Origin: Hansschlegelia zhihuaiae
GTDB lineage: Bacteria; Pseudomonadota; Alphaproteobacteria; Rhizobiales; Methylopilaceae
Assembly (NCBI RefSeq): GCF_004103825.1
Contig: NZ_RYFI01000022.1
Span: 3,115-67,114 of the forward strand
DNA length: 64,000 nucleotides
Direction of reading: 5' to 3'
Made by a program: the position numbers and the translations under genes. The notes beneath the pieces are model-generated. The model was not told where the DNA came from, ran no database searches, and was given only the letters and a program-made list of their open reading frames with translations. Each line of letters starts with the position of its first letter. Position 1 is the first letter of the stretch. Shown here piece by piece: positions 1-64,000 of the stretch.

Positions 1-2
1 GC

Positions 3-3000
3 GAGGCGGATCTGCTGGAGCAGATCGGCAGGCTCGAAATCCATCACCTCGCGGGCGCCGGCGGAGACCTGTCCTTCGCCCTCGTGTCCGACGGCGTGGA
101 CGCGAGAGAAGAGACCCTCGACGGCGACGCGGCGCTGCTCGCAGTCGCCAGCGAGGCGATCGCGCGGTTGAACCGGCTCCACGGGCCGACCGCCGGCGGC
201 GATCGCTTCCTGCATCTCCATCGACGGCGACTGTTCAACGTCGATGAAGGCGTCTGGATGGGCTGGGAGCGGAAGCGCGGCAAGCTGCACGAACTGAACC
301 GGCTGCTGCGCGGCGCGACCGACACGACCTTTTTGCCAGTCGACGGCCGCCCGCCGCATGTCCCCACCGGCGTTCGCTACGTCATCACGCTCGACGCCGA
401 TACGAGGCTGCCGCGCGACGCCGCCATCCGGCTGATCGGGAAGATGGCTCACCCGCTGAACCGGCCGACCTTCGATGCGGTCGGGCAGCGGGTCGTCGGC
501 GGCTACGGCATCCTGCAGCCTCGGGTCACGCCCTCGCTGCCGATCGGACGCGAAGGCTCGGCCTATCAGCGCGCATTTTCGGCGCCCGGCGGCATCGACC
601 CCTACGCGGCCGCGGTCTCCGACGTCTATCAGGACCTGTTCGGAGAAGGCTCCTACACGGGCAAAGGAATCTACGACGTCGACGCTTTCGAGGCGACGCT
701 CGCAGGGCGCACGCCCGATAACGCGATGCTGAGCCACGACCTGTTCGAGGGCGTGTTCGCCCGGGCGGGCCTCGCATCCGATGTCGAGGTGATCGAGGAC
801 TTTCCCGCCCGATACGACGTGGCGGCGCGCCGCCAGCACCGATGGACGCGCGGCGACTGGCAGCTGCTGCCCTGGATTCTCGGCGTCGCGCAGGGGCGTT
901 CCGGCATTCCGTCGGTGGGGCGCGGGAAGATGCTGGATAATCTCCGTCGTTCGCTGGTCGCTCCGGCCACGATGGCGACGCTCGCCGCGTGCTGGCTGTC
1001 GCCGCCGCCCGCGGCGCTGTGGGGCGTGCTGTTCGTGATCGCGGCGCTCGCCATTCCGGCGGCGCTTCATCTGCTCTTCGCGGTCGTGCCGAGCCGGTCG
1101 GGGATCCATATCGGCAACCACAACCGAATGCTTCTCGCCGACCTGCGGCTCGCGGCGACGCAGGTCGGGCTCTCGCTGGCCTTTCTGCCCGACCAGGCGT
1201 GGCGCATGGGCGACGCGATCCTGCGCACGCTCACACGCGTGTTCTGGACGCGGCGTCTGCTGCTCGAATGGACGACGGCAGCCCAGTCGACGGCAGCCCC
1301 GAGGCTGAATCTGCCCGGCTTCTACCGGATGATGGCCGGCGGAACAGGCCTCGGACTTGGGCTCGCCGCGCTCTGCTTGGCCCTTGCTCCGGGCTCCTGG
1401 GCGCTGATCCTGCCGTTTGCGATCGCCTGGGCCGCGGCACCTGCGATCGCGCTCTGGATCAGCCGCGCTCCAAGCGCGTCTGCGGCGCTTGCGCTTTCGG
1501 CGGACGACGCCGTCGAGCTCCGGCTGATCGGCCGGCGGACATGGCGCTTCTTCGAGACCTTCGTGACGCCGGCGGACAACATGCTGCCGCCGGACAACTT
1601 CCAGGAAGATCCTCGCCCCGTCGTCGCACGCCGAACGTCGCCTACCAACATCGGCCTTTATCTGTTGTCCGCCGTGGCGGCGCGCGACTTCGGATGGGCG
1701 GGGACGACCGCGACGGTCGAGCGGATCGAGGCGACCCTCGCGTCGCTCCGTTCGCTTCAGCGGCACCGCGGCCATTTCCTGAATTGGTACGGCACCGAAA
1801 GATGCGACGCGCTCCTCCCGGCCTACGTCTCGACGGTCGATAGCGGCAATTTCGCAGGTCATCTCATCGCGCTTGCGCAGGCCTGCGAGGAGTGGGCGGC
1901 CGAGCCTGTCTCGCCCAATGCGCGGCAGGGGCTTGGCGACGATCTGGAGTTCGCGCGCCAGGCGCTCGCGACGCCGCCTTACGCCGGCGGCGCGCGAGTC
2001 GGTCAGGCCAGCGCGATCCTTGACGAGATAGACGCCCATCTGAAGGGTGCGGTCGCGATCCCGGTGCTTGCGCCCGTTCTGACGCGCCTCGCGGACAAGG
2101 CCGCGAAGATCGCTCAGGAGCGTCCGCCACCGGCGGACAGCGAGCACGCGTCGGATTTCGGCTTCTGGATCGGAGCGTTCGCCCGCGCCGCGACCGAGCA
2201 TGCCCGCGATCTTGCGGTCGACGGCTCCGCGATCGGCGACCGGCTGGCCGCCATCGCGACCATGGCCCGCGCGACCGCGCTTGCGATGGACTTCGCCTTC
2301 CTGCTCGATCCCGAGCGAAAGCTGCTCTCGATCGGATATTCGCTCGCGGACAACCGGCTGGATCCGAGCTGCTACGACCTGCTCGCCTCCGAGGCGCGCC
2401 TCGCGAGCCTGTTCGCCATCGCCAAGGGCGACGTCCTGACCCGGCACTGGTTCCGCCTCGGCCGGACCGCCACTCCCATCGGCGGCGGCTCCGCGCTGAT
2501 CTCCTGGTCTGGGTCGATGTTCGAGTATCTGATGCCGTCGCTCGTCATGCGCGCGCCGGCCGGAAGCCTTCTCGACGAGACCAACCGGCTCGTGGTGCGC
2601 CGTCAGCAGGAGTACGGGCGCTCGCTCGGGATCCCGTGGGGCGTCTCGGAATCCGCCTACAACGCCCGCGACCTCGAATTCACCTACCAGTACCTCAACT
2701 TCGGCGTGCCGGGACTCGGCCTGAAGCGTGGGCTGGCTGAGAACGTCGTCGTCGCGCCCTATGCGACGGGGCTCGCGGCCATGGTCGATCCGCAAGGCGC
2801 CCGCGCCAATTTCGCCCTTCTGGCCGAGATGGGCGCAACCGGCCGCTACGGGTTTTACGAGGCGCTCGACTTCACGCGAGCGCGTCTGCCGAAGGGCGCC
2901 AAGCTCGCGCTCGTACGCAACTACATGGCCCACCATCAGGGCATGACGATCGTCTCGATCGCGAATGTCCTGCAGGACGGCCGCATGCGCGCCCGGTTCC

Positions 3001-6000
3001 ACCGCGAACCGATGATTCAGGCCTCCGAACTGCTGATGCAGGAGCGCATGCCGCGCGACGTCGCCGTCGCCCAGCCGCGGGCCGAGGAGGTCAAGGCCTC
3101 GGTCAAAGAGACCCTCGGGGCCTTCGCCGCGCGGCATGTCACGCCGGCCACGGGCGGCGCGCCCGTCACCCATGTGCTGTCGAACGGCCGCTACGCCGTG
3201 ATATTGACGGCGGACGGGACAGGCTACAGCCGCTGGCGGGATCTCGCCGTGACCCGCTGGCGAGCCGACGCGACGCGCGACGATCTCGGATCGTTCGTCA
3301 TCCTGCGTGACGTCGGAAGCGGTCGGGTCTGGTCGGCCGGCGCGCAGCCCATCGGCTCGCCCGCGGATCACCAGGAAGTCGTGTTCGGCGAAGATCAGGC
3401 GACCTTCATCCGCCGCGACGGGCCGCTCACCACGACCATGGAGGTCATCGTCTCGGGCGAGGTCGACGGCGAGGTCCGACGCGTCACGCTGACGAACGCG
3501 GGACGCGCCGCGTTCGAGGTCGAGCTGACCTCCTACGCCGAGATCGTGCTCGCGCCGCCGGCGGCCGACGCCGCGCATCCGGCTTTCGCGAAACTCTTCG
3601 TCGAGACCGAACATCTGGCCGAGTTCGGCGCGCTGGTGGCGACGCGCCGGCCCCGGGCGCATGGCGAACCGGCGGTCTGCGCCGCGCATTTCGCGGTCGT
3701 CGAAGGCGAAGCCTCGGCCGATCCGCAGCACGAGACCGACCGCGCTCGGTTCCTCGGCCGGAGCCTCGCGCCGCGCGACGCGTTCGCGAGGCGCGCCGAA
3801 AGTCCGCTGTCGAACACGGTCGGCGCAGTGCTCGACCCTGTCTTTTCCATTCGTCGCCGGGTGTCCGTAGAACCCGGCGGCGTCGTCCGCGTCGCGTTCT
3901 GGACGATGGCTGCGACGTCGCGCGAGACGTTGCTCGATCTCGTCGACGCGCATCTCGACCGGAGCGCCTTCGACCGCGCGAAGACGCTGGCCTGGACGCA
4001 GGCTCAGGTTCAGCTTCGCCACCTCGATGTGACCGCCGATGAGGCGGCCGATTTCCAGCGGCTTGCGGCGCCGCTGCTCTATCCTGACCCACGCTTTCGC
4101 GCGACGTCAGACGTGATCGAGCGGGGCGCGGGTCCGCAGTCCGGGCTCTGGCCGCACGCGATCTCGGGCGACCTGCCGATCGTCCTGCTCCGGATCGACG
4201 ACGTCGAGGATATGGAGCAGGTCCGCCAGCTTCTGCGAGCGCATGAATACTGGCGGATCAAGCGCATCAGCGTGGATCTCGTCATCATCAACGAGCACGC
4301 CTCGTCCTATCTCCAGGACCTTCAGGTCGCGATCGACACGGCGGTCCGCAGCAGCCAGTCTCGCCCGCGCCTGGGCGACGCGCCCGCGCAAGGTTCCGTC
4401 CATGCGCTGCGCGCCGATCTCCTCACCGCCGAAGCCCGCGACCTGGTTCTGTCGGTCGCCCGTGTCGTGCTGGTCGCCCGGCGCGGTCCCATTTCGGCGC
4501 AGATGTCCCGGCTTCCGGCGTCGCTTCCGCGTCCGGAGCCTGGCGAGCGTCCGAAGCCGCTTGCGAGAGGCTCGTCGTCGGCGGCGGCCCGAGCCTCCGA
4601 AGGTCTGGAATTCTTCAACGGCCTCGGCGGCTTCGCCAAAGACGGCCGGGAATACGTCACGATCCTCGATGGTGGCCGGACCACGCCCGCCCCCTGGATC
4701 AACGTGATCGCCAATCCGGCGTTCGGGTTCCATGTCTCGGCGGGCGGCAGCGGCTTCACATGGTCGGAAAACAGCCGCGAGAACCAGCTGACGCCGTGGT
4801 CCAACGACCCGGTCGCGGACCCCGCCGGCGAGGCGATCTACGTCCGCGACGACGAGACAGGCGAGGTCTGGACCCCGACGGCGCAGCCGATCTGCGACGG
4901 CGGTCTCTACGTCGCCCGCCACGGCTTCGGCTACAGCCGGTTCGAGCATGAGGCGAACGGCGTCGCGCTAGAGCTGACGCAATACGTGGCCGTCGCTGAC
5001 CCGATCAAGATTTCGCGTCTGAGGCTCCGCAACACGTCTGGACGGCCGCGCCGTCTGTCGGTCACCGCCTTCGCCGAATGGGCGCTGGGGACGTCGCGGG
5101 CCAGCGGGGCGCCGTTCGTCGTCACCGGGATCGACGCGGCGACCGGCGCGCTGTTCGCTCGCAGCCCCTGGGGATCGGCCTTCCCGGGACGCGTCGCGTT
5201 CGCCGATTTTGGGGGCCGACAGACCGCATGGACGGGCGATCGCACGGAGTTCCTCGGCCGCCATGGCGGATCCGACGCGCCGGCCGCCCTGTTCCGCGCC
5301 GCGCCGCTTTTCGGGGCGGTCGGTGCCGGTCTCGACCCCTGCGCGGTGCTGTCGACGGTGGTTGTCCTGGCCGCCCACGAGAGCGTCGAGGTCGTTTGGC
5401 TGCTCGGCCAGTGCCGGTCCGACGAAGACGCGCGCGCGCTCGTCCTGCGTTATCGCGACGCCGATCTCGACGACGCGTTGGCGCAGGCGACGGATCGGTG
5501 GAGCACGCTGCTGGGCGCCGTGCAGGTCCGCACGCCCGACAGGGCGATGGACATCATGCTGAACGGCTGGCTGCTCTATCAGGCGCTCGGCTGCCGGATC
5601 TGGGCGCGCTCGGGCTTCTATCAGGCGAGCGGCGCCTATGGGTTCCGCGACCAGATGCAGGACGGCATGGCGCTGTCGTTCGCCGATCCCTCCGAGACCC
5701 GCCGCCATCTTCTGCGCGCGGCAGGACGGCAGTTCCCGGAAGGCGACGTGCAGCATTGGTGGCTGCCGCATTCCGGCCAGGGCGTCCGCACCCGCATCTC
5801 GGACGACCGGGTGTGGCTCGCCTATGCGGCCGCGACCTATGTGGCGACGTCCGGAGACGCCGCCGTGCTCGACGAGGAGACGGCGTTCCTCGACGGCCCG
5901 CAGCTCAAGCCCGGCGAACATGACGCCTTCTTCCAGCCGATGGACTCCGGCGAGCGAGCCTCCGTGTTCGAGCACTGCGCGCGCGGTCTCGACCAGTGCG

Positions 6001-7073
6001 TCGTGCTGACCGGCGCGCATGGCCTCCCACTGATGGGAACCGGCGATTGGAACGACGGCATGAACCGCATCGGCGAGGGCGGCCGGGGCGAAAGCGTGTG
6101 GCTCGGCTGGCTGTTCATTCGCACGGTCGCGCTGTTCGCGCCGCTCGCCGACGCCCGCGATCCCCTGCGCGCAGAACGATGGCGGGCGCATGCGGAGCGG
6201 GTCCGCGCCGCGATTGAGCGCGAGGCTTGGGATGGCGCGTGGTACCGTCGCGCGACCTTCGACGACGGTACGTGGCTCGGCTCGGCGTCGAGCGACGAAT
6301 GCCGGATCGACTCGATCGCGCAGTCCTGGGCTGCGCTGTCCGGCGTCGCCGACCCTGCGCGCGCCGAACAAGCGATGGAATCGGTCGACCGCCATCTCAT
6401 TCGCCGCGACGACCGCATCGCAGTGCTGTTCGACCCGCCCTTCGCATCCACACCCCGTGATCCCGGCTACATCAAGGGGTATCCGGCGGGACTGCGTGAG
6501 AACGGCGGCCAGTACAGCCACGCCGCGATGTGGACTATCCTCGCCTTCGCCGAGCTTGGCGAAGGCGCCAAGGCTCACGAACTGTTCGCCATGCTCAACC
6601 CCATCGGCCATGCGAGCGACCCAGCTGCGGTCGATCGCTATAAGGTCGAGCCCTATGTCGTCGCGGCTGACGTCTATTCGGTCACGCCGCATGCAGGACG
6701 CGGGGGCTGGACCTGGTACACGGGCTCTGCCGCCTGGATGTACCGCGCCGGGATCGAGGGTATTCTCGGCCTCGCCCGGGAGGGGAACGCGATGAGGATC
6801 GCCCCCTGCATTCCGGACGTCTGGCCCGGTTTCGAGGCGACGGTCGCGGTCGATGGAACCTCCTGCAAGGTGTTCGTCGTCCGGACCACGGAGGCGGACG
6901 CTCGCGCGACATTGGATGGACAGCGCCTCGACCTCGTCGCAGGCGGGATCCGCATCCCGCTCGACGGGCGCCTGCACGAAGCGAGATTGTTCCTGCCGAG
7001 CGCCCGGGCAGGCGTCGAAAACCGGTCCTTCGCAGCACTGGCGGTCGGCGGCGCGGCCGCGCCGCCAACGTGA
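3..7073 (+). CDS. ndvB: Cyclic beta-1,2-glucan synthase, 5'-truncated by window edge
   Basis: The frame is open from the first bases, so the gene begins upstream; about 2,350 residues are visible of a family usually near 2,800. This inner-membrane enzyme makes cyclic beta-1,2-glucans of the periplasm (osmoadaptation, host interaction). The visible part starts within the glycosyltransferase domain (TLDADTRLP, then QHRWTRGDWQLLPW, the QxxRW-like site), followed by hydrophobic membrane segments (roughly 970-1470 nt), a glucoamylase-like region, and C-terminal GH94 phosphorylase-like repeats with GTGDWNDGMNRIG and ENGGQYSHAAMW. Those domains initiate, elongate, control length and cyclise the glucan. 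No frameshift is visible. Family assignment is secure; the true start is not in the window. Confidence 0.95.
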   Translation, partial: EADLLEQIGRLEIHHLAGAGGDLSFALVSDGVDAREETLDGDAALLAVASEAIARLNRLHGPTAGGDRFLHLHRRRLFNVDEGVWMGWERKRGKLHELNRLLRGATDTTFLPVDGRPPHVPTGVRYVITLDADTRLPRDAAIRLIGKMAHPLNRPTFDAVGQRVVGGYGILQPRVTPSLPIGREGSAYQRAFSAPGGIDPYAAAVSDVYQDLFGEGSYTGKGIYDVDAFEATLAGRTPDNAMLSHDLFEGVFARAGLASDVEVIEDFPARYDVAARRQHRWTRGDWQLLPWILGVAQGRSGIPSVGRGKMLDNLRRSLVAPATMATLAACWLSPPPAALWGVLFVIAALAIPAALHLLFAVVPSRSGIHIGNHNRMLLADLRLAATQVGLSLAFLPDQAWRMGDAILRTLTRVFWTRRLLLEWTTAAQSTAAPRLNLPGFYRMMAGGTGLGLGLAALCLALAPGSWALILPFAIAWAAAPAIALWISRAPSASAALALSADDAVELRLIGRRTWRFFETFVTPADNMLPPDNFQEDPRPVVARRTSPTNIGLYLLSAVAARDFGWAGTTATVERIEATLASLRSLQRHRGHFLNWYGTERCDALLPAYVSTVDSGNFAGHLIALAQACEEWAAEPVSPNARQGLGDDLEFARQALATPPYAGGARVGQASAILDEIDAHLKGAVAIPVLAPVLTRLADKAAKIAQERPPPADSEHASDFGFWIGAFARAATEHARDLAVDGSAIGDRLAAIATMARATALAMDFAFLLDPERKLLSIGYSLADNRLDPSCYDLLASEARLASLFAIAKGDVLTRHWFRLGRTATPIGGGSALISWSGSMFEYLMPSLVMRAPAGSLLDETNRLVVRRQQEYGRSLGIPWGVSESAYNARDLEFTYQYLNFGVPGLGLKRGLAENVVVAPYATGLAAMVDPQGARANFALLAEMGATGRYGFYEALDFTRARLPKGAKLALVRNYMAHHQGMTIVSIANVLQDGRMRARFHREPMIQASELLMQERMPRDVAVAQPRAEEVKASVKETLGAFAARHVTPATGGAPVTHVLSNGRYAVILTADGTGYSRWRDLAVTRWRADATRDDLGSFVILRDVGSGRVWSAGAQPIGSPADHQEVVFGEDQATFIRRDGPLTTTMEVIVSGEVDGEVRRVTLTNAGRAAFEVELTSYAEIVLAPPAADAAHPAFAKLFVETEHLAEFGALVATRRPRAHGEPAVCAAHFAVVEGEASADPQHETDRARFLGRSLAPRDAFARRAESPLSNTVGAVLDPVFSIRRRVSVEPGGVVRVAFWTMAATSRETLLDLVDAHLDRSAFDRAKTLAWTQAQVQLRHLDVTADEAADFQRLAAPLLYPDPRFRATSDVIERGAGPQSGLWPHAISGDLPIVLLRIDDVEDMEQVRQLLRAHEYWRIKRISVDLVIINEHASSYLQDLQVAIDTAVRSSQSRPRLGDAPAQGSVHALRADLLTAEARDLVLSVARVVLVARRGPISAQMSRLPASLPRPEPGERPKPLARGSSSAAARASEGLEFFNGLGGFAKDGREYVTILDGGRTTPAPWINVIANPAFGFHVSAGGSGFTWSENSRENQLTPWSNDPVADPAGEAIYVRDDETGEVWTPTAQPICDGGLYVARHGFGYSRFEHEANGVALELTQYVAVADPIKISRLRLRNTSGRPRRLSVTAFAEWALGTSRASGAPFVVTGIDAATGALFARSPWGSAFPGRVAFADFGGRQTAWTGDRTEFLGRHGGSDAPAALFRAAPLFGAVGAGLDPCAVLSTVVVLAAHESVEVVWLLGQCRSDEDARALVLRYRDADLDDALAQATDRWSTLLGAVQVRTPDRAMDIMLNGWLLYQALGCRIWARSGFYQASGAYGFRDQMQDGMALSFADPSETRRHLLRAAGRQFPEGDVQHWWLPHSGQGVRTRISDDRVWLAYAAATYVATSGDAAVLDEETAFLDGPQLKPGEHDAFFQPMDSGERASVFEHCARGLDQCVVLTGAHGLPLMGTGDWNDGMNRIGEGGRGESVWLGWLFIRTVALFAPLADARDPLRAERWRAHAERVRAAIEREAWDGAWYRRATFDDGTWLGSASSDECRIDSIAQSWAALSGVADPARAEQAMESVDRHLIRRDDRIAVLFDPPFASTPRDPGYIKGYPAGLRENGGQYSHAAMWTILAFAELGEGAKAHELFAMLNPIGHASDPAAVDRYKVEPYVVAADVYSVTPHAGRGGWTWYTGSAAWMYRAGIEGILGLAREGNAMRIAPCIPDVWPGFEATVAVDGTSCKVFVVRTTEADARATLDGQRLDLVAGGIRIPLDGRLHEARLFLPSARAGVENRSFAALAVGGAAAPPT

Positions 7074-7242
7074 GGAATGGGATACGCTCGGCGGCCCTCA
7101 ATTCGGGCGCTTGGACCTCCCCGGCTTCGCGCCGGCTCTCCTGCTTTCCCAAAACCTCGGCCTGCAGCGAGATGGTCGCTAACCAGCCCTTGTGCGCCAT
7201 CCATTTAACATCCATATCCCATCCAGACGGATGGAGAATGCG

Positions 7243-7659
7243 ATGCCCTCAGCGCCAGCGACTCGTGACAAAGGCGGCGAGACCGAGAAGATCACGGTCA
7301 ATCTCGGCCATGTCGATCTGGGGCGTGTGGACCTGTTGGTGCAGGAGGGGTTCTACTCGAACCGCACCGATTTCATCCGCACCGCCATCCGCAACCAGCT
7401 CGGCGTCCACGGCGAAGCCGTCAGCCAGTCGATCGCGCGGAACACGCTCGAACTTGGCCTGCGTGATTTCACCCGCGCCGATCTCGAGGCGATACGGGCC
7501 GCCGGCGAGACGCTCCACATCAAAGTCGTCGGCCTCGCCCGCATCGGGCCCGACGTGACCTCGGAGCTCGCGCTCGCGACCATCGGCTCCATCACCGTCC
7601 TCGGCGCGCTCCAAGCCAGCGCCGAGATCAAGGCCGCATTGGCCGATCGCATTCAGTAG
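7243..7659 (+). CDS. Ribbon-helix-helix (CopG-like) regulator, copy 1
   Basis: Small DNA-binding protein with an RHH-like segment near residues 15-55 (KITVNLG..., FYSNRTDFIRTAIRNQL) and a C-terminal half ending in a hydrophobic stretch (LATIGSITVLGALQAS). The start at 7243 is preferred because GGAG lies just upstream; an in-frame ATG at 7231 and GTG at 7192 are alternatives. It sits 30 nt before the esterase gene and is probably co-transcribed with it. An inverted paralogous pair lies at 18612-20252; about four of five residues match by eye and even the start region is alike. Likely role: local regulator of the esterase gene (inference). Confidence 0.75.
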   Translation: MPSAPATRDKGGETEKITVNLGHVDLGRVDLLVQEGFYSNRTDFIRTAIRNQLGVHGEAVSQSIARNTLELGLRDFTRADLEAIRAAGETLHIKVVGLARIGPDVTSELALATIGSITVLGALQASAEIKAALADRIQ

Positions 7660-7689
7660 GGCAACGCGCCCGCCAAAAGGATCATCGTG

Positions 7690-8886
7690 ATGAACACGCA
7701 ATTCGCCACGGCCATGCGCCGGGCGTCGCAGCAGATGCGCGCCCAAAACCTCGCCGAAGCCACGCGGCTGATCCAGGAGGCCCTCAACGGTCGTCCGCGC
7801 GTCGACAATGTCGAGAACGACGCAACGCCGCGTCGCGAAGAGCTGCTGTCATCGGTGGCGCGAGAGGACGTCGCGAGCGCGGCCGGCGGCGCCGATCGTC
7901 TCGCTCGCATGCGGGCCCCCCTCGGCGACCCGCTATGCGCTCTCAGGCAGGACCAGATGAATCCCGACGCCTTCGCTGGACTTCCGGGCATGGCCTCCTC
8001 GGGACTGCAGACGCGAGCGCCATCCATTCCGCATGGCGCCCGCTTCGAAACCCGCAGCTTCTCCTGCGCGGCGGGATCCCGATCGTACAAGCTCTATGTT
8101 CCGGCCTCTGCAGCCGTGCGACCGCGCGGACTTGTCATCATGCTGCACGGCTGCACGCAGAACTCGAACGACTTCGCGCTCGGCACAGGTATGAACGAGG
8201 TCGCCGAAGCGCGGGGTTTCGCGGTCGCCTATCCCGGCCAGACCCGGTCGGACAACCCGTCGTCATGCTGGAACTGGTTCGAGCCGAAGGACCAGCGTCG
8301 GGGGGCCGGAGAGCCTGCGATCCTGGCGGGCCTCACTCAGGAGATCGTCGCCGAGTTTGGAATCGATCCCGCACAGGTCTTCATAGCCGGGCTATCGGCC
8401 GGCGGCGCGATGGCGGCCGTGATGGCCGAGACCTATCCGGAACTCTACGCCGCCGTCGGCGTCCATTCCGGACTCCCGACCAACGCCGCCAAGGACGTGG
8501 TCTCGGCCTTCGCGACGATGCGTGGAGACCCGAAGGCGACGCATCCGAAACGCGGCGGGCGACGGGCGGTGCGCGCCATCGTGTTCCAGGGCAGCGCCGA
8601 CAAGACCGTCCATCCGTCGAACGCCGAGCGGATTATGGACGCAGCGACGCCGGACGCTGCGACCGTCTTCACTCGAAAGGTCGCAGGGCTGTCCGGACGA
8701 CGCGGCGCCACCATCACGGTCGTGTCGGATCCTGCCGGCGAGACGGTCGCCGAGCGCTGGCTGGTGGACGACGCGGGTCACGCGTGGTCCGGAGGTCGCG
8801 CCGGCGGAACCTATGTCGATCCGAACGGTCCTGACGCATCAGCGGAAATGATGCGCTTCTTCCTCCGCGAAACCCTACGGAGCTGA
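7690..8886 (+). CDS. PHB-depolymerase-family esterase, copy 1
   Basis: Alpha/beta-hydrolase of the Esterase_phd / poly(3-hydroxyalkanoate) depolymerase family. The oxyanion region is IMLHGCTQNSNDF, the nucleophile elbow GLSAGGAM, the Asp region FQGSADKTVHPSNAERIM and the catalytic His in HAWSGG. A conserved N-terminal leader of about 35 residues (FATAMRRASQQMRAQNLAEA) precedes a variable linker and the catalytic domain; no clear signal peptide. GTG at 7687 is an alternative start to ATG 7690. It follows the RHH gene directly and has an inverted paralogue at 18612-19805. The substrate is not known: family members include PHB depolymerases and feruloyl/acetylxylan-type esterases. Confidence 0.85.
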   Translation: MNTQFATAMRRASQQMRAQNLAEATRLIQEALNGRPRVDNVENDATPRREELLSSVAREDVASAAGGADRLARMRAPLGDPLCALRQDQMNPDAFAGLPGMASSGLQTRAPSIPHGARFETRSFSCAAGSRSYKLYVPASAAVRPRGLVIMLHGCTQNSNDFALGTGMNEVAEARGFAVAYPGQTRSDNPSSCWNWFEPKDQRRGAGEPAILAGLTQEIVAEFGIDPAQVFIAGLSAGGAMAAVMAETYPELYAAVGVHSGLPTNAAKDVVSAFATMRGDPKATHPKRGGRRAVRAIVFQGSADKTVHPSNAERIMDAATPDAATVFTRKVAGLSGRRGATITVVSDPAGETVAERWLVDDAGHAWSGGRAGGTYVDPNGPDASAEMMRFFLRETLRS

Positions 8887-9012
8887 GGCGTCCGGGGGAC
8901 GGGAGCATGTTATCGCACCACTGGAAATGTTATTTTCTGACCCCTCTGCGGACACCAGGAAGGTCCGGTTGTTGGCGAGCCCGTTGAGGGTCCCCCGGAT
9001 TTGTGTCCGGTC
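8887..9012. other. Gap between esterase and IS element, possible IS relic
   Basis: 126 bp without a gene. It contains two related strings (TGTTATCGCACC at about 8909 and TGTTATTTTCTGACC near 8929) that look like the repeated end of another insertion sequence. The minus frame running out of the IS-interrupted small gene (see 10178-10348) is open here (reads ...TLNGLANNRTFLVSAEG), so part of this gap may be old coding sequence. Both readings are low confidence. Confidence 0.25.
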
Positions 9013-9030
9013 TGAATGTGAGGCTCCGGG

Positions 9031-9064
9031 CCTCATTGGCCGGGGTTAACCCCGGCCAATGAGG
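9031..9064. repeat. 34-bp perfect palindrome at IS 3' end
   Basis: CCTCATTGGCCGGGGTT is followed directly by its exact complement AACCCCGGCCAATGAGG, centred between 9047 and 9048. The orfB stop codon lies inside it. There is no T-run after it, so it is not a classic terminator; it could form a cruciform or protect the transposase mRNA end. Confidence 0.85.
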
Positions 9065-9868
9065 CGAATTCGTTGGGCGTCATCCAGCCCAAGGACGTGT
9101 GAGACCGGCTCTCGTTGTAGTCCCGCCGCCATGCCTCGATCTTGGCCCGAGCATCGTCGAGCGACAAGAACCAATGGGCGTCGAGGCATTCCGCCCGGAA
9201 CTTGCCGTTGAAGCTTTCGACGAAGGCGTTATCGGTCGGCTTGCCCGGTCGCGAGAAGTCGAGCGTGACGCCGTCTCGTAGGCCCAGCGGTCGAGCGTCT
9301 TCGAGACGAACTCCGGACCGTTGTCGACCCGGATCGTCTTCGGGGCGCCGCGGACCGCCGCGATCTCGCACATGGCGAACGCGACCTGCTCGCGCTTGAT
9401 CCCCTGGTCGACCTCGATCTTCAACACCTCGCGGGTGTAAGAATCGACGACCGTCAGCGCCCGCAGCCGGCGGCCGTCAAACAGGGCGTCGGACACGAAG
9501 TCGATCGACGACAGGTCGTTCGGCGCGCCGGGCGGCGTTCTGGCCTCCCGCATGGCCGCGGTCACGTGCCGACGCGGCCGCTTGAGCCTGAGGCCCAGGC
9601 CATCCTCGCGATAGAGCCGATGCACCCGCTTGTGGTTCACCGCCCGGCCCTCCCGTCGCAGCAGGATGTAGATCCGGAAATAGCCATACCGCACCCGGAC
9701 CCGCGCGAGATCGCGGATGCGCATCAGAAGAGGCGTCTGATCGGCCTTGACCGAGCGGTAGCGCACCATGCGCCGGTGGGCGTTCAGCACGGCGCAGCTC
9801 CGCCGTTCGCTGCCCCCATGGGCCGACTGCACGTAACGCACGATCTCGCGCCGCCGGGCAGGCCTCAA
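9033..9868 (-). pseudogene. IS3-family transposase orfB, frameshifted
   Basis: DDE integrase-type transposase. In the first frame the first Asp region ([16 protein letters not shown]) and the second ([16 protein letters not shown]) are read, then the frame is lost at about 9271-9279; the rest, with the catalytic Glu region ([20 protein letters not shown]) and the C-terminus ([13 protein letters not shown]), continues in the next frame. One missing base after the codons for WAYE explains this. Synthesis normally needs -1 frameshifting from orfA. The product would lack the third catalytic residue, so the gene is dead. Confidence 0.9.
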
Positions 9869-10149
9869 ACTTTTCTTGCCAGGACATCCTGCAGGATGTG
9901 CTTGTCGAGGCTGAGATCGGCCACCAGCCGCTTCAGCTTGGCGTTCTCCTCCTCGAGCTGCTTCAACCGCCTCAGCTCGCCGACGCCCAGGCCGCCCTAC
10001 TTGCTCTTCCAGCGATAGAACGTCTGCTCCGAAATCCCCATCCGCCGGATCCCCTCAGCCACAGGCCTTCCCGTCTCCGCCTGCTTCAGCGCATACGAGA
10101 TCTGCTCTTCCGTAAACTTCGACTTCTTCGTCGCCAGCTCCTTTCTCAT
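9865..10149 (-). pseudogene. IS3-family orfA (helix-turn-helix), nonsense mutation
   Basis: 95 codons from ATG at 10149 to TGA at 9865, starting MRKELATKKSKFTEEQIS with helix-turn-helix motif RMGISEQTFYRWKSK. Codon 51 is TAG where the family usually has Tyr (WKSKYGGLG), a single-base change. The downstream part is still typical (a leucine-rich LKQLEEENAKLKRLVADLSL segment) and ends at an A-rich slippery region (AAGAAAAG) that would send ribosomes into orfB. Seen directly from the codons. Confidence 0.85.
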
Positions 10150-10177
10150 CAGGGTCAGAAAGCCGGAAAACTCTCAT

Positions 10178-10348
10178 TCAAACGGAGAAGAATCTCGGCG
10201 GGAGGTCAACTTCAGACCCTCGCGTCGAAGCATAGAGCGAGTTCTCATAGCAGTAATTTGACAGCTCGCTGAGGAGCAAATCGCGAAGCTCGGGTTCGGC
10301 GCCCGCACCCATTGTCCGATCGATGAAATCTGAAAGCGCCTTGTCCAT
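10178..10348 (-). CDS. Small hypothetical protein, 3' end formed by IS
   Basis: 56-residue frame starting MDKALSDFIDRTMGAGAEP with a GAGG Shine-Dalgarno about 8 nt upstream. The sequence is acidic and well balanced, unlike random high-GC frames. Its TGA stop is the first three bases of the IS end (TGAATG), so the natural protein was probably longer and has been cut by the insertion; the open minus frame in 8887-9012 may be the remainder. No family recognised. Confidence 0.45.
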   Translation of the reverse strand: MDKALSDFIDRTMGAGAEPELRDLLLSELSNYCYENSLYASTRGSEVDLPPRFFSV

Positions 10349-10549
10349 GAGGATCACCTCAGCCTTGACGGCCCGCGGCGGCGCCGACCGGTACCGTCGC
10401 TCGGTCGCCGCAGTCTACGCCGACGGTTGTCAGGACGTCGCGGCGATCGTGGTGCGCGAGGGAGACGCGAAGCCATGGCCGACGTTCAGACGGGCGGCGG
10501 CCGGCGTGGTGTGGCGATTGTCTCGGTGCGGCTCGCTCTTTTCGAGGCG

Positions 10550-10855
10550 TTAGACCCGGCTCGATTGCGTCGCCGAGGACCGCACGACCTCGATCGCTCG
10601 TGCGCAGCCCGGGGTGGTCCGAGCGAGGATATCCTCGGGAGGCGTCATGCCGCTCCAAATCCCGAAGACGTGGGTCGCCGTCTGCCAGGGATCCTCGGAG
10701 GCTTGGCGGATAAGGACGGGCGTCGCTTCCCGAATGCAGGCGGCAACGCCTGCGACGGCTTCGGGCGAAGCTCTCTTTCCGAACCGCTCAGACATCTCCG
10801 CCTGCAGGGGTTCGATCAGGAAAAACGAAAGCAGCGCGGCAACAAATTCCTGCAT
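10550..10855 (-). CDS. Hypothetical protein, 101 aa
   Basis: Starts MQEFVAALLSFFLIEPLQAE with Shine-Dalgarno GGGGAG 6 nt before ATG 10855. The first 20 residues are hydrophobic and could be a membrane or signal anchor; the rest is soluble and helical (ASPEAVAGVAACIREATPVL). The gene upstream on the same strand (10858-11079) ends 2 nt before this start, so the two are probably one operon. The longer in-frame extension to 10942 is rejected because it has no ribosome site. Function unknown. Confidence 0.6.
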   Translation of the reverse strand: MQEFVAALLSFFLIEPLQAEMSERFGKRASPEAVAGVAACIREATPVLIRQASEDPWQTATHVFGIWSGMTPPEDILARTTPGCARAIEVVRSSATQSSRV

Positions 10856-10857
10856 CG

Positions 10858-11079
10858 TCAAACTCCCCGCCTTTGATCCGGACGCCACGCCGCTGCGGCT
10901 TTCCTCACGCGGAGCGCATCTGAGACCTCTGTGTCCAGCCACTCTGTCACTCGAGCGCTGAGACTCGCGGCGCTTTCACGAGCCAGCGCCCTGCTCTCTC
11001 GCGACTGAGCGCACAAGTCGCGCGCCGCCTCAATCGCGCGATCGGCGCGATCGGATAGCCATAGCGTTTCGCGGTCCAC
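10858..11079 (-). CDS. Small hypothetical protein, 73 aa
   Basis: Begins with GTG at 11079 behind GGCGGGAG; sequence VDRETLWLSDRADRAIEAAR then a helical Arg/Ala/Ser-rich part (SRESRALARESAASLSARV) that may form a coiled coil. First gene of a two-gene minus-strand unit with 10550-10855. No recognised family; Arg content is high, so a spurious frame cannot be excluded, but the ribosome site and tight spacing favour a gene. Confidence 0.45.
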   Translation of the reverse strand: MDRETLWLSDRADRAIEAARDLCAQSRESRALARESAASLSARVTEWLDTEVSDALRVRKAAAAWRPDQRRGV

Positions 11080-11213
11080 GACGCCTCTCCCGCCAGTAAC
11101 GAGCGGGAGCAAGCGCACTCTCAGCCGTCGACGCTCTGGGGATGCCCGTTGCCGACGATGGACCCCACATGGGTCCAATCGGCGCATCTTCAATGAATGG
11201 CTGAGTGCAATAC

Positions 11214-11240
11214 GAAAAAGCCCGACGCCGATGGCCGGGC
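11214..11240 (-). terminator. Rho-independent terminator, minus strand, orphan
   Basis: On the minus strand GCCCGGCCATCGGCGTCGGGC is followed by TTTTT. No convincing gene precedes it on that strand (11241-11503 holds only a 9-codon frame ending TAA and otherwise nothing recognisable), so it may close a small RNA. Confidence 0.6.
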
Positions 11241-11503
11241 GAGCCATCACTGCTTCTTAAGCGGCGACGGTCATCCTCCTCGTCATGGCCAAGCTCCCGC
11301 GTCGACCTCGGGAGATCAAGCGGTCAACCGAGGCGCTGGACGTCGCGGTCGTGAGCCGGCCAGTTGTTCGCCGGCGCGACCCGCGCTAGACTGAGCTGTT
11401 CCGGACCGCATTCGTCCGCCGGCTAAGCCGACGCTGCGCGCGGCGCTCGGCGTATTCCGAGCAAGCTTTCAGACAGGAGGTTCAGCCTTCGCGATCGTGG
11501 CTT

Positions 11504-12232
11504 CTAGCAGGCAATCAGGAGCATAAAGCCCGCGTTGGTCAGCGCCTGATCGGCAGCGACGTTCCTTATGTAAACGTCCATAAACGAGCCCGCCGAAGCG
11601 ACCGCCGGCACGTAGATCGAGACCGCCGTGCTCGCTACGCCTACGCACTCGCTGACATCTCGATCGACAAACACGCGATAACTTCCGGTGCCTCTCTTCT
11701 CCACGCTCAACACTCGATCAGTCTTGCTTTGAACCTGTCCGGCGCCATCAGCACGGACCCGGATCTGGGCCGCATAGTATCCGGTGACGTCGCCATAGAG
11801 CGTCGCGCTCTGGCTGGCATTGATCGAGATTTGCCCCGTAGAACCAACCGCCACGATGGAGCCGGCGGTCTGCGTCTGGTTCGCCCCGAAGCTCAGGGAG
11901 TTTGCGCCCGGTTGGGGCGCGCCCTGGGCGAACGCGGTCAGAAAGCCGACGCTCGACGACCGTGCGGACAGAGATATCGACACGGCCTCGGCGGAAGCGG
12001 GGATTCCGCAGCCGCTGACCGGTCCGCCCTGGGTCGCGAAATTGCCAGCTCCGGTGATCTGGAGATTTCTGGTCTGGCCCTTCGGGATTTGCATCGACCC
12101 GAACGCCCGACATGGCTGGATCTGCGTGTAAACCAGCTCGGGTCCGGGCGACTGAGCCTTGGCGGGTTGGCCGAACAGAATGGCCGCGAGCGCCCCAAGC
12201 GACGCCAAGCAATGAATCACCCGCATAACCAT
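11504..12232 (-). CDS. Secreted beta-rich repeat-type protein, paralogue A
   Basis: Signal peptide about residues 1-26 (LASLGALAAILFGQPAKA), then one domain with the pattern IQPCRAF...GCGIPASAEAVSISL...GSIVAVGSTGQISI...TLYGDVTGYY. This resembles the domain of many secreted actinobacterial proteins with PxRLxDTR, GVPAS-AVxLNVT and VxDVxGYF; here DTR is replaced by GS and extra Cys appear. The C-terminal third differs and ends in Cys. A paralogue on the opposite strand lies at 13683-14477. Probably an exported surface or periplasmic protein; binding partner unknown. Confidence 0.7.
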   Translation of the reverse strand: MVMRVIHCLASLGALAAILFGQPAKAQSPGPELVYTQIQPCRAFGSMQIPKGQTRNLQITGAGNFATQGGPVSGCGIPASAEAVSISLSARSSSVGFLTAFAQGAPQPGANSLSFGANQTQTAGSIVAVGSTGQISINASQSATLYGDVTGYYAAQIRVRADGAGQVQSKTDRVLSVEKRGTGSYRVFVDRDVSECVGVASTAVSIYVPAVASAGSFMDVYIRNVAADQALTNAGFMLLIAC

Positions 12233-12360
12233 CCTCCAGTGGAGCGAAGCGCTGCGGAGAATTGCGCAGAAGGGCGGCCGTCGCGTCCGGAAAAATACCT
12301 ATCTCAGGGCATCGTTGCCGAAACGCCGCCAGTCGCAGCCGCGGCGCCAGCGGTCCTCGG

Positions 12361-12402
12361 GCGTCAGGCGTCAGGCGTCAGGCGTCAGGCGTCAGGCGTC
12401 GG
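12361..12402. repeat. 7-bp tandem repeat (GCGTCAG)5 plus one variant
   Basis: Five perfect copies of GCGTCAG (12361-12395) and a sixth with one change (GCGTCGG). It overlaps the 3' end of the minus-strand gene 12385-12654, which stops inside it. Read on the minus strand, the array gives TGA in every frame within 21 nt. Confidence 0.95.
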
Positions 12403-12654
12403 CTGCTCACCGAGCTTGGGAACGTCCTTCATAGAGTCTTTTAGCATTTCACTTTTAATTCTGAACATATTTCTAAATAACATCCAATCAGAAAGCTCTT
12501 TTTGAAGTGTCATTAAGACTTCTTCGTGTTGAGCCGTGTCGGCAGACATTTCCTTTACCCTGCGAATGATATCAATCTGATCCGCCACCGCTATTTCCGC
12601 AGCATGCAACCTGCTTTCCGCGAAGACCGCCTCGTCGTCTATATCGTAACTCAT
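12385..12654 (-). CDS. Hypothetical coiled-coil protein, 89 aa
   Basis: Acidic helical protein (MSYDIDDEAVFAESRLHAAE, then VLMTLQKELSDWMLFRNMF) with heptad-like hydrophobics; probably a coiled coil or small adaptor. Base composition is clearly more AT-rich than its neighbours, suggesting transfer. The last five residues (PTPDA) and the stop come from the 7-bp tandem repeat, so the C-terminus is secondary. Ribosome site is weak. No family recognised. Confidence 0.55.
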   Translation of the reverse strand: MSYDIDDEAVFAESRLHAAEIAVADQIDIIRRVKEMSADTAQHEEVLMTLQKELSDWMLFRNMFRIKSEMLKDSMKDVPKLGEQPTPDA

Positions 12655-12795
12655 CTGAGTCTCGATTCTGGAAACTCGACGCTGTTTTACTTGACCGTGC
12701 TTGGCGACCGCGCCCGCTAATTAAACGAACGCGAACATGCCAGCGTTTGATCCAAAAGATCGCGACCGCTCGTCTCCGCGGCCATCCGACCCGAG

Positions 12796-12814
12796 CAAAA
12801 GCCCCGCTCGGGGC
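12796..12814 (-). terminator. Rho-independent terminator, minus strand
   Basis: Minus-strand GCCCCGAGCGGGGC followed by TTTTG. It lies just after the end of the decayed minus-strand frame at 12824-13215, which supports that a real gene once ended here. Confidence 0.7.
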
Positions 12815-12823
12815 GACGGGGAC

Positions 12824-13215
12824 TTAGGTCATCCGAGGTCCACCGCGAACGCCAATGACAGTCTCGCTATCGTGCCGATGGCGGGTAGAGACGAGACCGC
12901 CAGCCAATCGCGCGCAGGAACGCGGCCATCCTCGATGCCCAGCGACGTCAGGTGCATGGATCACGAGGCTCTTCACGAGGCCGGTCGCCTGCAGGATCTG
13001 TACGACGCCGGCCGCTGCGATGCCCTGGATCGTCTCGCTTGCGAAGCGCGAGCTTGGTCCCACCGCCGGCCCGATCGCCGGATCGATCGTGAAGCGCTTC
13101 GCGACTTCGGCCGCTGTCGCGCGGGCTGGCAGGTTGCGGACGGCGCTCTCGGCGGCGGATGGGCAAGCGGCCTGGAGGCGGGCTTTCGCCGCGGGTGGAT
13201 CGTGCCACTAACCGG
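12824..13215 (-). pseudogene. Decayed or frame-disrupted hypothetical gene
   Basis: In one minus frame, from a TAG near 13222, a protein-like stretch is read: RLQAACPSAAESAV, then AEVAKRFTIDPAIGPAVG, then SETIQGIAAAGVVQILQATG, ending in an improbable Arg-rich tail at 12824. The neighbouring frame takes over with GIEDGRVPARDWLAVSSLPA to a TGA at about 12830. A frameshift near 12935-12960 would join the two. No plausible start codon precedes the good part except an internal GTG at 13063. A minus-strand terminator follows at once. Function unknown. Confidence 0.4.
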
Positions 13216-13255
13216 ACGTTCGGGCGTTTGTGTCCCCTGAGCCTGGGGGAGCGGC

Positions 13256-13501
13256 ATGCCAGTAAGAGTTGCGATCGAATACGACGATCACTCATTCGAT
13301 CTGGATGTGCCCACGACCGAGGCCGCCCTCGAACTCGCTGCAGTCGTAAGCGCAGCAGGCGGTGAGGCCCTGGTTCACTGTTCGGATGACGCGGAAGGAC
13401 TACTTCGGCTGAAGTGTGCCCCGCCGCGGCCCACGTCTTCGGCCCGCGACGCCGTCCGCCACGAGACCGTGCGCCCGCTGCCAGTCCTTCTTCGGCGGTG
13501 A
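13256..13501 (+). CDS. Hypothetical protein, 81 aa
   Basis: ATG behind a strong GGGGAG site. The first 50 residues look genuine (MPVRVAIEYDDHSFDLDVPT, then EAALELAAVVSAAGGEALV), a small alpha/beta domain; the last 30 are Arg/Pro-rich and less convincing. The stop overlaps the start of the next tiny frame (GTGA), suggesting coupled translation. No family recognised. Confidence 0.55.
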   Translation: MPVRVAIEYDDHSFDLDVPTTEAALELAAVVSAAGGEALVHCSDDAEGLLRLKCAPPRPTSSARDAVRHETVRPLPVLLRR

Positions 13502-13593
13502 TAAGCCCCTCCCCGGCCGTCCTCTCGATCACGCTCTTCGCGCTGTCGATCCTGGCCGGCGTCACGGCGGCGTGGTGGAAGATGCCCGGTTAG
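13498..13593 (+). CDS. Tiny membrane peptide, 31 aa
   Basis: GTG start overlapping the previous stop as GTGA. Sequence MISPSPAVLSITLFALSILA continues to VTAAWWKMPG: one predicted membrane span of about 20 residues followed by an aromatic and Lys flank, the usual shape of a single-pass small membrane protein. No paralogue in the window. Could be a chance frame; the overlap and hydrophobic character are the only evidence. Confidence 0.4.
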   Translation: MISPSPAVLSITLFALSILAGVTAAWWKMPG

Positions 13594-13682
13594 CTCTCGG
13601 CGTTCGAGCTAAGTAATCGTACGACTATCGAAGGATGCTTCCGTCGCTCCATGGTCCATTTTCCAGACCGTAGGAGACGAAA

Positions 13683-14477
13683 ATGCGCATTCTCAGGTCA
13701 TTTTCCGTAGTGTCGATGGCGCTCTGCCTGGCTTTCGCGTCCACGGCATGGGCGGCCGAGAGGTTCCCGAAAGCACCCCCCGGCGCCGGCCTGCCCAATC
13801 CGCCGGCCCCTGCGTCGAGCACCCCCAATCCCCTCAATCTGATCTATACGCCGATCCAGCCCTGCCGGGCCTTTGGGTCGGCGCAGATCCTGATCAACCA
13901 GACCAAGACTTTCAAAATCAGCGGCCCTGGGAGTTTCGCGTTGCAAGGCGGGCCGAACGCCGGCTGCGGGATCCCGGCCTCCGCCAAAGCCGTGTCGATT
14001 TCGCTATCGGTGCGGTCGGCAAGCACGGGCAATCTGGCGGCGTTCGCACAGGGGACGCCCAGGCCGGGCGTGAATTCCGCGAGCTTCGTTGCGAACGAGA
14101 CGCAGACCGTCGGCTCTATCGTGGCGCTCGGCGCGACAGGACAGATCTCCATTAATGTCAGCAAAACCGCGACGCTCTATGGCGACGTCACCGGATATTA
14201 CGAGCCGCAGATCGAGGCGTTGATAAACGTTAGCGGAGGCATCTATGCGGGGAGTCCAAGAATTCTGTCGGCGACCCACTCCAGCACATGGACGTATGTG
14301 GTGACGATCGATCGTGACGTAACGTACTGCGCGCCGCGCGCTCAGGCCTACACCTTTGGCAATGAAGCGCACGCCTACGCGTACAATGGCGATACGATCA
14401 CCGTCCATGTCTTCAACCGTGATGCGGGTGCGCCCGTCCTTAAGAACGACTATTTCTATCTGACGGTGACTTGCTGA
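13683..14477 (+). CDS. Secreted beta-rich repeat-type protein, paralogue B
   Basis: Signal peptide about residues 1-24 (ending ASTAWA), a Pro-rich linker (APPGAGLPNPPAPASSTPNP), then the same domain as 11504-12232: IQPCRAFGSAQI, GCGIPASAKAVSISL, GSIVALGATGQISI, TLYGDVTGYY. The C-terminal third is different (many Tyr/Thr, ending TVTC). The paired Cys positions and terminal Cys are kept, so disulfides are likely. Start supported by the signal peptide and a GGAG upstream. It faces away from its paralogue across 1.4 kb of small genes. Exported; function unknown. Confidence 0.7.
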   Translation: MRILRSFSVVSMALCLAFASTAWAAERFPKAPPGAGLPNPPAPASSTPNPLNLIYTPIQPCRAFGSAQILINQTKTFKISGPGSFALQGGPNAGCGIPASAKAVSISLSVRSASTGNLAAFAQGTPRPGVNSASFVANETQTVGSIVALGATGQISINVSKTATLYGDVTGYYEPQIEALINVSGGIYAGSPRILSATHSSTWTYVVTIDRDVTYCAPRAQAYTFGNEAHAYAYNGDTITVHVFNRDAGAPVLKNDYFYLTVTC

Positions 14478-14503
14478 CGCCGACCGAACCAAACCCTGAC
14501 GCG

Positions 14504-14537
14504 CAAAAACGCCCCGCCGGCCGGAGCCGAGCGGGGC
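14504..14537 (-). terminator. Rho-independent terminator, minus strand
   Basis: GCCCCGC...GCGGGGC stem with the minus-strand T-run GTTTTTG. It ends the secreted protein gene at 14572-14910. Confidence 0.8.
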
Positions 14538-14571
14538 ATAGTGACGTGAGATGGGGATCCAACGCGGCAGC

Positions 14572-14910
14572 TTACTTCGTGTCGGCCTTTCCGCCCGTCG
14601 CGGGTGCGGCGCCGACGGTCCCGGGCGAGACTTGCTTTTCATCGATCTTCGGCGCGCCCGGGCGGTCGCCACCGCCCTCGGCCGCTGTCTTTTCGCCCTT
14701 CTGCTGAGCGCCGACATCCTGCGGGCTTGTGGCGACAGAATCCGTCGTCTTGTTCATCGCGCCGGTCGTCTTAGGCGACGTCGCCTTGTCGCCTGATGTC
14801 GATCCTGCGCCCTGATCAGCAGCCGAGTTCGACCGCTGGTCTTGAGCTAAGGTCGGCGGCACGCCGAGCGCCAGCGTCATCAAGGCTGCGGCTACAAGCT
14901 GATATCTCAA
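14572..14910 (-). CDS. Small secreted low-complexity protein
   Basis: TTG start at 14910 is preferred: AGGGAGG lies 5 nt upstream and the protein then begins with a normal signal peptide (residues 1-23, LRYQLVAAALMTLALGVPP...LAQ). The mature part of about 90 residues is low-complexity (Ser, Thr, Gly, Ala, Lys, Asp), probably disordered, and periplasmic or extracellular. An upstream ATG at 14946 would give an unusually long N-region. It is followed by its own terminator. No known function. Confidence 0.6.
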   Translation of the reverse strand: MRYQLVAAALMTLALGVPPTLAQDQRSNSAADQGAGSTSGDKATSPKTTGAMNKTTDSVATSPQDVGAQQKGEKTAAEGGGDRPGAPKIDEKQVSPGTVGAAPATGGKADTK

Positions 14911-15062
14911 GAGAGCCTCCCTGTTGGTTTCTCGCTTATTAAGCACCCTCGGGCCGAGATTGTTCCGCAGGCCAGTGCCTGCGAAGATCAGGGGCTACAA
15001 GCGATACAAGGTCGGGCGGAGTTACGCGTACTTCGGGCTGATGAACTTTGTGTCGTGCAAGA

Positions 15063-15431
15063 TCAGGATGCGCAGTGATCGATGGATTGCCTGATCGCAG
15101 CACGCACTGCCCCCGGATAATATGGCTTGGTGACGAACTTGCCGTCATCGGGAAGGTTTTCATTCGGAATGACAGCGTGTCCGGAGGTGACGATCAGCCG
15201 TTTGTCCGGCCACCGTGAGTGTACGACCTCGGCGAGTTCCAGCCCGTCCATTGTGCCGGGCATGTCGATGTCGGTGAACAGAAGCGTGATCTCAGGATGC
15301 GCCTCGAGCACGCGAACGGCCTCGTCGGCGTTCTGAGCTTCAAAGGCCATGCAGCCGAGACCCTCCACGATCTCGATCGCTCCCAAGCGCACGATCGGAT
15401 CGTCTTCCACGACTAGCACCACGCATTCCAT
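15063..15431 (-). CDS. Single-domain response regulator (CheY-like)
   Basis: 122-residue receiver domain: acidic pair D10-D11 (VVEDDPIVRLG), phospho-acceptor D54 (LLFTDIDMPG), switch Thr/Ser near 82-83 (IVTSGH) and Lys102 (FVTKPY). No output domain, so it must act by protein contact or phosphotransfer. The pattern (LVVEDDPIVR, TDIDMPG-MDGLEL, TSGH) is that of the many stand-alone receivers of Hyphomicrobiales. No kinase is adjacent. Start chosen at MECVVLVVEDD; the upstream in-frame extension is Arg-rich and lacks a ribosome site. Confidence 0.85.
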   Translation of the reverse strand: MECVVLVVEDDPIVRLGAIEIVEGLGCMAFEAQNADEAVRVLEAHPEITLLFTDIDMPGTMDGLELAEVVHSRWPDKRLIVTSGHAVIPNENLPDDGKFVTKPYYPGAVRAAIRQSIDHCAS

Positions 15432-15561
15432 GCGCCGTCTTTCTGCCGTTGATCTCCCTCCCGCCACTCTGCGCGAGCGCGGCTTCCAGGAATGCGCATT
15501 TGCGGCTTCCGGTTCCGCGGCCTGGACGCTGCCCGTGCGATCGTCGGGTCGCCCACGCAGA

Positions 15562-15597
15562 AGCAAGAAGCCCCGCAACAGCTGGGCTGCGCGGGGC
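15562..15597 (-). terminator. Hairpin terminator, minus strand
   Basis: Minus strand: GCCCCGC, loop, GCGGGGC, then TTCTTGCTTCT. Probably ends 15774-16079 before the receiver gene. The T-run is interrupted, so strength is uncertain. Confidence 0.55.
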
Positions 15598-15773
15598 GAG
15601 CATTTCGGTGACGTCGACAAGACGGTCGTAACTTCTTACGGCTGCTATCTCGCGCGACCGGAAAACGACGACCAGCACCGGCCGCGGTAGAAGGGCCAGC
15701 CGAAACTCGAGTGCTCGGGTCAAGACGGCGCTTCGTCGCTCTGTTTTTCGCGCTTGCCTTCGAGGGGAACGCC

Positions 15774-16079
15774 TCACCAGCCGAGAATTCCGCTCTTCTT
15801 CGAAGGAAGGTCACCGGTCGCCGTAATATGAGCAATAGTGCCGGAGGGCAACCGCTTGCGGTCAGACAGCAATAAGTTGATCTTGTGGCCGTCGTCGGTC
15901 ACAAAATCCAGGTTATCTTTTAGTTTAAACATAGCGATCGTCGACTGATGAGCTTCGACTTCGCCGGAACCGATGACCATACCACCACCGTTTTGCTCGT
16001 AGCACTCGAGTTCCAAGGTGCCCGCGAGCGCTGTGACGCCGAGCGCGCCGTTTCGTCTGATCGTGCCAAGATATTTCAT
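15774..16079 (-). CDS. Hypothetical protein, 101 aa
   Basis: Starts MKYLGTIRRNGALGVTALAG and continues as a soluble, probably beta-rich small domain (GMVIGSGEVEAHQSTIAMFK). AT content is higher than in its flanks. GGGA lies upstream of the ATG. A terminator-like hairpin follows at 15562-15597. No family recognised. Confidence 0.6.
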   Translation of the reverse strand: MKYLGTIRRNGALGVTALAGTLELECYEQNGGGMVIGSGEVEAHQSTIAMFKLKDNLDFVTDDGHKINLLLSDRKRLPSGTIAHITATGDLPSKKSGILGW

Positions 16080-16284
16080 GTCATTCCCTTTTCTGATCGC
16101 CGCAACTGTCGAGCGACATGGCTGTCGCCCCCGCCGTATCGATCCTGTCTATCGTGAAGGGACGCCTGAGTTCAGCCATCCCGCAAAGCAGGCATCGCAG
16201 CCACGATAGCCAAGACGACCCGCGGGATGAGTCTTTCCATAATCCATGATGTCGCGATGCCTCTCGGCTGTGTCGAAGGGATGG

Positions 16285-16557
16285 TCAAGATGCTGGTTCT
16301 TGTTTGCGGTCCGCTTCGATGGCGGCCTCGAGATCGGCATGATCGACGAGGTGCGACTGGATACGTCCGCCGCGCACCGGCAACGCCGGCGTCTGCAGCA
16401 TCGTGGCGGTTCGGCGATAGGCCAGGAACGAGATTCCAAGGATCTCGTCTTCGTCGATGACCAGGCGATAGGTTCCGGGCGGCAGGCGCTCCTCGATCGC
16501 AGTCAGGTCGAACGAGCGCTCGAACGTCACCGTGGTTTCGGTGGTGCGGGTTGCCAC
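16285..16557 (-). CDS. Conserved-looking hypothetical protein, 90 aa
   Basis: GTG start at 16557 behind GAGGGGCGAGGGA. The sequence reads ATRTTETTVTFERSFDL, then LPPGTYRLVIDEDEILGISF and an acidic-basic helix at the end (DHADLEAAIEADRK). This beta-strand-then-helix layout is familiar from short uncharacterised proteins of Hyphomicrobiales (from memory, not searched). It lies 11 nt after the 45-residue gene 16569-16706 on the same strand, a likely operon. A longer in-frame extension to 17184 only reads through other genes. Confidence 0.65.
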   Translation of the reverse strand: MATRTTETTVTFERSFDLTAIEERLPPGTYRLVIDEDEILGISFLAYRRTATMLQTPALPVRGGRIQSHLVDHADLEAAIEADRKQEPAS

Positions 16558-16568
16558 TCCCTCGCCCC

Positions 16569-16706
16569 TCAGGATTTCTTGGCTTTGGGCGACGCAGCGG
16601 CGCTCGCGAGCGCGCCGCGCGCCAACGTGGTGGAAGCCGCGACGGGCTCCTGGATCTTCTTGGGCTTCTTGGCTTCCTTGTTGCCGCGTCTTTGGACCTT
16701 CGCCAT
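16569..16706 (-). CDS. Small basic protein, 45 aa
   Basis: MAKVQRRGNKEAKKPKKIQE followed by an Ala/Ser-rich tail ending KAKKS. The N-terminus (MAKxQRRGNKExKKPK) matches a recurrent small basic protein of alphaproteobacteria of unknown function. It is likely to bind nucleic acid or the ribosome, judged by charge only. It heads a two-gene unit with 16285-16557. Confidence 0.6.
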   Translation of the reverse strand: MAKVQRRGNKEAKKPKKIQEPVAASTTLARGALASAAASPKAKKS

Positions 16707-16750
16707 GCGTCCTGCTCCCGGGTTGGCCGGCCTCGAATGCGGGCCGGAAG

Positions 16751-16782
16751 AAAAAACCCCGCCGCCTCAGAAGGCGACGGGG
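16751..16782 (-). terminator. Rho-independent terminator, minus strand
   Basis: Minus-strand CCCCGTCGCCT, loop TCTG, AGGCGGCGGGG, then TTTTTT. It separates the cold-shock gene upstream from the small basic protein gene. Confidence 0.85.
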
Positions 16783-16909
16783 TCGAAGACGCCTAAGCGC
16801 CTCTTCCGATCTGGTGCGGCAGCGCCGCCGATGAGGTTCGCCAGTACATCCGTGGTCGACCTCGTAGAGGAGCGGCGCGGGCGTCCTCCGGGCCCGGAGG
16901 ACGGCGCGA

Positions 16910-17122
16910 TCAGACCTGAACTTGCAGCCGGTCGGCCGACATCTTGCCGCTCTTGCGGTCGGCGACGAGTTCGTACTCGACCTTCTGGCCTTCCCGGAGA
17001 TCATAGATCCCGGCGCGCTCGACGGCGCTGACATGGACGAAGGCGTCTGCGCCGCCATCGTCAGGCGCGATGAAGCCAAAGCCCTTCTGGGCGTTGAACC
17101 ATTTGACTGTTCCCGTGGACAT
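16910..17122 (-). CDS. cspA: Cold-shock domain protein (CspA family)
   Basis: 70 residues: [20 protein letters not shown] carries RNP1 (KGFGFI), and [13 protein letters not shown] carries RNP2 (VHVSA). This is a single OB-fold nucleic-acid-binding domain of the usual length, acting as an RNA chaperone. Start at 17122 is set by AAAGGAAG upstream. The leader between it and the divergent gene at 17315 is about 190 nt and AT-rich, as often seen for csp genes whose mRNA leader senses temperature. Followed by a strong terminator. Which paralogue it is cannot be told. Confidence 0.92.
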
Positions 17123-17314
17123 GGGACTTCCTTTGGAAAATAAAAATGCGCGGCGACCAATATGGCGACGCGGTCGCGCTTCACATGAGCAGAAATAAAA
17201 TCTGATGAACGAGCCGAATTGCCCGGATCTCAAATCGTAATTCTTTTTGAACGACGACCTAAAATGCGCGTTCGGATGGTTTTTACAAGGACGCCGAGGG
17301 TATATTTCGCATAA

Positions 17315-17686
17315 ATGAGTTCGGCAGCGCGTCGGCGCCGCTTTTCGATATCGAAGATCGGAGATCTCTTGGACGTTATGGTGAACCCGGCCGCCGGTCG
17401 GAACGCGTGGCTGCTGACTGATCTTCTCGGCCGATCGATGGGCGTGATCCGGGCGGACGGGGGCAAGTTCGCCGTCGAACCCGAGGGCAAGGCTCGTGAG
17501 ACGATGAGGGGGATGCGTTGCGGCCCCTTCAACTCGCTCGACGAAGCCCTCGCCACGATCGAGACGCATACGCGGGGCGTGTGCCGCCGCGGGGCCGAAA
17601 GCGCTCAGGGGCCCGAAACGGATGTGGTCGAGGCGACCGACACATCGACCGACATTCCTGAGAAAGCGTCGACCGATCCCACGTAA
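17315..17686 (+). CDS. Hypothetical protein, 123 aa
   Basis: The central part looks genuine: [20 protein letters not shown], then [20 protein letters not shown] and [15 protein letters not shown]. It is a small domain, possibly phage- or plasmid-like in style. The C-terminal 27 residues overlap the convergent transglutaminase gene (17605-18489) and are low-complexity, so the natural end may have been altered. An internal ATG (MVNPAAG) is another possible start. No family recognised. Confidence 0.5.
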
Positions 17687-18489
17687 CTGCCGGACACCGG
17701 CATGATCTGGCGAACATCGCGCGCCACCGCGACCGGAATCAGATTCGCGCCTCCGACGCTCTGGTTGGTTGGATCGAACGTGATCCAGCCTGCGCCCGGC
17801 ACATAGACCTCGGACCAGGCGTGGGTGGAGCCGGCCCCGGCCGATCCCGTCAGGCCGAGCCCTGGATCGTGCAGGTAGCCCGAGACCACGCGCGCGCCGA
17901 AGCCGAGGCTTCGCACCGTCTCGGCGAAGAGCGTCGCCAGATCCCTGCAGGAGCCGCGCTTTCGGTCGAGCGTCTCTAATGGCGACTGCGTGCCCTCGTC
18001 CTCGCGGATCTCATAGGCCACCCCGCTCCAGACGCCGGCGTTGACATCCTTCAGCAGCGACAGCGTGTCCGTGGGCCGGCCGAAGACGAATCCCCGCGCC
18101 CAGGCCCGCACACGACCTGCGGGATCGAGATGCTGATTGAGCGTCGAGGATCCGAGATCGGCCCGCTCGTCGTCCGAATAAGGAAACGGATAGGAGATCG
18201 CCGACGCCGCTATGTCGAAAACCGGCCATGCGGTAGCGTCAAGCTCGATGTCCGCCACGCTTTCGATCACAAGTTGGTCGGCTGCGTCCCGGAACGTCGC
18301 CATTGCGATGGCGTTGCCCGAAACGTCGTACGACCAGGCAACGGACGCCACGGGCGAGATCCGGACGTCGAAGGCGACGAGCCTCAGCTCGCGGCTCTCC
18401 CGGGGCCGTATGACCAGCCGGTGAGGCTGAAGGGTGACCGGACGGCTGTATCGATAAGCCGTCCGGTGCCGGATGGTAAGGGCGTCCAG
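17605..18489 (-). CDS. Transglutaminase-like protein, no normal start codon
   Basis: Two-domain bacterial transglutaminase-like protein. N-terminal Bact_transglu_N part ([20 protein letters not shown]), then the papain-like core with Cys in [14 protein letters not shown], His in [12 protein letters not shown] and Asp in TFDPTNQ. The full conserved domain is open from an upstream TAG near 18530, but no ATG, GTG or TTG precedes it; CTG at 18489 ([10 protein letters not shown]) is the only start-like codon. The first GTG, at 18351, would remove about 46 conserved residues. Either CTG is used or the start has been lost. It converges with 17315-17686 and overlaps its end. Confidence 0.75.
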
Positions 18490-18611
18490 TTGGGGTCCGT
18501 CCGTTCTTTGTTGGCGACCTGGCGCCGAGGGACGTCTCCAGAACTAGTCGAAGATCATGCCCCGGCCAGACCATGACGGCGATCTGGTCGGACGGGCTCC
18601 ATCTTTGGGGC

Positions 18612-19805
18612 CTAAGACGTAGTGGTCTCGCAGCCGAAGAACCGCATCATCTCCAGCGACGCGTCCGGACCGGCCGGGTCGACGAAACTGCCGCCGGCGT
18701 GTCCCCCCGACCAGGCATGGCCGGCGCCGTCCACCAGCCACAGTTCGGCGACGATCTCGCCGGCCTGATCCGCCACAACCGTGACGGCGGCTCCGCGTCG
18801 ACGGGATCCGCCGGCCGCGGCGCGGCGCGTGACGATGGAGGCGGCGTCGGGCGTGGCCGCGTCCATAATCCGGGCGGCGTTGGACGGATGGACCGTGCTG
18901 TCGGCGCTTCCCTGGAACACGATGGTGCGCCCCGGATATCGCGCGCGGCCGGTCGAACTCTGCGCCCTACCGTTCCCGCGCATCGCCGCGAAGGCCGACG
19001 GTACGTCCTTGGCGGAGTTCGTCGGAAGCCCGGAATGGACCCCGACCGCGGCGTAGAGCTCCGGATAGGTCTCTCCCATCACCGCCGCCATGGCGCCGCC
19101 GGCCGAAAGGCCCGCGATGAAGACGCGCAAAGGATCTATCCTGAACTCGGCGACGATCGCCTCGGTCAATCCCGCCAGGATCGCAGGCTCGCCCGCGCCC
19201 CGCCGCTGATGCTTCGGCTCGAACCAGTTCCAGCACCCGTTCGCATTGTCCGAACGCGTCTGCCCAGGATAGGCGACCGCAAATCCGTTACTTTCGGCCA
19301 CTTCGTTCATGCCGGTGCCGCGCGCGAAGTCGTCCGGGTTCTGCGTGCAGCCATGCAGCATGACGATCAGTCCGCGCGGCCGCGCGGACGCCGAGGCCGG
19401 GACATAGATCTTGTAGGACCGAGACCCTGCGGCGCAGGAAAAGACGCGGGCGTCGAACCGGGCTCCGTCAGGAACCGACGGCCTAGTGCGCGCCTGCGCG
19501 CCGACCGACGCCATTCCCGGAAGTCCGGCGAAGGCGTCGGGCGTCATCTTGCCCGCCCTCAAGCGAGACACCGCTTCGCCCAGCGGCCGGGCCGTCGGCC
19601 GAGACTGTCCGGCGTCGTTCGCCTCGACCGTTCCCGCTCTCGACGACAATAAAGCGGCGGGGCGTGTCAGCGCGTCGGCCGCCGAAGCGTCGACTTTCGG
19701 ACGTCCGCCGAGGGCGGCCTGAATCAACCTCGTCGCCTCCGAGAGGTTTTGGGCGCGCGTCTCCTCGGACGCCCGGCGCAGGGCCGCGGCGAATGGCATG
19801 TTCAT
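18612..19805 (-). CDS. PHB-depolymerase-family esterase, copy 2
   Basis: Same architecture as the gene at 7690: conserved leader (FAAALRRASEETRAQNLSEA), variable linker, catalytic domain with IVMLHGCTQNPDDF, nucleophile GLSAGGAM, Asp region FQGSADSTVHPSN and His in HAWSGGHAGG. Start MNMPFAAAL follows its RHH gene by 30 nt, the same order and spacing as copy 1, in the opposite direction. The catalytic parts are close; the linker differs. Substrate unknown. Confidence 0.85.
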   Translation of the reverse strand: MNMPFAAALRRASEETRAQNLSEATRLIQAALGGRPKVDASAADALTRPAALLSSRAGTVEANDAGQSRPTARPLGEAVSRLRAGKMTPDAFAGLPGMASVGAQARTRPSVPDGARFDARVFSCAAGSRSYKIYVPASASARPRGLIVMLHGCTQNPDDFARGTGMNEVAESNGFAVAYPGQTRSDNANGCWNWFEPKHQRRGAGEPAILAGLTEAIVAEFRIDPLRVFIAGLSAGGAMAAVMGETYPELYAAVGVHSGLPTNSAKDVPSAFAAMRGNGRAQSSTGRARYPGRTIVFQGSADSTVHPSNAARIMDAATPDAASIVTRRAAAGGSRRRGAAVTVVADQAGEIVAELWLVDGAGHAWSGGHAGGSFVDPAGPDASLEMMRFFGCETTTS

Positions 19806-19835
19806 GATGACGATCCTTGGTTCGGGCTTTCGGCC

Positions 19836-20252
19836 CTAATGGATGCGGTCGGCCAACGCGACCTTAACCTCGGCGCTGGCTTGAAGCGCGCCGAGAATGG
19901 TGATGGAGCCTATGGTCGCGAGCGCGAGGTCCGGCGTCACGTCGGACTCGATGCGGGCGAGGCCGACGACCTTCAGGTGGAGCATTTCGCCGGCGGCCTT
20001 CGCGGCCTCGAGATCTGCGCGCGAATAGACGCGAAGCCCGAGTTCGAGGGTCTGGCGGGCGATCGACTGCGCGACGACGCCGTCATGCGCGCCAATCTGG
20101 TTGCGGATGGCTGTGCGGATGAAATCCGCCCTGTTCGAATAGAACCCCTCCCGCACCAGCAGGTCCATGCGGCCGAGGTCGACATAGCCCAGATTGACCG
20201 TGATCTTCTCCGTCTCATTGCCGGTGTCGCGTGTCGCGAGAGCTGACTTCAT
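19836..20252 (-). CDS. Ribbon-helix-helix (CopG-like) regulator, copy 2
   Basis: Paralogue of 7243-7659: KITVNLGYVDLGRMDLLVRE, FYSNRADFIRTAIRNQIGA and the same C-terminus (LALATIGSITILGALQAS). Start at 20252 (MKSALATRD) corresponds to the start chosen in copy 1, with GGAG upstream; in-frame ATG codons at 20264 and 20303 are alternatives. Likely first gene of the pair with the esterase 18612-19805. Confidence 0.75.
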   Translation of the reverse strand: MKSALATRDTGNETEKITVNLGYVDLGRMDLLVREGFYSNRADFIRTAIRNQIGAHDGVVAQSIARQTLELGLRVYSRADLEAAKAAGEMLHLKVVGLARIESDVTPDLALATIGSITILGALQASAEVKVALADRIH

Positions 20253-20583
20253 ACGAGACTCCATCCCCTCGGATGTCATGTGGATGGTCAGAGGATGCTG
20301 CACAAGGTGTCGCTCGTGATTTCGTCGGTGCGCGATTTGGGATTGCGACGCAGCTCAGATCGCCGTTTCGCCTAGGAAACAGGAGGAGCAAGGGGGGCTC
20401 TAGGCTGAGTTGACTTCACCGCCGGCAGACAGGTGAGCAGGGTAGGCCGTGCGAACTGGAGAATGTTCGATCCCGGTTCGTCTCGCTCAGCCAAACTTCC
20501 TAAGTCACTGAAAAATAAGCACTTTCAACTTCGGCGCGTGACTCAAACCGTATCAGGTTTCCGTAGCAGCAAGCCGTAGCAGT
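20253..20583. other. Intergenic region before phage block
   Basis: About 330 bp without a supported gene. It has a 7-bp inverted repeat, GGCTGAG (20403) and CTCAGCC (20486), enclosing 90 nt with a TTCGATC string that imitates a tRNA T-loop, but no cloverleaf forms. An AT-rich stretch (CACTGAAAAATAAG) follows. The phage-flanking repeat begins at 20584. Otherwise nothing recognised. Confidence 0.4.
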
Positions 20584-20636
20584 TTGGCGCGCCGAGTCGC
20601 GCATAGTAAAATGTTGGGGTCGTCAAGTTCTGGACC
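20584..20636 (+). repeat. Left copy of 54-bp direct repeat flanking phage block
   Basis: 53 bp from TTGGCGCGCC to the exact core TCAAGTTCTGGACC (20623-20636). It aligns end to end with 28915-28968 with one indel and roughly three of four bases identical. It ends seven bases before the portal frame opens. Candidate attL or recombination scar. Confidence 0.7.
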
Positions 20637-20642
20637 CACTGA

Positions 20643-21875
20643 TTGCGCCTTCCTGCCCCTCTGTCGAAGTTTCTTGGTCTTTCCTTCGAGACCAAGTCTG
20701 CTCCGCCCGCGCCCTCTCCACATTCTCCTGGGGCGTGGGCGGAGATCTTCGCCGCCACGCCGACCGAGGCCGGCCCCTCCGTTACTCCCGAAAACGCCAT
20801 GCGCGTCCCCGCTGTCAAGGCGGCCGTCACCCTCATCTCGACGACGATTGGAAACCTACCGGTCAAAGTCTATGCACGCGACGGCGAGGGCAAGAAGCCC
20901 GCGCCCGACCATGACGCCTACGTCCTCGCCCACGACGAGGCGAACGACTGGACCAGCGCCGGCGAGCTCCGGCGTCAACTGACGTCCGACGCATTGCTGC
21001 ATGGCGACGCCTTCGCGGTCGCCACACGCCGGCCTGACGGCTCGCCCCTCGAGCTCATCCGCCTGGACCCGCGCGCCGTCGAGATCCTGACGCTGGACAC
21101 CGGCGCGCCGGCCTATCGCTACAATCACCAGGGCGGACAGACGATCTACCAGCACGCCGACGTGCTGCGCATCAGCGCCCCGAGCATCGACGGCGTGACC
21201 GGCCTCGCGCCCATCAAGGCCGCCCGCGAAGCCATCGCGACCGCCCTCGTCATGGAGGCGCACGCCGGCCGCATCTTCAAGAAGGGCTTCCGCCCCTCGG
21301 CCGTCATCACCCATCCCGGCAAGCTCTCCGATCGGGCGGCCGAGCGGCTCGCCAAGTTCAAGGGCGGCGAGGCGTCCGGCGAGAACGCCGGCGGCGTCGC
21401 CGTGCTGGAAGAGAACGCCAAGGTCGACGTGCTCGCCTTCTCCTCCGTCGACCAAGAGTTCAAGTCGCTCCGCGAGTTCACGGTCATCGAGATCGCCCGC
21501 GCTTTTGCGTGCCCACCGGTCCTCCTCGGCGACCTCTCGTCGGCCACCTTCAAGAATGCCGAGGAGCTCCGCACTCAGTTCGTCATCTTCACGCTCGCCC
21601 ATTGGCTCGGCCAGTGGCGCGACGCCTATGCGCGCGTGCTCCTCTCCCCCGAGGAGCGCCGGTCGCACGTCGTCGACTTCGTCCTGGACGGCCTTCTCCA
21701 GGGCGATAGCGAAGCGCGTGCGAAGATCTATCAGAGCCTGCGCGCCGCCGGCGTCATGACCGCCAATGAGGTCCGCACCCGCGAGAACCTCCCGGCCCGT
21801 TCCGACGGTGACGAGCTCGCCAGCCCCTTCACTCAGTCGAACGCCGCGACCGGCGCCCAGGAAGCCGCCGCGTGA
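20643..21875 (+). CDS. Phage portal protein (HK97 family)
   Basis: Portal ring subunit through which DNA enters the capsid. Typical segments: AWAEIFAATPTEAGPSVTPE, AVKAAVTLISTTIGNLPVKV, a central wing, and EIARAFACPPVLLGDLSSAT. About 400 residues, normal for the family. The frame opens right after a TGA with TTG at 20643 and no good ribosome site; the native start probably lay in DNA lost at the left repeat, with LSKFLGLSFE near the original N-terminus. Its stop overlaps the next gene as GTGA. Confidence 0.9.
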   Translation: MRLPAPLSKFLGLSFETKSAPPAPSPHSPGAWAEIFAATPTEAGPSVTPENAMRVPAVKAAVTLISTTIGNLPVKVYARDGEGKKPAPDHDAYVLAHDEANDWTSAGELRRQLTSDALLHGDAFAVATRRPDGSPLELIRLDPRAVEILTLDTGAPAYRYNHQGGQTIYQHADVLRISAPSIDGVTGLAPIKAAREAIATALVMEAHAGRIFKKGFRPSAVITHPGKLSDRAAERLAKFKGGEASGENAGGVAVLEENAKVDVLAFSSVDQEFKSLREFTVIEIARAFACPPVLLGDLSSATFKNAEELRTQFVIFTLAHWLGQWRDAYARVLLSPEERRSHVVDFVLDGLLQGDSEARAKIYQSLRAAGVMTANEVRTRENLPARSDGDELASPFTQSNAATGAQEAAA

Positions 21876-22195
21876 GTCCGCACGTCCAGTTCTTCGGCGA
21901 CGCCGAGCACACCTTCGCCCTGACGCCGACGCTCCTCGTCGAGTTCGAGCGCCTCGTCGGCGCCGGCGCCTGGGGAACCGCGCGCCGCATGTTCGCTGGC
22001 GACGCGACCGTGACCGAAGTCCGCGAGACCATCCGGCTCGGCCTGATCGGCGGCGGCGAGGCCCCGAAGCGCGCCCACGAGCTCGTCGAGACCTACGTCG
22101 GCGCGACGCCCTTCGCCGAGCTCTACGCGCTCGCCTCCGACGTCATGACCGCCGCCATGCTCGGCACGCCCGACGAGGCCGCCAATGCAGCTTGA
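21872..22195 (+). CDS. GTA/phage tail-assembly-chaperone-like protein
   Basis: 107 residues beginning (after GTG) SPHVQFFGDAEHTFALTPTL, with EFERLVGAGAWGTARRMFAG and ETIRLGLIGGGEAPKRAHEL, the pattern of the gene-transfer-agent family TAC_11 proteins that guide tail-tube or tape-measure assembly. Position between portal and protease is unusual, since such genes normally follow the tail tube. It overlaps the portal by 4 nt and the protease-capsid gene by 11 nt. Confidence 0.6.
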   Translation: MSPHVQFFGDAEHTFALTPTLLVEFERLVGAGAWGTARRMFAGDATVTEVRETIRLGLIGGGEAPKRAHELVETYVGATPFAELYALASDVMTAAMLGTPDEAANAA

Positions 22196-23726
22196 GACCA
22201 AGGCCGCCTTCACCCTCGACGGCGCCGGCGCGATCACCGCGACCGCATGGGTTTTCGCCGACGCCGACCGCACCGGCGACGTCATCACCAAGGGCGCGTT
22301 CGGCGCGATCGCCGGCTCGCTCCCGATGCTTTGGGCGCACGATCAGCGCGAGGTCATCGGCGTCTGGGAGTCGATCGCCGAGACCGCCCAGGGCCTCGTC
22401 GCCAAGGGCCGGCTCCTCGTCGAGACCGTCGTCAAGGCCCGCGAGGTCTACAGCCTCCTTAAGGAAGGCGCGGTCAACGGCGTCTCCATCGGCTTCGCCA
22501 TCAAGAACTTCGCCCGTCGCTCAGCCGGCGGTCGGACCATCTCGGCCGTCGACTTGGCCGAGATCTCCATCGTCTCCGTCCCGGCCCACGCCGGCGCCCG
22601 CGTGACGTCCCTCAAGTCCGCAGATCACGCGGCGCATCAAAAGGAACCTATCTTGGACGATCAGACCACCACGCCGGACGTTTCGGCGCTGGAAACCAAA
22701 CTCGCCGGCGTCGCCGACGAGGTGAAGAACCTGGGCGGCATCGCCGCCCGTCTCGACGCCATCGAGAAGAAGGCCGCCCGCCCGGCCCCGGCGGCCGGCC
22801 AGTCCGACGCCGATCTGGAGCGCAAGGCGTTCAACGTCTACCTGCACACCGGCGACGCGACCGAGCTCAAGGCCCTGACGGTCGGCGCCCCGAGCACCGG
22901 CGGCATCCTCGCCCCGGCGTCGTTCAACCCGCGCATCATCGAGAAGATCACCGAGTTCTCGCCGATCCGCGGCGTCGCGACCTCATTCACCATGGGCGGC
23001 CCGCTCGTCCAGTTCCCGCGGCTCGTCAATTCGGTCACACCCGCCTCTGTCACCGAGACCGGCACCCGCGCCGAGTCCGAGCCGTCGTTCGAGCTCATCG
23101 ATGGCAAGCCCTTCGAGATGGCCGTGATCGTGCCCGTCTCGCGCGTCATGTATGAGGACGCGACCGTCGACCTCGCGTCCTGGCTGGAGAACCACGTCGC
23201 CACCCAGTTCGGGAAGCTTGAGGCGTCTTGGTTCGTCAACGGCAACGGCACGACCCAGGCCGAAGGCGTCCTGACGAGTTCGGAAGTCGGCACGCTGACG
23301 ACCGCCGCCACGGCGATCGGGACCGACGACCTGATCGATGTGTTCTACAGCATCCCGAGCGCCTACGCGGCGCGCGGCCATTGGCTGATGAACCGCAAGA
23401 CCATGTCGGTCGTCCGCAAGCTGCGCGACGGCGACGGCAACCTGATTTGGCAGCAGAGCCTTCAGGCCGGCCAGCCCGGTCTCCTCCTCGGCCGCCCGGT
23501 CCTGGAAGCGGTCGACATGCCGAACCCGGCCGCCAACGCGACGCCGATCGTCTTCGGCGACTTCGCCAGCGCCTACACGATCATCGATCGCGTCGGCTTC
23601 GAAGCCGAATACGACCGCCTCACCGGCTGGAAGAACGGCATCATCAACCTCCTCGCGCGTCGGCGCGTGGGCGGCCGGATCACCCTCGGCGAGCCCCTCG
23701 TCAAGCTTAAGCTGAAGGCGGCGTAA
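22185..23726 (+). CDS. Fused prohead protease and HK97-type major capsid protein
   Basis: 513 residues. Residues 1-145 are a prohead protease: His52 in MLWAHDQREV, Ser101 in VNGVSIGF, and AEISIVSVPAH after it. Residues about 160-205 (SALETKLAGVADEVKNLGG) resemble the delta scaffold; residues 210-513 are the HK97-fold capsid protein (PRLVNSVTPASVTETGTRAE, IPSAYAARGHWLMNRKTM, YTIIDRVGFEAEYDRL). One frame, no stop between the parts. Self-cleavage would release the capsid subunit. Natural fusions are known but less common than separate genes. Confidence 0.9.
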   Translation: MQLETKAAFTLDGAGAITATAWVFADADRTGDVITKGAFGAIAGSLPMLWAHDQREVIGVWESIAETAQGLVAKGRLLVETVVKAREVYSLLKEGAVNGVSIGFAIKNFARRSAGGRTISAVDLAEISIVSVPAHAGARVTSLKSADHAAHQKEPILDDQTTTPDVSALETKLAGVADEVKNLGGIAARLDAIEKKAARPAPAAGQSDADLERKAFNVYLHTGDATELKALTVGAPSTGGILAPASFNPRIIEKITEFSPIRGVATSFTMGGPLVQFPRLVNSVTPASVTETGTRAESEPSFELIDGKPFEMAVIVPVSRVMYEDATVDLASWLENHVATQFGKLEASWFVNGNGTTQAEGVLTSSEVGTLTTAATAIGTDDLIDVFYSIPSAYAARGHWLMNRKTMSVVRKLRDGDGNLIWQQSLQAGQPGLLLGRPVLEAVDMPNPAANATPIVFGDFASAYTIIDRVGFEAEYDRLTGWKNGIINLLARRRVGGRITLGEPLVKLKLKAA

Positions 23727-23728
23727 TC

Positions 23729-24211
23729 ATGGCCAGCGTGACCAACGCCAAGTCGACGATCAGCATCGCCCCGAGCGGCGCGATCCCGACCACCGCCGCC
23801 GCCTACAAGGCCCTCACCTGGACCGTCATCAACGACGTCGAGGAGATCGGCGGGGAGTTCGGCGACACCTACGCCAAGGTCGAGGCCAAGGTTCTCGGCA
23901 CCCGCCGCGTCCGCAAGGGCAAGGGTTCCGTGGACGGCGGCGCGATCGAGCTCACGGTTCTCCGCGACGCCGCGGACGCCGGCCAGTCGGCGCTCCGCAC
24001 GGCGCTCGCCTCCGATGACCGCGTGTTCATCAAGATCGAGCTCGGCGACAAGCCGGCCGGCGCCAACGCGACCGGCAGCACGGCCTACATGCCGGTCCTC
24101 GTCTTCTCGGCGCCCGTCCAGGGCGGCGACGCCGACTCCTACGTGAAGCAGGTCTTCACCCTGGAGATCGACGGCGAGACCGTCACGGCCGCCCCGGCGG
24201 CCGGCGTCTGA
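23729..24211 (+). CDS. Phage tail tube protein
   Basis: 160 residues, MASVTNAKSTISIAPSGAIP with TWTVINDVEEIGGEFGDTYA, SVDGGAIELTVLRDAADAGQ and PVLVFSAPVQGGDADSYVKQ: the beta-rich layout of siphovirus tail tube subunits (lambda gpV/TTP type), including the diagnostic insertion and VKQVFTLEIDGE near the end. It starts 2 nt after the capsid gene. Confidence 0.75.
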   Translation: MASVTNAKSTISIAPSGAIPTTAAAYKALTWTVINDVEEIGGEFGDTYAKVEAKVLGTRRVRKGKGSVDGGAIELTVLRDAADAGQSALRTALASDDRVFIKIELGDKPAGANATGSTAYMPVLVFSAPVQGGDADSYVKQVFTLEIDGETVTAAPAAGV

Positions 24212-24216
24212 CGCTC

Positions 24217-24801
24217 ATGCTCGCGGCGGAGGAGATCACGATCAGGATCGACGGAGAGCGCATCGTTCTCCGGCCGACCCTGCGCGTGGCCCTCCGCCTC
24301 GAGCGTCGCCACGAGGGCCTCGCCGCCCTCGTGGACAAGATCCAGGACGGCGACCTCGCCGCCATCGCCGACGTGCTGCGCGAGCACTCACCGGCGTGGT
24401 CGGACGTCCCGTCCTTCATCGAGAGCCTGGGCGTCCCGCATGGTCTCTTTGCGGGCGTCCGGCACCTCATCCCGGCGCTCATCGCCCACGTCTACAGCCT
24501 CGCCGGCGTCGACCTCGAGGATGAGACCGACACGCCGTCGACCGGCTCGCGGCTCGCCTCCCGCGAAACCTTCGCCGAGCACCTGGAAGGTCTCTTCAAG
24601 GTCGCGACCGGATGGCTCGGCTGGAGCCCCGAAACCGCCTGGAGCAGCACGCCGGCCGAAATCCGTGCCGCCCAGGCCGGCTTCATTGATCTCCAGAATG
24701 CCCTTCGCGGCGTCGCCCCCAAGAAGCCCGACCACAGGACGCTCGACGACAAGTTCGCCGACGTCTTCCTCGGCCTCAGCACCCGCGCGCAGGCCGCCTG
24801 A
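24217..24801 (+). CDS. Phage tail assembly chaperone-like protein
   Basis: 194 residues. The N-terminal half (ITIRIDGERIVLRPTLRVAL, RRHEGLAALVDKIQDGDLAA) has the GTA/phage chaperone pattern; the second half contains GWLGWSPETAWSSTPAEIRA, which resembles the adjoining chaperone extension that in many siphoviruses is a separate gene or a frameshift product. So this may be a natural fusion. It lies directly downstream of the tail tube gene as expected. Confidence 0.65.
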   Translation: MLAAEEITIRIDGERIVLRPTLRVALRLERRHEGLAALVDKIQDGDLAAIADVLREHSPAWSDVPSFIESLGVPHGLFAGVRHLIPALIAHVYSLAGVDLEDETDTPSTGSRLASRETFAEHLEGLFKVATGWLGWSPETAWSSTPAEIRAAQAGFIDLQNALRGVAPKKPDHRTLDDKFADVFLGLSTRAQAA

Positions 24802-24802
24802 C

Positions 24803-25165
24803 ATGCCGCGCCGCCCTGCCCACTTCTGCAACTGCGGTCGGATTGTCGCCGCCTGTTCGCGCTGCGTCTGTCAGCAGGCCGCCGACCGCGTCCGTAAGGC
24901 CCGTCACGACCGGAACAGACCCTCGGCCCGCGAGCGCGGCTATGACCGAGATTGGCAGCGCGAGCGCGCCGCCTTCCTGATCGTCAACCCGACATGCAAG
25001 CGCTGCGGCGCCCAGGCGACCGACGTCGACCACATCAAGCCGCACCGCGGCGACCGCTGGCTATTCTGGGATCGAAGGAATTGGCAGGCCCTCTGCGGCC
25101 ATTGCCACGACAGCCATAAGCAACGCGAGGAACGCCACGCCCTGAAGTGCGAGGCGCTGGTCTGA
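24803..25165 (+). CDS. HNH endonuclease
   Basis: 120 residues with an N-terminal Cys cluster (FCNCGRIVAACSRCVC) and a C-terminal HNH domain: CKRCGAQATDVDHIKPHRGD, then RNWQALCGHCHDSHKQRE. The ligand Cys pairs and catalytic His are intact. In HK97-type phages the HNH protein works with terminase during packaging and usually sits at the packaging end; here it lies between tail genes. The TGA overlaps the next ATG. Confidence 0.85.
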   Translation: MPRRPAHFCNCGRIVAACSRCVCQQAADRVRKARHDRNRPSARERGYDRDWQRERAAFLIVNPTCKRCGAQATDVDHIKPHRGDRWLFWDRRNWQALCGHCHDSHKQREERHALKCEALV

Positions 25166-25521
25166 TGGCTCTCCTCACCTTCATTCCGCCCGTCGCCCCG
25201 AGCGCCCGCCTTCCCGTCGAGCCGAAGATCAACCTGCGAAAGGCCGAGTTCGGCGACGGCTACACACAGGCCAGCCCCGCCGGCCTCAATCACATTCGCG
25301 ACGTCGCCGAGCTCAAGTTCGAGATGATGACGTCGCTCCAGGCCGCCGGCGTCATCGCCTTCCTGCGCGAGCGCGGCGGCTATCAGCCGTTCCTCTACAC
25401 GCTCCCCGACGACGCCAGCCCGAAACGCTGGACGTGCGCGAAGTGGAAGCACGTCCGCGACGAAACCGGCCGCAACACGATCACCGCCACCTTTGAACAG
25501 GACTTCGGCATCTCCTCATGA
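25165..25521 (+). CDS. Minor tail protein, lambda gpM-like
   Basis: 118 residues: LRKAEFGDGYTQASPAGLNH, then VIAFLRERGGYQPFLYTLPD, KRWTCAKWKHVRDETGRNTI and TATFEQDF. These match the Phage_min_tail family (FGDGYEQRSPDG...FLEARGG...ATFEQ) that acts at the tail tip. It starts at an ATG overlapping the HNH stop, and its own stop overlaps the next start (ATGA). Confidence 0.85.
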   Translation: MALLTFIPPVAPSARLPVEPKINLRKAEFGDGYTQASPAGLNHIRDVAELKFEMMTSLQAAGVIAFLRERGGYQPFLYTLPDDASPKRWTCAKWKHVRDETGRNTITATFEQDFGISS

Positions 25522-26066
25522 CCAGCCCCGCCACCTCTCGAGAGAGCGAGACCGAACAGTCGGCGCGCGACCGCGCCCTTTGGTGCGCAGTCATTCGGCA
25601 GGCCTTGACCGATGCCACGCGCACAATCGCACCGAGCGAGCCGAACCGCGCCCACGTTGAGCAGCGGCAAGCCCGCACATGGTTCACCGGCGCCGGAAAG
25701 GACTTCCGAGACGTCTGTTACCTCGCCGGCATGGACCCCGACGCTGTGAGAGAGCGAGCCGTTCGCCTCATCGAGGAAGCCGCAAGCGCTGAGCCCGTTG
25801 TCGTCCGGAAGGGACGCAGCGCGAACATCATCGAGTTCGAGGGGAAGACGCTCACGCGACGCCAGTGGGCAGCGGAGAAGGGACTGACGTTCGAGACCCT
25901 GGCGTCGCGCCTTCGTAACGAGTGGCCGATCGACGCCGCATTGAACACGCCGACCAATCCCGCTCGCCGGCGCCGACATGGCCGACCGGAGGCCCGGGGG
26001 GTGGGTCGCGTCTCAGGCGTGCACGCCGGGACCGGCGCGCTCCCCACCGCGCAAATGTCCGCCTAA
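25518..26066 (+). CDS. Phage-type hypothetical protein
   Basis: 182 residues. The first part (RDRALWCAVIRQALTDATRT, ARTWFTGAGKDFRDVCYLAG, MDPDAVRERAVRLI) is a helical module frequent in phages of alphaproteobacteria; the second (EGKTLTRRQWAAEKGLTFET) looks like a helix-turn-helix. The last 35 residues are Arg/Gly-rich and may be altered by the insertion that follows. It could be a DNA-binding regulator of phage genes (inference). Confidence 0.6.
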   Translation: MTSPATSRESETEQSARDRALWCAVIRQALTDATRTIAPSEPNRAHVEQRQARTWFTGAGKDFRDVCYLAGMDPDAVRERAVRLIEEAASAEPVVVRKGRSANIIEFEGKTLTRRQWAAEKGLTFETLASRLRNEWPIDAALNTPTNPARRRRHGRPEARGVGRVSGVHAGTGALPTAQMSA

Positions 26067-26086
26067 TTGGGATTTTTCTCTGATGG

Positions 26087-26374
26087 CTAGACGCCCATCG
26101 GCAACAATGCCGGCACTACTAAATAGAGTTCAGCGATGAATGCAGCCAACAGTATCACCCCTCGCCATCCGATCATGGCTGGCGCAACAATCAAAACAAT
26201 TGCTGAAGCTAAGAATACCCAAATAAGGTTGAGCATTATTGACACGCCGAATTCTACGCTTGCTCCTAGCTTGTGGGCGACGCGCGAATACAACAGCAAC
26301 GCCGGCGGAGCAACTAGAGCGGCAAGTGCAGACACCCATGTCCACCGCTTCAAGCGTTCGGATACCAAAATCAT
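26087..26374 (-). CDS. Membrane cargo gene (moron-like), 95 aa
   Basis: The only minus-strand gene in the phage block. Sequence MILVSERLKRWTWVSALAAL then three predicted membrane spans (LAALVAPPALLLYS; MLNLIWVFLASAIVLIVAPA; GVILLAAFIAELYLVVPALL). The DNA is markedly AT-richer than the phage genes. AAGGAG precedes the ATG too closely (2 nt), so TTG at codon 3 may be the true start. It interrupts an otherwise overlapping gene chain, the hallmark of an inserted accessory gene. Function unknown; superinfection exclusion is one possibility. Confidence 0.6.
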   Translation of the reverse strand: MILVSERLKRWTWVSALAALVAPPALLLYSRVAHKLGASVEFGVSIMLNLIWVFLASAIVLIVAPAMIGWRGVILLAAFIAELYLVVPALLPMGV

Positions 26375-26398
26375 GCTCCTTCGCTTCGGTCCCACTTG

Positions 26399-26683
26399 AT
26401 GATTATTACAGTCTCTAACGTCAAGGCGCATCTCCGCATCGTCGGCACTGCCGACGACGAGCTCCTCGGCGACTACATCGAGGCCGCGGAAGACTACGTC
26501 CGCCAGTTCGTCGACCCGATGCCCGACCCTGTCCCGGCGAGCCTTAAGCAGGCCGTGCGGATGCTCGTCGCGAACTTCTATGAGCACCGCGAGGACACGA
26601 TCGTCGGCCTCGATGCGCGCCAGCTTCCGATCGGGTTCTGGGATCTCGTGAACCAACACCGCTGGCAGGAGCCGGCGGCGTGA
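26399..26683 (+). CDS. Head-tail connector, gp6-like
   Basis: 94 residues: ITVSNVKAHLRIVGTADDEL, IEAAEDYVRQFVDPMPDPVP, ASLKQAVRMLVANFYEHRED and QLPIGFWDLVNQHR. This is the four-helix gp6/DUF3199-like adaptor that sits under the portal. ATG 26399; TTG 26396 is possible. It restarts the plus-strand chain after the cargo gene. Confidence 0.85.
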   Translation: MIITVSNVKAHLRIVGTADDELLGDYIEAAEDYVRQFVDPMPDPVPASLKQAVRMLVANFYEHREDTIVGLDARQLPIGFWDLVNQHRWQEPAA

Positions 26684-27057
26684 GCTCGAATAAGGCGGCG
26701 CTCGCCGCCATCCGCCGCGACCTCCTCAAGACCATCCCCGCCCAGGTCCAGGCAGAGGTCGAGAAGGCCCTAGACAAGTCGGCGCACGAGTTCGCGGACA
26801 ACGCCCAGGCGCTTGCGCCGCGGCAGGATGGCGACCTCGCCGACTCCGTCCGCGTCGAGCCCGGCGCCGACAACCTGTCTCGCACCGTCGTCGCCGGCGA
26901 TCAGGACGCGCCTCAGGCGACGTTCATCGAATTCGGCACGCCCAACGCCGACGCGGACCCGTTCTATTGGCCCGCGTTCCGGCTCCTCGAAAAGCGCCGC
27001 TCCGGGCAGATCAATCGCGCCGTGAACAAGGCGCTCAAGAAGTGGGGCGGCGGATGA
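26680..27057 (+). CDS. HK97 gp10-like tail completion protein
   Basis: 125 residues with the family pattern: helical N-terminus, then NAQALAPRQDGDLADSVRVE, TVVAGDQDAPQATFIEFGTP and DPFYWPAFRLLEKRR. GTG start overlapping the connector stop (GTGA). Joins head and tail. Confidence 0.85.
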   Translation: MSSNKAALAAIRRDLLKTIPAQVQAEVEKALDKSAHEFADNAQALAPRQDGDLADSVRVEPGADNLSRTVVAGDQDAPQATFIEFGTPNADADPFYWPAFRLLEKRRSGQINRAVNKALKKWGGG

Positions 27058-27470
27058 CGTTCGCGCCCGTCGCCCTGCACCGCGCCATGCGCGCTCGTCT
27101 CGTCGCCACGCCGGCCGTTATCGCGGCCGTTCCCGTCGCGCAGATCGTCGACGCCCAGACGCGCCCCGAGGCCCCGGCCGTGATCCAGATCGGCGAAGGC
27201 ACGGCGCTGCGCGAGAACCTGACGCTCTCCCGGCGTCACGCCCGCGTGCTGGCGAAGCTCGACGTCTGGACCCTCGCCGGCGGCACGTCCGCCGCCCGCA
27301 ACATCGCCGGTCTCGTCGCGGACGCGCTGCGCGCCGACCTGGACCTCGCGGACGGCTTCCGCATCCTGGACCAGCAGATCGAACGCGTCGTCTTCAGCCG
27401 CGATCCGTCGAGCGAACGCGGCCACGCCACGCTCTACGTGGGCGTGCTCATCGAGGAGCCGATCCAGTGA
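27054..27470 (+). CDS. Tail terminator-like protein (DUF3168)
   Basis: 138 residues: FAPVALHRAMRARLVATPAV, PEAPAVIQIGEGTALRENLT, VLAKLDVWTLAGGTSAARNI and FSRDPSSERGHATLYVGVLI, matching DUF3168 tail-completion proteins. ATG overlaps the gp10-like stop (ATGA). Confidence 0.8.
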   Translation: MTFAPVALHRAMRARLVATPAVIAAVPVAQIVDAQTRPEAPAVIQIGEGTALRENLTLSRRHARVLAKLDVWTLAGGTSAARNIAGLVADALRADLDLADGFRILDQQIERVVFSRDPSSERGHATLYVGVLIEEPIQ

Positions 27471-27799
27471 GGGCCGGCCGCCTGGACCGCGCCATCGCCA
27501 TCGAGCGCCTGGGCGCGATGGACATCGACCTCGACGGCGTGCCCTTGGACACCTGGACCACGCTCGCGACGGTCCCGGCCGAGGTCGTCCAGGTCGCCGC
27601 CGACGAGTTCCTGACGGGCGCCGGCGTCTCCCAGTCGACCACCATCATCTTCCGCGTGCGCTACCTCGACGGCCTTCAGGAAACCGACCGCGTCCGCTTC
27701 AACGGCCGCGCCTATGGCGTCACGTCGCTCGTCGAGCTCGGCCGCCGCGAGGGCCTAGAGATCCGCGCCACCACGAAGGCGGCAGATGCCCTCGGCTAG
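27467..27799 (+). CDS. Phage head-tail joining / head closure protein
   Basis: 110 residues beginning (after GTG) RAGRLDRAIAIERLGAMDID and containing TWTTLATVPAEVVQVAADEF and FRVRYLDGLQETDRVRFNGR, a Phage_H_T_join (SPP1 gp16-like) domain. GTG overlaps the previous stop. Its end overlaps the small terminase start by 14 nt. Order relative to gp10 and DUF3168 is reversed compared with most HK97-type phages. Confidence 0.8.
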   Translation: MRAGRLDRAIAIERLGAMDIDLDGVPLDTWTTLATVPAEVVQVAADEFLTGAGVSQSTTIIFRVRYLDGLQETDRVRFNGRAYGVTSLVELGRREGLEIRATTKAADALG

Positions 27800-28193
27800 T
27801 CGATCTCGTGCTGGACCGAAGGCCGCGCCGAGGCCCGCGAAGGACGCGCTCACCCGCGCCCCGAAGGCACCCGCGCACCTGACGGCCGAGGGTCGCGCCG
27901 AATGGCGGCGCGTCGCCCCGCACGTCGTCGCGTCCGGCGCCTTCGCGCCCGTGCATCTCCCGCTCCTCGAGGTCTATTGCGTCCACCTGGGCCGCGTCCG
28001 CGAGCTCGAGCGCCAGATCCAGGCGACCGCGGCGGCCGGTGGCGACGTCGCGCGCCTCATGCGCCTCCAGGACGGCGCCAGCAAGACTGCTCTGCGCTAC
28101 GCCGCCGAGCTCTACGCCAGCCCCGCCGCCGGCTCGCGCTTCATCGCGTCCGGTGCCCATGACAACGCCGACCTCGCCGCGATGGGGATCTGA
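27786..28193 (+). CDS. Small terminase subunit, P27 family
   Basis: 135 residues: basic N-terminus, APAHLTAEGRAEWRRVAPHV, FAPVHLPLLEVYCVHLGRVR and a C-terminal GSRFIASGAHDNADLAAMGI. This is the P27-type DNA-recognition subunit of the packaging motor. The stop TGA overlaps the next ATG by one base. Confidence 0.85.
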   Translation: MPSASRSRAGPKAAPRPAKDALTRAPKAPAHLTAEGRAEWRRVAPHVVASGAFAPVHLPLLEVYCVHLGRVRELERQIQATAAAGGDVARLMRLQDGASKTALRYAAELYASPAAGSRFIASGAHDNADLAAMGI

Positions 28194-29092
28194 TGGCGCG
28201 GCGTCCCGACTGGCTGTTCGACGGCTCGCCGATCGACGACCCGCTCGGCCACGGCGAGCGCGCGGTCCAGTTCCTCCGCGGCCTTCGGCACGCCGCGACC
28301 GGCGGCCCCTTTCAGCTTGACCCGTGGATGGAGCGGCTTGTCCGCATGATCTATGGCCCGCGTTGGCACGACGGAACGCGCCGCTACCGCATGGTGGACA
28401 TCATGCTCCCGCGCGGTTCGCATAAGACGGGCCTGGGCGCCGGCCTCTCGATGCTCCACACGATCGGCTGGGAGAAGCTCCCGCTCGGACAGGTCGCGCT
28501 CGCCGCCTGCAACCGCGAACAGGCCCGCATCGCCTTCAATGAGTGCATGGGCTTCGTGGTTGCCGATCCCCGCCTCGGCCGTCACGTCAGCATCCGGGAC
28601 AGCCGCCACGAGATCACGCATCGCACGGCGCGCAGCACGCTCAAGGCGATCTCTGCCGACGCCGCGACCGCCAACGGCAAGACGTCGTCCTTCGTGCTGT
28701 TCGACGAGATCCACGCCTGGAAGGACCGCCGCCTTTACGACACGCTGCGCACTGGCCTGAACAAGGTGCCCGGCTCGCTCGGCATTGTCATTTCCCAGGC
28801 CGGCGTCGGCACGAAGAACCTCGCCGCGGACGTGTTCGGCCACGCCCGGCGCTTTTCGTCCGGCGCCTGTGAAGCGGGCGGTAGCAAATCGCGTCGGCGT
28901 TTTGCGGCGGCGGCTTGGTGCGCCGCGTCGCCTCGAATAAAATTGCTCGGGCCTTCAAGTTCTGGACCGCGCCCGCGGTCTCCGCGCCCTGTGGATCGAC
29001 GGCGGCGGCTCGTCCGACGCCGGGTTGACGGACTCGCTGGTCGAGCGGACGTTCGCGCTCATATGGTGATCTCGTCAGGAGACCCGCCATGA
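28193..29092 (+). pseudogene. Large terminase subunit, ATPase half only
   Basis: Residues 1-220 match Terminase_1 large subunits: Walker A-like LPRGSHKTGLG (residues 72-82), Walker B FVLFDEIHAW (167-176) and coupling motif VISQAGVGTKNLAAD. The similarity stops at about residue 220 (near 28852); the rest of the frame (Arg-rich) is unrelated, so the nuclease domain and some 280-300 residues are missing. The frame then runs over the right 54-bp repeat and ends one base after the selD ATG begins. It cannot package DNA alone. Confidence 0.8.
28915..28968 (+). repeat. Right copy of 54-bp direct repeat flanking phage block
   Basis: 54 bp from TTGGTGCGCC to the shared core TCAAGTTCTGGACC (28955-28968). 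See the left copy at 20584-20636. It lies about 60 bp beyond the point where terminase similarity is lost and 120 bp before selD. Confidence 0.7.
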
Positions 29093-30159
29093 ACATCGCC
29101 GTTCCCCAACCCGCGCGCGAAACCGTCCGCCTGACGAGCCTTGCGCATGGCGGCGGCTGCGGCTGCAAGATCGCGCCGGGCGTCCTGACGGCGCTGCTCG
29201 AGAACCAGCCGAAGCACGGACCCTTCGAACGGCTGCTGGTCGGCGCCGAGACCTCGGACGACGCGGCGGTCTGGGCGCTCGACGGCGAGACCTGCGTCAT
29301 CGGCACCACCGACTTCTTCATGCCGATGGTGGACGACCCCGTCGATTTCGGCCGGATCGCCGCCACCAACGCGATCTCGGACGTCTACGCGATGGGGGGG
29401 ACGCCGATCTTCGCGCTCGCAATTCTCGGCATGCCGGTCGGCAAGATCGCGCCCGAGACGGTGGCCGAAATCCTGAAGGGCGGCGCCGAAATTTGCGCCG
29501 AGGCCGGCGTCCCGGTCGCGGGCGGCCATTCGATCGACAATCCCGAGCCGGTCTATGGCCTCGCGGTCGTCGGACTCTGCCAGCGGGACAGGTTGAGGAA
29601 GAACTCCGACGCGAAGATCGGCGATGCGCTGATCCTGACGAAGCCGCTCGGCGTCGGCGTCTATTCGGCGGCCATCAAGAAGGGAGCGCTTTCGGCCGGC
29701 GCCTATCGTGATTTCGTCGCGACCACGACGCGCCTCAACAAGGTCGGGGTCGAGTTCGCAAAGGATTCTGACGTCCACGCCATGACCGACGTGACGGGCT
29801 TCGGACTGCTCGGACACGGGCTCGAGGTCGCGCGCGGCGCGGGCGTCTCCGTGGTCTTCGACCTCGACGCCCTGCCGCTGCTGCCGGAGGCCGAACATCT
29901 CGCGCAGGAGGGCTTCGTCACCGGCGCCTCGCACCGCAACTGGCAAAGTTACGGCGACGCCGTTCGTCTGCCCGAGGGCCTGCCCGACTGGCGTCGGCAT
30001 CTTCTGACCGACCCCCAGACCTCCGGCGGCCTGCTCATCAGTTGCGCGCCGCAAAAGGCGGCTGCGACGGTCGAGCTGGCGCGCTCCGTCGGTTTCGGGG
30101 ACGCCGCCGTGGTCGGCCGCATCCAGGAGGGCGAACCGGGAGTCCGCTGCCTGGCGTGA
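29089..30159 (+). CDS. selD: Selenide, water dikinase
   Basis: Makes selenophosphate from selenide and ATP, the selenium donor for selenocysteine and for 2-selenouridine in tRNA. The catalytic loop is HGGGCGCKI with Cys24 and Lys27, corresponding to Cys17/Lys20 of E. coli; ATP-binding segments [26 protein letters not shown] and [11 protein letters not shown] are present. 356 residues, full length. Good Shine-Dalgarno (AGGAG). No selA, selB, selC or ybbB in the window, so which selenium pathway it feeds cannot be told. The phage block ends 120 bp upstream and may have displaced its usual neighbours. Confidence 0.95.
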
Positions 30160-30252
30160 CGGGCCGGCGCTGATCCCCAAGAGGACACGCCGCCGTCGCT
30201 TTCGACGACCGCCACTGCCGGCGCGGCCGTCGTCAAACGTGATCGGCATCCG

Positions 30253-31185
30253 TCAGCCGGGAAGACTACGCGACGCGCCTGATTGGCGCAGCGTCCCTGC
30301 CGATTGGCGGACCACGTCGGAGATCTGGAGGAGTTGCTTGGTCAGCGGGCTCGTCCGGCGCCAGACCATGCCGATGGTCCGGGACGGCTGGGGCTTCTTG
30401 AAGCGCGCGACGGACACCGAGGCCGAGCGCGTCTCGACCCCCACCGCCATTTCGGGGATCAGGGTCACTCCGAGACCCGCCTCGACCATCTGGACGAGCG
30501 TGGACAGCGAGCTGGCGTCCAGCAGATCGCGCGGCTGCGCGGCGTGCGGGTGCTTGTTGCAGAACGACAGGGCCTGATCGCGAAAGCAGTGCCCCTCCTC
30601 CAGGAGCAGCAGTCTCATTTCGCGAAGGGCCTCGCGATTTGGGACGGGTTTTCCCTCGTCCTCGCGCGGCCGGACGAGGACGAAATCCTCTGTGAAGAGC
30701 GCCGCTTCGGCCAAGGAGGGCTCCGACACCGGCAAAGCGACGATCGCCATGTCGAGGCGCCCGTCGTTCAATTCCTGGACGAGCTTCGGCGTCAACGTCT
30801 CGCGGACATGAAGGTCGAGGCCGCCATGCAGCCGCGTCATGTCGGCGATGAGGCTGGGGAGCAGATAGGGCGCGATGGTCGGTATCACGCCGATGCGCAG
30901 CCTCCCGACCAGCCCGCCCCGGGAGGCGCGCGCAAATCCCTCCAGATCGTCGAGCGAACGCAGGATGTCCCTGGCTCTGAGGGCGATCTCTTCGCCGAAA
31001 CTCGTCAGACGAACCTGACGCCGGTCTCTCTCAAAAAGCGCCGCTCCGAGCTCCTCCTCGAGCGCCTTGATCTGCATCGACAAGGCCGGCTGGGAGATCG
31101 AGCATGCTTCGGCCGCGCGCCCGAAATGGCCGTGCCGCGCCAAGGCCTCGAAATAGCGGAACTGCTTGAGAGTGAGGTTTTTCAT
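30253..31185 (-). CDS. oxyR: Hydrogen-peroxide-sensing LysR regulator OxyR
   Basis: 310 residues. Winged helix-turn-helix at the N-terminus (FGRAAEACSISQPALSMQIK), substrate-type domain after residue 90, and the two redox cysteines Cys200 and Cys209 in LEEGHCFRDQALSFC, spaced as in E. coli OxyR (199/208). Disulfide formation by peroxide turns it into an activator. Divergent from katG, its classical target, across 336 bp, with an inverted repeat at its own start. The C-terminus (SGASRSLPG) is slightly long. Confidence 0.93.
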   Translation of the reverse strand: MKNLTLKQFRYFEALARHGHFGRAAEACSISQPALSMQIKALEEELGAALFERDRRQVRLTSFGEEIALRARDILRSLDDLEGFARASRGGLVGRLRIGVIPTIAPYLLPSLIADMTRLHGGLDLHVRETLTPKLVQELNDGRLDMAIVALPVSEPSLAEAALFTEDFVLVRPREDEGKPVPNREALREMRLLLLEEGHCFRDQALSFCNKHPHAAQPRDLLDASSLSTLVQMVEAGLGVTLIPEMAVGVETRSASVSVARFKKPQPSRTIGMVWRRTSPLTKQLLQISDVVRQSAGTLRQSGASRSLPG

Positions 31186-31198
31186 AAGCTCAACTTAT
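31184..31198. promoter_or_regulatory. Putative OxyR operator
   Basis: ATAAGCTCAACTTAT is a perfect 5-bp inverted repeat with 5-bp spacer and fits the LysR T-N11-A rule. It overlaps the oxyR start codon by two bases, so binding would affect oxyR expression directly and could also mark the divergent control region of katG. No experimental proof. Confidence 0.55.
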
Positions 31199-33693
<2,495 letters not shown>

Positions 33694-33708
33694 TCCGGAC
33701 GAAGCTCC

Positions 33709-33737
33709 CCGGCCGCCGCCATCCCGGCGGCGGCCGG
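33709..33737. terminator. Strong GC hairpin after katG
   Basis: CCGGCCGCCGCC, loop ATCCC, GGCGGCGGCCGG: a perfect 12-bp stem 15 nt after the katG stop. No T-run follows, so it may stall or stabilise the katG 3' end rather than terminate in the intrinsic way. Confidence 0.55.
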
Positions 33738-33813
33738 AGAGCGCGGCAGGGCCACGGCGTCGAGCCGTGACGCCGATTGACACCCGCCACAGTCCCGCCA
33801 TAGCGTCCGGCCC

Positions 33814-33980
33814 GACGGTTCCCCTCGGGGATCAAAAGGGAACGCAGTGGGGCTTCGGCCCGAAGCTGCGGCTGCCCCCGCAACTGTAAGCGGCGAGCGC
33901 TTCGTCATCGGCCACTGGGCTCCCGAGCCTGGGAAGGCGACGCCAAGCGCAGCGACCCGCGAGCCAGGAGACCTGCCGTC
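33814..33980 (+). promoter_or_regulatory. Cobalamin riboswitch
   Basis: Classic adenosylcobalamin aptamer: closing stem GACGG (33814) with CCGTC (33976); GGGAA after ATCAAAA; the core GCTGCCCCCGCAACTGTAA; GCCACTG and GGGAAGGC; and the B12 box GAGCCAGGAGACCTGCC. It lies in the leader of the TonB-dependent receptor at 34117, so that cobalamin should repress uptake. A downstream GC hairpin (CACACGCGGACG region, 33990-34060) could be the expression platform. Confidence 0.95.
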
Positions 33981-34116
33981 AGTCGTGTGGTCACACGCGG
34001 ACGCGTCGGGCGGGGTGCACCGATGGTTGGCGAACCGTCGGACGCGGGCGATCTGCGTGTGATCGGGGAGACTTCGAGTTCGCGGTGACGTGCCACTCGT
34101 CCCGCTCGGGGTCTCG

Positions 34117-36126
34117 ATGTCCAACCTTCCCATCCGTCTTCGGGGCGCCGTCGTGCGCTCCGCCGCATTCGCGGCCGTCCACGCCTGCCTGATCTCCGCC
34201 GCCGCTGCGCAATCCGTCCCCGACGGCGCGGTGACCGACCTCGAAGAACTTTCCCTCACCGCCAACAAGGTCGACGGCCCGACCGCCGCGATCGGCAGCG
34301 CGGTGTCCTCGCTCTCGGGCGAAGACCTCGAAAGGCGCCAGATCCGCCTGGTCTCCGACGCGCTGCGCGAAATGCCGGGCGTCGCGGTCAACCGCACGGG
34401 GCCGATCGGCGGCCTGACGCAGCTGCGCATCCGCGGCGCCGAAGGCAACCAGACGCTCGTGCTGATCGACGGGATCGAGGTGAACGACCCGGCGACCGCC
34501 GGCGAGTTCGACTTTGCGAATCTGATGTCGCTCGAGGTCGAGCGCGTCGACGTGCTGCGCGGACCGCAAAGCGCGCTCTACGGCTCGGACGCGCTCGGCG
34601 GCGTCGTCAACATCGTGACCCGCAAGAGCGAGCCGGGCTCCACGCGCTTCCGCGCGAGCGTCGAGGGCGGCTCCTTCAGGACCATGACCGGGCAGGCGTC
34701 GATCTCGGGCGGGACGGAGGCCTATGACTACCTGATCGCGGGCCAGGGCTTCCGGACGAGCGGCGTCTCGACAGCCAGGCGCTTCGCCGACCCTGCCGTC
34801 GCCTCGTGGCGCGACCGCGACGGCTATGAGAACGCCACCGGCCTCGCCAAGTTCTCGGTGCGGCCGAGCGAGTTGTTCGAGATCACCGGCGTCGCCCGCT
34901 ATGCCGAGTTCGACGCCGACCGCGACGGTTTCGGGTCCGCGCCGGGCTTTCCCTTCGCGGCCGCGGTCGACAATCGCGACCGCGAGAAGGGCGAGCAGTT
35001 CTTCGGCCGGACGCAGGCCAGGGCGACGCTGCTCGACGGCGCCTGGGACCACATTCTCGGCCTCAGCTACACGAACTCGGACCGCCGCCAATATGACGGC
35101 GACGGCCTCAAGACCTCCTCCTCGCTCGGCGAGACCCGCAAGGTCGACTACCAGTCCAATCTGCGCTTCGCGACCGGCGGCCGCCTGCCCGCGAGCCATG
35201 TGCTGACCTTCGGGGCCGACAACCAGCGCGACTGGACCGTCGGCGACAGCACGTTCCTGCCCGAGAAGGTCCGCAAGTCGATCGAGAACACCGGCCTTGT
35301 CGCGCAGCATCAGATCGGCCTGTTCGAGCGCCTCTTCGTCACCGCCAGCGTCCGCCACGATCTCAACGACCGCTTCAAGGACGAGACGACCTACCGGCTG
35401 GCGAGCGCCTATACCCTGGAAGGCGTGGGCGCGAAGCTGCGGGCCTCGTTCGGCACGGGCGTGAAGAACCCGACCGTTCAGGAGCTCTACGGCTTCTCGG
35501 GCGACTTCCGGGGCAACGCCGACCTCACGCCGGAGAGGGGCCGGGGCTGGGACGTGGGCTTCGACCAGCCGTTCCTCGACGGCCGCGTCGCCATCGACGC
35601 GACCTACTTTCAGCAGCGCGTCAAAGATCTGATCTCAAGCGAGTCGACGAAGGATCGTGAGACCGGCGAGTTCTTCTCCCGTCCTATCAATCTGCCGGGC
35701 ATGTCCAAGATCGACGGCGTCGAGCTTGGGCTGACGGTGCGGCCGCTCGCCGACCTCAGCGTCCGCGCGGCCTATGCCGTCATCGACGGCGAGGACGTGA
35801 ACGGGGACACGCTGGTGCGCCAGCCGCGTCATGTCGCGAGCCTCAATTTCAACTACGCGTTCCTCGATGGACGCGGGAACGCCAATCTCGGCGTCGTCCA
35901 CAATAGCCGGCAGAAGAACTTCGCGTTCGACGCCACGACGTTCGTCCGCTCGCAGGTCCCGCTCAAGGCCTACACACTGGTCAACGTCGCGGCGTCCTTC
36001 GAGGTGACGGACAACGCCGAGGTCTACGGCCGGGTCGAGAACCTCTTCGACCGGAAATACGAAGAGGTCTTCACCTACGGTACGCCCGGCCGCGCGGCCT
36101 TCGGCGGCGTGAAGGTCTCGTTCTGA
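34117..36126 (+). CDS. btuB: TonB-dependent vitamin B12 receptor
   Basis: Outer-membrane transporter. Signal peptide about 1-31 (AAFAAVHACLISAAAAQS), a TonB-box-like segment (LEELSLTANK), plug domain (LREMPGVAVNRTGPIGGLTQ, IRGAEGNQTLVLIDGIEVND, VLRGPQSALYGSDALGGVVN) and a beta-barrel ending in an aromatic residue (GGVKVSF). About 669 residues. The riboswitch directly upstream identifies cobalamin as the likely substrate. GTG 34090 would add nine residues. The stop TGA overlaps the ATG of the next small frame by one base. Confidence 0.92.
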   Translation: MSNLPIRLRGAVVRSAAFAAVHACLISAAAAQSVPDGAVTDLEELSLTANKVDGPTAAIGSAVSSLSGEDLERRQIRLVSDALREMPGVAVNRTGPIGGLTQLRIRGAEGNQTLVLIDGIEVNDPATAGEFDFANLMSLEVERVDVLRGPQSALYGSDALGGVVNIVTRKSEPGSTRFRASVEGGSFRTMTGQASISGGTEAYDYLIAGQGFRTSGVSTARRFADPAVASWRDRDGYENATGLAKFSVRPSELFEITGVARYAEFDADRDGFGSAPGFPFAAAVDNRDREKGEQFFGRTQARATLLDGAWDHILGLSYTNSDRRQYDGDGLKTSSSLGETRKVDYQSNLRFATGGRLPASHVLTFGADNQRDWTVGDSTFLPEKVRKSIENTGLVAQHQIGLFERLFVTASVRHDLNDRFKDETTYRLASAYTLEGVGAKLRASFGTGVKNPTVQELYGFSGDFRGNADLTPERGRGWDVGFDQPFLDGRVAIDATYFQQRVKDLISSESTKDRETGEFFSRPINLPGMSKIDGVELGLTVRPLADLSVRAAYAVIDGEDVNGDTLVRQPRHVASLNFNYAFLDGRGNANLGVVHNSRQKNFAFDATTFVRSQVPLKAYTLVNVAASFEVTDNAEVYGRVENLFDRKYEEVFTYGTPGRAAFGGVKVSF

Positions 36127-36215
36127 TGCGCCTCGCGCGCGCCGCAGCGCACGACGCGACGCTGATCGCGCCCTGGCGCCGCATCGATCCGAACGACGAG
36201 GAGAACAACCGATGA
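36126..36215 (+). CDS. 29-aa ORF coupled between btuB and next gene
   Basis: ATG overlaps the btuB stop by one base (TGATG) and its own TGA overlaps the next ATG (ATGA). Sequence MRLARAAAHDATLIAPWRRI then DPNDEENNR. It carries ribosomes from btuB to the downstream gene and contains that gene's Shine-Dalgarno (GAGGAG). It may be only a translational bridge, or a very small protein. Confidence 0.4.
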   Translation: MRLARAAAHDATLIAPWRRIDPNDEENNR

Positions 36216-37405
36216 CCGAAGTGGCGGCGCTCCTCGAGCGGCATATCGGCTCGCACGAGACCCATTGGCATCTCGGGACCTTCGGGGTGGTGGCCGAGTT
36301 CATGCGCGACGCCGACGAACCGGCGGCCTTTCCGGGCGACCACGGGCTCGCGGCCTTCACGGCGCGCGGCGCGATCAGGCTGGAACCCGCCGACGGCCTG
36401 ACGCCCTTCGCGTACGAGACTGCGATGAGCCGGGCCAGGACCTGGAGCCAGCAGGTCGCGCTCTGCCTGCCGCGCGACGCCTGCGCCATGAACCGCCGCA
36501 GCGTCGTCACCGAGCTTGGCCGCGACCTGGACGCCGTGCGCGCCGACGACCGGGGCGCGCCGCTGTTCGACCTCGGCCTCGACCGCCTGCAGGTCGACGC
36601 CTGCGTCCGCACCAACGACGACCGGCTGATCGATGTCCTGCGGGAGAGCGAGGGCCGGTCGCTGTTCGACGTCTCGACCAGCGCCCTGATGGCCGTCCTC
36701 AAGGCGAGCCCGCACCGCGTCTTCGTCACGCGGTTCGGCCGGATCGAGGTTTTCCAGCTGATCCCCGTGGACGGGTCGGCCAGTCCTCCCGGCGCCGCCT
36801 CCCCGCCCGAACGCATCGTCCGCCTCGCCGAAGAGACGGTCGAGACCCGCTATCTGCTCGACGAGGACGCCTGGATCCCCGGCGTCACACGTCCCGCCCT
36901 CGGGAGCCAGGCGACGCCTTCGATCGGCGACGAGGCTCTCTCCTCGCGACCACGGAGCGCACCTGCGTCGATATCGCGCGACGAGATGCGGCGAGCCTTC
37001 CCGATCGGCGCTCTCGTTGGAATGCTTCCGACGGAACGCGCCTCGCCCAACCCCCGCATTCCCTCGATCGAGCCCGAGATCTCCGTGCCGATAATCCAAC
37101 TAACTTTATGGACAAAGTCAAATTTAGTCTTTGAATCTGCCGCCTGCCGAGAGCGCTTGACTTCATTCAGTTCCGCCCGGAAAACGAAAAAGGAGATGAT
37201 CGACGTCATCACCAAGCGATCTTCAGTTGACCGCGGGGTACGGCCTCATGGCCAATATCGTCATTCATCCGGGCATGCCCAAAACAGGCACATCGGCCAT
37301 TCAAGCTTGGATGTGGGCAAATCGGGTGGCGCTCCGAGAGCGCGGGATCTTCTATCCGAAGGCGGTTCTCGACCGGACCTCTCCCAGACACCAGTTCATC
37401 CTTAA
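36212..37405 (+). CDS. Hypothetical protein of B12 operon, 3' end probably lost
   Basis: The first 230 residues look genuine: HIGSHETHWHLGTFGVVAEF, a central acidic domain, then RIVRLAEETVETRYLLDEDA and WIPGVTRPA. Function unknown; linked to cobalamin uptake by position. After about 36905 the frame reads Arg/Ser-rich sequence that becomes AT-rich and overlaps the sulfotransferase gene in another frame, so the natural C-terminus seems to have been replaced by incoming DNA. The 340 bp from 36906 to 37247 contain no other supported gene. Confidence 0.55.
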   Translation: MTEVAALLERHIGSHETHWHLGTFGVVAEFMRDADEPAAFPGDHGLAAFTARGAIRLEPADGLTPFAYETAMSRARTWSQQVALCLPRDACAMNRRSVVTELGRDLDAVRADDRGAPLFDLGLDRLQVDACVRTNDDRLIDVLRESEGRSLFDVSTSALMAVLKASPHRVFVTRFGRIEVFQLIPVDGSASPPGAASPPERIVRLAEETVETRYLLDEDAWIPGVTRPALGSQATPSIGDEALSSRPRSAPASISRDEMRRAFPIGALVGMLPTERASPNPRIPSIEPEISVPIIQLTLWTKSNLVFESAACRERLTSFSSARKTKKEMIDVITKRSSVDRGVRPHGQYRHSSGHAQNRHIGHSSLDVGKSGGAPRARDLLSEGGSRPDLSQTPVHP

Positions 37406-38174
37406 GGAACTTCGCTCCAAGAACTTCCCGCTTCTCACGAGCATGCTGACCAACATGCCGGCGAACGGCACGCTCGTGCTTTCGAACGAGTCGATATCAA
37501 ATCAGGTATTTCGCCTGGACGCGAAACAGAGCGACCTTTGGAGGCTGCTCGACGGGCACAATCTCAGGATTCTTCTTTTCTGTCGTGACGATGTCGACTG
37601 GGTCAAATCGTACTATAAGCAAATTATTGTCAATCGAGTTCCGATAAAAGCAGGCGCGCAAGCAACTTCTGTAGTTCCGGTGCCGATGTTCGAGGAGTTC
37701 GCCAAGAGCACTGTCATTGACCTGCTCTTGAACAGAGATGCGGTGGCGGCGCGGCTTGGATTAATATTCAATAGCTCGGATATTGTGTTGAAAGATTACG
37801 ACAATCGTGCCGCAATAAGTAACTTCGCCGAATTCATTGGGATCGACGATGTGTCGCAATTCGCGACCGCGAAGGTCGTGAACAGTTCGATCCCCGATGT
37901 CCATGCGGAGATCTTGCGCCAAGCCATCAACATAAGCGCAGCCGCGTCGATGTTCGTCCGAAACCGCATCTCCGACCTGCTCAGAGACTGCAACAACATT
38001 CAACTTCGTGTAAGCGGAGCAAGCAGCTCGACGTTTGAAGGCGTCGGCCCCGGGAATTTTTCTTATCGGCCAAACATGCCGCTGAGCTATACGCAAGAAG
38101 AGTTCGAGGAGAGCGTCGAGGCGCTATTCAAGTTCAGGCCTGGTGAGGCGGGTCCACAGCCGCCATATCAGTGA
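37248..38174 (+). CDS. Sulfotransferase-like protein
   Basis: 308 residues. N-terminal P-loop for the PAPS 5'-phosphate: IHPGMPKTGTSAIQ; later ILLFCRDDVDWVKSYYKQII, the usual 3'-phosphate-binding strand-helix region (RDPxxxxxS type, here CRDDVDWVKSYY). So a cytosolic sulfotransferase fold acting on a glycan or small molecule is likely, acceptor unknown. The DNA is clearly AT-richer than its flanks and it stands alone, suggesting transfer. TTG at 37227 is a possible earlier start. Confidence 0.65.
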   Translation: MANIVIHPGMPKTGTSAIQAWMWANRVALRERGIFYPKAVLDRTSPRHQFILKELRSKNFPLLTSMLTNMPANGTLVLSNESISNQVFRLDAKQSDLWRLLDGHNLRILLFCRDDVDWVKSYYKQIIVNRVPIKAGAQATSVVPVPMFEEFAKSTVIDLLLNRDAVAARLGLIFNSSDIVLKDYDNRAAISNFAEFIGIDDVSQFATAKVVNSSIPDVHAEILRQAINISAAASMFVRNRISDLLRDCNNIQLRVSGASSSTFEGVGPGNFSYRPNMPLSYTQEEFEESVEALFKFRPGEAGPQPPYQ

Positions 38175-38426
38175 GACTGAACGCCATAAACTCGAATTAG
38201 CTCTGTTCCAGCGGCCGCGGCGCGGCATGTTCGCCCACCTTGCTCCTCGCCAAATCCTTCCTGGTTCGGACTTCAGATCCCGGATTATTTCGACGCCTCT
38301 CGCCGCCGCTCGGCGACGATTGCCCGACATCTGGCCAGGCGGATCGAGCTTCGGCCGACACCGGAAATCAGACAACACGATCAACACCTCCTGGTCGCCC
38401 TGCCGCGGAGCGCCGCGCGCGCCTAC

Positions 38427-39218
38427 ATGATCAGGGTGCTCCGCTCCTTTCCCAAGACCTCCGAGCCTGTGTCGATGCTGCGCGCGCTGCTCCTCGCCTT
38501 CCTCATCTCGTTTCTGGCGCCGCTCGCCGTCTCGGCCGCGCTCTACGCGCTCGACGGCGAGGCCGCCGGCTGGCGCACGGCCGACCGGTCGAGCGCGGGC
38601 CTCCTGAAGCCTGCGGGCGAGCAGCGCGAGGCGGTGGTGCGGGTGTTCGCGGCGCGGACGGTGCGCTGGAAGGGCATCTTCGCGACGCATTGCTGGATCG
38701 TGCTGAAGTCCCAGGGCGCCGGCGGCTACACGCGTTACGATTACACCGCCTGGGGCGAGCCGATCCGGGTCAACGGCTTCGCGGCCGACGGGCGCTGGTT
38801 CGGGCGCATCCCGGACGTCGTCTTCGCAGCCGACGGCGCGAAGGCGGAGCGAGCCATCCCCGAGATCGAGGCCGCGATCGAGAGCTACAAATTCCGAGAG
38901 TCCGGCGACTATCGCGCCTGGCCGGGTCCGAACTCCAACACCTTCGTGGCCGCGGTGATGGCCGCGGCGCCCGAGCTCGACGCCAAGCTCCCGACCACGG
39001 CCGTCGGCAAGGACTATCCCTATGGCGGCGACTGGCTGTCGCTGACGCCGTCGAAGACCGGCTTCCGCTTCACGCTCGGCGGCTATGGCGGCGTGACGGT
39101 CGGCTGGTTCGAGGGCTTGGAGATCAACGTTCTGGGCGCGGTGCTCGGCGTCGAGTTCCGGCGGCCCGCCGTCAACCTTCCGGGCCTCGGCAGGTTCGGT
39201 TTCGGGTCGGCCGCCTAA
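38427..39218 (+). CDS. DUF3750 family protein
   Basis: 263 residues. Hydrophobic N-terminus (LRALLLAFLISFLAPLAVSA) from Met17 (38475, alternative start), then the DUF3750 pattern: VRVFAARTVRWKGIFATHCW, YTRYDYTAWGEPIRVNG, and AWPGPNSNTFVAAVMAAAPE, KDYPYGGDWLSLTPSKTGFR. The His/Asn/Cys positions recall papain-like folds, but activity is not known. Probably anchored in the inner membrane facing the periplasm. Confidence 0.75.
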   Translation: MIRVLRSFPKTSEPVSMLRALLLAFLISFLAPLAVSAALYALDGEAAGWRTADRSSAGLLKPAGEQREAVVRVFAARTVRWKGIFATHCWIVLKSQGAGGYTRYDYTAWGEPIRVNGFAADGRWFGRIPDVVFAADGAKAERAIPEIEAAIESYKFRESGDYRAWPGPNSNTFVAAVMAAAPELDAKLPTTAVGKDYPYGGDWLSLTPSKTGFRFTLGGYGGVTVGWFEGLEINVLGAVLGVEFRRPAVNLPGLGRFGFGSAA

Positions 39219-39278
39219 TCTAGCCACCAGAGACATTCTGATCGCGGAGAGCGGTCCTAAACATTCGACACACACTCA

Positions 39279-39470
39279 ATGCGAGGCGCGGCCGCGGGGC
39301 TCGTCGGCTCCTATGACGAGGTCGCGAAGCGCATCGCGGCCTTCCACGAAGCCGGGATCGGGTTGTTCATGTTGCAGTTCCAGCCTTTCGAGACCGAGAT
39401 GCGCCGTTTCGCGCAGAAGATCATCGGCCGGCTGAGGCTGGAAGCGCGGGGCGCCGCCGCGGAACAGGCC
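39279..39470 (+). pseudogene. 3' fragment of luciferase-like flavin monooxygenase
   Basis: The frame starts GLVGSYDEVAKRIAAFHEAG and IGLFMLQFQPFETEMRRFAQ, the C-terminal end of LLM-class monooxygenases (sulfonate/dimethylsulfone type). Nothing of the other 300 or so residues is present; the preceding DNA belongs to DUF3750. After IIGRLR the frame continues without meaning. A remnant of a deleted gene. Confidence 0.6.
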
Positions 39471-39544
39471 AAGCCTCTGAAAAGAGAAAGGGCGGCCCCG
39501 CGTCGCGAGTCGCCCCTCGTCGATCGCGATCGTTCGCGCGAACG

Positions 39545-39832
39545 TCAGTCGCAGACCTTGATGCGGCGCAGGACGACGCGGCCGGACGGGGTCTCGACGC
39601 GGCGGCGCTCGTACCAGCATTCGCGCTCGCGGGCGTTGGCGGCGGCGGCTGCGGCGGCGACGCCCAGAATGCCGATGCCGACCGCGGCCGCGACCGCGCC
39701 GTCATTGTGGTGGTGGTGACGGTGATAGTGGCGGCGTCCGGCTTCGGCAGCGGTCGGCGCGAGCGTCGTGAGCGCGAGAGCGCAACCGAGAACGGCGGCG
39801 CCGGCGCGGCGCAGGGAAGGGCTGTTCGTCAT
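39545..39832 (-). CDS. Small secreted protein with His-rich motif
   Basis: 95 residues from MTNSPSLRRAGAAVLG, a signal peptide to about residue 30 (TTLAPTAAEAG), then RRHYHRHHHHNDG, an Ala-rich hydrophobic stretch (AAAVGIGILGVAAAAAAAN) and a Cys-containing tail (CWYERRRVETPSGRVVLRRI). Such proteins are common in Hyphomicrobiales without known function; the His cluster could bind metal. Confidence 0.65.
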   Translation of the reverse strand: MTNSPSLRRAGAAVLGCALALTTLAPTAAEAGRRHYHRHHHHNDGAVAAAVGIGILGVAAAAAAANARERECWYERRRVETPSGRVVLRRIKVCD

Positions 39833-40147
39833 GTCTGACCCCGATGTCATCGCGGCCGTCCATCGCGGCCTTGCCGCGACGCCTAGCAGACCTCCCAAGA
39901 AGAGTCGAAGCAAAAGGTCAGGATAAGCCGCCGGCGGTCGTGGGCGGTGGTCGCGCGGGGCGCCTCTTGCATGACGAAACCGAGGGTCGTCGCCGTATCG
40001 GAAGACCTCGTCAGTAAAACTACGGACATCGGCGACGCCGGAGCGGCGTTCGATCTCGCGACCGCCCCTCCGGCCGCAAGGCCCTTGAACTGCGGGACGC
40101 CGGGGGGCATCTCACCCGCCTGAAAACGCCTCCCGGGAGACGCCTCG

Positions 40148-42043
40148 ATGCCAGACGCCGCCGCGCCCGAATCTCGCCCCTTCGAGGCCGACGTGGCGAA
40201 GCTCCTGCACCTCATGGTGCATTCGGTCTATTCGGACCGCGACGTGTTCCTCCGCGAACTCGTGTCGAACGCCGCAGACGCCTGCGAGAAGCTGCGCTTC
40301 GAGGCGATCGAAACCCCGTCGCTGCTCGGCGATGACCCGAAACCCCGCATCGTGATCACGGCGGACAAGGAGGCCGGCCGGCTGGTCGTCGAAGACAACG
40401 GCGTCGGCATGAGCCGCGACGAGATGGCCGAGGCTCTCGGCACCATCGCGCGCTCCGGCACCCGCGCCTTCATGGACCGGCTCGAGACCGCGCAATCCAA
40501 AGACGGGTCCAAGGAGGGCGCGCAGCTGATCGGCCAGTTCGGCGTCGGCTTCTACTCGGTCTTCATGGTCGCCGACCGCGTGGAGGTCGCGTCGCGCCGG
40601 GCCGGCTCCGCGGAGGCGGCGCTCTGGGCGTCGGACGGCAAGGGCGCGTTCACGATCACCGAGCTCGACCCGGCGGCGGCCCCGGCGCGCGGGACCCGTG
40701 TGACGCTCCATCTGATGGAGGACGCCAGGACCTACGCCGAGCGTTGGATGCTGGAGCGCATCGTCAAGGAGCAGTCGGGACATGTGCCGGTGCCGATCTC
40801 GCTCGCCGAGGCCGGCGCCGAGCCCGAGCAGATCGCCGACGGCGCGGCGCTCTGGGCGCGCCCCAAGGCCGAGATCTCCAAGGAGGAATACGCCGACTTC
40901 TACCGCGGCGTCGCGGGCCAGTTCGACGAGCCGGCGCTCGTCACCCATTACCGGGCCGAAGGCCGCCACGAATATGTGGCGCTCGCCTTCACGCCCTCGA
41001 CGCCGCCCTTCGACCTGTTCGACCCCGATCGCAAGGGGCGGATGAAGCTCTATGTCCGCCGGGTCTTCATCACCGACGACGCCGAGCTGCTGCCGCGCTG
41101 GCTGCGCTTCGTGCGCGGCCTGGTCGACTCCTCCGACCTGCCGCTCAATGTCTCGCGCGAGATGATCCAGCAGAGCCCGGTTCTCGCGGCGATCCGAAAG
41201 GGACTGACGAACCGCGTCCTCGGCGACCTCGAAAAGCTCGCGGAGAACGAGCCCGAGACCTTCGCCAAGGTCTGGGAGGCGTTCGGCCCCGTGATCAAGG
41301 AAGGGATCTACGAGGATTACGAGCGGCAGGCGCAGCTCCTCACGCTCGCCCGCTTCCGCAGCACGGCGTCTAGCGACGGCTTCCGGACGCTCAAGGACTA
41401 CGTCGCCGACCTCAAGGAGAACCAGACGGCGATCTATTATCTCGCGGGCGGCAATCCCGACCAGCTCCGGTCCTCGCCGCATCTCGAGGGTTTTGCGGCG
41501 CGCGGCGTCGAGGTGCTGCTTCTGACCGATCCCGTCGACAGCTTCTGGGTCACGACGGCGCAGGGCTTCGAGGGCAAGCCGTTCAAGTCGGCGAGCCAGG
41601 GCGCGGCCGATCTCGGCGCGATCTCGGCCCCCGACGCCGCCGACAAGCCGGCGACGGAGACCAGCCCCGCGGTCGCCGATCTCATCGCCTTCGCCAAGAC
41701 CGCGCTCGGCGACGCCGTCTCGGACGTGCGCGCCTCCGACCGGCTGACGAGCAGCGCGGTCTGCCTCGTCGCGCCGGACTATGGCCTGGACCGGCAGCTC
41801 GAGAAGATCCTGGCCGCGTCGGGCCAATCCGCGCGCGGGGGCGCAAAGCCGATCCTCGAGATCAACGCGACCCACGCTCTGGTCGCCGCGCTCGCCGAAA
41901 AGGGCGCGTCCGACGAGGCCTTCCGCGACGACGCGGTGCGGCTCCTGTTCGACGAGGCCAGGATCCTCGACGGCGAGCGGCCCGCCGACCCGCGCGCCTT
42001 CTCGGACCGCCTCGCTCGGATGCTCGAACGGGCGCTGCGCTGA
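40148..42043 (+). CDS. htpG: Molecular chaperone HtpG (Hsp90)
   Basis: 631 residues, normal length. N-terminal GHKL ATPase: ELVSNAADACEKLRFEA, DNGVGMSRDEM, GQFGVGFYSVFMVADRV; middle domain FIRGLVDSSDLPLNVSRE-like (here FVRGLVDSSDLPLNVSRE), and C-terminal dimerisation domain. Cytosolic ATP-dependent protein-folding chaperone, usually heat-induced. An enoyl-CoA hydratase gene follows 2 nt after the stop. Confidence 0.97.
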   Translation: MPDAAAPESRPFEADVAKLLHLMVHSVYSDRDVFLRELVSNAADACEKLRFEAIETPSLLGDDPKPRIVITADKEAGRLVVEDNGVGMSRDEMAEALGTIARSGTRAFMDRLETAQSKDGSKEGAQLIGQFGVGFYSVFMVADRVEVASRRAGSAEAALWASDGKGAFTITELDPAAAPARGTRVTLHLMEDARTYAERWMLERIVKEQSGHVPVPISLAEAGAEPEQIADGAALWARPKAEISKEEYADFYRGVAGQFDEPALVTHYRAEGRHEYVALAFTPSTPPFDLFDPDRKGRMKLYVRRVFITDDAELLPRWLRFVRGLVDSSDLPLNVSREMIQQSPVLAAIRKGLTNRVLGDLEKLAENEPETFAKVWEAFGPVIKEGIYEDYERQAQLLTLARFRSTASSDGFRTLKDYVADLKENQTAIYYLAGGNPDQLRSSPHLEGFAARGVEVLLLTDPVDSFWVTTAQGFEGKPFKSASQGAADLGAISAPDAADKPATETSPAVADLIAFAKTALGDAVSDVRASDRLTSSAVCLVAPDYGLDRQLEKILAASGQSARGGAKPILEINATHALVAALAEKGASDEAFRDDAVRLLFDEARILDGERPADPRAFSDRLARMLERALR

Positions 42044-42045
42044 GC

Positions 42046-42840
42046 ATGGGGGAGGCCCCCGTCCTCCTCGTCGAACGGCGCGGCGCGGTCGCGCTGCTGA
42101 CGCTGAACCGGCCGGAGCGCATCAACGCCTTTACGCCGGAGCTGCTCGCCGCGATCGGGGCTGCGCTCGACGAGGCGGTGGCGGACCGTTCAGTCCGCGC
42201 GCTCGTGGTCACGGGCGCGGGCCGCGGCTTCTGCTCGGGGCAGGACATCATCGCCTTCGCAGGACTGGCGGCGGAGGACCGCGACGTCGCCCGGATGCTG
42301 GAGGAGCACTACGAGCCGGTGATCGCCAAGGTCCGGGACTGCCCCTTGCCGATCGTCGCCGCGGTCAATGGCGTCGCGGCGGGCGCCGGCGCGAATTTCG
42401 CGCTTCTGGCCGACATCGTGGTGGCGGGCCGGTCAGCCGCCTTCGTCGAGGCCTTCGGTCGGCTCGGCCTGATCCCCGACGTCGGCGGCACCTGGACCCT
42501 GCCGCGCCGGATCGGCGAGCACCGCGCCAAGGCGCTTTGCCTCACGGGCGAGCCCCTGCCCGCCCAGACGGCGCATGAGTGGGGGCTGGTCTGGAAGCTG
42601 TTCGACGACGAACGCCTGGTCGAGGGGGCGCTCGCCCTCGCGGCGATGCTCGCGGCGCAGTCGGCGAGCGCGATCGCGCTGACCAAGCAGGCGTTCCGGG
42701 CGTCGGCGGACAACAGCTTCGAACGGCAGATCGCGCTTGAGCGCGCCCTTCAGGCGGAGGCCGGCGCGACCGGCGACCATGCCGAGGGCGCGGCCGCCTT
42801 CATCGAGAAGCGCGCGCCGCGCTGGAGCGAGCGGGGCTGA
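42046..42840 (+). CDS. Enoyl-CoA hydratase/isomerase family protein
   Basis: 264 residues, crotonase fold: LLTLNRPERINAFTPELLAA, oxyanion-hole segments GRGFCSGQDI and VNGVAAGAGANFALLADIVV, and FVEAFGRLGLIPDVGGTWTL with the catalytic-type acid as Asp (PDVGG). The GQD/PDVGG pattern is like the PaaG-type isomerase of phenylacetate breakdown. No other phenylacetate genes are nearby, so the substrate is open. Probably co-transcribed with htpG. Confidence 0.88.
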   Translation: MGEAPVLLVERRGAVALLTLNRPERINAFTPELLAAIGAALDEAVADRSVRALVVTGAGRGFCSGQDIIAFAGLAAEDRDVARMLEEHYEPVIAKVRDCPLPIVAAVNGVAAGAGANFALLADIVVAGRSAAFVEAFGRLGLIPDVGGTWTLPRRIGEHRAKALCLTGEPLPAQTAHEWGLVWKLFDDERLVEGALALAAMLAAQSASAIALTKQAFRASADNSFERQIALERALQAEAGATGDHAEGAAAFIEKRAPRWSERG

Positions 42841-42850
42841 AAAGCCCCGA

Positions 42851-43471
42851 TCAGCGCACCACGACGCGGGCGCCGAGCGGCACGCGCTCGTAAAGGTCCT
42901 CGACGTCGAAATTGATCATCCGGATGCAGCCGGACGACATCGCCTTGCCGATGGTCAGCGGCTCGTTGGTGCCGTGGATGCGGAACAGCGTGTCCTTGCC
43001 GTCCTTCCAGAGATACATGGCGCGCGCGCCGAGCGGGTTCTCGGGGCCGCCGGACATGCGGAGCGGCAGGTCGGGGCGGCGCTCCAGCATCTCGGGCGGC
43101 GGCACCCAGTCGGGCCATTCCTGCTTGTTCTGGACATTGGCCTCGCCGGTCCAGCCGAAGCCTTCCTTGCCGACGCCGACGCCGTAGCGCAGCGCCTTGC
43201 CGTCCGGCTGGACGAGGTAGAGATAGCGCTGGGAGGTGTCGATCACGATGGTGCCCGGCGTCTCGCCGGTCGGGTCGATCACCTCGGTCTTGCGGTACTG
43301 GACGGGCAGCGCGGATGGATAGGTCGCCGACATCGCGAAGGCGATCGCCTCGGGACGGGACGCCGGGCCGTCGGCGCCGCCGCAGCCAGACAGCAGACCC
43401 GCGGCCGCAAGCGTGGCGAGCACGACAGCCACGCGCCCCGAACCGCAAGGTGAGAACATCGTTTTCGTCAT
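42851..43471 (-). CDS. L,D-transpeptidase lipoprotein (YkuD)
   Basis: 206 residues with a lipoprotein signal (lipobox LLSG-Cys30). The YkuD domain occupies about residues 72-206: IVIDTSQRYLYLVQPDG, substrate-side YGVGVGKEGFGWTG, and catalytic His166 ... SSGC182IRM. It forms or edits 3-3 crosslinks in peptidoglycan or attaches proteins to it, from the periplasmic side. Start at 43471 is set by the signal; in-frame DNA upstream is Arg-rich. It converges with 42046-42840, 10 nt apart. Confidence 0.92.
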   Translation of the reverse strand: MTKTMFSPCGSGRVAVVLATLAAAGLLSGCGGADGPASRPEAIAFAMSATYPSALPVQYRKTEVIDPTGETPGTIVIDTSQRYLYLVQPDGKALRYGVGVGKEGFGWTGEANVQNKQEWPDWVPPPEMLERRPDLPLRMSGGPENPLGARAMYLWKDGKDTLFRIHGTNEPLTIGKAMSSGCIRMINFDVEDLYERVPLGARVVVR

Positions 43472-43642
43472 CGACGCTTGCCCTGCCGCGGATACGCGCG
43501 GCGCCCGACGCCTTGCGGCCGCCCTGCTACCCCGAGCCATAAGTACACGCAAGTCTTGCGGGCGAGTGAATGGCGCGCGAGCCACGAAGACGCTTTCTGC
43601 TCCGCTCGTGACCTGCGGGCCACATGGGAGGCGGGGCATGCG

Positions 43643-43669
43643 AAGGGCCGCACAAGACGCGCGGCCCTT
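43643..43669 (-). terminator. Terminator-like hairpin, minus strand
   Basis: AAGGGCCGC, loop, GCGGCCCTT. It lies 35 nt after the secreted protein gene 43704-44186; only two or three T residues follow. Confidence 0.5.
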
Positions 43670-43703
43670 GGGTCGTTGAAGTGCCGGTCGGCGGCCGGCG
43701 GCG

Positions 43704-44186
43704 TTAGTCAATGACGTAGAGCGCCAGATCGTCGATGCGGACGTTGGTCAGCGTGCCCTGGGGCTTCGCCAGGATCTTCACGGTGTGATTGCCGACCGGC
43801 ATCACCTGGCCGCCGGCGATCGACGCGCCGACCCAAGAGTTCCCCGTGTTGTTGCCGGGCGCGCAGAGAGCGTTGTCGCCGTTCGACGGCGGGATCGCGT
43901 TGAACGTCGTCTCGCCTTCGAGCTTCACCAGAATGTCGATGTCGACATAGGAGTTGTTGTTGCCCGTCACGAGGCACTCTGCGGTGAAGTTGATCACCAC
44001 CATGCTTTGCTTCTTGACCCTGAAGCGGGTCGAGAACGCGCCATTGTCCTGATTGATCGTGAGCTCGGTGTCTGTGGTGAAGTTTTGCGCCGACGAGTTC
44101 GCGACGAACTTCAGGATGTCGGCTTGTGCGGGGGCCGTCAGACCGACCGCCAGGGCGCCGACGAGCGCGGCATACGCAAGTTTCAT
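43704..44186 (-). CDS. Secreted protein, unknown function
   Basis: 160 residues. Signal peptide 1-22 (LVGALAVGLTAPAQA), mature part beta-rich with ELTINQDNGAFSTRF, VKKQSMVVINFTAECLVTGN, and TVKILAKPQGTLTNVRIDDL; two Cys could form a disulfide. It looks like a jelly-roll or fimbria-like extracellular domain. The gene is set off by AT-rich intergenic DNA on its 5' side (44187-44280) and a terminator after it. Confidence 0.7.
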   Translation of the reverse strand: MKLAYAALVGALAVGLTAPAQADILKFVANSSAQNFTTDTELTINQDNGAFSTRFRVKKQSMVVINFTAECLVTGNNNSYVDIDILVKLEGETTFNAIPPSNGDNALCAPGNNTGNSWVGASIAGGQVMPVGNHTVKILAKPQGTLTNVRIDDLALYVID

Positions 44187-44448
44187 GATACCCTCCCATT
44201 GTTATCATAAAATCAAGTATTCACTCGACTACTAACAACAAACTACGCCTAAATCTTCCTCTCTGTTCACATATTGTCAAGTAATCGCATGTTCAGGATG
44301 CTTCGGGCTAAGACCCTCTCGGGGTTTCGGCCGCTCCCTGGCCGCGCCCGCATGCAGGGATCGGGCGGCGCCTCCGCAGCCCCGCCTTGCCCCCGCCGCG
44401 ATGGGCGGCCTAAACCGGGCGCCCCACCGCCACGCTGCCGGAGCCGTC

Positions 44449-47091
44449 ATGCGCGCCGAGGATCCCCGCCCCGTCCGACTCGCCGACTACCGGCCCTCCG
44501 ACTTCCTGATCGACGAGGTCCATCTCGACTTCGATCTCGAACCGTCGGCCACGCGGGTCACGGCGACGCTCAAGATGCGGCCGAACCCGGCGGGCGACGC
44601 CGGCGCCGCCCTCAGCCTTGACGGCGACGAACTCAAGCTGATCTCAGCTGCGATCGACGGCGCGCCGCTCGCGGCCGACGAGCTCGACGTGTCGCCTTCG
44701 AACCTCAGAATCGCCAACCCACCGCGCGGGCCGTTCGAGCTCACCATCGTCACCGAGATCGACCCTGCGGCCAACACCAGGCTGATGGGGCTCTACCGCT
44801 CGAACGCCTCCTACACGACGCAGTGCGAGGCCGAGGGTTTTCGGCGCATCACCTATTTCCTGGACCGGCCGGACGTGCTCGCGGTCTACACGACCCGCGT
44901 CGCCGGCCCGAAGGACGAGACCCCGGTCCTGCTCTCGAACGGCAACCTCGTCGAGCAGGGCGAACTGGACGGCGGCCGCCATTTCGCCGTCTGGCACGAC
45001 CCCCACCCGAAGCCGTCCTATCTGTTTGCGCTGGTCGCGGGCGATCTCGGGGTCGTCGAGGACAGCTTCACGACCGTGGGCGGCCGCGGCGTCGCGCTGA
45101 AGGTCTTCGTCGAGCATGGCAAAGAGGACCGCGCGCTCCACGCCATGGAGTCGATCAAGGCGTCGATGAAATGGGACGAAGAGGTCTTCGGCCGCGAATA
45201 CGACCTCGACGTCTTCATGGTCGTGGCCGTCTCGCACTTCAACATGGGCGCGATGGAGAACAAGGGCCTCAACGTCTTCAATGACAAATACGTGCTCGCG
45301 TCGCCCGAGACCGCGACCGACGGCGACTACGCCAATATCGAGGCGATCATCGCGCACGAATATTTCCACAACTGGACCGGCAACCGGATCACCTGCCGCG
45401 ACTGGTTCCAGCTCTGCCTGAAGGAGGGGCTTACGGTCTTCCGCGACCAGGAGTTCACCTCCGACCGGCGCTCCCGGCCGGTGAAGCGGATCTCCGACGT
45501 CCGCAACCTGCGCGCCCTGCAGTTCGCCGAGGACGCCGGTCCGCTGGCGCATCCCGTACGGCCGCAAATCTACCACGAGATCAACAACTTCTACACGCCG
45601 ACCGTCTACGAGAAGGGCGCGGAGGTGATCCGCATGCTCAAGGTCTGGATCGGCGACGACGCCTTCCGGGCCGGCATGGACCTCTATTTCGACCGACACG
45701 ACGGGGAGGCCTGCACGATCGAGCAGTTCGTGGCCTGCTTCGCCGAGACCTCGGGCCGCGACCTCACGCAGTGGATGCGCTGGTACGGCCAGGCCGGCAC
45801 CCCGGAAGTGATCGCGCGGACGGCCTATGACGCGTCCGCCAGGACCTTCACGGTGGAGGCGACGCAGAAGACCCGGCCCACGCCCGGCCAGCCGACCAAG
45901 CAGCCGGTCGTCATACCGCTCGTGCTCGGCCTTGTCGGGCCGGACGGCGCCGATGTCGACCTGAAGGTCGGCGGCGAAAAGGCGGGGCCGGTCTTCACCT
46001 TCGACCGCGAGACCCTGCGCGTCGTCTTCGAGGACGTCGCTGAACGCCCGGTCGCCTCGCTGTTCCGCAACTTCTCGGCGCCTGTGAAGCTCAGCTCCGA
46101 CCTGACCAACGACGACCTGCTGTTCCTCGCCGCCCGCGACTCCGATCCCTTCAACCGCTGGCAGGCGCTGCAGACGGTCGCGCTCCGCCATCTTGTGCAG
46201 TCGACCGACGCGGTTCGAGAGGGCCGGTCGATCGCCGAGGAGCCGAGGATCGCCGAAGCGGTCGGGCGCGCCTTCGCGCCCGACGAGACGGACTGCGCCT
46301 ATGCGGCCCAGGTCGCGAGCCTGCCGAGCGAGGGCGACGTCGCCCGCGAGATCGGCGAGAATGTCGACCCGGAGGCGATCCACCGCGCCCGGTCGGAGCT
46401 GAAGGGCCGGCTGCGCGACAGCCTCGGCGACGCGCTTGAGGCGGCCTTCGAAAGGCTGGCCGAGACCGGCCCCTATTCGCCCGACCCCGCCTCGGCGGGC
46501 CGGCGGGCGCTCAAGGTCGCGGCGCTCGACCTCCTGGCCGCCGGCGGCGCGCGGACCGGCGTCGAGCGCGCGCACGGGCTCTACATATCGGCCGGCAACA
46601 TGACGGACCGGGTGATGTCGCTCCAGGTCCTGTCGCTCTCGGCCACGCCGGAGCGCGAGGAGGCGCTCGCGGACTTCGCGCAGCGCTACGGCGACGATCC
46701 GCTGCTGATGGACAAATGGTTCCTGATCCAGGCCTCGTCACCCTTGCCGGACACGCTCGATCGCGTCGAGGCGCTGATGGCCGCGCCCACCTTCGACATG
46801 AAGAACCCGAACCGCGTCCGCTCGCTGATCGGCGCCTTCGGCGCCGCCAACCCGACCCAGTTCAACCGGCCCGACGGACGCGGCTACGCCTTCGTGGCGG
46901 GCGTAGCGGCGGAGCTCAACACGTCGAACCCGCAGGTCGCGGCGCGGTTGCTCGGATCGTTCCGCACCTGGAGAGCCTTGGAGCCGACCCGCCGCGCCAA
47001 GGCCGAACACGCGCTCCGCGCGCTCGCGTCGACCGCCGATTTGTCGCCCGACGTGGCCGACATCGTCCGACGAGCGCTCGCCGAGTCATGA
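44449..47091 (+). CDS. pepN: Aminopeptidase N (M1 metallopeptidase)
   Basis: 880 residues from MRAEDPRP, close to E. coli PepN (870). Exopeptidase motif GAMEN at 267-271; zinc site His303-Glu-Tyr-Phe-His307 with third ligand Glu326 (HEYFHNWTGNRI...KEGLT). N-terminal beta domain, thermolysin-like core, immunoglobulin-like domain (about 450-540) and DUF3458 C-terminal helical domain follow in order. It cleaves N-terminal residues from peptides in the cytosol. GTG/ATG upstream at 44401 is less likely. Confidence 0.95.
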   Translation: MRAEDPRPVRLADYRPSDFLIDEVHLDFDLEPSATRVTATLKMRPNPAGDAGAALSLDGDELKLISAAIDGAPLAADELDVSPSNLRIANPPRGPFELTIVTEIDPAANTRLMGLYRSNASYTTQCEAEGFRRITYFLDRPDVLAVYTTRVAGPKDETPVLLSNGNLVEQGELDGGRHFAVWHDPHPKPSYLFALVAGDLGVVEDSFTTVGGRGVALKVFVEHGKEDRALHAMESIKASMKWDEEVFGREYDLDVFMVVAVSHFNMGAMENKGLNVFNDKYVLASPETATDGDYANIEAIIAHEYFHNWTGNRITCRDWFQLCLKEGLTVFRDQEFTSDRRSRPVKRISDVRNLRALQFAEDAGPLAHPVRPQIYHEINNFYTPTVYEKGAEVIRMLKVWIGDDAFRAGMDLYFDRHDGEACTIEQFVACFAETSGRDLTQWMRWYGQAGTPEVIARTAYDASARTFTVEATQKTRPTPGQPTKQPVVIPLVLGLVGPDGADVDLKVGGEKAGPVFTFDRETLRVVFEDVAERPVASLFRNFSAPVKLSSDLTNDDLLFLAARDSDPFNRWQALQTVALRHLVQSTDAVREGRSIAEEPRIAEAVGRAFAPDETDCAYAAQVASLPSEGDVAREIGENVDPEAIHRARSELKGRLRDSLGDALEAAFERLAETGPYSPDPASAGRRALKVAALDLLAAGGARTGVERAHGLYISAGNMTDRVMSLQVLSLSATPEREEALADFAQRYGDDPLLMDKWFLIQASSPLPDTLDRVEALMAAPTFDMKNPNRVRSLIGAFGAANPTQFNRPDGRGYAFVAGVAAELNTSNPQVAARLLGSFRTWRALEPTRRAKAEHALRALASTADLSPDVADIVRRALAES

Positions 47092-47268
47092 TCCGCGCCA
47101 AGTGATTCTTCCGACTCACCTTTTCGGCCACGCCGGCTGGAGTAATTAATCTAGCGTTAATTCATGCTGGACAGCACCCCGCGACAGAGATTCTAATATC
47201 CAAGTCGATTCGACGTGTCGGGGTTCCGGGTCGACGCAGCCGTTAGTTTGATCAGGAAGGACACTGCG

Positions 47269-49581
47269 ATGGCGCGCGCCACCGTAGCGGGAATGCTTTT
47301 GCGTCCACGGAACCTCAAGGCGTCTCCCGCGACCTGGCTCGCTCCCGCGCACCACCGCCTCGCCGCCGCCGAACCCGCCCTCCGGCGCCTCGTTCCGGCG
47401 CTCATCGTCCTCTTTCTCATCTCCTTCGGCATGGTCGCGACGCTCCAGTCGCTTTCGAGCCGCACGCGGTCCATCCAGGCCGCGTCCGACGAACTCGCCA
47501 CGATCGCGGCGCTCGCGGCCATCCACGCCCCGGCGGTAGACCGCCGGGCGGACCCGAAAGCCTTCGGGGACGCGATCGTCGCGATGCTGCCCCGCAGCGC
47601 GGCCGAACGAGGTCGCAAGCTCTACCTCGCCGACGAGGCCGGACGGGTGGTCGCCGCCGCCGGCGCGCCGGAGGGTCAGCCGCCCGCCGACCTGGTGACA
47701 TTGCTCGGCCCCTCGCAGCCGCTGACCACCTTCGCGGAGCGGGCGGGCGTGATGACGCTGACGCTGCCCGACGGCGTCCCGGCGATCGCGACGGTCCGCA
47801 ACCTCCATTCCGGCCGGCCCGGCCAAGTCGCGGTGGTTCAGAGCGTCGACGACGCTCTTGCGACCTGGCGGGCGAGCGCCCGGTCTTCCGTCACGCTCTA
47901 TGCCTCCACCGGATTCGTACTGGCGCTTCTCGGCTTCGCCTTCCAGTGGCAATGCGCCCGGACACGCGCCGCGAGCGAGGTCAATGAACGCGACCAGATG
48001 CGCAACGAAACCGCGCTCTCGCGGGGCCATTGCGGGCTGTTCGACTGGGACGTGGCGAGCGGCCGCGTGTTCTGGTCCCGGTCGCTGTTCGAGCTTCTCG
48101 GCTATCCGCCGCGGGAGGAGCTGGTGTCGTTCGGCGACTTCAACGCGCTGACGCATCCCGACGACATCGATCTCTACGCGCTCGCCGACGAAATCGCCTC
48201 GGGCGCCACGTCGAACATCGACCGCGTGTTCCGCGTGCGGAACGCGGACGGCGAGTGGATGTGGCTGCGCGCCCGCGCCGAGGCCGTGCGCGACCGGCAC
48301 GGCGCCGGCCAGCGGCTCATAGGCATTTGCGTAGACGTCACCGAGCACCGCACCCTCGCGGAGCGCACCGCGACCGCCGACATGCGGCTGCGGGACGCGA
48401 TCGAGACGATCTCCGAGGCCTTCGTTCTGTGGGACGCCGGCAACCGGCTCGTCACCTGCAATTCCAAGTTCCAGCAGCTCTACGAGCTTCCCGACCACGC
48501 CGTCGCGCCCGGCGCCGCGCGTGACGACATCATCGCGGCCGGCCGCCAGCCGGTCATCGTCAACTCCGTGCGGCCCGACGGCCGCGTCGAGGACGGCGCG
48601 CGGTCCTTCGAGGCGCAGATCGAGGACGGACGCTGGCTCCGGATCAATGAGCGCCGCACCAAGGACGGCGGCTTCGTGTCGGTCGGCACCGACATCTCCT
48701 CGCTGAAGCGGCAGGAGGAGCGCCTGATGGACTCCGAAAAGGCGCTGATGGCGAATGTCGCGGACCTCCGCAAGTCGCGCCAGACGCTCGAGGTGCAGGC
48801 CCAGCAGCTCGCCGACCTCGCGGAAAAATACGCCGAACAGAAGAGCGAGGCCGAGCACGCGTCGAAGGCGAAATCCGACTTCCTCGCCAACATCTCCCAC
48901 GAGCTCCGCACGCCGCTGAACGCGATCCTGGGTTTTTCCGAGATCATGCAGTCCGGCCTGTTCGGGCCGCTCGGCTCCGACAAATATGCCGAATATGTCG
49001 GCGACATCCGCGACAGCGGCCAATATCTGCTCGACGTGATCAGCGACATCCTCGACATGTCGAAGATCGAGGCCGGCCGCTTCATGATCTCGCGCGAAAC
49101 CATCGACATCGACAGGGTGGTGATGGACGCGATGCGGGTGATCACGCCGCGCGCCGAGGAGAAGTCGATCGCGCTGCGCGCCGAGGCCGCTTGCGGGCTG
49201 ACGGTGGAGGTCGACCGCCGGGCGCTGAAGCAGATCCTGCTGAACCTGCTCTCCAACGCCGTGAAGTTCACGCCGGCGGGCGGACGCGTGACGATCCGCA
49301 CTCGCGCCGTCGGCGGCGCCATGAACCTCTATATCGAGGACACCGGCATCGGCGTCTCGAAGGAGGCGCTCGACCGGCTCGGTCGTCCCTTCGAGCAGGT
49401 CGAGAACCAGTTCTCGAAGAGCCACAAGGGTTCGGGGCTTGGACTCGCGATCGCGAAATCGCTTGCCGAGCTTCATGGCGGCTCGATGCGCCTGCGATCG
49501 ACGGTCGGCGTCGGCACCGTCGTGCTGGTGCGGCTGCCCGTGAGGGCCGACGAGGCGATCGTGGAGGAGCGGATCGCGTGA
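47269..49581 (+). CDS. PAS-containing sensor histidine kinase, PleC-like
   Basis: 770 residues from ATG 47269 (GAAGGA upstream). Membrane span about 45-65 (ALIVLFLISFGMVATLQ), periplasmic sensor domain, second span about 205-225 (TGFVLALLGFAFQW), two PAS domains (RGHCGLFDWDVASGRVFWSR; ISEAFVLWDAGNRLVTCNSK), a coiled coil, HisKA with His in FLANISHELRTPLNAILGFS and HATPase with LLSNAVKFTPAGG and GTGLGL-like GSGLGLAIAKS. The HisKA helix (GPLGSDKYAEYVGDI) is of the PleC/DivJ type, which controls cell polarity and division through DivK. No receiver domain is attached. Confidence 0.85.
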   Translation: MARATVAGMLLRPRNLKASPATWLAPAHHRLAAAEPALRRLVPALIVLFLISFGMVATLQSLSSRTRSIQAASDELATIAALAAIHAPAVDRRADPKAFGDAIVAMLPRSAAERGRKLYLADEAGRVVAAAGAPEGQPPADLVTLLGPSQPLTTFAERAGVMTLTLPDGVPAIATVRNLHSGRPGQVAVVQSVDDALATWRASARSSVTLYASTGFVLALLGFAFQWQCARTRAASEVNERDQMRNETALSRGHCGLFDWDVASGRVFWSRSLFELLGYPPREELVSFGDFNALTHPDDIDLYALADEIASGATSNIDRVFRVRNADGEWMWLRARAEAVRDRHGAGQRLIGICVDVTEHRTLAERTATADMRLRDAIETISEAFVLWDAGNRLVTCNSKFQQLYELPDHAVAPGAARDDIIAAGRQPVIVNSVRPDGRVEDGARSFEAQIEDGRWLRINERRTKDGGFVSVGTDISSLKRQEERLMDSEKALMANVADLRKSRQTLEVQAQQLADLAEKYAEQKSEAEHASKAKSDFLANISHELRTPLNAILGFSEIMQSGLFGPLGSDKYAEYVGDIRDSGQYLLDVISDILDMSKIEAGRFMISRETIDIDRVVMDAMRVITPRAEEKSIALRAEAACGLTVEVDRRALKQILLNLLSNAVKFTPAGGRVTIRTRAVGGAMNLYIEDTGIGVSKEALDRLGRPFEQVENQFSKSHKGSGLGLAIAKSLAELHGGSMRLRSTVGVGTVVLVRLPVRADEAIVEERIA

Positions 49582-49605
49582 AGGCCGGCCCCGGACCTCT
49601 GATGG

Positions 49606-52584
49606 TCAGGCCAGCCCCTTCATCACCCGCTCGAACGCCTTGCGCGCCGCCTTCTGCCGGTTGGCCAGGTCTGCGCTCAGCGTCTTGAAGTCGGGCGCCT
49701 CGCCGACGCGGGCCAGAAGCTGCTTGAGCCCCTCCCCCGCGGCGTCCGGATCGAAGGGCCCGTCGAGGGCGAGCCGAAGCGTCTGGGTGAGGTCGAGCTG
49801 AAGCCGCGCCGCGGATGCGAGCGCCTCCCACTCCTTCTCGCCGAGCATTCCGGCCTGCTTCGCGCGGTCGAGCGCCGTCGCGGTCACGGTGTAGAGCAGC
49901 TCCGGTTTGGCGTGCGCATGCGCGAGCTGCAGCGTCTGCGCCACGAACTCGATGTCGACCAGCCCGCCCGGCGCATGCTTCAGGTTCCAGGGGCCGCCGC
50001 CGCCCTTCTCCTTGTCGAGCAGCGCGCGCATCTCGCGCACGTCCTTCGCAAGTTTGGCCGCGTCACGCTTCGAGGTGAGCACCTTTCCCACCGCGCGGCC
50101 GACCTGCCGGCGGAACGCCTTCGGCCCCGCGACCACCCGCGCGCGAGTCAACGCCATGTGCTCCCAGGTCTCGGCCTCCTCGGCCTGATAGGCTTCAAAA
50201 GCCTTCAGCCGGGTGGCGAGCGGGCCGGCGCGGCCGGAGGGGCGCAGCCGGAAGTCGACCTCGTAGAGCACCCCCTCGCCGGTCGGCGCGGACAGCGCCG
50301 CCACCAGACGCTGGGTCAGGCGCGCATAGAACTGCGCCGGCGCGATCGGCCGGTCGCCGTCGGTCTCGGTCGCCTTGTCCGAATGTTCGTAGAGCAGGAT
50401 GAGGTCGAGGTCGGAGGCGGCCGTCATCTCCTCGCCGCCGAGCCGGCCGAGCGCGAGCACCGCGGCCGCGCCGCCCTTCACCTTGCCGTGGACCCGCGTC
50501 AGCTCGGCTTCGGCGCGCTTGAACAGAGCCTCGACCAGCACGTCGGCGACGCGGGTGAAGGCGAAGCCCGCCTGGTCGGAGGGCGCGGTGCCGGAAGCGA
50601 CCCTTAGCCCGATCAGGGTCTTGAACTCCTGGCCGACGATGCGGGCGCGGTCCAGCATGTCCTCATAGGACGCGGCCTCGCCGAGCGCTTCGTCGACGCG
50701 CTCGACGATCTCCTCGCGGGTCGGCAGGTGGCCGAAGAAGGCCGGGTCGAGCAGGGCGTCGAGCACGCGCGGACGGCGCGCCAGCGTTTCGCCGAGCTTC
50801 GGCGCGGCGCCGAGCACGACGGCCAGCAGGTTCAGGATCTCGGGATGCGCGCGCACCAGCGCGAGCAGCGCGACGCCCCCCGTGGTGCGCTCCAGCACCT
50901 TGTCGAAGCCATTGAGGGCCGCGTCCGGCCGCCCGGAGCGCGCGAAGACGTCGAGCAGGGTCGGGGTGATCTCGGTCAGCAGCTCGCGCGCGCGAGCGCT
51001 GCGCATGGACGGATAACGGCCCCGATGCCAGCCGCGGATCGCAGCCGCGACCGACGCGGGCTCCGCATAGCCCAGCCCGGCGATGGTCTGCAGCGTGTCC
51101 GGATCGTCCTCCTTTCCGGTGAAGACGAGGCTGCCGATCTCGGAGGAGAGCGCCGGCGCGTCCTCGAACAGCTTCGCGTAGTGCGCCTGGACGGTCTTCA
51201 GCCGCCTGGTCAGCGCCTTGGCGAAGTCGTCGCGCGAGGCGTAACCCGCGAAACGCGCGAAGCGCGCGACCCCCGCCTCGTCGTCCGGAAGCGTGTGGGT
51301 CTGGGCGTCCTCGACCATCTGGAGACGGTGCTCCAGCCCGCGCAGGAACCAGTAGGCCTCGGCGAGCTCGTCGCGCGCCTTCCCACTGATCCAGCCGGCC
51401 TCGGCAAGGCCGGTGAGCGACTCGATCGTGCCGCGCGTTCTTAACTCAGGGCTGCGGCCCCCGGCCACAAGCTGTTGCGTCTGCACGAAGAACTCGATCT
51501 CGCGGATGCCGCCGCGGCCGAGCTTGAGATTGTGCCCCTCGACCGCGATCGCCCCATGGCCCTTATGGGCGTGGATCTGGCGCTTCATGGCGTGGATGTC
51601 GGCGATCGCCGCGTGGTCGAGCGAGCGGCGCCAGATGAACGGCCGGAGCTCCGCCAGGAAGGCGTCGCCGGCCGCCTGGTCGCCCGCCACGACGCGCGCC
51701 TTGATCATAGCGGCGCGCTCCCAGTTCTGCCCGACGCTCTCGTAATAGCTCATCGCCATGTCGCGCGAGATCGCGACCGGGGTGGAGCCGGGGTCGGGAC
51801 GTAGCCTCAGATCGACCCGCGCCACATAGCCGTCGGGCGTGCGCTCCTGCAGGAGCTTGGCGATCGTCTGGGTGAGGCGGGCGTAGAGCTGGGTGATCTC
51901 GCCTTCGTCCGCGGGCCTGGCGGCCTCCGGGTCGAAGAAGGCGATCAGGTCGATGTCGGAGGAGTAGTTGAGCTCGCGCGCGCCGAGCTTGCCCATGCCG
52001 AGCACGAAATAGCCGCTGTCGCGCTCGGGGTCGTCGGGACGCGGCAAGGTGAGCTTGCCCGCCTCGTGCGCCTCGCGGAGCGTCGCGCGGACCGCGGCGC
52101 GGATCGCCGTCTCGGCGATTTCGGAGAGCGCCTCCGTCACCCGCGCGCCCTCCCAGACGCCGCCGATATCGGCGGCCGCGATCAGCAGCGCGGACTCGGC
52201 GCGCCCACGCCGGAGCGTGGAGGAGAGCCCCGAGCGGTCTTCCCCCTCGGCCGCATCCGCCATCTCCTTCAGGATCGCCGCCAGCCGCTCGTCGGGCTCC
52301 GAGGCGAACAGGCGGGCCGCGCGCTCAGGATCGCGGTCGACCAGGCCCCACAGAAAGGGCGAAAAATCCGCGAGGCCCTCGAGCAGGGTCCGGACGGGTT
52401 TCGCCTCGGCCAGAGCGGCGAGGTCGGAGGCCTCATCCTCGCCGAGCAACGAATTGATCCGCTCTCGGGCGCTTTCGGCGTCTTGCGGCTCCGGAACGGT
52501 CGTCAGCAACGCTGCGAGCGAGCCGTCCGGCGGTCGCGACTTCCGGGCGGGTCGCGCCTTTCGCTCCGATGATCGTGCCGCCAT
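49606..52584 (-). CDS. glnE: Glutamine synthetase adenylyltransferase/deadenylase
   Basis: 992 residues from ATG 52584 behind GGGAGG. Two nucleotidyltransferase domains: the N-terminal deadenylase with LNYSSDIDLIAFFD and the C-terminal adenylylase with GGEEMTAASDLDLILLYE, joined by helical PII-binding regions. It switches glutamine synthetase off (adenylylation) or on in response to nitrogen, under PII control. Convergent with the PleC-like kinase, 24 nt apart. A longer start at 52614 is possible. Confidence 0.95.
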   Translation of the reverse strand: MAARSSERKARPARKSRPPDGSLAALLTTVPEPQDAESARERINSLLGEDEASDLAALAEAKPVRTLLEGLADFSPFLWGLVDRDPERAARLFASEPDERLAAILKEMADAAEGEDRSGLSSTLRRGRAESALLIAAADIGGVWEGARVTEALSEIAETAIRAAVRATLREAHEAGKLTLPRPDDPERDSGYFVLGMGKLGARELNYSSDIDLIAFFDPEAARPADEGEITQLYARLTQTIAKLLQERTPDGYVARVDLRLRPDPGSTPVAISRDMAMSYYESVGQNWERAAMIKARVVAGDQAAGDAFLAELRPFIWRRSLDHAAIADIHAMKRQIHAHKGHGAIAVEGHNLKLGRGGIREIEFFVQTQQLVAGGRSPELRTRGTIESLTGLAEAGWISGKARDELAEAYWFLRGLEHRLQMVEDAQTHTLPDDEAGVARFARFAGYASRDDFAKALTRRLKTVQAHYAKLFEDAPALSSEIGSLVFTGKEDDPDTLQTIAGLGYAEPASVAAAIRGWHRGRYPSMRSARARELLTEITPTLLDVFARSGRPDAALNGFDKVLERTTGGVALLALVRAHPEILNLLAVVLGAAPKLGETLARRPRVLDALLDPAFFGHLPTREEIVERVDEALGEAASYEDMLDRARIVGQEFKTLIGLRVASGTAPSDQAGFAFTRVADVLVEALFKRAEAELTRVHGKVKGGAAAVLALGRLGGEEMTAASDLDLILLYEHSDKATETDGDRPIAPAQFYARLTQRLVAALSAPTGEGVLYEVDFRLRPSGRAGPLATRLKAFEAYQAEEAETWEHMALTRARVVAGPKAFRRQVGRAVGKVLTSKRDAAKLAKDVREMRALLDKEKGGGGPWNLKHAPGGLVDIEFVAQTLQLAHAHAKPELLYTVTATALDRAKQAGMLGEKEWEALASAARLQLDLTQTLRLALDGPFDPDAAGEGLKQLLARVGEAPDFKTLSADLANRQKAARKAFERVMKGLA

Positions 52585-52703
52585 CCCAGCCTCCCGGTCG
52601 AAGGCATGGGGCAAGCAGCGGACGCGGGCAAGGCGGCTTTGGAAGCAGAGGGAGGAGCCGCTCCCGGAACGCCGCTAGAGCGCCAGCGCGCGGCGCTTCT
52701 AAG

Positions 52704-52934
52704 CTAGTTTTGCCGTCGCTTGTCGAATAATCGTCCGCCTCTTAGCCATCGAACCCACCCATATGCCAAGGGCATGATCCAACAAAGAAAGAATACAATA
52801 AGGTAACCGAAGTGAAACGGGCGCTGGTGATACCAGTCCGATACTCCGATGACGCTCATAATGGCGACCACCGTGAGGCCGAGGGTCGACAGAACAATTC
52901 TGATCCAAAGCGGCGCTTCAAATGCCCGCGTCAT
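52704..52934 (-). CDS. Small membrane protein, 76 aa
   Basis: Two predicted spans (WIRIVLSTLGLTVVAIMSVI and HFGYLIVFFLCWIMPLAYGW) with basic ends (RGGRLFDKRR). DNA is AT-richer than in cysE. The start overlaps the cysE 3' end by 17 nt on the same strand, so it may be translated with cysE. No family recognised. Confidence 0.5.
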   Translation of the reverse strand: MTRAFEAPLWIRIVLSTLGLTVVAIMSVIGVSDWYHQRPFHFGYLIVFFLCWIMPLAYGWVRWLRGGRLFDKRRQN

Positions 52935-53742
52935 AGAAGATCTGGTCCATCGACTGCGCGGGCTCGGCGCAGGGCGAGGCGCCGACGATGCGGGCGGGCA
53001 CGCCCGCGACCGTGACGTTCGGCGGCACGTCGCGCAGCACGACCGAGTTCGCGGCGATGCGCGAGCAGTGGCCGACCTCGATATTGCCGAGGATCGAGGC
53101 CCCCGCGCCGATCAGCACGCCGTGGCGGATCTTGGGATGGCGGTCCTGGTCGCTCTTGCCGGTGCCGCCGAGCGTCACGCCGTGGAGCAGCGAGACATTG
53201 TCCTCGACCACCGCGGTCTCGCCGATGACGACGCCGGTCGCATGGTCGAAGAACACGCCCATGCCGAACGGCGCGGCCGGGTGGACGTCGACCTGGAAGA
53301 TGTTGGAGGCGCGGCTCTGGATGTAGAGCGCGAAGTCGCGCCGCCCTTCCTTCCACAGCCAGTGCGCCAGGCGGTGCGCCTGGATCGCGTGGAAGCCCTT
53401 GAAATGCAGCAGCGGCTCGATCGCCCGGTGGCAGGCGGCGTCGCGCTCGACCACGGCGCTGAGGTCGGCGCGGATCGCCTGGCCGATCGACGGGTCGGCG
53501 TCGGTCGCCTCCTCGAAGGCCTGCCAGATCAGCGAGCGCGGCACGTCGACATGGTCGAGACGCGCCGCGACACGCGCGCCGACGCATTTCTCCAGCCTCT
53601 CATGGTTCAGCACCGTGGCCGAAATGAAGCCGCCGAGCTCCGGCTCGCGCCGCATGATGTCCTCGGCCTCGGCGCGGATGCGCGCCCAGACGGGATCGAG
53701 CGTCTTGAGATTGTGCGTCTCGGCGCGCGCGAGCTTGGCCAT
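52918..53742 (-). CDS. cysE: Serine O-acetyltransferase
   Basis: 274 residues. N-terminal SATase helical domain (LDPVWARIRAEAEDIMRREP; ISATVLNHERLEKCVG) and C-terminal left-handed beta-helix of hexapeptide repeats, with catalytic segment VFFDHATGVVIGETAVVEDN and HPKIRHGVLIGAGASILGNI. It acetylates L-serine for cysteine synthesis in the cytosol. The C-terminal tail ends in Ile, the residue through which CysE normally binds CysK. Confidence 0.95.
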   Translation of the reverse strand: MAKLARAETHNLKTLDPVWARIRAEAEDIMRREPELGGFISATVLNHERLEKCVGARVAARLDHVDVPRSLIWQAFEEATDADPSIGQAIRADLSAVVERDAACHRAIEPLLHFKGFHAIQAHRLAHWLWKEGRRDFALYIQSRASNIFQVDVHPAAPFGMGVFFDHATGVVIGETAVVEDNVSLLHGVTLGGTGKSDQDRHPKIRHGVLIGAGASILGNIEVGHCSRIAANSVVLRDVPPNVTVAGVPARIVGASPCAEPAQSMDQIFYDAGI

Positions 53743-53841
53743 GTCTATCGAACTCTCCGGGATGTCATCCGGCGGTCAGGGACCTTACCACGGGGAGGTA
53801 AACATCCGAGGCCCGAATTGCGATCAATCGGCTCAGCCTGA

Positions 53842-54594
53842 TTAAGGACGTCTCGCGAGGAAGGACAAGACGCCCTCCTTGTAGACCTTGTCGCCGACGG
53901 CACGATTGTGGTCGCGGCGCGGGATCGGCAGGCCTTCCGCGCCGGGGATCAGCCGGACCAGCGCGTCGAGATCGCCCGAGACCTCGTCCTCGGTTCCGAC
54001 CGCGACCAGCGTCGGGACCGAGATCGTCGCCAGCATCTTCTCGTCGACCAGCGAGCGCTGCATCCGCATGCAGGCCGACAGCGCCTTTCGATCCGAGCCG
54101 GTGGCGTCGGCGAAGCGGCGGAACATCTTGGCCATCGGGTTGACGACGTCGTCGACCGAGGGCGCGACCAGCCCCTCGGCGATCGCCTGGGCGTTCGGCG
54201 CGCCGTGCAGCAAGCCCTCGCCCAGGCCGCCGAGGATCGCCGACCGGACCCGCTGCGGCCGCTTGATCGCCATCAGGACGGTGACGCGCGCGCCCATCGA
54301 ATAGCCCATCACGTCGGCGCGTTCGATGTCGAGATGATCGAGCAGCGCGAAGGCGTCGCCGGCCATCAGATCGGAGCCGTAGAACGCCGGGTCGTAGAGT
54401 TTTTCGCTCGCGCCATGGCCGCGATTGTCGATCGCGATCACACGCCGGCCGTCGCGCTTCAGCGTGTCGAACCAGCCCGGGCCGACCCAGTTGACGTCGA
54501 TCGACGACGCGAAGCCGTGGATCAGCAGGATCGGGTCGCCCTCGCCCTCGTCGCGATAGGCGAGTTCGAGTCCGTCGGAGTGGAAGGTCGGCAT
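53842..54594 (-). CDS. Alpha/beta hydrolase
   Basis: 250 residues from MPTFHSDGLELAYRDEGEGD. Oxyanion motif LIHGFASS, nucleophile GYSMGAR, Asp in VGTEDEVSGDLD and His in RRDHNRAVGD; all triad residues are visible. A cytosolic esterase or hydrolase of unassigned substrate. Shine-Dalgarno GGAG before ATG 54594. The in-frame extension to 54792 runs through the palindromic repeat and is rejected. Confidence 0.88.
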   Translation of the reverse strand: MPTFHSDGLELAYRDEGEGDPILLIHGFASSIDVNWVGPGWFDTLKRDGRRVIAIDNRGHGASEKLYDPAFYGSDLMAGDAFALLDHLDIERADVMGYSMGARVTVLMAIKRPQRVRSAILGGLGEGLLHGAPNAQAIAEGLVAPSVDDVVNPMAKMFRRFADATGSDRKALSACMRMQRSLVDEKMLATISVPTLVAVGTEDEVSGDLDALVRLIPGAEGLPIPRRDHNRAVGDKVYKEGVLSFLARRP

Positions 54595-54672
54595 GCGGGC
54601 TCCTCGGATTTTCGGCCGGGAGCTATAGCGACGTCCGCCGCCCGCCGGTAGCCCGCGGCAGCATGAGCGTCC

Positions 54673-54791
54673 TGCGTGCTTCGAGACGGCGTCCTGCGGA
54701 CGCCTCCTCAGCATGAGAAGGTCGGCGAACCGGCGCCCTCTGCCTTCCTCATGCTGAGGAGGCCGCGTCAGCGGCCGTCTCGAAGCACGCA
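54673..54791. repeat. Dispersed palindromic intergenic repeat, type 1 copy a
   Basis: Outer arms TGCGTGCTTCGAGACGG (54673) and CCGTCTCGAAGCACGCA (to 54791); inner arms CCTCCTCAGCATGAG and CTCATGCTGAGGAGG. A 119-bp nested inverted repeat in a divergent promoter region. The same elements recur at 57887-57994, so it is a genome-wide intergenic family. Confidence 0.9.
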
Positions 54792-54866
54792 AATCCGGCG
54801 CCCCAACCCGGTTGCCGCCTCCCGTCGCATCCCGTAAGCCTCGGGGCGCACATCGAAGGACACGCC

Positions 54867-55115
54867 ATGGCCGACCACGCGATCCCGCATTTCGCCAACG
54901 ACGCCGGCGTGTCGACGATCTATATCGGCGCGCGGGAGTTCATGTGCGTCGGCGCAAAGCCGCCCTTCGACCATCCGCACGTCTTCCTCGACATGGGCGA
55001 CGACCACGAGATCGTCTGCCCCTACTGCTCGACGCTGTTCAAGTTCAGCAGGACCCTGCACGCCGACGAGACCGACCCGGCCGGCTGCCTCTGGCGCACG
55101 CCCGCGCCGGCCTGA
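54867..55115 (+). CDS. CHCC zinc-finger protein
   Basis: 82 residues with the zf-CHCC pattern: EFMCVGAKPPFDHPHVFLDM then EIVCPYCSTLFKFS (Cys, His, CxxC). It resembles the zinc domain of mitochondrial complex I subunit NDUFS6, of which alphaproteobacteria have a stand-alone version. A role in respiratory complex I is therefore likely. The FAD enzyme gene follows 9 nt later. Confidence 0.85.
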   Translation: MADHAIPHFANDAGVSTIYIGAREFMCVGAKPPFDHPHVFLDMGDDHEIVCPYCSTLFKFSRTLHADETDPAGCLWRTPAPA

Positions 55116-55124
55116 GGCAGGGCG

Positions 55125-56270
55125 ATGGAGGGTCCCGCGCTCATCGCAGGCGGCGGGATCGCGGGGTTGACGCTCGCGCTCGCGCTCGCCCGCCGAGGCC
55201 GACCGTCACGGCTCTTCGAGCGCGCGCCCGCCCTCGAGGCGACCGGCGCCGGCGTCCAGCTCTCGCCCAACGCCGGCCGCATCCTCGAAGCGCTGGGCCT
55301 CGGCCCCGCGCTCGACGCCATCGCCACGCGGCCCGAGGCGGTTTCCATCGTCGACGCGCCGTCGGGCCGCAGGCTGAAGCGCATCACGTTCGGCGCCTTG
55401 GCCGAACGGCGCTGGGGCGCGCCCTATCGCGTGCTGCACCGGGCCGATCTCCAGGCCGCTCTGCTCGAAGCCATCGCCGCCGCGGGCGCGGTCGAAATCA
55501 CGCTCGGGGCCGAGCTCCGCGACATGCGCGAGACGGCGGACGGCGTCGCGATCGACATCGCGCATGCGACGGGCGGCGGCGAGACGGTCGAGGGCGGCTG
55601 GCTCGCGGGCGCCGACGGCCTGCGCTCGGTCGTCCGCCGCGCCGTGAAGCTGCCGACCTCGGTCGGCGGGTCGGCCCTCAAGGCCTGGCGGGCCGTGCTG
55701 CCGGCCTCGGCGCTTCCGACCGCCTTCGACATGGCCGAGGTCACGCTCTGGCTCGGACCCGGCGCGCATCTCGTGGTCTACCCGGTGCGCAAGGGCCGCG
55801 AGGCCAATGTCGTGGTCATCGGAGACGACCGCGCCGCCGGCCCGGCGGAGCTCGCGGCCTCATGGGCTGCGCCGGCCCGCGAGCTGATCGCCGCGGGGCC
55901 GGCCTGGACGCCCTGGCCGCTGCACGACCGCCCGCCGGACGCCCGGATGCATCGCGGCCGGATCGCGCTGGTCGGCGACGCCAGCCACGCGGCTTTGCCG
56001 GCGCTCGCGCAGGGCGCGGGCTTCGCGATCGAGGACGCGGCGGTGCTGGCGCGCCTCGTCGCCTCCGACATCGCGGACCCATTCGCCGCCTATCAGTCCG
56101 CGAGGCTGATGCGGGTCGCCCGCATGCAGACGCAGGCGCGGAAACAGATGCGGATCGACCATTTGTCGGGCCTCGCGGCGATGGCCCGCAACGCCGCCCT
56201 CGCCGCCGCCCCCGAAGCGGCGCTCCGCCGCGGCCTCGACTGGATCTACGGCTGGCGGGATCAGGGGTGA
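55125..56270 (+). CDS. FAD-dependent aromatic monooxygenase
   Basis: 381 residues of the UbiH/salicylate-hydroxylase class. FAD-binding LIAGGGIAGLTLALALARRG, central LAGADGLRSVVRRA (DG motif, with ADG) and the third FAD site LVGDASHAALPALAQGAGFA with EDAAVLARLV. A cytosolic flavoprotein that hydroxylates an aromatic acid using NAD(P)H and O2; substrate unknown. Downstream of the zinc-finger gene and probably co-transcribed. Confidence 0.85.
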   Translation: MEGPALIAGGGIAGLTLALALARRGRPSRLFERAPALEATGAGVQLSPNAGRILEALGLGPALDAIATRPEAVSIVDAPSGRRLKRITFGALAERRWGAPYRVLHRADLQAALLEAIAAAGAVEITLGAELRDMRETADGVAIDIAHATGGGETVEGGWLAGADGLRSVVRRAVKLPTSVGGSALKAWRAVLPASALPTAFDMAEVTLWLGPGAHLVVYPVRKGREANVVVIGDDRAAGPAELAASWAAPARELIAAGPAWTPWPLHDRPPDARMHRGRIALVGDASHAALPALAQGAGFAIEDAAVLARLVASDIADPFAAYQSARLMRVARMQTQARKQMRIDHLSGLAAMARNAALAAAPEAALRRGLDWIYGWRDQG

Positions 56271-56285
56271 GCGCTCACCTCGACG

Positions 56286-56385
56286 CCGTCATGCCCGGCC
56301 GCAGGCCGGGTATCCACGACTTCCTTGGATGACCGCGCTCGACGCTCAAGTCGTGGATACCCGCGCGAAAGCGCGGGCATGACGG
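56286..56385. repeat. Dispersed palindromic intergenic repeat, type 2
   Basis: Arms CCGTCATGCCCG (56286) and CGGGCATGACGG (to 56385), with inner arms GTATCCACGACTT and AAGTCGTGGATAC, and small GC hairpins near each end. It lies between two convergent genes, where it may serve as a two-way terminator. Confidence 0.9.
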
Positions 56386-56395
56386 CGGAGCACCC

Positions 56396-57865
56396 TCACG
56401 CCACCTTAAGGTAGCCCATCATCCCGGTCTCCTGATGCTCGATCAGGTGGCAGTGGATCATCCAGTCGCCGGGCCGGTCCGCCACGAAGGCGATGGTGAT
56501 GCGCTCCTTCGGGGTCAGCAGCACGGTGTCGGCGAAATGAACCGGCAGGTCCCGCCGGGTCGACCGCAGCACCTTGAACGTGAAGCCGTGCAGGTGGATC
56601 GGGTGGACATGCGGCGTCTCGTTGGAGAGCTCCGCGACGTAGGATCGGCCGAGCTTCAGCAGCGCGAGCGGTTTCGGCAGGCGCGAGTCGCCGCCGGCGG
56701 GCCAGGCCTCGCGATTGATCGTCCAGTTGGTCTTCTGCGCGGCGCACAGGCTGTCGAGCAGGGCGGCTGAGAGCGGGTCGGCCTCGACCGCGAGCGCGGC
56801 CTTCTTCTCGCTCGCGGTCGCGAAGGCGAAGCTGAGGCGCCCGGCGCCTTTCAGCTTCGGCTCCGGCACGTCGGAGCGCGACAACGGCGCGGGATCGAAA
56901 GCGGCGGGCTTCCTGTCCTCGCCCTCGCCGGCGATCGTGGCGAGCAACACGGGCTTCGCGGCAAAGTAATCGAACAGCCGCGCCTCGCCGCCCTCGGCGG
57001 GGACGCGCACGACCAGGTCGAGCCGCATCGCCGGACCCAGCCGCCACTCCTTCAGCGGAAAGGGCGAGACCGGGTTGCCGTCGATCGCGACCACGGCCGC
57101 CTCCGCGCCCTCGATCCCGATGTCGCCCACGCGGGTGGAATCAAGGTTGAGCAGCCTGATCCGGGCGTCGCCGCCCGCAGGCAGCTCGAGCCGCGGCGCG
57201 GGACCGCCATTCACGGTCCGCACCGTGCCGAAGGTCCCCGCCCTCAAGGCGCCTCGCGTGGTCGAGAACTCGATGAACTGGCCGGTCGCCTCGTCGATCC
57301 GCCAGTCCTTCAGCACCAGCGCGACGTCGGCGTCGTAGGGCTGCGTCTCGTCGCCCTCTACGATCAGCACGCCCGCGAGCCCGCGGCCGAGCTGGGCGAC
57401 CGTGTCGCAATGCGGATGGAACCAGAAGGTGCCGGCGTCCGGCGGCGTGAAGTCATAGGCGTGGCGCTCGCCGGGCTTCACGGGCGGCTGCGTCACGTAG
57501 GGCACGCCGTCCTGGTCGTTCGGGATTCTCAAGCCATGCCAGTGGATCGCGGTGTGCTCGGAGAGCCGGTTGTCGAGTTCGGCGTGGAGCGTCTCGCCGA
57601 GCCGCATGCGCACGAGATGGAACAGGTCGTCGGCATAGGTCCAGACCGGCGTCGTCGGACCGTCGGGGCCGAGCAGCTTCGCCGAACGCTCGGCCGCGAC
57701 CAGCGAGAGCCGATGTTCGCCGGTCGCGGGCGCCGCCGTGCGCGGCGGCAGCGGAACGGGCTTGGCGGGCCGGGCGAGGCCACGCGCGGACAGCAGAGCG
57801 ACGCCCGCGACCGCGAGCCCGCCGCCAAGCGCGGCGCGACGGGAGAGTTCGGGGAAGCCGCTCAT
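56396..57865 (-). CDS. Multicopper oxidase, Tat-exported
   Basis: 489 residues from MSGFPELSRRAALGGG; twin-arginine signal SRRAALGGGLAVAGVALLS. All four copper-binding motifs are visible: AIHWHGLRIP, FWFHPHCDTV, HPIHLHGFTF and WMIHCHLIEHQETGMM (type 1 Cys-His...Met). Three cupredoxin domains. A periplasmic oxidase of metals or organic compounds, of the CopA/CueO-like group, without the Met-rich copper-tolerance insert. The preceding ATG (57901) would put extra residues before the Tat signal. Confidence 0.92.
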   Translation of the reverse strand: MSGFPELSRRAALGGGLAVAGVALLSARGLARPAKPVPLPPRTAAPATGEHRLSLVAAERSAKLLGPDGPTTPVWTYADDLFHLVRMRLGETLHAELDNRLSEHTAIHWHGLRIPNDQDGVPYVTQPPVKPGERHAYDFTPPDAGTFWFHPHCDTVAQLGRGLAGVLIVEGDETQPYDADVALVLKDWRIDEATGQFIEFSTTRGALRAGTFGTVRTVNGGPAPRLELPAGGDARIRLLNLDSTRVGDIGIEGAEAAVVAIDGNPVSPFPLKEWRLGPAMRLDLVVRVPAEGGEARLFDYFAAKPVLLATIAGEGEDRKPAAFDPAPLSRSDVPEPKLKGAGRLSFAFATASEKKAALAVEADPLSAALLDSLCAAQKTNWTINREAWPAGGDSRLPKPLALLKLGRSYVAELSNETPHVHPIHLHGFTFKVLRSTRRDLPVHFADTVLLTPKERITIAFVADRPGDWMIHCHLIEHQETGMMGYLKVA

Positions 57866-57886
57866 GGCAGCCGCACGGCAAGGAAC

Positions 57887-57994
57887 TGCGTGCTTCGACA
57901 CGCGCCTTCGGCGCTCCTCAGCATGAGGACCGTTTGAGGCACTCCACCCTCCTCATGCTGAGGAGCCTGCAAAGCAGGCGTCTCGAAGCACGCA
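57887..57994. repeat. Dispersed palindromic intergenic repeat, type 1 copy b
   Basis: Arms TGCGTGCTTCGACACG (57887) and CGTCTCGAAGCACGCA (to 57994), inner arms CTCCTCAGCATGAGGA and CTCCTCATGCTGAGGAG. Same family as 54673-54791. It lies between the oxidase start and the imelysin gene end. Confidence 0.9.
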
Positions 57995-58032
57995 GGCCCC
58001 GAGCCGCCCCCTTCGCCTACGGCCTCAACACC

Positions 58033-59319
<1,287 letters not shown>

Positions 59320-59629
59320 CGACCGTCCTCCCTCCGCCGCAGCAGCTTCCGGCGGCCTATTCAGGGGCACCGGACACCCGCGATCACGGTCCTGTCAATC
59401 GAACCGTAAGGGGCTTTGCGCACACGAGTTTTTCGCGGCCTTCGTCAACTTGGAATAAGTCCAGATCACGCGGGAGAGCGCGACCCCGACCGCGGCGATT
59501 TGGCTTAGCCCATCGGCGACGTTGCAGCGCAACTGGCGGCCCCCTACCCTCCCCTTCAATTGTGCTGAAGACCTCGCTCCCGGCCTCCGCCGCGACGCCA
59601 AGAGGCAGGCCCGGGGAAGGACGCGCCGC

Positions 59630-61630
59630 ATGGCGAACATGAAGAAGAACAAGGTCATCACCGCCGACGAGGCGATGGCATTGATCAATGACGGCGACGT
59701 CGTCACCACGACGGGCTTCGTGCAGAGCTGCATCCCGGAGCTGCTGCATGCGGCGCTCGAAAAGCGCTACGTCGAGACGGGCTCGCCCAAGGGGCTGACG
59801 CTGGTGATGACGGCGGGCGCGGGCGATTCCAAGGGGCTCGGCACCGGCCGGCTCCACCATGAAGGCCTGCTGTCGCGGGTGATCGCCGCCAATTTCGGGC
59901 GCATGCCTAAGGTCGCGCAGGCGGCGAAGGAAAACCGCATCCGCGGCTACAATCTTCCGCAGGGCGTCATCAGCCAGCTCTACCGCGCCTGCGCCGCCGG
60001 CCAGCCCGGCCTGTTCTCCAAGGTCGGGCTCCACACCTATGTCGACCCGCGCCATGGCGGCGGCCGCGTCAACACTCTGACCGACGAGGAGATCGTCAAG
60101 GTCGTCGAGGTCGATGGCGAGGAGTGGCTGTTCTACAAGGCGACCAAGATCGACGTCGCGTTCATCCGCGGCACCTCGGCGGACCCGTCCGGCAACATCA
60201 CGATGGAGAAGGAGGCGCTCACCCTCGACTGCCTCGCCCAGGCGATGGCGGCCCGCAACAATGGCGGCGTGGTGATCGCGCAGGTCGAGCGCATCGTCGA
60301 CGACGGCTTCCTGCTGCCGAAGGACGTCCGCATCCCCGGCATTCTGGTCGACTGCGTGGTGCTGGCCGAGGGCGAGATGCACCGCATGAACTACGGCGTG
60401 ATGCACGATCCGGCGCTGTCGGGCCAGATCCGCGTGCCCGTCACCGGCATCGCCCGGATGAAGCTCGACGCCCGCAAGATCATCGCGCGCCGCGCAGCCT
60501 TCGAGCTGCCGCCGAACGGCGTCGTCAATCTCGGCGTCGGCGCGCCGGAAGGCATCTCCTCGATCGCCAACGAGGAGAAGGTCACGCCCTACATCACGCT
60601 CACCACCGAGGCCGGGGCCGTGGGCGGCGTGCTGGCCTCTGGCTCGAGCTTCGGCGCGGCCACCAACGCCGACTGCGTGATCGACCAGAACCAGATGTTC
60701 GACTTCTACGACGGCGGCGGGCTCGACATGACCTGCCTCGGCATGGCCGAGTGCGACGAGGCCGGCAACGTCAACACCTCGGCGTTCGGCGGCAAGCTCA
60801 ATGGCTGCGGCGGCTTCATCAACATCAGCCAGAACGCCCGCACAGTGGTGTTCGCCGGCACCTTCACGGTCGGCGGGCTGGAGATTGCGATCGAGGACGG
60901 CAAGGTCCGGATCGTCCAGGAAGGCCGCTCGAAAAAGTTCATCAAGCAGGTCGAGCAGAACACCTTCTCGGGCCCGTTCGCGCAGGAGCGCCGCCAGCCG
61001 GTTATCTACGTCACCGAGCGCTGCGTCTTCCAGCTGACGCCTGAGGGGCTGGAGCTCATAGAGGTCGCGCCCGGGATCGACGTCGAGCGCGACATCCTCC
61101 CGCACATGGAGTTCCGGCCGATCATCCGCGAGCCGCGCGCGATGGACCCGCGGATCTTCCGCGACGAGCCGATGGAGCTGGTCAAGGACCTGCTCAACCT
61201 CAATCTCTGCGAGCGCGTGAGCTACGACGCCTCGCGCAACATCCTGTTCCTCAACCTCGAGGGGTTCCAGGTCCGCACCAAGGCGGACATCGACGACCTC
61301 CGCGAGGCGATCGTCGACGGCTGCCGGCAGGCGGGAAAACGCGTCAACTCGGTCGTCAATCACGACGGCTTCAAGATCTCCGAAGCGCTCTATGACGACT
61401 ACGCCGAGATGATCGAGTATCTGATGGAGAACTGGTACGCGACCACGACGCGCTACGCCACCAACGGCTTCCTCCGCCTCAAGATGCAGGAGGCCCTGAA
61501 GAAGCGCGGCCTTGCGCCCCACGTCTTCGAGCGCAAGGAGGACGCCCACGCCTTCCTCGACCGGGCCGAAAAGGTCAACGCCGCCTTCGGCGAGACCGAC
61601 GAGGACGACACGGTGGCGAGCGCAGCCTAA
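59630..61630 (+). CDS. Class I CoA-transferase with C-terminal extension
   Basis: 666 residues from MANMKKNKVITADEAMALIN (GGGAAGGA upstream). Two CoA-transferase domains: residues 1-280 (GLHTYVDPRHGGGRVN; IRGTSADPSGNITMEKEALT) and 300-490 with catalytic Glu in LTTEAGAVGG. This is the propionate/acetoacetate CoA-transferase fusion. About 165 extra residues follow (ERDILPHMEFRPIIREPRAM to the end), not part of the classical enzyme. Substrate probably short acyl-CoA and acetate or acetoacetate. Cytosolic. Confidence 0.9.
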   Translation: MANMKKNKVITADEAMALINDGDVVTTTGFVQSCIPELLHAALEKRYVETGSPKGLTLVMTAGAGDSKGLGTGRLHHEGLLSRVIAANFGRMPKVAQAAKENRIRGYNLPQGVISQLYRACAAGQPGLFSKVGLHTYVDPRHGGGRVNTLTDEEIVKVVEVDGEEWLFYKATKIDVAFIRGTSADPSGNITMEKEALTLDCLAQAMAARNNGGVVIAQVERIVDDGFLLPKDVRIPGILVDCVVLAEGEMHRMNYGVMHDPALSGQIRVPVTGIARMKLDARKIIARRAAFELPPNGVVNLGVGAPEGISSIANEEKVTPYITLTTEAGAVGGVLASGSSFGAATNADCVIDQNQMFDFYDGGGLDMTCLGMAECDEAGNVNTSAFGGKLNGCGGFINISQNARTVVFAGTFTVGGLEIAIEDGKVRIVQEGRSKKFIKQVEQNTFSGPFAQERRQPVIYVTERCVFQLTPEGLELIEVAPGIDVERDILPHMEFRPIIREPRAMDPRIFRDEPMELVKDLLNLNLCERVSYDASRNILFLNLEGFQVRTKADIDDLREAIVDGCRQAGKRVNSVVNHDGFKISEALYDDYAEMIEYLMENWYATTTRYATNGFLRLKMQEALKKRGLAPHVFERKEDAHAFLDRAEKVNAAFGETDEDDTVASAA

Positions 61631-61745
61631 AGACCGCACGCAATCGACGATTGAGCCTTGCCGCTGCGACTTTGCCATCCGCGGTTCGAGTCCCTTATTA
61701 ATCGCTCAAGCGCCCGGTGAAGGCGCAGCGAGTCGGGGGGCTCAG

Positions 61746-63119
61746 TTGAGGACGATCGCGTCGATCAGGGGAGTGTTCGCGGCGATCGCGCTGGCGGCGA
61801 CCGCCATTTCGCCAGCCTCCGCCGGCGAGACTGAGGATGCGGAGGCCGAGCCCTCGATCCTCGACAGCGTGCCGGCGCTCGCCGGCGCCAAGCAATTTCG
61901 CGACGCGCTCGCCGAACGCGGCTTCCGATTCTCCGGCTTCTACTTCTCGGACCCGCGCGCCAATCTCCACGGCGGGATGCGCGAGGGCGCGACCTATAGC
62001 GGGCTGTTCAGCCTGGCGCTCGACGTCGATTTCGAGAAGGTCGCCAAGATCGAGGGCGGTCGGCTCCACGCCTCGATGTTCCAGATCCACGGCAAGGACG
62101 TCTCCGAGCGCTATGTCGGCAACATCCTGGCCGCGAACGACATCGGCGCGCGCCCGACGACCCGGCTGTTCGAGCTCTATTACGAGCAGCAGCTCGGCGA
62201 GCGCTTCGAGCTCCAGTTCGGCCAGATGGCGGCCGACGAGGAGTTCATGATCAGCGACTACGCCGAGACCTTCATCGGGGCGACGCTGGGCTGGGCGGCC
62301 GCGCCCTCAGAAAACCTGCCGCAGGAAGGCCCGGCCTATCCACTGGCCTCGCTCGGCGCGCAGGTGACCTGGAAGGCGACGGAGACCTTCACCCTGGTGG
62401 GCGCGATCTACAACTCGACGCCCGCAAATCCGGACGCGTTCGACCCGCAGAAGAACAATCCCCACGGTCTGAACTTCAGGCTCGGCGACCCGCCTCTCGT
62501 GATCCTCGAGGGCCGGTATCGCTACGAGGAGGGCCTGTTCGGCCTGCCCGGCGGGCTGAAATTCGGCGGCTATGCGCATTTCGGGACGTTCGACGACCTG
62601 AAGCGCGGGACTGACGGGCTCGTGCTGGGCTCCGCCGGCTCGAACGGAGAGCCGCGGCGCCTCAACGACAACCTCAACGTCTTCGCGATCCTCGACCAGC
62701 AGGTCTGGCGCATGCCTGGCGGGGACGAGGACGACGGCGTCGGGATCTTCGCCCGGGCCATTCTCGGCGGTGCCGACCGCAACACGATCAACGTCTATCT
62801 CGACGGCGGCGCAGTGGCGAAAGGTGTCGTCCCCGGCCGCCCGGCCGACGAGATCGGCCTCGCGGTCGCCTATGCTGGCTTTTCGCCGAAGCTCCGCGAG
62901 GCGGAGCGCGCCGCCTATCGCGCGGACGGAACGAGCGGCGCGCTGAGCCGGTACGAGGCCATCGTCGAGGCCACCTACAAGGCCGAGATCGTCCCCGGCC
63001 TCACCGTCCAGCCGACATTACAATATGTCATGCGTCCGAATGGCGGGCCGCCCGAAGACGGCGGCCGGCGCATCCCGAACGCCACGATCTTCGGCGTCAC
63101 CACCGTCGTAACGTTCTGA
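61746..63119 (+). CDS. Carbohydrate-selective porin, OprB-like
   Basis: 457 residues from TTG 61746 (GGGGGG five bases upstream); no ATG is available near the signal peptide (SIRGVFAAIALAATAISPAS-AGE). The mature protein is a 16-strand-type barrel with FSGFYFSDPRANLHGGMREG, ELYYEQQLGERFELQFGQMA, EGRYRYEEGLFGLPGGLKFG and a terminal Phe. Outer-membrane channel for sugars or similar solutes. An in-frame extension to 61512 is only read-through from the CoA-transferase 3' end. Confidence 0.85.
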   Translation: MRTIASIRGVFAAIALAATAISPASAGETEDAEAEPSILDSVPALAGAKQFRDALAERGFRFSGFYFSDPRANLHGGMREGATYSGLFSLALDVDFEKVAKIEGGRLHASMFQIHGKDVSERYVGNILAANDIGARPTTRLFELYYEQQLGERFELQFGQMAADEEFMISDYAETFIGATLGWAAAPSENLPQEGPAYPLASLGAQVTWKATETFTLVGAIYNSTPANPDAFDPQKNNPHGLNFRLGDPPLVILEGRYRYEEGLFGLPGGLKFGGYAHFGTFDDLKRGTDGLVLGSAGSNGEPRRLNDNLNVFAILDQQVWRMPGGDEDDGVGIFARAILGGADRNTINVYLDGGAVAKGVVPGRPADEIGLAVAYAGFSPKLREAERAAYRADGTSGALSRYEAIVEATYKAEIVPGLTVQPTLQYVMRPNGGPPEDGGRRIPNATIFGVTTVVTF

Positions 63120-63129
63120 GGCGCGTGCA

Positions 63130-63501
63130 TCAGTCCACGACGTCGACGATGCGGCGATCGTGGTCGAGGATGTAGCGACGGTCGTTCAGCACCGTGTAGC
63201 CATAGTCGGAATCCGGCACGTCGTAGGTTTCGACGCTCTCGGGCAGCGTGTCGCCTACGACCACCCGGCGCTCATAGGCGATCGACGGACGGCGCTCCTC
63301 GACCACGTAGCGGCGCACGACGGCGGACGGGCGACGGACCACGACGTCCCGGTCCTCTTCGATGATCACTCGGCGCTCGCTCGGCTCGCGGACGATGACG
63401 CGGCGCTCGGCGGGCTCGCGGACGATGACGTCCTGGGCCACGACCGACGTCGCTCCGGTGACGGCGCCGAAGCCGACAAGCATGATCAAGGCGGTGCGCA
63501 T
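63130..63501 (-). CDS. Small secreted protein with tandem VIVREPxERR repeats
   Basis: 123 residues. Signal peptide 1-22 (LVGFGAVTGATSVVA), then VIVREPAERRVIVREPSERR and VIIEEDRDVVVRRP, a short direct repeat in protein and DNA, and a C-terminal DUF1236-like end (YGYTVLNDRRYILDHDRRIV). A periplasmic protein of unknown role, common in Hyphomicrobiales. It converges with the porin gene, 10 nt apart. Confidence 0.75.
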   Translation of the reverse strand: MRTALIMLVGFGAVTGATSVVAQDVIVREPAERRVIVREPSERRVIIEEDRDVVVRRPSAVVRRYVVEERRPSIAYERRVVVGDTLPESVETYDVPDSDYGYTVLNDRRYILDHDRRIVDVVD

Positions 63502-63791
63502 GTGGACCTCTCAGTTTCCCTCGCGGTCCTAACGGACCTGCGAGCTCCGAAGTTCCATGGCGATGCGTATCTCCCGAATTGCGATCTCATCCCCTTCAGC
63601 GCGAGCGAAGTCCTAATCTGTCGCTCGGCCTGAGACGTCACTCCCAACGATACGCAAACCTTTCGACGGCGGAGCTGACAAGATGAACTTTCTTTGGAAC
63701 CGCTCCGACTCCTGCCTCGTTACGCCGTCGAACAAACGCAATTCTGCCGCGGACGTGGCGTCCGCGCATTGCTGATCCGGAGGCCGTGATC

Positions 63792-63962
63792 ATGGCGGAG
63801 GACAGAACCCCGGCGCTCGACCGGCATGTGCAAGAGCAACTCGGCGAGAAGCTGCGCGAGCGGCTCGTCGCGAACGAGCGTGAGCATATGCCGGCTCAGA
63901 TCGAGTCGCTGATGGCCGCTCTTCGCGGCGTGGACGTCCATGCGGACCAACACGGCCGCTGA
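63792..63962 (+). CDS. Small hypothetical protein, 56 aa
   Basis: ATG behind GGAGG (spacing 8). Acidic-basic helical protein: MAEDRTPALDRHVQEQLGEK then LRERLVANEREHMPAQIESL and MAALRGVDV. Balanced amino-acid use and an amphipathic helix favour a real gene. The 290 bp before it (63502-63791) show no other supported gene. Confidence 0.55.
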   Translation: MAEDRTPALDRHVQEQLGEKLRERLVANEREHMPAQIESLMAALRGVDVHADQHGR

Positions 63963-64000
63963 GACGCGAGTTCCGAGACGCTTCGGAAACCGACAAAGGT

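Follow-up and report, generated by a model that had tools for sequence, protein, structure and literature searches.

The window examined here is the whole 64,000-nucleotide (64-kb) stretch of a Hansschlegelia zhihuaiae genome (4.62 Mb, 61 contigs), and unqualified coordinates refer to it. Positions 20643 to 28852 of the plus strand carry a prophage remnant, defined by family matches and DNA comparison, that runs from a portal gene (PF04860, 1e-85 in Pfam) to a truncated terminase gene. A protease-capsid fusion of 513 aa (22185-23726; PF04586 and PF05065 in Pfam) is a single ORF here and two genes in the related elements L158, L155 and L156. A TAC-like protein of the prophage scored slightly below the Pfam cut-off, and a by-eye reading of 23729-24211 as a tail tube gene found no support in Pfam and was discarded. 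There follow an HNH endonuclease gene (24818-25165; PF01844; phrog_2323, 3e-25; start codon not settled), a phage minor tail protein gene (25165-25521; PF05939, 2e-21) and a gene for a protein with an HNH-associated DNA-binding-like domain (25518-26066; phrog_3377, 6e-07). Further along are the gene for Ad1, a gp6-like head-tail connector or adaptor (26399-26683; PF05135, 9e-17; phrog_40, 1e-23), a block encoding HK97-gp10-like, tail completion gp17-like, head completion and small terminase subunit proteins (26680-28193; Pfam and PHROGs) and the ATPase part only of the large terminase subunit (28193-28852; Pfam and DNA comparison with L158), all on the plus strand. These genes abut or share a few bases (25165; 25518/25521; 26680/26683; 27054/27057; 27467/27470), and from 24.8 to 28.2 kb the genes touch or overlap throughout, with the sole exception of 26067-26398.

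The prophage is a defective remnant. Its large terminase gene is similar in DNA to the intact L158 homologue (547 aa) only as far as 28852, some 220 residues into the protein, and the 64-kb window contains no match to the L158 integrase or tape measure protein. On the far side, chromosomal similarity to genome G004 starts only at 29089, the start of SelD. Elsewhere in the window, two alike gene pairs lie mutually inverted to the left of the prophage (7192-8886 and 18612-20303), by eye an apparent duplication; the larger ORF of each pair is presumably depolymerase- or esterase-like, with a small ORF beside it. A cobalamin riboswitch is located at 33799-33994 (RF00174, 123 bits).

The gap in the gene chain holds gene X (26087-26374, minus strand), which reads from an ATG at 26374 to a TAG at 26087-26089 and encodes 95 aa with no known family. 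A first-pass annotation had described an AT-richer minus-strand membrane gene that breaks an overlapping phage chain, and our analysis agrees: the GC content of 26078-26395 is 0.525, compared with 0.687 in the left and 0.700 in the right phage flank, and among the 318-bp windows of the whole stretch only 1.35% equal or exceed its AT richness. A single-sequence structure model (pLDDT 71, moderate confidence) predicts three transmembrane helices at residues 2-35, 40-67 and 70-90. Positively charged residues (R7, K9 and R10) stand near the N-terminus and the last ten residues are uncharged. When the insert was shuffled with its dinucleotides preserved, 26 of 2000 sequences had an ORF of 92 codons or more in reverse (49 when both strands are counted). 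One reverse frame was measured in each shuffle, and its hydropathy never reached that of X, which is 1.45 (shuffled mean 0.22, sd 0.22, maximum 1.08). By codon position the GC content of X is 0.56/0.42/0.56, in surroundings of 67% GC. A Shine-Dalgarno-like AAGGAG, read from the sequence (26376-26381, minus strand), lies 1 nt from the ATG, which is closer than ideal; its distance to a TTG at codon 3 is about 7 nt, which leaves the start codon of X uncertain. Scans of 25900-26700 returned no terminator-like signal and no promoter-like signal of the sigma-70-type consensus, and the insert had no Rfam match at the gathering threshold.

The nearest relatives, found via the adaptor protein, are L004/L158 from IMG/VR, whose Ad1 is 89-91% identical to that of the window, and L011/L152 from another genome of the genus (G008), at 66-67%. 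A further candidate relative, L002, was set aside as the same genome (100% over 8003 bp). Alignment of the L004 and L011 DNA to the window stops at 26077 and resumes at 26405-26412, with 12-20 bp between these points in the relatives. Measured from a conserved element to Ad1, the gap is 320 bp in the window, 6 bp in L158 and 5 bp in L152. The insert is a true insertion of about 315 bp net relative to the nearest relatives, in which the site is empty. The first-pass annotation had put a 330-bp break at 26067-26398; the gap is real and its extent needs correction, because 26067-26078 belong to the conserved phage element, which leaves an AT-rich insert proper of approximately 26079-26398. TGATG stands at both insert borders in the window, as a target-site duplication or microhomology would give; five such bases easily arise by chance, and nothing comparable was seen by eye at L155.

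The conserved element (25995-26078, plus strand, 84 bp) overlaps the 3′ end of gene 25518-26066. The approximately 85 bp before the insert are 84-88% identical among the window, L004 and L011, and within the gene itself the DNA alignment to the relatives is lost from 25523-25606 to 25991-25994. The end of the encoded protein is, by eye, less alike than the DNA, so conservation seems to act at the DNA level. We built a nucleotide profile of the element from 12 copies; one of its seed rows (L127) had been placed wrongly and supplied only its 3′ part. Together with pattern scans of IMG/VR, the profile gave at least 59 distinct element loci, 52 of them with Ad1 downstream. The loci came from Ad1 searches and from two IMG/VR pattern scans, the second of which gave at least 120 stretches; of 121 loci numbered L190-L310, 38 passed the element model and two exact duplicates were dropped, and the other 23 loci are one per phage from earlier matches, with repeats of the same record dropped and L059 as the sole contribution of the first pattern scan. 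The loci are neither a complete nor a random sample. Among the matches listed, 52 of the 59 loci have an HNH gene no more than 1800 bp upstream of the element. No HNH gene was detected in the other seven: two have less than 200 bp of upstream DNA, and five have more than 2600 bp and another gene order, so the association is not strict.

In L059 the element is followed directly by genes for a small terminase (PF05119, 4e-18) and a large terminase (PF03354, 6e-05, slightly below cut-off). In L230, L282, L223 and L215 what follows it in place of Ad1 is, by eye, a small ORF resembling a helix-turn-helix protein and one resembling a portal, which indicates that the element is common to phages of other gene order. 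In HK97, whose small terminase gene lies at 50-535 from the genome start, the available text of several papers places an HNH gene directly upstream of the terminase genes and cos, with 3′ overhangs at cos and an HNH protein, gp74, that stimulates cos cleavage (PMC9410871, PMC11331095, PMC10448857). Based on the HNH gene upstream, the terminase genes of L059 and this HK97 arrangement, we infer that the 84-bp element is probably the cos packaging site, a reading drawn from conservation and neighboring genes. When INPHARED was searched with the L156 copy, no phage had the whole element and four records were covered over 38-45%. TerL finds only distant phages there, all records being below 60% identity and the matches listed at 26-37%.

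The first-pass annotation had proposed comparing the same locus in related phages, and the result favors cargo: X is absent from them and is not a conserved structural gene. The gap between the element and Ad1 is 0-55 bp in 49 of 52 junctions among the matches listed, the remainder being 185 bp in L163, 320 bp in the window and 322 bp in L155; these profile-based gaps are approximate (L162 scored 55, and its Ad1 ORF begins at 19). L155 belongs to the same genome as L152 and to a different prophage, one that is more complete than the remnant in the window (terminases, a tape-measure-like ORF and an integrase-like gene). Its 322-bp insert, of GC 0.48, occupies the same place as that of the window and contains a reversed ORF of 92-101 aa for a small membrane protein. 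The hydropathy of that protein, 1.20, exceeds the maximum of 1.03 in 2000 shuffles of the insert minus its last bases, and 39 of 2000 shuffles give at least 92 codons. Scans of L155 returned one promoter-like signal (0.2 expected) and one terminator-like signal (1.4 expected). In L156/L014, which are close to L155 and have nearly the same adaptor, the slot is empty, and in L163 it holds a plus-strand gene for a 61-aa DUF2158 protein.

A common origin of the window and L155 inserts is suggested by protein comparison. Of 371 windows of equal hydrophobicity, which overlap one another and so are not independent, 367 aligned with X less well than the L155 protein did. Against hydrophobic ORFs, the global score of the pair beat all 61 and the local score was matched by 2 of 61. 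The BLASTP E value between the two proteins is 0.52, which is not significant, so common descent is only suggested.

Cargo also occurs on the other side of the element. Reversed genes were seen by eye upstream in L159 (113 aa, membrane protein), L160 (168 aa), L241 (164 aa), L161 (138 aa), L214 (174 aa) and L223 (96 aa), which makes 6 of 59 loci among the matches listed, counted by eye, with none seen by eye in the others. The L160 and L241 proteins are 47% identical over 154 residues, and that of L160 matches phrog_1244. The L159 membrane protein resembled neither X nor the L155 protein. Different genes thus sit at the same place in relatives, downstream of the element in the window, L155 and L163 and upstream in the six loci. 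PADLOC was run on eight cargo proteins, a set without the DUF2158 protein of L163, and found no known or clear defence protein: six had no match, and the weak scores were to LmuB for L123 (the same gene as L160; E 0.008) and to an Effector for L241 (E 0.038).

A homologue search with the 95-residue protein, suggested in the first-pass annotation as a check in prophages, gave nothing beyond the gene itself. Only the copy of its own genome was recovered from IMG/VR, and no homologue was found in INPHARED, in plasmids, in 12 other genomes of the genus or in GTDB genome contigs, where the search reaches close relatives only. X has no Pfam family above the cut-off (best IncF, E 0.059), no match in PHROGs, PADLOC or NCBIfam, and no match among PDB sequences; in a viral structure library the best E was 0.75. 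A class-wide search of 384 other genomes gave matches to X in five, at E 0.004-0.009; we took these for noise, given the number of genomes searched and the internal stops in two of the matches. A profile combining X with the L155 protein recovered only the window's own copy from IMG/VR, the L155 protein alone had no match in IMG/VR or INPHARED, and the window Ad1 found nothing in the genome collection.

We propose, with a probability of roughly 0.5 for the reading as a whole, that X is a horizontally acquired, reversed phage cargo gene encoding an inner-membrane exclusion protein beside cos. Its cargo part is highly probable. The first-pass annotation had seen X in the classic position of a moron; insertion, composition and a recurrent cargo position speak for that name, and a terminator and a sigma-70-type promoter of its own were the part that did not appear in the scans of 25900-26700. 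Superinfection exclusion is the more tentative part; position, orientation and predicted helices together make an exclusion protein the most likely identity of X. X would have been acquired by a temperate tailed phage or phage-derived element with an HK97-like packaging and head module, which it entered in reverse orientation between the packaging site and the first head-tail gene. The product would be a small three-helix inner-membrane protein, with the N-terminus probably inside, that would be expressed in the lysogen without depending on the late genes, which are silent there, and may hinder the DNA entry of competing phages from its place in the inner membrane. X may now be decaying with its prophage, since the terminase C-terminus is missing and an integrase and tape measure were not found in the window.

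The same state of decay is what one would expect if X has no function at all and the insert is a foreign fragment that landed in a tolerated gap and is being lost with a dead prophage. This is rather unlikely, yet it would account for a remnant prophage, an orphan gene in all collections searched, a codon-position GC not adapted to the surroundings and an empty scan for sigma-70-type promoters. It fits less well with a reverse frame that stays open across almost all of the insert and exceeds 2000 of 2000 shuffles in hydrophobicity, with the Shine-Dalgarno-like motif before X, or with an insert of similar length and kind at the same place in the more complete L155 prophage. The size of X also recalls the class I holins, which have about 95 aa or more and three helices, N-terminus out, and are encoded in a lysis cassette with an endolysin. 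X fits such a holin in length and helix count, and phage holins are among its weak, non-significant structural matches. A holin or other lysis protein is nevertheless improbable: no endolysin or lysis gene appeared among the nine neighboring proteins scanned with Pfam and PHROGs, X is reversed relative to the late genes, and the charges at R7, K9 and R10, with an uncharged C-terminal end, suggest that the N-terminus is in. We therefore do not file X as a holin, because no lysis neighbor was found and its charges suggest the opposite topology.

Small hydrophobic proteins can depolarize membranes, and a small hydrophobic protein in a cargo site could accordingly be a membrane toxin or affect the host in some way other than exclusion. 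We think this improbable too, given an insert with little room for a partner gene and no Rfam match at the gathering threshold, and a protein that matches nothing in PADLOC or NCBIfam. The working part of the insert could finally be an 87-aa ORF on the plus strand (26136-26399), whose stop overlaps the Ad1 ATG as TGATG in the usual phage fashion. That is very unlikely, however, as the plus-strand ORFs of at least 50 aa in L155 are one of 60 aa, unlike it, and a next one that runs into Ad1, and it is the reverse frames of both inserts that show exceptional hydrophobicity.

Several known systems resemble this arrangement. P2 phages and P4 satellites have defence hotspots adjacent to cos, in which many genes are anti-phage and, in P4, stand in either orientation, according to the part of the study available (Rousset et al. 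2022, PMC9122126). As there described, those hotspots and ours alike place variable accessory genes, which differ from relative to relative, directly by the packaging site, a probable one in our case. They differ in that the present elements have an HK97-type terminase and HNH lineage, single small genes, no clear defence match and a putative cos, and in that few of them hold anything in the slot downstream of the element. In the accessible text, Tai genes of P4-like satellites are located close to cos, and those of phages mostly precede the packaging module (PMC11364771). A HEG-rich exchange region upstream of the terminase genes and cos is likewise presented as a hot spot in the available portion of Barth et al. 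(2023, PMC10448857); it shares with our loci the HNH gene and, probably, the cos neighborhood, and differs in holding HEG-like nucleases, whereas reversed membrane or other small genes are found here. Among the matches listed in our literature searches on the slot, its cargo and satellites, none describes this slot.

Comparable single proteins also exist. The HK97 moron product gp15 is said to be a membrane protein that excludes phages; it and X, likened here by description only, are both membrane-protein cargo of HK97-type phages. P22 SieA, in the excerpted account, has 162-164 aa, three predicted transmembrane helices and the motif FxRYPxEAxxFNK (PMC10883804). It resembles X as a small membrane protein with three predicted helices carried as prophage cargo, and by this partial description the two are set apart by length (95 aa for X) and by the motif, which by eye is absent from X. 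For these two reasons, the shorter length and the missing motif, X was not filed as SieA.

Several of the elements with this slot are compact. L156 (G009:C6:78500-97500) holds an integrase, portal, protease, capsid, HNH gene, adaptors, terminases and a large tape measure within about 15 kb (2843-18074), L155, L158 and L163 are compact elements like it, and several IMG/VR records of the L156-type family are 15-20 kb long. In PHROGs, the L156 tape measure protein matches many tape measure families and, weakly, one tail-fibre family; a 112-aa protein matches a tail tube family there. The tape measure proteins of L158 (5659-8997) and L155 (3430-5940) appear by eye to contain what we take to be a lysozyme-like and a CHAP-like segment, respectively. 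No baseplate or receptor-binding protein was recognized among nine L156 proteins in PHROGs and three in Pfam, the rest being by eye head and packaging proteins. The L156-type element is possibly satellite-like, and since L156 has head, packaging and tape measure genes and no recognized receptor-binding tail part, the cassettes might serve such an element instead of an ordinary phage. A broader and quite speculative idea is that an unrecognized family of small three-helix exclusion proteins has its first two members in X and the L155 protein and is borne on reversed cassettes of about 320 bp, which occupy a single slot, always between cos and the first adaptor gene, in compact (approximately 15-20 kb) integrating elements of this order.

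As an orphan in a dead prophage, X is itself of modest importance. Variable cargo beside the packaging site was known already; what is added is the slot of this lineage and two small membrane genes in it. Cos-proximal slots elsewhere are, in the part of the work available, a good source of new defence systems (PMC9122126). If our reading is true, cos-proximal cargo slots like those of P2 and P4 would extend to HK97-type elements in several families of one order, and the 84-bp element would provide a simple sequence handle for finding them.
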